Part shown: one piece after another, positions 1 through 18,966 of the stretch | How positions within the stretch are numbered: the first letter of the stretch is position 1 | Layout of the letters: each line of letters begins with the position of its first letter | NCBI GenBank assembly: GCA_023255235.1 | Contig: JALRJA010000384.1 | Span: 1 to 18,966 of the forward strand | Reading direction: 5' to 3' | Length of the DNA stretch: 18,966 nucleotides | Source: Flaviramulus sp. | GTDB taxonomy: Bacteria > Bacteroidota > Bacteroidia > Flavobacteriales > Flavobacteriaceae | The notes under the pieces: generated by a model | The model's database searches: none | The model's input: the letters and a program-made list of their open reading frames with translations, nothing else | What the model was told of the DNA's origin: nothing | Program-made: the position numbers and the translations under genes

Positions 1-728
1 TTTGTGATGTATCTATTGAAAACTAAATCTATTTCACCAGGATTCCAAGGAGCATCAGTGCCTACACCGCCATTTTCAACAGCTTCCAACCATGCTGCAG
101 TGCTTGGATGTTTTATTATAATGTTATCACCAATATTAAAAACCGATGCGTCGGTAACTTCAAAAGTTCTACTACCGGCGGGTATGTAAGGGCTAATAAT
201 ATCTTTTCTTGTTCCCGTAGCTTCTGGTTTAAAACCATTTTTAATGTTTGTGCCTATGGTAATTAATGTTCGTTGAGAAGGTGCGTTTCCTACACCTCTA
301 ATTATTGTATTTGTTGCTGGATTGTCACCGTCACCTGAACCCCTAAGTATTACGCCACCGCTATTTATGGTTAGTACACCACTAACAGGGTATTCTCCGG
401 GTAATAATAATAATGCACCTCTATGCCCATTGGCGTTTGGTGGTAGTGCTCCTACTTCGTTAATTGCAGCTTGAATATGTGCCGTGTTGTCTCCAACCAC
501 AGGACTTATTTGTTTTACAACGGCTACATTAGGTATTGCTAATTCACCATTTTTGTAGCCTGCATAACTATAATCAGGAATATGGTTACCATCTTTGTCT
601 GATACATAAACTAACTGATTGGAGTTGTTGTAGAATAATATAGATGGTTGATATTGTGCCTCTATAGAGTTTGATACAAAAAATATGAAACAAATTATTG
701 TTACCCTTAAAAAATTACTTTTTTTCAC
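1..728 (-). CDS. Secreted right-handed beta-helix (pectate-lyase-like) protein, N-terminal part
   Basis: Reading the minus strand from a GTG at 728-726 gives an open frame of 242 codons that leaves the window at position 1. An in-frame TAA lies two codons before the GTG and no ATG is available, so GTG is the likely start. The protein begins KKSNFLRVTIICFIFFV and has a signal peptide ending near SIEAQ, so it is exported. The mature part has the blocks IPDYSYAGYKNGE, GDNTAHIQAAINEVG, LLLLPGEYPVSGVLTI and GGVILRGSGDGDN. These are typical of the start of Pectate_lyase_3-type beta-helix proteins in polysaccharide-degrading bacteria. The catalytic part would lie outside the window, so lyase, hydrolase or simple binding cannot be decided. 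It is separated from the mannan/sulfatase genes by about 330 bases and has its own candidate promoter, so it may or may not belong to the same locus. Confidence 0.8.
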   Translation of the reverse strand, partial: MKKSNFLRVTIICFIFFVSNSIEAQYQPSILFYNNSNQLVYVSDKDGNHIPDYSYAGYKNGELAIPNVAVVKQISPVVGDNTAHIQAAINEVGALPPNANGHRGALLLLPGEYPVSGVLTINSGGVILRGSGDGDNPATNTIIRGVGNAPSQRTLITIGTNIKNGFKPEATGTRKDIISPYIPAGSRTFEVTDASVFNIGDNIIIKHPSTAAWLEAVENGGVGTDAPWNPGEIDLVFNRYIT

Positions 729-785
729 AGCTTAAATCTTAATGTTTTCTTTTTTAATTTAATTCCCTTATTTATAACTAATTTG

Positions 786-818
786 TAAATATAGTTGAGT
801 ACAACTAATTAACTACAA
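786..818 (-). promoter_or_regulatory. Candidate Bacteroidota-type promoter of the beta-helix gene
   Basis: On the minus strand, TTG (818-816) is followed after 22 bases by TATATTTA (793-786). This fits 7 of 8 positions of a TTG / TAnnTTTG promoter as described for Flavobacterium and Bacteroides. The predicted start of transcription would leave a leader of about 50 bases before the GTG at 728. The assignment rests on a weak consensus in AT-rich DNA. Confidence 0.35.
792..807. promoter_or_regulatory. Inverted repeat TAGTTG-N4-CAACTA, possible operator
   Basis: The perfect 6-base arms lie in the spacer of the candidate promoter and overlap the first two bases of its -7 element. This is a usual place for a transcription factor to bind. 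A half-site of similar sequence (TAGTTGAATAC) lies at 911-921. No regulator gene is in the window, so the binding protein is unknown, and an inverted repeat of this size could occur by chance in such AT-rich DNA. Confidence 0.3.
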
Positions 819-1062
819 ATAAAAACCTACTGATTAATTTAATGTTAATTTTTGCTTAACATTTTTAAACAGTAAAAAGTTGACTTTTCTCATTGAATTT
901 GTTTATTATTTAGTTGAATACACATGAAAACCTAAGTAAATATCTAGAAGTTAAAACCTCTTTAATAGAATCACTATAATTAGTTAACTAAACATATAAT
1001 ACGTTTTTGATGGGATAGTATAGGGTGCTGGTTTTTGTATTAATTTAACTTTTATAAGAGCT

Positions 1063-2652
1063 TTAATTTGCTGGTTCATTTAAATACCGTCTATTAATTC
1101 TTATATTGGTCATTTCACGTAACTCGGTCAACGACTTATCCATCTTGTATTCTATTTTAAGTTCTTCTAATCTTGTTTTTAATTTATTAATTAATTCTTT
1201 ATTTTCTGGATTATTAATGATATTATTAAGCTCATTAGGGTCTTTTTCTAAATCAAATAATTCCCATTCATCAATATTGTAATAAAAGTGAATTAATTTA
1301 TACTTTTTTGTTCTAATTCCATAATGTGGTTGTACATGATGCCAATAAGGAAACTCAAAATAATGGTAATATACAGCATCTCTAAAAATGCGTTTACTTT
1401 TGTTTTCAAGAATGCTAAGAAAGCTTTTACCTTGCATATTTTTAGGTGCTTGTATTCCAGCTATATTGAGTAGTGTTGGGGCATAATCTATATTTAACAC
1501 CATATCATTTTTTACAGAACCACCTTTTATCTTATTTGGATAACGTATGAGTAAAGGCATGTGCATTGATTCTTCATACATAAAGCGTTTGTCAAACCAT
1601 CCATGTTCTCCTAAATAAAATCCTTGATCTGATGTGTATATAACAACAGTGTTTTCAGATAAACCTGTTTTGTCTAAATAATTAAGCATTTCGCCAATGG
1701 CATCATCGGCAGCTTTAACACATCTTAAATAGTCTTTTAAATAACGTTGAAACTTCCAGTTTTTTCGTTCTGCTTCAGTCATTTTTTCATCAGGTGTCCA
1801 AAACTCACCTTCTTCATTTCCATACTTATTCCAAGCAATTAACGCTTCTTCTGATAACCCTTTTGGAGGTTTGATTTTCACATCTTTTCTGTTCATGTGA
1901 CCGTCAATGCGCATCCAAGCATTTTTAGCTGAGGTTCTTCCTGTATAATCATCATTGAAAGTTTCTGGATGTGGAATTGTTACATTCTCTAAATAGTTAG
2001 CATATTCTTTTGCTGGTTCCCATGGTCTATGTGGTGCTTTAAACTGGTACATTAGCAAAAAAGGTTTGTCTTTATTAGTTCTGTTTTCTAACCATTTGAT
2101 AGCATCTTCTTTTATAACTGTTGTTGAGTATTTTCCTTTTTCTTCAACAATAGAGTCATTTGCTAATTCAAAAATAGGATTATAATATGTGCCTTGCCCT
2201 TCTTTATTTAACAGTACTTTGAAATAATCGAAACCTATTGGTGAAGTACCTAAATGCCATTTTCCTATCACTGAAGTTTCATACCCATTTTTTTGTAATA
2301 TTTTTGGAAATGTTTCCAAGCTTGAATTAAAATCACCACCTCCTTCATTTTTGAAAAAGCCATTAATATGTGCATATTGGCCTGTTAATATTGAAGCCCT
2401 TGAGGGGCCGCATATTGAATTGGTACAAAAGGCGTTATTAAAACGCATGCCTTCGTTTGCAATTCGATCAATATTTGGTGTAGGGGCTACTTTTGATAAA
2501 AAACCTTTATAGGCACTAATTGCAGCCAAAGCATGGTCATCGGTCATTATAAAAAGTATATTTGGTTTTTTAATGACTTTGTTTTTTTGTTCCGGTTTAA
2601 AGCTTAAGACCATAAAAAACAATAAGATAACAACTGTATATTTTTGTATCAT
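1063..2652 (-). CDS. Type I sulfatase (S1 family, formylglycine-dependent), exported
   Basis: This 529-residue protein is an arylsulfatase-superfamily enzyme that should hydrolyse sulfate esters on sugars. After an N-terminal hydrophobic signal (residues about 5-18), PNILFIMTDDH gives the metal-binding Asp pair D38/D39. The motif CGPSRASILTG follows at 81-91, where C81 would be converted to formylglycine. A late block, YTSDQGFYLGEHGWFDKR, supplies further metal- and sulfate-binding residues. The SICGPSR context and the PHRPW and ETFNDDYTGR blocks recall sulfatases often annotated as N-acetylglucosamine-6-sulfatase-like, but the S1 subfamily and sulfate position cannot be settled by eye. It starts 11 bases after the GH92 stop codon and is the last gene of the run. 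The motif is of the Cys type and needs a maturation enzyme, which is not encoded here. Confidence 0.93.
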   Translation of the reverse strand: MIQKYTVVILLFFMVLSFKPEQKNKVIKKPNILFIMTDDHALAAISAYKGFLSKVAPTPNIDRIANEGMRFNNAFCTNSICGPSRASILTGQYAHINGFFKNEGGGDFNSSLETFPKILQKNGYETSVIGKWHLGTSPIGFDYFKVLLNKEGQGTYYNPIFELANDSIVEEKGKYSTTVIKEDAIKWLENRTNKDKPFLLMYQFKAPHRPWEPAKEYANYLENVTIPHPETFNDDYTGRTSAKNAWMRIDGHMNRKDVKIKPPKGLSEEALIAWNKYGNEEGEFWTPDEKMTEAERKNWKFQRYLKDYLRCVKAADDAIGEMLNYLDKTGLSENTVVIYTSDQGFYLGEHGWFDKRFMYEESMHMPLLIRYPNKIKGGSVKNDMVLNIDYAPTLLNIAGIQAPKNMQGKSFLSILENKSKRIFRDAVYYHYFEFPYWHHVQPHYGIRTKKYKLIHFYYNIDEWELFDLEKDPNELNNIINNPENKELINKLKTRLEELKIEYKMDKSLTELREMTNIRINRRYLNEPAN

Positions 2653-2663
2653 AATTTTTTAGT

Positions 2664-4922
2664 TTATTGAGGTATTTCTACTTCTTTACCCCATTCTTTA
2701 TTTGGAAATTCGCCTAATTCTAAATTGAGTGTTGCACCCATCATAATTTCTTCATGAGTTATAAAAGGAGCCTTAATTTCTGTACCATTTATAAAGGCTC
2801 TTTGAATGTATTTTTTGGTTTTACTTGCACCTTTAGCAAGCACAGTAAAAGTTTTTCCATTGGTTAAGTTGATAGTTGTTTTTTCAAAAATAGGGCTAGT
2901 TATATTATAATAGGGAAGACCAGGTGTAACTGGATAAATTCCTATTGAAGAAAATACTACAAATGCTGTCATGCCACCTCCATCTTCGTCACCTGGTATT
3001 CCAAAAATGTTGTCTTTAAACCACACATCTAATAAAAAACGAGTTCGTTTTTGAGTTTTCCAAGGTGCACCAAAATAATTATATAAGTAAGGAATGTGGA
3101 AAGAAGGTTCATTTCCCATAGAAAATTGCCCAACCATGCCGGTAGAGTTAGAACCATCGATATAAAAATCATTTTTTCTGATACCAAGATCTTCTCTAAA
3201 CAACTCATCTAATCTACTTTGAGCAGCTTGTTTACCACCAAGCAAATTGGTAAGACCTTGTATGTCATGTTTTACATTCCAAGCATAAGTCCAGCCATTG
3301 TTTTCATCATAGTAGTTTCTGTAACCTCTACCACCATCTAATTTTGGGTTAATATCTAGCCAATTTCCATTAGAATCTTTAGGTATAAACATTTGATGCT
3401 TATCGTTCCATAGTTTGGTATAGTTTTTTGCTTTTAAAGCATATTGTTTGTGTTCATCTTCTTTTTTTAACTCTAAAGCCAATTGCGATAAAGCCCAAAA
3501 ATCATAACTAATACCTAATGATACCGGAACAGGTTGCCGTTTTTCAAAACTATCAACATTTTTAACAGTTTCTTCTTCTCCAATTTTGAGTGACGGGAAG
3601 TAGCCATTTTTGTGATAAAACTCATCAAGAGGTCCTCTTGGATTACCTTGACGCCAAGGAATGTAGGTTCCTTGTAACAAGTTTTTTTTAATTCCCTGAT
3701 ATGCTTTTTCTAGATTAAAATTTTTAAGTCCTTTTCGATATCCATCAATAAATATGGCAGAAGAATGGTAGGCATTCATACATAAATGGTTTCCATGTGC
3801 CTGCGGAAATGTAGGCATCCAACCACTTTGTTCATACATTAGTGTATAAGAATTTAACATATCATTTTCGGCAGAGGGATCTAAAATTGTTCTTAAAGGG
3901 TGGTGGGCTAAATAGGTATCCCAAACCCAATCATCTACATAAAAAGCACGAGTGCTTTTATGTATTTTTTTGTCATAACCACTATAATATTGGCCGTATT
4001 CGTTTATATCAACCATTCTTTCGTAGGTTCTGTATAAAGCTGTGTAAAAAGTTCTTTTTTGGGCTTTTGTTCCACCTTCAACCGAAATTTGATTAGTTAC
4101 TTTTTGCCACATTTTTTGCGCTTGGTTACTAACGTCATTAAAAGTTTTTTTATCAATTTCTTTTGTATAATTCTCTTTTGCTTGTTGATGGCTAATATAA
4201 GACACGGCATATTTAAGAAAAAGATCGGAGGGTTTTGTCTCGTCTATAGAAATTAACAATCTAGATTTTTCAAATTTGTAATCAATATTAGTTATGGGTA
4301 AATTGTTTTTATCTACAAGTTTTCCATAAACGTAAATAGTGATACTATTTTCAACTGCATATTCTCCTTTAGTTTTTACACGTTTCTTTTCTAAAATATT
4401 GAACGATAGATTATCAGCATTAAATTGCATATCTTCACTACCACTCATTAAAATATGTTTTTGTACACCTTTAGGAAATTCAAATTTATATATAGCCGAT
4501 TTTTTTGAAGGTGTAAAGCTAACTCTTATGTTATCTTCTATTAAATATGTAGAATACAACCAGGGGTGTACCATTTCTAAATCATGATCTATAGGCATTC
4601 CTTTATACCATGTTTTTGTTAAGGGTTTACCAGTAGCAACTTTAAACTGTAAAATTCCAGTACGCCTGTGGCCAGTTACTTGAAGTGGAAACCCCTTTAC
4701 AATATCTGAAATATAATCCTCTTTGTTAGGAAACATGCGTAACATTTGATTGGGTAAATGTATTGTAGGGTATGTTGGTACTAAGAAGCGAGATACATTT
4801 CCTATGGTAGGATCAATGTATTTTGTATTATCTTCTTGGCTGTAAATTGCGTTTATACAAATTACGCTCAAGAAGATACTTAAGATTATATTCTTCACGA
4901 GTTTAAAAAATTGATTCGTCAC
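2664..4922 (-). CDS. GH92 family exo-alpha-mannosidase, divergent N-terminal type
   Basis: GH92 enzymes are calcium-dependent, inverting exo-alpha-mannosidases. The C-terminal catalytic half is clear: YDENNGWTYAWNVKHD holds the likely general acid E540, and GIPGDEDGGGMTAFVVF holds the acidic cluster D645/E646/D647 of the general base region, followed by PVTPGLPYYNI. The N-terminal domain does not have the usual GTGGHGHTFPGAT block. It reads DPTIGNVSRFLVPTYPTIHL, then LPNQMLRMFPNKEDYI, a recognisable separate GH92 subgroup. The listed start is GTG at 4922. A second in-frame GTG at 4898 would give MKNIILSIFLSVICINAIYS, a cleaner signal peptide, and is equally or more likely; no ATG is available. 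A terminator hairpin lies just upstream. It is probably periplasmic, as there is no lipobox Cys. The linkage it cuts may differ from that of the GH92 enzyme at 10004-12292. Confidence 0.92.
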   Translation of the reverse strand: MTNQFFKLVKNIILSIFLSVICINAIYSQEDNTKYIDPTIGNVSRFLVPTYPTIHLPNQMLRMFPNKEDYISDIVKGFPLQVTGHRRTGILQFKVATGKPLTKTWYKGMPIDHDLEMVHPWLYSTYLIEDNIRVSFTPSKKSAIYKFEFPKGVQKHILMSGSEDMQFNADNLSFNILEKKRVKTKGEYAVENSITIYVYGKLVDKNNLPITNIDYKFEKSRLLISIDETKPSDLFLKYAVSYISHQQAKENYTKEIDKKTFNDVSNQAQKMWQKVTNQISVEGGTKAQKRTFYTALYRTYERMVDINEYGQYYSGYDKKIHKSTRAFYVDDWVWDTYLAHHPLRTILDPSAENDMLNSYTLMYEQSGWMPTFPQAHGNHLCMNAYHSSAIFIDGYRKGLKNFNLEKAYQGIKKNLLQGTYIPWRQGNPRGPLDEFYHKNGYFPSLKIGEEETVKNVDSFEKRQPVPVSLGISYDFWALSQLALELKKEDEHKQYALKAKNYTKLWNDKHQMFIPKDSNGNWLDINPKLDGGRGYRNYYDENNGWTYAWNVKHDIQGLTNLLGGKQAAQSRLDELFREDLGIRKNDFYIDGSNSTGMVGQFSMGNEPSFHIPYLYNYFGAPWKTQKRTRFLLDVWFKDNIFGIPGDEDGGGMTAFVVFSSIGIYPVTPGLPYYNITSPIFEKTTINLTNGKTFTVLAKGASKTKKYIQRAFINGTEIKAPFITHEEIMMGATLNLELGEFPNKEWGKEVEIPQ

Positions 4923-4951
4923 AAATTGTTTATGAGATTTATCAAATCAAG

Positions 4952-4976
4952 AATAAAAAACCATCTTTATAGATGG
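4952..4976 (-). terminator. Rho-independent terminator after the small secreted-protein gene
   Basis: On the minus strand CCATCT-ATAA-AGATGG (4976-4961) forms a perfect 6-base-pair stem with a 4-base loop. It is followed directly by TTTTTT (4960-4955) and preceded by AAAAATT. It lies about 31 bases after the stop codon of the 5008-5328 gene and about 32 bases before the GTG of the GH92 gene. On the plus strand the same hairpin is followed by AATTTTTATT, so it could act both ways, although nothing is transcribed towards it on that strand. It suggests partial or full termination inside the gene cluster. Confidence 0.65.
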
Positions 4977-5007
4977 AATTTTTATTGCATTATGATAAAA
5001 AAGGACT

Positions 5008-5328
5008 TTATAATTTATTTTTTTTTCGATGCTCTATAAGCAATTTAAATTTTTCTTCTCCTACTAATTTTCTAAGTTTCTTGTTGTACTCTTTTTCAAC
5101 AAATTTAATTTCTTCTTTATAGCCTTCTTTGTCATTGCCATATTGTTTTTCTAACTCTTTTCGTTTGCTAAATCTATCAATATTTAAATTTAAAAATTGG
5201 GCACTTTCTTCATCAGATAAATTCATAACTTTTGATAATTCAGAAGTTATTTGATGAGCTTTTGTGTTTTCTTGTGCAAGGGAAAACGTTACTGTAAATA
5301 GGGCAATAAGGATTAGTTTATTTTTCAT
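5008..5328 (-). CDS. Small secreted helical protein, function unknown (Spy/CpxP-like pattern)
   Basis: This 106-residue protein has a clear Sec signal peptide, KLILIALFTVTFSLA with cleavage probably after A18. The mature part is about 88 residues, highly charged, cysteine-free and apparently all-helical. The pattern ITSELSKVMNLSDEESAQFL followed by many Lys/Glu residues and KLRKLVGEEKFKLLIEHRKK recalls the small periplasmic Spy/CpxP-like (LTxxQ) proteins common in Bacteroidota, where 'L-sD-Eq' steps occur twice. That similarity is weak and I do not assign a function. It sits between two sulfatase/GH92 gene blocks, 80 bases after the upstream sulfatase, and is followed by a terminator hairpin. 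A role as periplasmic chaperone or as an accessory of the glycan enzymes is only a guess. Confidence 0.75.
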   Translation of the reverse strand: MKNKLILIALFTVTFSLAQENTKAHQITSELSKVMNLSDEESAQFLNLNIDRFSKRKELEKQYGNDKEGYKEEIKFVEKEYNKKLRKLVGEEKFKLLIEHRKKNKL

Positions 5329-5408
5329 ATATAAAGTTTTTAATTGGTAGTAAAATTATGTTAGGGTATTAATTAATGGTTAATTTCTTATTAATGAAAT
5401 TCCAAATT

Positions 5409-7049
5409 TTAATTAATAAATTCACCATAAGGTCTATTTTTAAATTTTTTTAAACAGTTTGATAGTATAACCTTTAATTCTTCTAACTTTTTTTCTTCTC
5501 TGCTGTGAAGATTAATTTGCTCATGAGGGTCGTTTTCTAAATTAAATAATTGATCTCTTTGAAAGTATAGCGGGTTATGCCTTGAAGAATGGTATCCCAA
5601 GTGTGAATTTCTGGTGTAATATGGTAATTTTATTTTACTTCCTTGCCATCCATTAAATAGTTGGCCATTTTGTATTTTTTGTTCACTTTCTTGATCATAT
5701 CTAACACTTATATATTTCCAGTTTTTTGTAGCTACTGCTCTGGCATATCCTAATTCAAAGTATAAATAATCATGTACTGGTTTTTGCTTTCCTTTTAAAA
5801 CGTTCTTTAAGCTTACGCCGTCTAATGGTGTTTTTACTTTTTTTAAGTTAAAACCAGCAAGCTCCAGAAATGTTGGAGTGAAATCTATATTTTGAACTTG
5901 TTCCTTGTAAACAGAATTAGCTTTTATGCCATTAGGCCAGTGCATCATCAAGGGTACTTTCACACCACTTTCATACAAAGTGGTTTTTCCATGATTATAA
6001 GCACCATGATCTGATGTGAGAACTATTAAAGTGTTTTCATAAATACCTTCTTTTTTTAATTTGTTTACTATGGCACCAATGGCATAATCAAACCAAAGTA
6101 GCCAAGAATGATTTTGATCTTTTCCTAACGATTTTATTTCATTTTTTATTTCTTGTCTTGTGGGTAGGTAAGAATATGTTTCATTTACATATCCTTCTCC
6201 TGTAAATTTTGGATTTGCGTCTAAGCTAAAGATATATTTACCATTTCTTTTTATCCATGGTGCAGGGCCATGAGGTATCGTTTCAGAGTAGTATAAGAAG
6301 AAGGGTTTGTCTTTATTTTTTTCAATAAATTCAATAGCAGCTTTATTTTTCCATTCTACATTATGAACATTTAATGAATCGTTGTAAACTTCTTTTAGGT
6401 TACCACCATAAACTGCGTTTGCATAATCAAAACCATATTCTTTAATAATATCTACCCAAACTTGATGATTATGTGCTGCTGCTTCTGAAACCGCTTCATT
6501 ATTAGGATTAGCTTCTTTATCAAATTCTTTGAATCCATGTTTAACCCAATTTTTGCGTTGTAATAGTTTATCGTGCTCCATAATATGGCTTTTTCCTACA
6601 AAACCTGTTTTGTAACCTAATTGTTGTAACAATTTTGGTAGATTGTCAAGGTCATTTTCAATCTCCGTATTATTTTCAACACGCGTCATGGTGCCTAGTG
6701 GGTGTTGTTTCATAAATATCGTACCCTTAGATCTACTGGCATACCTTCCTGTTAGCATGGTATATCTGCTTGGTGAGCATACAGAGCTTGATACATAGGC
6801 GTTACTAAAAATCATTCCATTTTTGGCTAAGCCATCTATAATGGGTGTGTGAACGTCTTGATCGCCATTAAAGCCAAATGGTCTAGATTGTACTTCAGTA
6901 TCATTTTTTGTTGGAACAATAGAGCTTTGATCATCTGTCATTATGAAAATGATATTTGGTCTTTTGGTATTTTGAGCAAATGATTTAGTAATACCAATAA
7001 ATAGTATAAAAAATAAAAAAACAATTGTTTTGTGTTTATAAGGTGTCAT
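5409..7049 (-). CDS. Type I sulfatase (S1 family, formylglycine-dependent), exported
   Basis: This 546-residue sulfatase has a signal peptide ending SFAQ (cleavage near A25). It carries PNIIFIMTDDQ with D39/D40, and the maturation motif CSPSRYTMLTG at 91-101 with C91 as the formylglycine precursor. The C-terminal metal/sulfate block LTSDHGAYNHGKTTLYESGV and the LFNLENDPHEQINL tail are standard for the fold. The insert between the Asp pair and the Cys motif (IVPTKNDTEVQSRPFG) is longer than in the other two sulfatases here, and the active-site flank differs, so it probably belongs to another S1 subfamily with another substrate position. It starts 3 bases after the stop codon of the preceding sulfatase gene, which points to co-expression. 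Confidence 0.93.
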   Translation of the reverse strand: MTPYKHKTIVFLFFILFIGITKSFAQNTKRPNIIFIMTDDQSSIVPTKNDTEVQSRPFGFNGDQDVHTPIIDGLAKNGMIFSNAYVSSSVCSPSRYTMLTGRYASRSKGTIFMKQHPLGTMTRVENNTEIENDLDNLPKLLQQLGYKTGFVGKSHIMEHDKLLQRKNWVKHGFKEFDKEANPNNEAVSEAAAHNHQVWVDIIKEYGFDYANAVYGGNLKEVYNDSLNVHNVEWKNKAAIEFIEKNKDKPFFLYYSETIPHGPAPWIKRNGKYIFSLDANPKFTGEGYVNETYSYLPTRQEIKNEIKSLGKDQNHSWLLWFDYAIGAIVNKLKKEGIYENTLIVLTSDHGAYNHGKTTLYESGVKVPLMMHWPNGIKANSVYKEQVQNIDFTPTFLELAGFNLKKVKTPLDGVSLKNVLKGKQKPVHDYLYFELGYARAVATKNWKYISVRYDQESEQKIQNGQLFNGWQGSKIKLPYYTRNSHLGYHSSRHNPLYFQRDQLFNLENDPHEQINLHSREEKKLEELKVILSNCLKKFKNRPYGEFIN

Positions 7050-7052
7050 TTG

Positions 7053-8642
7053 TTATTGTTTATTGTTAATTTCCTGCATGCCAATTCCTGGCACTCTTTT
7101 TTTGAACTCTTCATAAAAATTTCTAAGTTCGGCTATTGTGTGTTGGTTATTTTTATCGTTAATTCCGTTGTTGAGTTCTAAAGGGTCTTTTGTTCTATCA
7201 AAAAACATATCTCCAAATTCTCTGTAATCTTGTCTTGCATTTACAGGGTTGGGTTTCATAATGCCTAATTTTGCATTTTTACTAATTACTGTTGCTTGAA
7301 ACCAACTTTCAGATACTACATAATCTCTATTTAATGGTTTATTTTTTAGTAGCAAATTGGCAAGTGATTTTCCTTCAAGAGGATATTCTAATTTTGGTTT
7401 TTTTAAATTTAAAACATCTATTAAAGTGGGTGTGATATCTGCTAAAGTTACTAGTTCGGCAGTATGTTTTCCTTGATTAGTATTTCCTGGTATTCTAATC
7501 ATTAATGGAATGTTTAAAATATCTTCATATATATTATGCCCAGCAGCAGCTTTTTCTACCATTCCATGATTGCCAACAAAATCGCCATGATCTGAGGTGT
7601 AAATAATGATGGTTTCCTCTTTAATATTTGCTTTGTCTAAGGCTTGTATAATTTCACCAACGTAATAATCAACTTCTGTAACTAATGCATAATATGCTCC
7701 AATAAAATCTCTCCACAATTGCTCATCTTTAAAAGCTTTATTCATATTCCAAACTTTGTTTCCTCCATTTCTTTGGAATTGTAATAGTGGTGGTAAATCT
7801 TTTGTTGGTTGGTAAAAACTTACGGGCATTTTTATACCACTTTTTAATTTTGTGCCTTTTCCCCATTGAGAAACATTATACATATTCATAAACTTTTTTA
7901 CTGGTGTATAGGGTTGATGAGGTCTGTAAAAAGAAGCGAAGCAAAAGAAAGGTTTGTCGCTATGTTTTTGTTTTTCAATTAGTTGTATTGTTTCTTTTGC
8001 TGTATAAGCCTCCATTGTGTAACCAAATGGTAAATTAGAAACTCGTGTTCCTAGGTCTGCTGTTGGTATTTTAGTGTTTTCATCTTTACTGCCTTTTGGT
8101 CCTTTTCCAAATTCTGCAGCCCAATCATAAGAAAATTCAGTTTGATACCCTTGCTTTGTAATCCAATTTAAATAGTTTCCATTATCATCAATCTCAGGAT
8201 GCACTTCTTTTTTAACATCCCAACCTTTATCACCACCTCCTTTTAAATGTCTTTTACCAAAAGCATAAGTTTTATACCCATTATATCTAAAAATACTAGC
8301 TAAAGAAGTAGCTTTTTCTGTTACTGATGTTTCTTCATTGTTATCCATTAATCCCATTGTTCTTGGATATAAGCTTGTCATGAGAGACATTCTTGAAGGC
8401 ACACAAATGCCTCTTGTTGCATAGGCTCTATCAAAAACAACAGATTCAACTGATAATTTATCTAAATTTGGTGTGATTACATCAGGGTGATTTTCAAAAC
8501 CCATAGTTTTCTTATTATGCTGATCTGCAAATAGTATTAAAACATTTGGTTTTTTTTTAACAGTAGGTTTTAAAGAGTCTTTTTTTGGTATAAGAGACAT
8601 TAAAACAATAAAAACATACAGAACAATATTATGCAAATTCAT
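7053..8642 (-). CDS. Type I sulfatase (S1 family) with variant LMTS motif end, exported
   Basis: This 529-residue sulfatase has a short hydrophobic N-terminal signal (residues 5-18). It carries PNVLILFADQHNKK, with a single early metal Asp at D40 (ADQ instead of DDQ, as in several S1 subfamilies). The motif CVPSRMSLMTS is at 80-90, with C80 as the formylglycine precursor. The usual TG at the motif end is TS here; the essential CxPSR core is intact, so activity is likely. YTSDHGDFVGNHGMVEKAAA is the late metal/sulfate-binding block. The KRHLKGGGDKGWD segment and long middle region recall choline-sulfatase-like S1 enzymes, but the sugar position it attacks cannot be read from the sequence. It follows the MFS transporter gene by 51 bases and runs almost directly into the next sulfatase. 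Confidence 0.92.
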   Translation of the reverse strand: MNLHNIVLYVFIVLMSLIPKKDSLKPTVKKKPNVLILFADQHNKKTMGFENHPDVITPNLDKLSVESVVFDRAYATRGICVPSRMSLMTSLYPRTMGLMDNNEETSVTEKATSLASIFRYNGYKTYAFGKRHLKGGGDKGWDVKKEVHPEIDDNGNYLNWITKQGYQTEFSYDWAAEFGKGPKGSKDENTKIPTADLGTRVSNLPFGYTMEAYTAKETIQLIEKQKHSDKPFFCFASFYRPHQPYTPVKKFMNMYNVSQWGKGTKLKSGIKMPVSFYQPTKDLPPLLQFQRNGGNKVWNMNKAFKDEQLWRDFIGAYYALVTEVDYYVGEIIQALDKANIKEETIIIYTSDHGDFVGNHGMVEKAAAGHNIYEDILNIPLMIRIPGNTNQGKHTAELVTLADITPTLIDVLNLKKPKLEYPLEGKSLANLLLKNKPLNRDYVVSESWFQATVISKNAKLGIMKPNPVNARQDYREFGDMFFDRTKDPLELNNGINDKNNQHTIAELRNFYEEFKKRVPGIGMQEINNKQ

Positions 8643-8693
8643 ACTTTATTTAAATTTTAAAAAATGATTATTTAGATTTAATAAATAATTTAT

Positions 8694-9992
8694 TTAGGGT
8701 TTTTTATATACCATATAACCATACCAAGCTATAAATGTGAAGCATAAAAGGGGTAATATAAATGAGAAATTTATTTCTGAAACGCCCATTATAAAAGTGT
8801 CTGAAACTCCTGAGCCACCAATATCAATTATATTAGCTTGAATTTTAGGTAGTGTAGCTCCTCCAACAATAGCCATAATTAAACCTGCAGAGCCTATTTT
8901 TGATTGTTCTTCTGTTAAACCACCAAGTGCGATTCCATAAATTGTTGGGAATTTTACAGACATACAAAATGAAACGGCAACCAAACAATATAAACCTAAA
9001 ACACCTTGAATAACAATAACTCCAATTAAGAAAATTATTCCTAATAAAGAGAAAAACATTAGCAGTTTACCTGAACTTATAAATTTGAGTAAATATGTAC
9101 CTAATGCTCTGCCAAATATGAATACAATAAAGGCAATGATTTGATAGTTTCCTGCAGTAACACTATCAATTTCAATTGCTTCTGCATACTGGTAAATAAA
9201 TGTCCAACACATAATGAGACAACCTACATGAAGAATTTGAGAGATTATACCAAGAATATATTTTTTGTTTTTACCAAGAACTTTAATAGTTTCATTGAAT
9301 TTTGGTAATGTTCCTTCATCTTTAGATTGAGGCATTTTGCATATTACAAACACTACAAAAATCACAGCTATTACCAAACCCAATATAACATACGGATTAC
9401 GAATTAACATTAAATCAGAAGTTCTAATTAGTGTTTTAGATGCCTCATCAAGAGCACTAAAATTTTCAATATCATCTGATTTTAAATTTTTTAGAATAAA
9501 TTGTTGTGCTATTAATAAGCCTCCTATTAAACCAACAGGATTAAATGCTTGGGCTAAATTTAAGCGTTGTGTTGCGGTTTCTCTAGGTCCCATAGCTAGT
9601 ATGTAAGGGTTTGCAGCTGTTTCTAAAAAAGCTAAACCAAATGTTAAAATGTATAATCCTAAACAAAAAAAGAAGAAACTTTCAGATTGAGCAGCAGGGT
9701 AAAATAATAAAGCACCTGTTGCATACAGTCCTAACCCTATTAAAATGCCAACTTTATAGGAATATTTTCTCATTAAAATTGATGCAGGTAAAGCCATACA
9801 AAAATACCCTCCATAAAAAGCTGTTTGAATCCAAGCTGCTTCAGAATTTGATAATTCTAGTACTTTTTTGAATGCTTGTACCATAGGATCTGTAACAGCA
9901 TTAGCAAAACCCCATAAAGCAAACAAAGAGGTAACTAAAATAAATGGGATTAAGTATTTTTTTGGAACTAAAGATGTTTTAATAGTATTCAT
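8694..9992 (-). CDS. FucP-like MFS sugar:proton symporter (inner membrane)
   Basis: This 432-residue membrane protein has about 12 hydrophobic segments. It aligns by eye with the E. coli L-fucose:H+ symporter FucP over much of its length: LFALWGFANAVTDPMVQAF, AAWIQTAFYGGYFCMALPA, GLAFLETAANPY and RLNLAQAFNP. The two acidic residues essential for proton coupling in FucP (Asp46, Glu135) correspond to D35 and E124 here and are conserved. FucP Asn43 corresponds to A32. Members of this family in Bacteroidota carry various hexoses. With two alpha-mannosidases and no fucosidase nearby, mannose is the likeliest cargo, but this is context only. It starts 11 bases after the GH92 stop codon. Confidence 0.9.
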   Translation of the reverse strand: MNTIKTSLVPKKYLIPFILVTSLFALWGFANAVTDPMVQAFKKVLELSNSEAAWIQTAFYGGYFCMALPASILMRKYSYKVGILIGLGLYATGALLFYPAAQSESFFFFCLGLYILTFGLAFLETAANPYILAMGPRETATQRLNLAQAFNPVGLIGGLLIAQQFILKNLKSDDIENFSALDEASKTLIRTSDLMLIRNPYVILGLVIAVIFVVFVICKMPQSKDEGTLPKFNETIKVLGKNKKYILGIISQILHVGCLIMCWTFIYQYAEAIEIDSVTAGNYQIIAFIVFIFGRALGTYLLKFISSGKLLMFFSLLGIIFLIGVIVIQGVLGLYCLVAVSFCMSVKFPTIYGIALGGLTEEQSKIGSAGLIMAIVGGATLPKIQANIIDIGGSGVSDTFIMGVSEINFSFILPLLCFTFIAWYGYMVYKKP

Positions 9993-10003
9993 ATTAATTG
10001 AGT

Positions 10004-12292
10004 TTAATTATCAGCTAATTCATTTTTCATGTCAAACTCTAAAGTTCCTCCGGCAACCAATTGTTTGTGAGTAAAAAAGGGACTTGATAATTTTTCTCCA
10101 TTTAAAGTTGCCGATACAATATATTTATTTGTTTTTGAGTTATTATTGGCTTTTATAGTAAACGTTTTTCCAGACGGAAGGTTTATTTCAACTTCATCAA
10201 AAATTGGACGTCCAATAGAATAGTAAGGGCTTCCTGGACAAAAAGAATAAAATCCCATGGCATTTAAAACATACCAAGCAGACATTTGTCCACAATCTTC
10301 ATTTCCTGCAAGACCGTTTGGGTTATTAAAATATAATTCACTCATGATTTTGTTTACTAAATCTTGCGTTTTCCATGGCTGACCTACAAAATTGTATAAA
10401 TGAGTTATGTGATGACTAGGTTCGTTACCATGAGCGTATTGTCCTATTAATCCTGAGATATCACCTGAAACCTCTTTTCCCACCAATTCTGAACTTGTGG
10501 AAAACAAATCATCTAATTTATTAATGAATATTTTTTCACCACCTACTAAATCTATCAAACCTTGAACATCATGAGGCACAAACCAAGACCATTGATAGGC
10601 ATTACCTTCTGTATAATCGTCTTTTCTGTGTCTTGAAAACCGTGGATTGAAAGGTTCTCTCCATTTCCCATCTGAATTTTTTCCTCTCATAAAACCAGTA
10701 CTGGAGTCATAGTATTGGGTATATTTTTTTGAACGCTTCATGAATAGATTATAATCTTTGGTTTTTCCTAAATCTTTAGCCATTTGAGCAATACACCAAT
10801 CATTGTATGAGTACTCTAAAGCTTTTGATACAGATTCGTTTTCTAAATCAGCAGGAATGTAATTTTCATTACTATGAAACCACTTACCTTTAGGCATTAA
10901 AAGCGATTTTACTTCGTTTGATGGAAAACTAACTCCAATGGTGTCATATTTTGAGGCATGAATAATAGCTTCATAGGCTTTTTCAATATCAAAATCTACA
11001 ATTCCTTTTTTGTAAGCATCTACAATTACAGGAACAGAATGGTAACCAATCATGCAACCAGTATAGTTGCCATGCAATTCCCACATTGGCAATACCCCGC
11101 CTTGGCTGTATTGACCTAACAAAGTTTTTATAAATTCATTAGTTCTGTTTGGGTCTGTAATTGTTTTTAGGGGGTTATATGCCCTAAAGGTATCCCATAA
11201 AGAGAATACGGTATAGATGTTTTCTTTGTTACTTTGGTGAATTTCTCTATCTAGTCCGCGGTATCTAAAATCTACATCAGAAAAAATATTTGGAGCAATA
11301 GAAGTATGGTATAACGCTGTATAAAAAATTTTCTTTTCATTTTCACTACCTCCTTTTACATTAATTAATGAAAGTTCTTTTTGCCAAGATTTATGAGCCT
11401 CATTTTTAACTTTGTTAAAATTCCATTTATTAATTTCTGATTCTAAATTATTTTTAGCTCCTTGGTAATCTACTGACGAAATACCAACTTTAGCCAGCAC
11501 TTCTTCTCCAGCAGAGGTGTTAAAGGTTAAAACAGCAACTAAATGTTTTGATTTTACTTTAGGTAGTTCATTTATTTTTTTTCCATTTTCAAAAAAGGTA
11601 CATGAAAAGGGTTTATTAAATTTTGCATTAAAGTAGATATCTTGTTTTGTAGCCCATCCTCCAGAGCCTTTATAGCCAGCAATTTCTGTATTAGAAATTA
11701 ATTTAAATTGATGATTAGGGTTTCTATCTTCATAAATATTGTGTGATAAATCTATTATAACACCCGATTGCCCAGCTTTATTAAATTTATATTTATGAAA
11801 GCCTGCTCTTTTTGTTGCAGTTAGGGCTACTTCTATATTGTAGTCTGTTAATAAAACACTGTAAAATCCTGGTGAGGCATTTTCATTTGAATGATTAAAC
11901 CTAGATCTGTAGCCACTATCTGGATTTTCTGGTGTTCCAGGAATTACTTTTGCTTCACCAGAAAAAGGCATAAATAAAAAATCACCCAAATCACTAATGC
12001 CTGTTCCGCTTAAATGTGTATGTGAAAAACCTATAATTGAGTTGTCTGAGTAATGATATCCACCGCAAGCATCCCAACCTAATGTTCTGGTATCAGGACT
12101 TAATTGAACCATTCCGTAAGGAGTAGTAGCACCAGGAAAAGTATGACCATGACCTCCAGTTCCTATAAAATTATTTACATGAATAGTGTTGTCAGTTAGC
12201 TTTTTAGTAATCTCAAAATCAATGGTGTTAAAAGATAAAATACAAATTAATAAAAAGGGTAAATAAGCAAAGTATATTTTAGTTAGTTTCAT
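10004..12292 (-). CDS. GH92 family exo-alpha-mannosidase, classical type
   Basis: This 762-residue protein has the full GH92 signature. The N-terminal beta-sandwich block is VNNFIGTGGHGHTFPGAT, then PYGMVQLSPDTR and IGFSHTHLSGTG. The catalytic block DDYTEGNAYQWSWFVPHD holds the likely general acid E562, and LAGNEDCGQMSAWYVLNAMG holds N664-E665-D666 in the general base region. GH92 enzymes remove terminal alpha-linked mannose with inversion and need calcium. The signal sequence (residues 1-21) has no proper lipobox (Cys17 is preceded by Ile), so a periplasmic enzyme is likelier than a lipoprotein. The ATG overlaps the end of the upstream GH71/99-like gene by 14 bases, so the two are probably translationally coupled and act on the same glycan. 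This copy has the common N-terminal type, unlike the GH92 at 2664-4922. Confidence 0.95.
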   Translation of the reverse strand: MKLTKIYFAYLPFLLICILSFNTIDFEITKKLTDNTIHVNNFIGTGGHGHTFPGATTPYGMVQLSPDTRTLGWDACGGYHYSDNSIIGFSHTHLSGTGISDLGDFLFMPFSGEAKVIPGTPENPDSGYRSRFNHSNENASPGFYSVLLTDYNIEVALTATKRAGFHKYKFNKAGQSGVIIDLSHNIYEDRNPNHQFKLISNTEIAGYKGSGGWATKQDIYFNAKFNKPFSCTFFENGKKINELPKVKSKHLVAVLTFNTSAGEEVLAKVGISSVDYQGAKNNLESEINKWNFNKVKNEAHKSWQKELSLINVKGGSENEKKIFYTALYHTSIAPNIFSDVDFRYRGLDREIHQSNKENIYTVFSLWDTFRAYNPLKTITDPNRTNEFIKTLLGQYSQGGVLPMWELHGNYTGCMIGYHSVPVIVDAYKKGIVDFDIEKAYEAIIHASKYDTIGVSFPSNEVKSLLMPKGKWFHSNENYIPADLENESVSKALEYSYNDWCIAQMAKDLGKTKDYNLFMKRSKKYTQYYDSSTGFMRGKNSDGKWREPFNPRFSRHRKDDYTEGNAYQWSWFVPHDVQGLIDLVGGEKIFINKLDDLFSTSSELVGKEVSGDISGLIGQYAHGNEPSHHITHLYNFVGQPWKTQDLVNKIMSELYFNNPNGLAGNEDCGQMSAWYVLNAMGFYSFCPGSPYYSIGRPIFDEVEINLPSGKTFTIKANNNSKTNKYIVSATLNGEKLSSPFFTHKQLVAGGTLEFDMKNELADN

Positions 12293-13586
12293 TCGGATAA
12301 AAAGGTTTTTGTTTGGTTAATGGTATTTTATTTTTTAACATTTTAGAAGCCATACCTGTGAGCCACAAATAATAATCACTAGGTAAATCTTCATAAGTAA
12401 GAAATTTGCTTTTTCCGGTAGGTGGGTTGTTAGTAACTTTAAAAATACAAGTACCTTCATCGATTTCGTCAAACATGGCAACATATATTGTTTTAACATC
12501 AGTAGAAATTGTATTGTAAAATTGTCTCCATAAAAAATCACCTTTTAATCTTGGTATTTGATTTAAGAGACTCATATCATTTTTTAAATTTGCCCAACTA
12601 AAACCAGGAAATACCACAGGCATATAAAGCAACCCATTATCATCACACCATTTTTTGTCTTTTTCAATCCATTCCTCCTTATGAATATCGGCAGAAAGGA
12701 GGTCATGGTATCTGCCAGGTGTCCAAGGGTGAACAATGTCAGACATTTTAATAACTTCGTGTAATTTTGAAAGGTTTATAGCATCTCTAGAAAGTGTTCT
12801 CCAACCTGTTGGAACCCCTAAGAGAACAGAACAATTACCATATTTATGATTGGTTTTAAAAAACTGTATTAATTCTTTAATATTGTCTAAAGTATAGTTG
12901 TCTAAACGGTTAAAACCTACTCCCCAAATTGAAATAACAGCCTTGTCTTTATAAGTTAATATATTAGGATTATTAGGGTCGTTTAATTGATATTTATTAA
13001 CTAAATTTTTCCAATCATTTATTATGGTTTCTACAACATTTTCACTTTTAGAACCCGATAAGTCATACATTAAACTTAAAATCCTGCTAGTATTCTTAGC
13101 TGCATTAAAACAGTTGTCAAATACTTGATTGTAATTTGTGATTCTTTTTTTCTCTCGGTTAAGACTTGTTACAAATCGCTGCACAAAAACCCCGTCAATA
13201 TCATAATCTTTCATCCACTTAAAATGGCGATTAACGGTTTTAAAATTGGCAGAACTAAAAACATAAGCATATTTACCATCTTGGTGCTTGAAAGCTGTTT
13301 TGTGAATCTCATCAGAATCAAATTCTCTTAAATCTGGCCAAAAATCTATAGATGCACTACCTGGTTTAAAGTTTCCTTTGTTGCCATAATGTTTCCAACC
13401 TAATTCTGAACCGTCTTTTTCTGCATTAAACCAACCTTGGTAACCAGCTAATATTTTGCCTTCAATAGAATTGTTTAGTAATTTTGTAGATATATCTACT
13501 TTTTCTATAATTGGTTTTTTACTTTGACAAGAAAGGTTAAAACTAATAACTAAGCATAGTTTTACAAATAGAATATTATGATTCAT
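12279..13586 (-). CDS. GH71/99-like lipoprotein, probable endo-acting or debranching glycosidase
   Basis: This 435-residue protein starts with a signal ending FNLSC, with C20 as the likely lipid-bearing residue. The body resembles the GH71/99-like group often annotated 'xylosidase' without proof: ILAGYQGWFNAEKDG, FKWMKDYDIDGVFVQRF, DIVHPWTPGRYHD and YVAMFDEIDEGTCIFK. The last block matches the GH99 catalytic motif FNEWHEGTQIEP: the two glutamates three residues apart (E333/E336 in the bacterial GH99 enzymes) are present as E374/E377. GH99 enzymes are endo-alpha-1,2-mannosidases/mannanases and GH71 enzymes are alpha-1,3-glucanases; the mannosidase context favours an alpha-mannan substrate. Overall similarity to true GH99 is low, so it may represent a separate family. 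It overlaps the downstream GH92 start by 14 bases. Confidence 0.8.
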   Translation of the reverse strand: MNHNILFVKLCLVISFNLSCQSKKPIIEKVDISTKLLNNSIEGKILAGYQGWFNAEKDGSELGWKHYGNKGNFKPGSASIDFWPDLREFDSDEIHKTAFKHQDGKYAYVFSSANFKTVNRHFKWMKDYDIDGVFVQRFVTSLNREKKRITNYNQVFDNCFNAAKNTSRILSLMYDLSGSKSENVVETIINDWKNLVNKYQLNDPNNPNILTYKDKAVISIWGVGFNRLDNYTLDNIKELIQFFKTNHKYGNCSVLLGVPTGWRTLSRDAINLSKLHEVIKMSDIVHPWTPGRYHDLLSADIHKEEWIEKDKKWCDDNGLLYMPVVFPGFSWANLKNDMSLLNQIPRLKGDFLWRQFYNTISTDVKTIYVAMFDEIDEGTCIFKVTNNPPTGKSKFLTYEDLPSDYYLWLTGMASKMLKNKIPLTKQKPFYPNETN

Positions 13587-13629
13587 ATTGAGAAAGTGTA
13601 GATAGTTGTTTTTTGCTATTTATAGAAAA

Positions 13630-14709
13630 TTAGTTTACTTTGAATTCTTCTCTAAGAACTTGTAGGTATTGATCACCATAAGTATCTGCTGATTCTATTT
13701 GAGTTCCAAAATTCCAATTATTAAATGAATCTAAGATTACAATTTTACTTGCTCCAGAAGCGCCTCTAGCAATATTGCAAAAATCTCTAAACCAGGTAAT
13801 ATCTTTTTCTATAACATAGGTTGGACTATTTGGGTTATCTAGTTTAAAATTTATAGATGGTGAAATGGTTGGTATATATTCAATATTATACTTAAGCCAA
13901 GTTTCTTTATGATATCTGAAGGCTATATCTGTGAATTTATCAAAAGTAATTGACCTATCGTATTGATTCACATTTATTAAAGCATAAGTTTTGTGGGTTA
14001 CGGCATCTACACCATTTACAAATCTAAAATCGAATCGTAAAGTTGGAGTCCACTCTATTTGTTCTCCAATAAGAAATAATTCAAAGCCTTCACTATTTAA
14101 TGCAGCTCTCATTTGTTGGTATAAAGCGGCATTATCATCTGAAAAGAGCAAGTGAGCGTTAAATATATACACAAGATTTTTACCATCTACTTTCATGTAG
14201 TTAGACTCCTGAAAATAGGGTATCATTAATTTAAAATCATCTATAAATTTTGTAACTAGACCCTTACGTTCAATATTGTTATTGTTATTAATTCCCATGT
14301 TAGAAAAGTTGTAACTTATAGCAAAATTAATATCGGTTGCATTGGGTGCTGAAAGTAATCCGTTTATAAAATTAATATCCTGGTTGTGTTGTGCCATATT
14401 ATGTGTTGATCTCATTTCAAAAATAAAGAAATCAATACCAGCAGTTTGTGCTTGTCTTATGTGTTCTTCATATACAACAGGATCGCCTAAGGTTCCATTA
14501 TAAATTCCAATACTTGGTTCTTCAACGACTCTGTTATTTCTTACAAATCTTGCATATTTTGCACCAACAGAATAATTAGATGTAACTTCAACTTGAGTAA
14601 TATTATAGTCTAAAATACCATTGCCAGCTGTGGTTATATTGTCTTCAGTACAAGATAAAATAGAGAAAAAAAGTATAAATGCTATAAGTTTATTAATTGT
14701 TTTCATCAT
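13630..14709 (-). CDS. GH99-fold lipoprotein lacking the catalytic glutamates, probable surface glycan-binding protein
   Basis: This 359-residue protein has a lipoprotein signal, FFSILSC, with C20 followed by TEDN. Acidic residues just after the Cys are typical of surface-exposed Bacteroidota lipoproteins. The fold matches GH99: IGIYNGTLGDPVVYEEHIRQ, AGIDFFIFEM, KVDGKNLVYIFNAHLL, YIPTISPSINFKLDNPNS and DSFNNWNFGTQIESADTYG. In the last block, at the place of GH99 SFNEWHEGTQIEPA, the two catalytic Glu are N331 and F334. The Asp-rich 'PGYDD' block is also changed (PSINFK). Its length is normal for GH99 (about 340-380), so it is not truncated. It begins 8 bases after susD, the usual slot of a SusE-like glycan-binding protein. 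I infer a binding protein built on an inactive enzyme; a changed catalytic mechanism is the alternative. Confidence 0.8.
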   Translation of the reverse strand: MMKTINKLIAFILFFSILSCTEDNITTAGNGILDYNITQVEVTSNYSVGAKYARFVRNNRVVEEPSIGIYNGTLGDPVVYEEHIRQAQTAGIDFFIFEMRSTHNMAQHNQDINFINGLLSAPNATDINFAISYNFSNMGINNNNNIERKGLVTKFIDDFKLMIPYFQESNYMKVDGKNLVYIFNAHLLFSDDNAALYQQMRAALNSEGFELFLIGEQIEWTPTLRFDFRFVNGVDAVTHKTYALINVNQYDRSITFDKFTDIAFRYHKETWLKYNIEYIPTISPSINFKLDNPNSPTYVIEKDITWFRDFCNIARGASGASKIVILDSFNNWNFGTQIESADTYGDQYLQVLREEFKVN

Positions 14710-14717
14710 AATTCAAA

Positions 14718-16472
14718 TTAAAGTTTTGTGTAAGTAACTCCTGCAGCTATTAAGTCATCTTCAGAAGGCCCATAAAAATTTGTCGCAAAATCTTGATTAA
14801 ATTCGGCTAGTAGTTCTGTATAGTTGATAGGCGAAAAGGGTTTATTCATTTGTAAAGGACTTAATAATGTATTGCCATTTTGTAAAAGAGAAACGGCTGC
14901 TGTAAAACCAACATTGTTAAAACCACTTTCTGATAACGGTGGATAAACCATTCTCTCTGGTATTTCAGACCAGTCTAGCCCTGTTGAACCATCTGGACTA
15001 AAGTGAGCAATTATTGGTAACATTCTAGTTCTTTTTTGTAAACACCATATATCATGACCTTGATTGAAACTAGCTAGCCATCTTTGTCTTACTATTTTAT
15101 CTAAAGGGTTTGCCGAAATACCGCTTGTTTGAACACTATATAAATCTTTATCTCCTAGGCTTGAAGTTCCCCATTTAACGCCGTCTTGTTGTAGGTAATG
15201 ACTTAATTTTGATGCCACTCCATATTGTGCAAATGAGTTAGCAATACCAGATGTATAATATTGTTCAGCTGTTCTATTTCCGCCCCAACCTTTTAATTGA
15301 GCTTCTGCCCGAATAAAATACATTTCAGATGCTGTAATTATATTAAAACTCATATCTTGAGCCATAAAGGTTTCTGTTTTTGGTCTACAATAATTTTGAT
15401 TAGGAATTCCATTTAAAATATTATCATTTTGATTTAAATTCCAGCCATCAACCAAACCATTGCCTCCTAAAGGTCTTCCAAAATATGCTAATTCATACCG
15501 GACTCTAACTTTTTCTGTTGAACCTGATTCAAAAACTGAGTCTATAACCTGAATAGGATTACTTGAGGGTTCTATAATTTCAAATAATCTTGGATCTCTA
15601 TATGTTTTTAAATTTAACATATAATGAAAGTTCACATTTGGCACAATATCATTTTGAGGGTTAACAAAGATATATCTGTCATAATTGAAAGACCAGTTTT
15701 GTTGTTCACTACCCCATTTCATGACCGCATTTTCAGCATTCACATTGATTAGTGCATCTTCATTTTGTATTACTTCAGTGCCGTGCTGTTCTGCTAAGGT
15801 TGGAAAGCCCTCAGAAATTCTAAGAGCTATTTTTAAACGCAGACTGTTTGCAAATTTAATCCATAATTGGTTATTGCCATTAAAAATAGGATCTGGTAAT
15901 AATTGGTCACCATTAAGATCTATATTTTCACCAGCTTCTTTTAATAAATTTAATATATCTGTATATATATACTCTTCTGTTGAATAATTGGTGGCGTTTA
16001 AGCCAAGAGAAGCTTCTTCATAAGGTACACCACCAAATGTTGATACCAGTACAGAATAGATATAACTTTTCCAAATTTTAGCAATGAGAACTCTATTTTT
16101 ATAATCTAGATTGTCTGAAAATTTATCAATGATTTCTTGATTGTTTTTTATGCAATCTACATAAAACTGCCTCCACCAATTATCTAATTGATTTTCATTG
16201 TAAAAGAAATTTGGGAACTGACCTCCTTTACCACCATAATAGCTGGCATACATCATAAACATTTGATCATTCATATGACCGCCAACTAAATCAAGTGTGC
16301 TTTTTACAGATCCTGCAAATAAGTTTTCAGGAGCGGCAGAATTAAAGGCATTAGGATCAATATTTAATTCGTCAAATTGGTTTGTGCATGATGTGATTAC
16401 AATAAATGCAAAGAGCAAGAATAGACCTTTTAAAGAATTATTATGTTTATTTAATTTTTTCATTTTTTTCAT
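14718..16472 (-). CDS. susD: SusD/RagB family outer-membrane lipoprotein (SusD-like_2 type)
   Basis: SusD proteins form the extracellular lid of the SusC transporter and bind oligosaccharides. This 584-residue protein has a lipoprotein signal, FAFIVITSC, with C29 as the lipid-bearing residue. The mature start TNQFDELNIDPNAF is characteristic of the SusD-like_2 subgroup. Further SusD blocks are WIKFANSLRLKIALRIS, ASEMYFIRAEAQLKGWGG, RQRWLASFNQGHDIWCLQKR and the late ERMVYPPLSE. The start at 16472 (MKKMKK) lies 2 bases after the susC stop codon; M4 would serve equally well. The ligand cannot be inferred from sequence alone; the neighbouring enzymes point to a sulfated mannose-rich glycan. Confidence 0.96.
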   Translation of the reverse strand: MKKMKKLNKHNNSLKGLFLLFAFIVITSCTNQFDELNIDPNAFNSAAPENLFAGSVKSTLDLVGGHMNDQMFMMYASYYGGKGGQFPNFFYNENQLDNWWRQFYVDCIKNNQEIIDKFSDNLDYKNRVLIAKIWKSYIYSVLVSTFGGVPYEEASLGLNATNYSTEEYIYTDILNLLKEAGENIDLNGDQLLPDPIFNGNNQLWIKFANSLRLKIALRISEGFPTLAEQHGTEVIQNEDALINVNAENAVMKWGSEQQNWSFNYDRYIFVNPQNDIVPNVNFHYMLNLKTYRDPRLFEIIEPSSNPIQVIDSVFESGSTEKVRVRYELAYFGRPLGGNGLVDGWNLNQNDNILNGIPNQNYCRPKTETFMAQDMSFNIITASEMYFIRAEAQLKGWGGNRTAEQYYTSGIANSFAQYGVASKLSHYLQQDGVKWGTSSLGDKDLYSVQTSGISANPLDKIVRQRWLASFNQGHDIWCLQKRTRMLPIIAHFSPDGSTGLDWSEIPERMVYPPLSESGFNNVGFTAAVSLLQNGNTLLSPLQMNKPFSPINYTELLAEFNQDFATNFYGPSEDDLIAAGVTYTKL

Positions 16473-16474
16473 TT

Positions 16475-18966
16475 TTAAAAGTCAAATTTTAAATTAATCC
16501 CAATTGTTCTAGTAGGTAAAAACGAACCGTATTCAATTCCTTGTCCATTTCCAGAGGTTGTTTGAGATTCTGGATCAATTCCTTGAGGTGTGTTTCTGTA
16601 AATTGTCCACAAATCTCTTCCCACAAATGATGCTTTTATTGTTTTAAATGGTGTTTTTTTTAAAGCGTTTTGTTTTAAAGTATAGCTAAAAACAACTTCT
16701 CGTAATTTCACATAAGAAGTATCATAAATCCATCTCCTTTGATCTTGAAGACCATCAAATCCATATTGCATTGGATCAATGTAAATATTTTGATATATAA
16801 TATTCCCATCGGCATCTCTTTCTGCCACCCAATTTCCATCGGCATCTTGTACTGCAAAAGCAGCGTTTTCATAGGCTCTTCCTTTTGCTCTATCGGTATC
16901 ATTATATGAGTTGCCAAATAAACCAATACCTCTTCTTTCATTGTTATTTTCCCCTAAAATAGAATTTGAAAGAATCCAATCGTCTCGTCCTGGTAATGAA
17001 TATGAATGAATTCCATGGTTAACAACTTTTGACATGGTTCCTGAATATAAATCACCACCCTTTTTTACGTCTATTAAAAAATCGAAACTAAATCCTTTAT
17101 AAGATAAAGAGTTTCTAATACCTCCTATCCAATCAGCTTGAGCATTTCCTAAAATTTGATCTGATTCTACACGAATTCTTCCATTTGCTTGCAACAGAGT
17201 TACTCCTGTTTCTGGATCTGTAGCAGGTACATTACCTCTTAACATCCCAAAGGGTTTACCAACTTCTGCATATACACCTACGTTGAACCAACTTCTTAAT
17301 AGCAACCTATCAATGCCATCAACTAATGAAACAACATTTGATCTATTTTGAGACCAGTTTATATCTGTTTTCCATTTAAATTTTTTGTTAAATATTTTGG
17401 CAGACATAAACACCTCCCAACCTTTGTTTTGAATTTCACCCGCATTAATAATATTTGATGAAAAACCTGATGTTGGGGTAACTTGCACAGGAATTATTTG
17501 ATTGTTAGTACTTGATTGATAATAAGAAACATTCATTGATAGTTTATTTTTAAACAGTTTTGTTTCAAAACCAAATTCTGTAGACGATGTTAACTCTGGT
17601 TTTAGGTTTTCATTATTTTTTTGAGTTTGTAGAGCTAACCAAGGGTTTCCATTATAATTGCCACCAAAGTTATAAGTATTTAATACTCTAAAAGATCTAG
17701 TGTCATTTCCTACTTGTGCAAAAGACGCTCTTAATTTGCCAAAAGTTAATAGTTTATTTCTGGGTATAAACTCTGAAAACAATACTGCTCCGCCAATAGA
17801 AGGATAAAAATATGAGTTATTATTTGATGGAAGTGCAGATGACCAGTCGTTTCTTGCAGTAACATCAAGGTAATAGGTTTCTCTATAACCAAGAGAGAGT
17901 GAGCCAAAAACAGAATTCACTCTTTTGTTATCAGCAACTTCTCTTATAATAGGAATATCTTCTGTGTTAAATAAACTGATAACATCTCTTACAATTAATG
18001 AATTAATTACAGAAATTTGATTTGAGAAACGCAAATCAAATCGGTTTACACCAGCAAGTGATACTATTGAAAAGTCATTAAATTTTGTTTCGTAATTTAA
18101 AATGGCTTCATAGTTCCAGTTTTGCCTATCTGAATTTGTTTTAATTAATAAGCCATCAGGGTCATATGCAGCTCCTTTATTGTTAAACTGAAAATCACGT
18201 CTGGTATTTATAACACCATTTACTTTTGTAGATAAGTTTAATCCTTTTAATAATTCCCAGTTAAAACCTACATTTCCTACCAAATTGTTTGATTCATCTT
18301 GGTTAGAGTTTTCATGTAAATTCCAATAAGGGTTATTAAAAGGGCCATTGTAGGTTAAAGCATTGTTGTTTAAATCTTTGTATGGAAGCAAATTTCCTTC
18401 AAACATATCAGGCCTCATGAACATGTAATTATTAGCAGGGTTTCTCTCACTACCATTTTGATATAATCTATTGTTTACTTTCAAATTAGTGTATAAAACA
18501 CTCATATTTGTTTTAAGCTTACTTGATAAATTTTGAGAAATTCTAAGGGTAAAATTATTTCTTAGTTGTTGTTCCTGCCTTTCCATAACATGATCGCTAA
18601 TAGTATTGTTATAAGCAAATCGTACAGAGCCTTGTTCATTTCCTTTAGAAACCGCTATATTATTAGTGAGCACAGACCCTCTTTTATAAAGTTCTTTAAC
18701 ATTTTTAGTGTATGGCTGGTAAATAGTTTGTTCCCCATTAAAACCAATAACTTCTTGTCCTGCAAAGGGCATTCCATAAGCTCTTACATGTTGTCCAATA
18801 GTTGGTAAGCCTGTTATAGGATCAATATCTCCTGTATTACGGGCTAACCTACCAGAGGCACCACTACCATATGCATATTGATAATTTGGATATTCTCTAT
18901 TTGAAATGACTGAGAAATTTGAGTTTATAGATACATTTATTTTGCTATTATCTGTAATTCCTTTTT
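16475..18966 (-). CDS. susC: SusC/RagA family TonB-dependent outer-membrane transporter, C-terminal part
   Basis: The frame is open from the right edge to the TAA at 16475 and gives 830 codons. An ATG at 18772 is internal: in-frame coding continues upstream (GITDNSKINVSINSNFSV, then NYQYAYGSGASGRLARN), so the gene starts outside the window. The signal peptide, carboxypeptidase-like domain, TonB box and most of the plug are therefore not seen. SusC hallmarks are KNVKELYKRGSVLTNNIAVS, the many alternating beta-strand segments (YRETYYLDVTARNDWSS, SIGGAVLFSEF, ASFAQVGNDT), TSSTEFGFETKLFKNKLS, SYKGFSFDFLIDVKKGGDLY, and a C-terminus ending LPTRTIGINLKFDF with the terminal aromatic of outer-membrane barrels. 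It imports oligosaccharides together with the SusD encoded 2 bases downstream. Confidence 0.96.
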   Translation of the reverse strand, partial: KGITDNSKINVSINSNFSVISNREYPNYQYAYGSGASGRLARNTGDIDPITGLPTIGQHVRAYGMPFAGQEVIGFNGEQTIYQPYTKNVKELYKRGSVLTNNIAVSKGNEQGSVRFAYNNTISDHVMERQEQQLRNNFTLRISQNLSSKLKTNMSVLYTNLKVNNRLYQNGSERNPANNYMFMRPDMFEGNLLPYKDLNNNALTYNGPFNNPYWNLHENSNQDESNNLVGNVGFNWELLKGLNLSTKVNGVINTRRDFQFNNKGAAYDPDGLLIKTNSDRQNWNYEAILNYETKFNDFSIVSLAGVNRFDLRFSNQISVINSLIVRDVISLFNTEDIPIIREVADNKRVNSVFGSLSLGYRETYYLDVTARNDWSSALPSNNNSYFYPSIGGAVLFSEFIPRNKLLTFGKLRASFAQVGNDTRSFRVLNTYNFGGNYNGNPWLALQTQKNNENLKPELTSSTEFGFETKLFKNKLSMNVSYYQSSTNNQIIPVQVTPTSGFSSNIINAGEIQNKGWEVFMSAKIFNKKFKWKTDINWSQNRSNVVSLVDGIDRLLLRSWFNVGVYAEVGKPFGMLRGNVPATDPETGVTLLQANGRIRVESDQILGNAQADWIGGIRNSLSYKGFSFDFLIDVKKGGDLYSGTMSKVVNHGIHSYSLPGRDDWILSNSILGENNNERRGIGLFGNSYNDTDRAKGRAYENAAFAVQDADGNWVAERDADGNIIYQNIYIDPMQYGFDGLQDQRRWIYDTSYVKLREVVFSYTLKQNALKKTPFKTIKASFVGRDLWTIYRNTPQGIDPESQTTSGNGQGIEYGSFLPTRTIGINLKFDF

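Follow-up and report, generated by a model that had tools for sequence, protein, structure and literature searches.

The window (the whole stretch of 18,966 nucleotides that was analysed) carried a SusCD pair directly followed by a gene for a GH99-like lipoprotein. Downstream of the latter, the order was GH195-like, GH92, MFS transporter, two sulfatases, a small secreted protein, GH92 and sulfatase. The features were as follows:

16475..18964, minus strand: susC-like gene, truncated at the edge of the window (TIGR04056, 330.4 bits, cut-off 368.25)
14718..16472, minus strand: susD-like gene (SusD-like_2), separated from the GH99-like gene by 8 bases
13630..14709, minus strand: gene for a 359-aa lipoprotein of GH99 fold that lacks the catalytic glutamates (OpGH99A type)
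14638..14709, minus strand: signal peptide with lipobox Cys20 and downstream acidic residues (residues 1-24)
13687..13728, minus strand: altered GH99 motif SFNNWNFGTQIESA, codons of residues 328-341, in which N331 and F334 occupy the catalytic positions
12279..13586, minus strand: GH195-like gene with a lipobox-like Cys20 (Pfam GH99, 39.3 bits against a cut-off of 33)
10004..12292, minus strand: GH92 alpha-mannosidase
8694..9992, minus strand: major facilitator transporter (MFS_1)
7053..8642, minus strand: sulfatase (PF00884)
5409..7049, minus strand: sulfatase (PF00884), sharing 51-53% identity with the sulfatase end of Sulf1-GH195 type fusions in loci L022 and L037
2664..4922, minus strand: second GH92 alpha-mannosidase
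1063..2652, minus strand: sulfatase (PF00884)

The susC-like gene stayed under its TIGR04056 cut-off because its front is missing. The GH195-like gene kept an intact ExxE pair (FDEIDEG, E374 and E377) and, as far as its sequence tells, likely codes for an active neighbour, a second endo-mannanase. The label GH195 rests on the Sulf1-GH195-T9SS architecture as presented in PMC13063451, and not on a GH195 model. This gene and the adjoining GH92 gene overlap by 14 bases. The small secreted protein (5008-5328, 106 residues), with the second GH92 gene on one side and the sulfatases on the other, displayed weak, sub-cut-off family matches. The start of another secreted protein, cut by the window end, was found at 3-728, with a sub-threshold Ice_binding match.

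Contig C367 of the same genome (locus L037) is probably the upstream continuation of the window locus. It carries, at 891-5147, a gene for a 1418-residue protein in which a sulfatase domain and a T9SS tail flank a GH195-like middle part (59% identity to the product of the window gene 12279-13586), and the front of a susC-type gene adjoins it. The content of C367 agrees with the missing front of the susC in the window and with the surface endo-enzyme reported in PMC13063451. According to that work (2026), enzymes of Polaribacter and Ochrovirga pacifica degrade diatom C6-sulfated alpha-1,3-mannan via Sulf1, GH195, GH92 and Sulf2, and the Polaribacter Sulf1-GH195-T9SS enzyme cuts sulfated alpha-1,3-mannan. 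Sulf1-GH195 with a T9SS sorting domain, taken here as the mark of a sulfated alpha-1,3-mannan locus, was thus present on C367 and, like the Polaribacter and Ochrovirga mannan locus, the genome under study possesses a gene of this architecture together with GH92, sulfatases and SusCD.

Structure prediction yielded a GH99-like barrel for the 13630-14709 protein (pLDDT 91.6), i.e. the GH99 fold. At the profile level, the protein scored 19.7 bits against Pfam GH99 (PF16317, cut-off 33), and 38.7 bits against WbsX (PF14307, cut-off 25.1), the WbsX match spanning only profile positions 139-349 of 350. It shares the barrel fold and the SFNxWxxGTQIE block with GH99 endo-alpha-mannosidases and mannanases (BxGH99, BtGH99, MANEA), yet differs from these enzymes by the loss of both catalytic glutamates and by its position under the Pfam GH99 cut-off. 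With WbsX proteins, whose cut-off it passed, it has in common the N-x-W and the E of the block.

Residues 328-341 aligned without gaps to the GH99 block of 4ACY. In the column of residue 331, wild-type and E404Q chains of MANEA differed in a profile search, which identifies this residue as the equivalent of one of the catalytic glutamates. The second catalytic position, three residues further on, corresponds to residue 334, as deduced from the titles naming BxGH99 variants E333Q and E336Q. The register relative to GH99 was therefore set by sequence alignment and the E404Q chain, and both glutamates of the ExxE pair were found replaced, by N331 and F334. This replacement was the central claim of the sequence-only reading, and it was further upheld by a family alignment. 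The first search found 129 homologues, the best 120 of which were used, and the profile search 166, of which the best 120 were likewise used, 15 of them new; 9 and 46 homologues, respectively, lay outside the matches listed, at most 15 of the 46 being listed by the first search. Together with the window protein and 14 proteins from the loci described below, these 135 listed homologues formed an alignment of 150 sequences (148 distinct), including a few fragments of 222 residues.

Among these listed matches, no E occurred at either ExxE position in any of the 150 members. Homologues next to susD that keep the pair, a counterexample for which the sequence-only reading had left room, are thus missing from the family alignment. 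Position 331 was occupied by D (114), N (34), T (1) or S (1). Position 334 was never D or E and varied widely, with K or R in 61 of the 150 sequences and F in the window; so variable a position is no fixed ligand contact. Eight positions were invariant in all 150 sequences (N330, W332, Q337, E339, D158, Q217, W220 and R229) and D235 was nearly so. The loss is specific to the OpGH99A-type clade, since ExxE was retained in 14/14 strong flavobacterial WbsX relatives, against 0/150 here, and in all 21 GH195-like sequences compared from these loci, window included. A lone oddity of the window strain was ruled out by the same 150 aligned members.

The lipoprotein signal anticipated from the sequence, with acidic residues after Cys20, was also found in nearly all of the aligned family. 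In the window protein T-E-D directly follows Cys20. The lipobox Cys was present in 140 of the 142 aligned sequences having a residue there; once reduced to distinct sequences, 138 of the 148 had the Cys, all 138 with one or more acids between +1 and +5 and 130 with at least two. Judging from this signal, the protein would be located at the surface as an outer-membrane lipoprotein.

The known relative is OpGH99A from O. pacifica (PDB 5NGW), to which the window protein is 40% identical (E 5.6e-72, residues 36-357 counted from M2), a full-length homology. Locus L011 of O. pacifica S85 encodes the 5NGW chain, residues 20-387 being identical except for the first two, where the crystallised construct differs from the lipobox Ser-Cys. 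There, too, the GH99-like gene has susD immediately upstream and GH195-like and GH92 genes downstream, so that both proteins share the replaced catalytic residues and the same slot in a GH195-like/GH92 locus. OpGH99A has an additional loop behind the motif, and its second catalytic position is occupied by I where the window protein has F. The abstract of its 2017 description reportedly placed it in a putative sulfo-mannan locus and suggested a non-catalytic, carbohydrate-binding role. The structure was published by Robb, Mystkowska and Hehemann (2017, doi 10.1002/pro.3291) under a title, as cited in PMC13063451, on a GH99-related protein 'lacking catalytic machinery'. Proteins of this kind have therefore been known since 2017 and the window protein is a further example. 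In this respect the sequence-only reading, which had proposed a new kind of surface protein, has to be corrected: loss of the glutamates, integrity of the gene, lipoprotein signal and susD slot all stood, but newness did not, because a homologue from the same type of locus had already been crystallised.

Could the protein still be an enzyme, working by another mechanism through D/N331 and a further acid? The predominance of D at position 331, the invariance of E339 and D158 and the near invariance of D235 would fit such activity. However, both the window protein and 5NGW have N at 331, and residual catalysis is unlikely because position 334 is acidic in none of the 150 members. E339 is not a new catalyst since it is common to GH99 and WbsX proteins that retain ExxE. 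The title of 2017 speaks against activity as well. In the study of PMC13063451, another 18 putative enzymes of the locus seemed inactive on the mannan; they are listed in a supplementary table of that paper and may include the GH99-like protein. We consider an active enzyme very unlikely.

The gene is intact, as had been proposed. Genes were compared from eight loci for the GH99-like protein and from seven each for SusD and the GH195-like protein, taking the best eight pairs per gene. Pairs with a synonymous distance below 0.5 were drawn from L003-L006 and L022, the window not being among them. Six such pairs of the GH99-like gene gave dN/dS ratios of 0.083-0.157, six of SusD 0.110-0.148, and seven of the GH195-like gene, among its best 8, 0.095-0.149. 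For the window itself, comparison of the GH99-like gene with that of L002 gave 0.142 at a synonymous distance of 1.3, which is near saturation. No internal stop was found in the eight GH99-like genes compared. The GH99-like family is thus under purifying selection, similar to SusD and the GH195-like gene. A chance neighbour of susD in the course of decay, with which loss of the catalytic residues taken alone would be compatible, is ruled out by these ratios and by the absence of internal stops; the constant slot described below argues in the same direction, and we regard the probability of decay as negligible.

Twelve other distinct loci were available (L002-L011, G123 and G255), after removal of L014 and L015 (copies of L010 and L011) and of L012 and L013 (short versions of G123 and G255). 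The slot directly after susD, already recognised in the window, found its equivalent in all 11 homologues whose upstream side was visible, susD being directly upstream in each; in the twelfth, L008, the GH99-like gene starts at the contig edge. SusC preceded SusD in the nine loci where this could be seen. The next downstream gene was GH195-like in 8 of 11 loci, and the others displayed a 508-residue protein without Pfam match (L009, from Persicobacter), a GH92 (L010) or a 710-residue protein without Pfam match (G255). In G255, a GH92 and a GH195-like gene lie about 25 kb and 34 kb, respectively, from the GH99-like gene. Since the susD slot is constant while the downstream gene changes, the stable unit is SusC-SusD-GH99-like.

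A similar picture emerged at the genome level. Within 397 genomes of the same family, the GH99-like protein occurred in five, its own included (E up to 1e-10), and the SusD of the GH99-like loci in the same five (E up to 1e-60), while the GH195-like gene was recorded in six (E up to 1e-40). The five genomes fall into five genera. As the genes are linked and the genomes come from related organisms, these co-occurrences do not amount to five independent events. A search at class level, covering 395 genomes, recovered the GH99-like protein in its own genome only and added no contexts. This strict SusD partnership of an OpGH99A-type protein, seen both in the loci and in the genomes, is what the present study adds.

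Conservation was also compared between the two ends of the barrel, with strand ends taken from DSSP of the predicted model and the seventh strand (277-280) placed manually. This comparison gave no support for extra conservation on the cleft side: invariant positions numbered 16 of 80 at the catalytic end and 14 of 88 at the other end, and mean entropy was slightly higher at the catalytic end (1.35 versus 1.24 bits). The old active site is thus not singled out, conservation being similar at both ends. For the same reason, a docking or scaffolding function independent of glycan binding has to be weighed, in which the barrel would dock on SusC/SusD like the GH or SGBP subunits of utilisomes and aid assembly or gating. 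The strict tie to one SusD and the stable four-part outer-membrane complexes described for levan and dextran systems (PMC7618045) agree with such a structural accessory. On the other hand, aromatic and polar residues are invariant or nearly so at the end of beta8 (N330, W332, Q337, E339) and of beta5 (Q217, W220, R225), and a purely structural role appears rather unlikely.

The window protein is probably a non-catalytic pseudo-glycosidase of the OpGH99A type, acting as surface partner of the adjacent SusCD in a sulfated alpha-mannan locus and holding mannan. The arguments for a surface partner are its lipoprotein nature, its association with one SusD lineage, selection on the family and a sugar-enzyme fold without catalytic residues; from these we infer glycan binding and physical contact with SusCD. 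The lipoprotein would be exported to the outer membrane and act as partner of the SusCD importer, near which it would probably hold sulfated alpha-1,3-mannan chains or oligosaccharides. A surface enzyme of the Sulf1-GH195 type may then cut the chains held there, and GH92 enzymes and sulfatases would complete mannan degradation. Like SusE/SusF-like surface glycan-binding proteins, the window protein is a lipoprotein encoded after susD. The levan SGBP, however, consists of two Ig-like domains and a binding domain (PMC7618045), as opposed to a glycosidase barrel. More tentatively, and as a possibility we would not put at even chances, the barrel may have been recruited as the dedicated SGBP of one SusCD lineage for diatom sulfated alpha-1,3-mannan, so that a dead mannanase would hold the place taken in utilisomes by an endo-glycanase or an SGBP, and K or R at 334, present in part of the clade (F in the window), would touch sulfate.

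In the passages considered here, PMC13063451 deals with the cutting of mannan and does not explain its capture ahead of import, nor do these passages give a role to the GH99-like lipoprotein. The main text mentions GH99 a single time, as a relative of GH195, and the terms SGBP, surface glycan-binding and SusE are absent from it. The inactive barrel is a good candidate for this capture step because it is strictly paired with one SusD lineage. PMC13063451 describes sulfated alpha-mannan as a carbon source that diatoms exude in the surface ocean. In loci rich in GH92 and sulfatase genes, an older survey mentioned 'a gene distantly related to GH99' and saw in it an indication of a glycoprotein substrate (PMC6298971); it may be a gene of the OpGH99A type. 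As far as the excerpts of the open-licence literature go (including PMC13063451, PMC6298971, PMC7618045 and PMC11573768), they contain no statement that the OpGH99A-type clade consists of SGBPs. This clade also clearly exemplifies how an enzyme fold can lose catalysis and yet stay under selection.

The sixth genome with a GH195-like gene, G169, had no match to the GH99-like protein. In this genome (L036), GH195-like and GH92 genes are found behind a different SusCD pair (SusD_RagB type), with a DUF3823 protein directly after susD:

L036 (G169), 3550-4239: DUF3823 protein directly after susD
L008, 6538-7227: DUF3823 protein directly after the susD of another SusCD pair

In L008 this arrangement lies just downstream of the GH99-like gene, both kinds thus occurring in one locus. 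In these two mannan-type loci the DUF3823 protein takes the slot that belongs to the GH99-like protein elsewhere. A glycan-binding role of the DUF3823 protein is unproven, since its name is absent from the literature matches listed. With regard to the GH195-like genes, a stop codon interrupts the reading frame of the G255 copy (L038, about 9928-11136) close to its front, although SusCD and the GH99-like gene of that genome are open, and the only stop in the copy of genome G388 was the terminal one.
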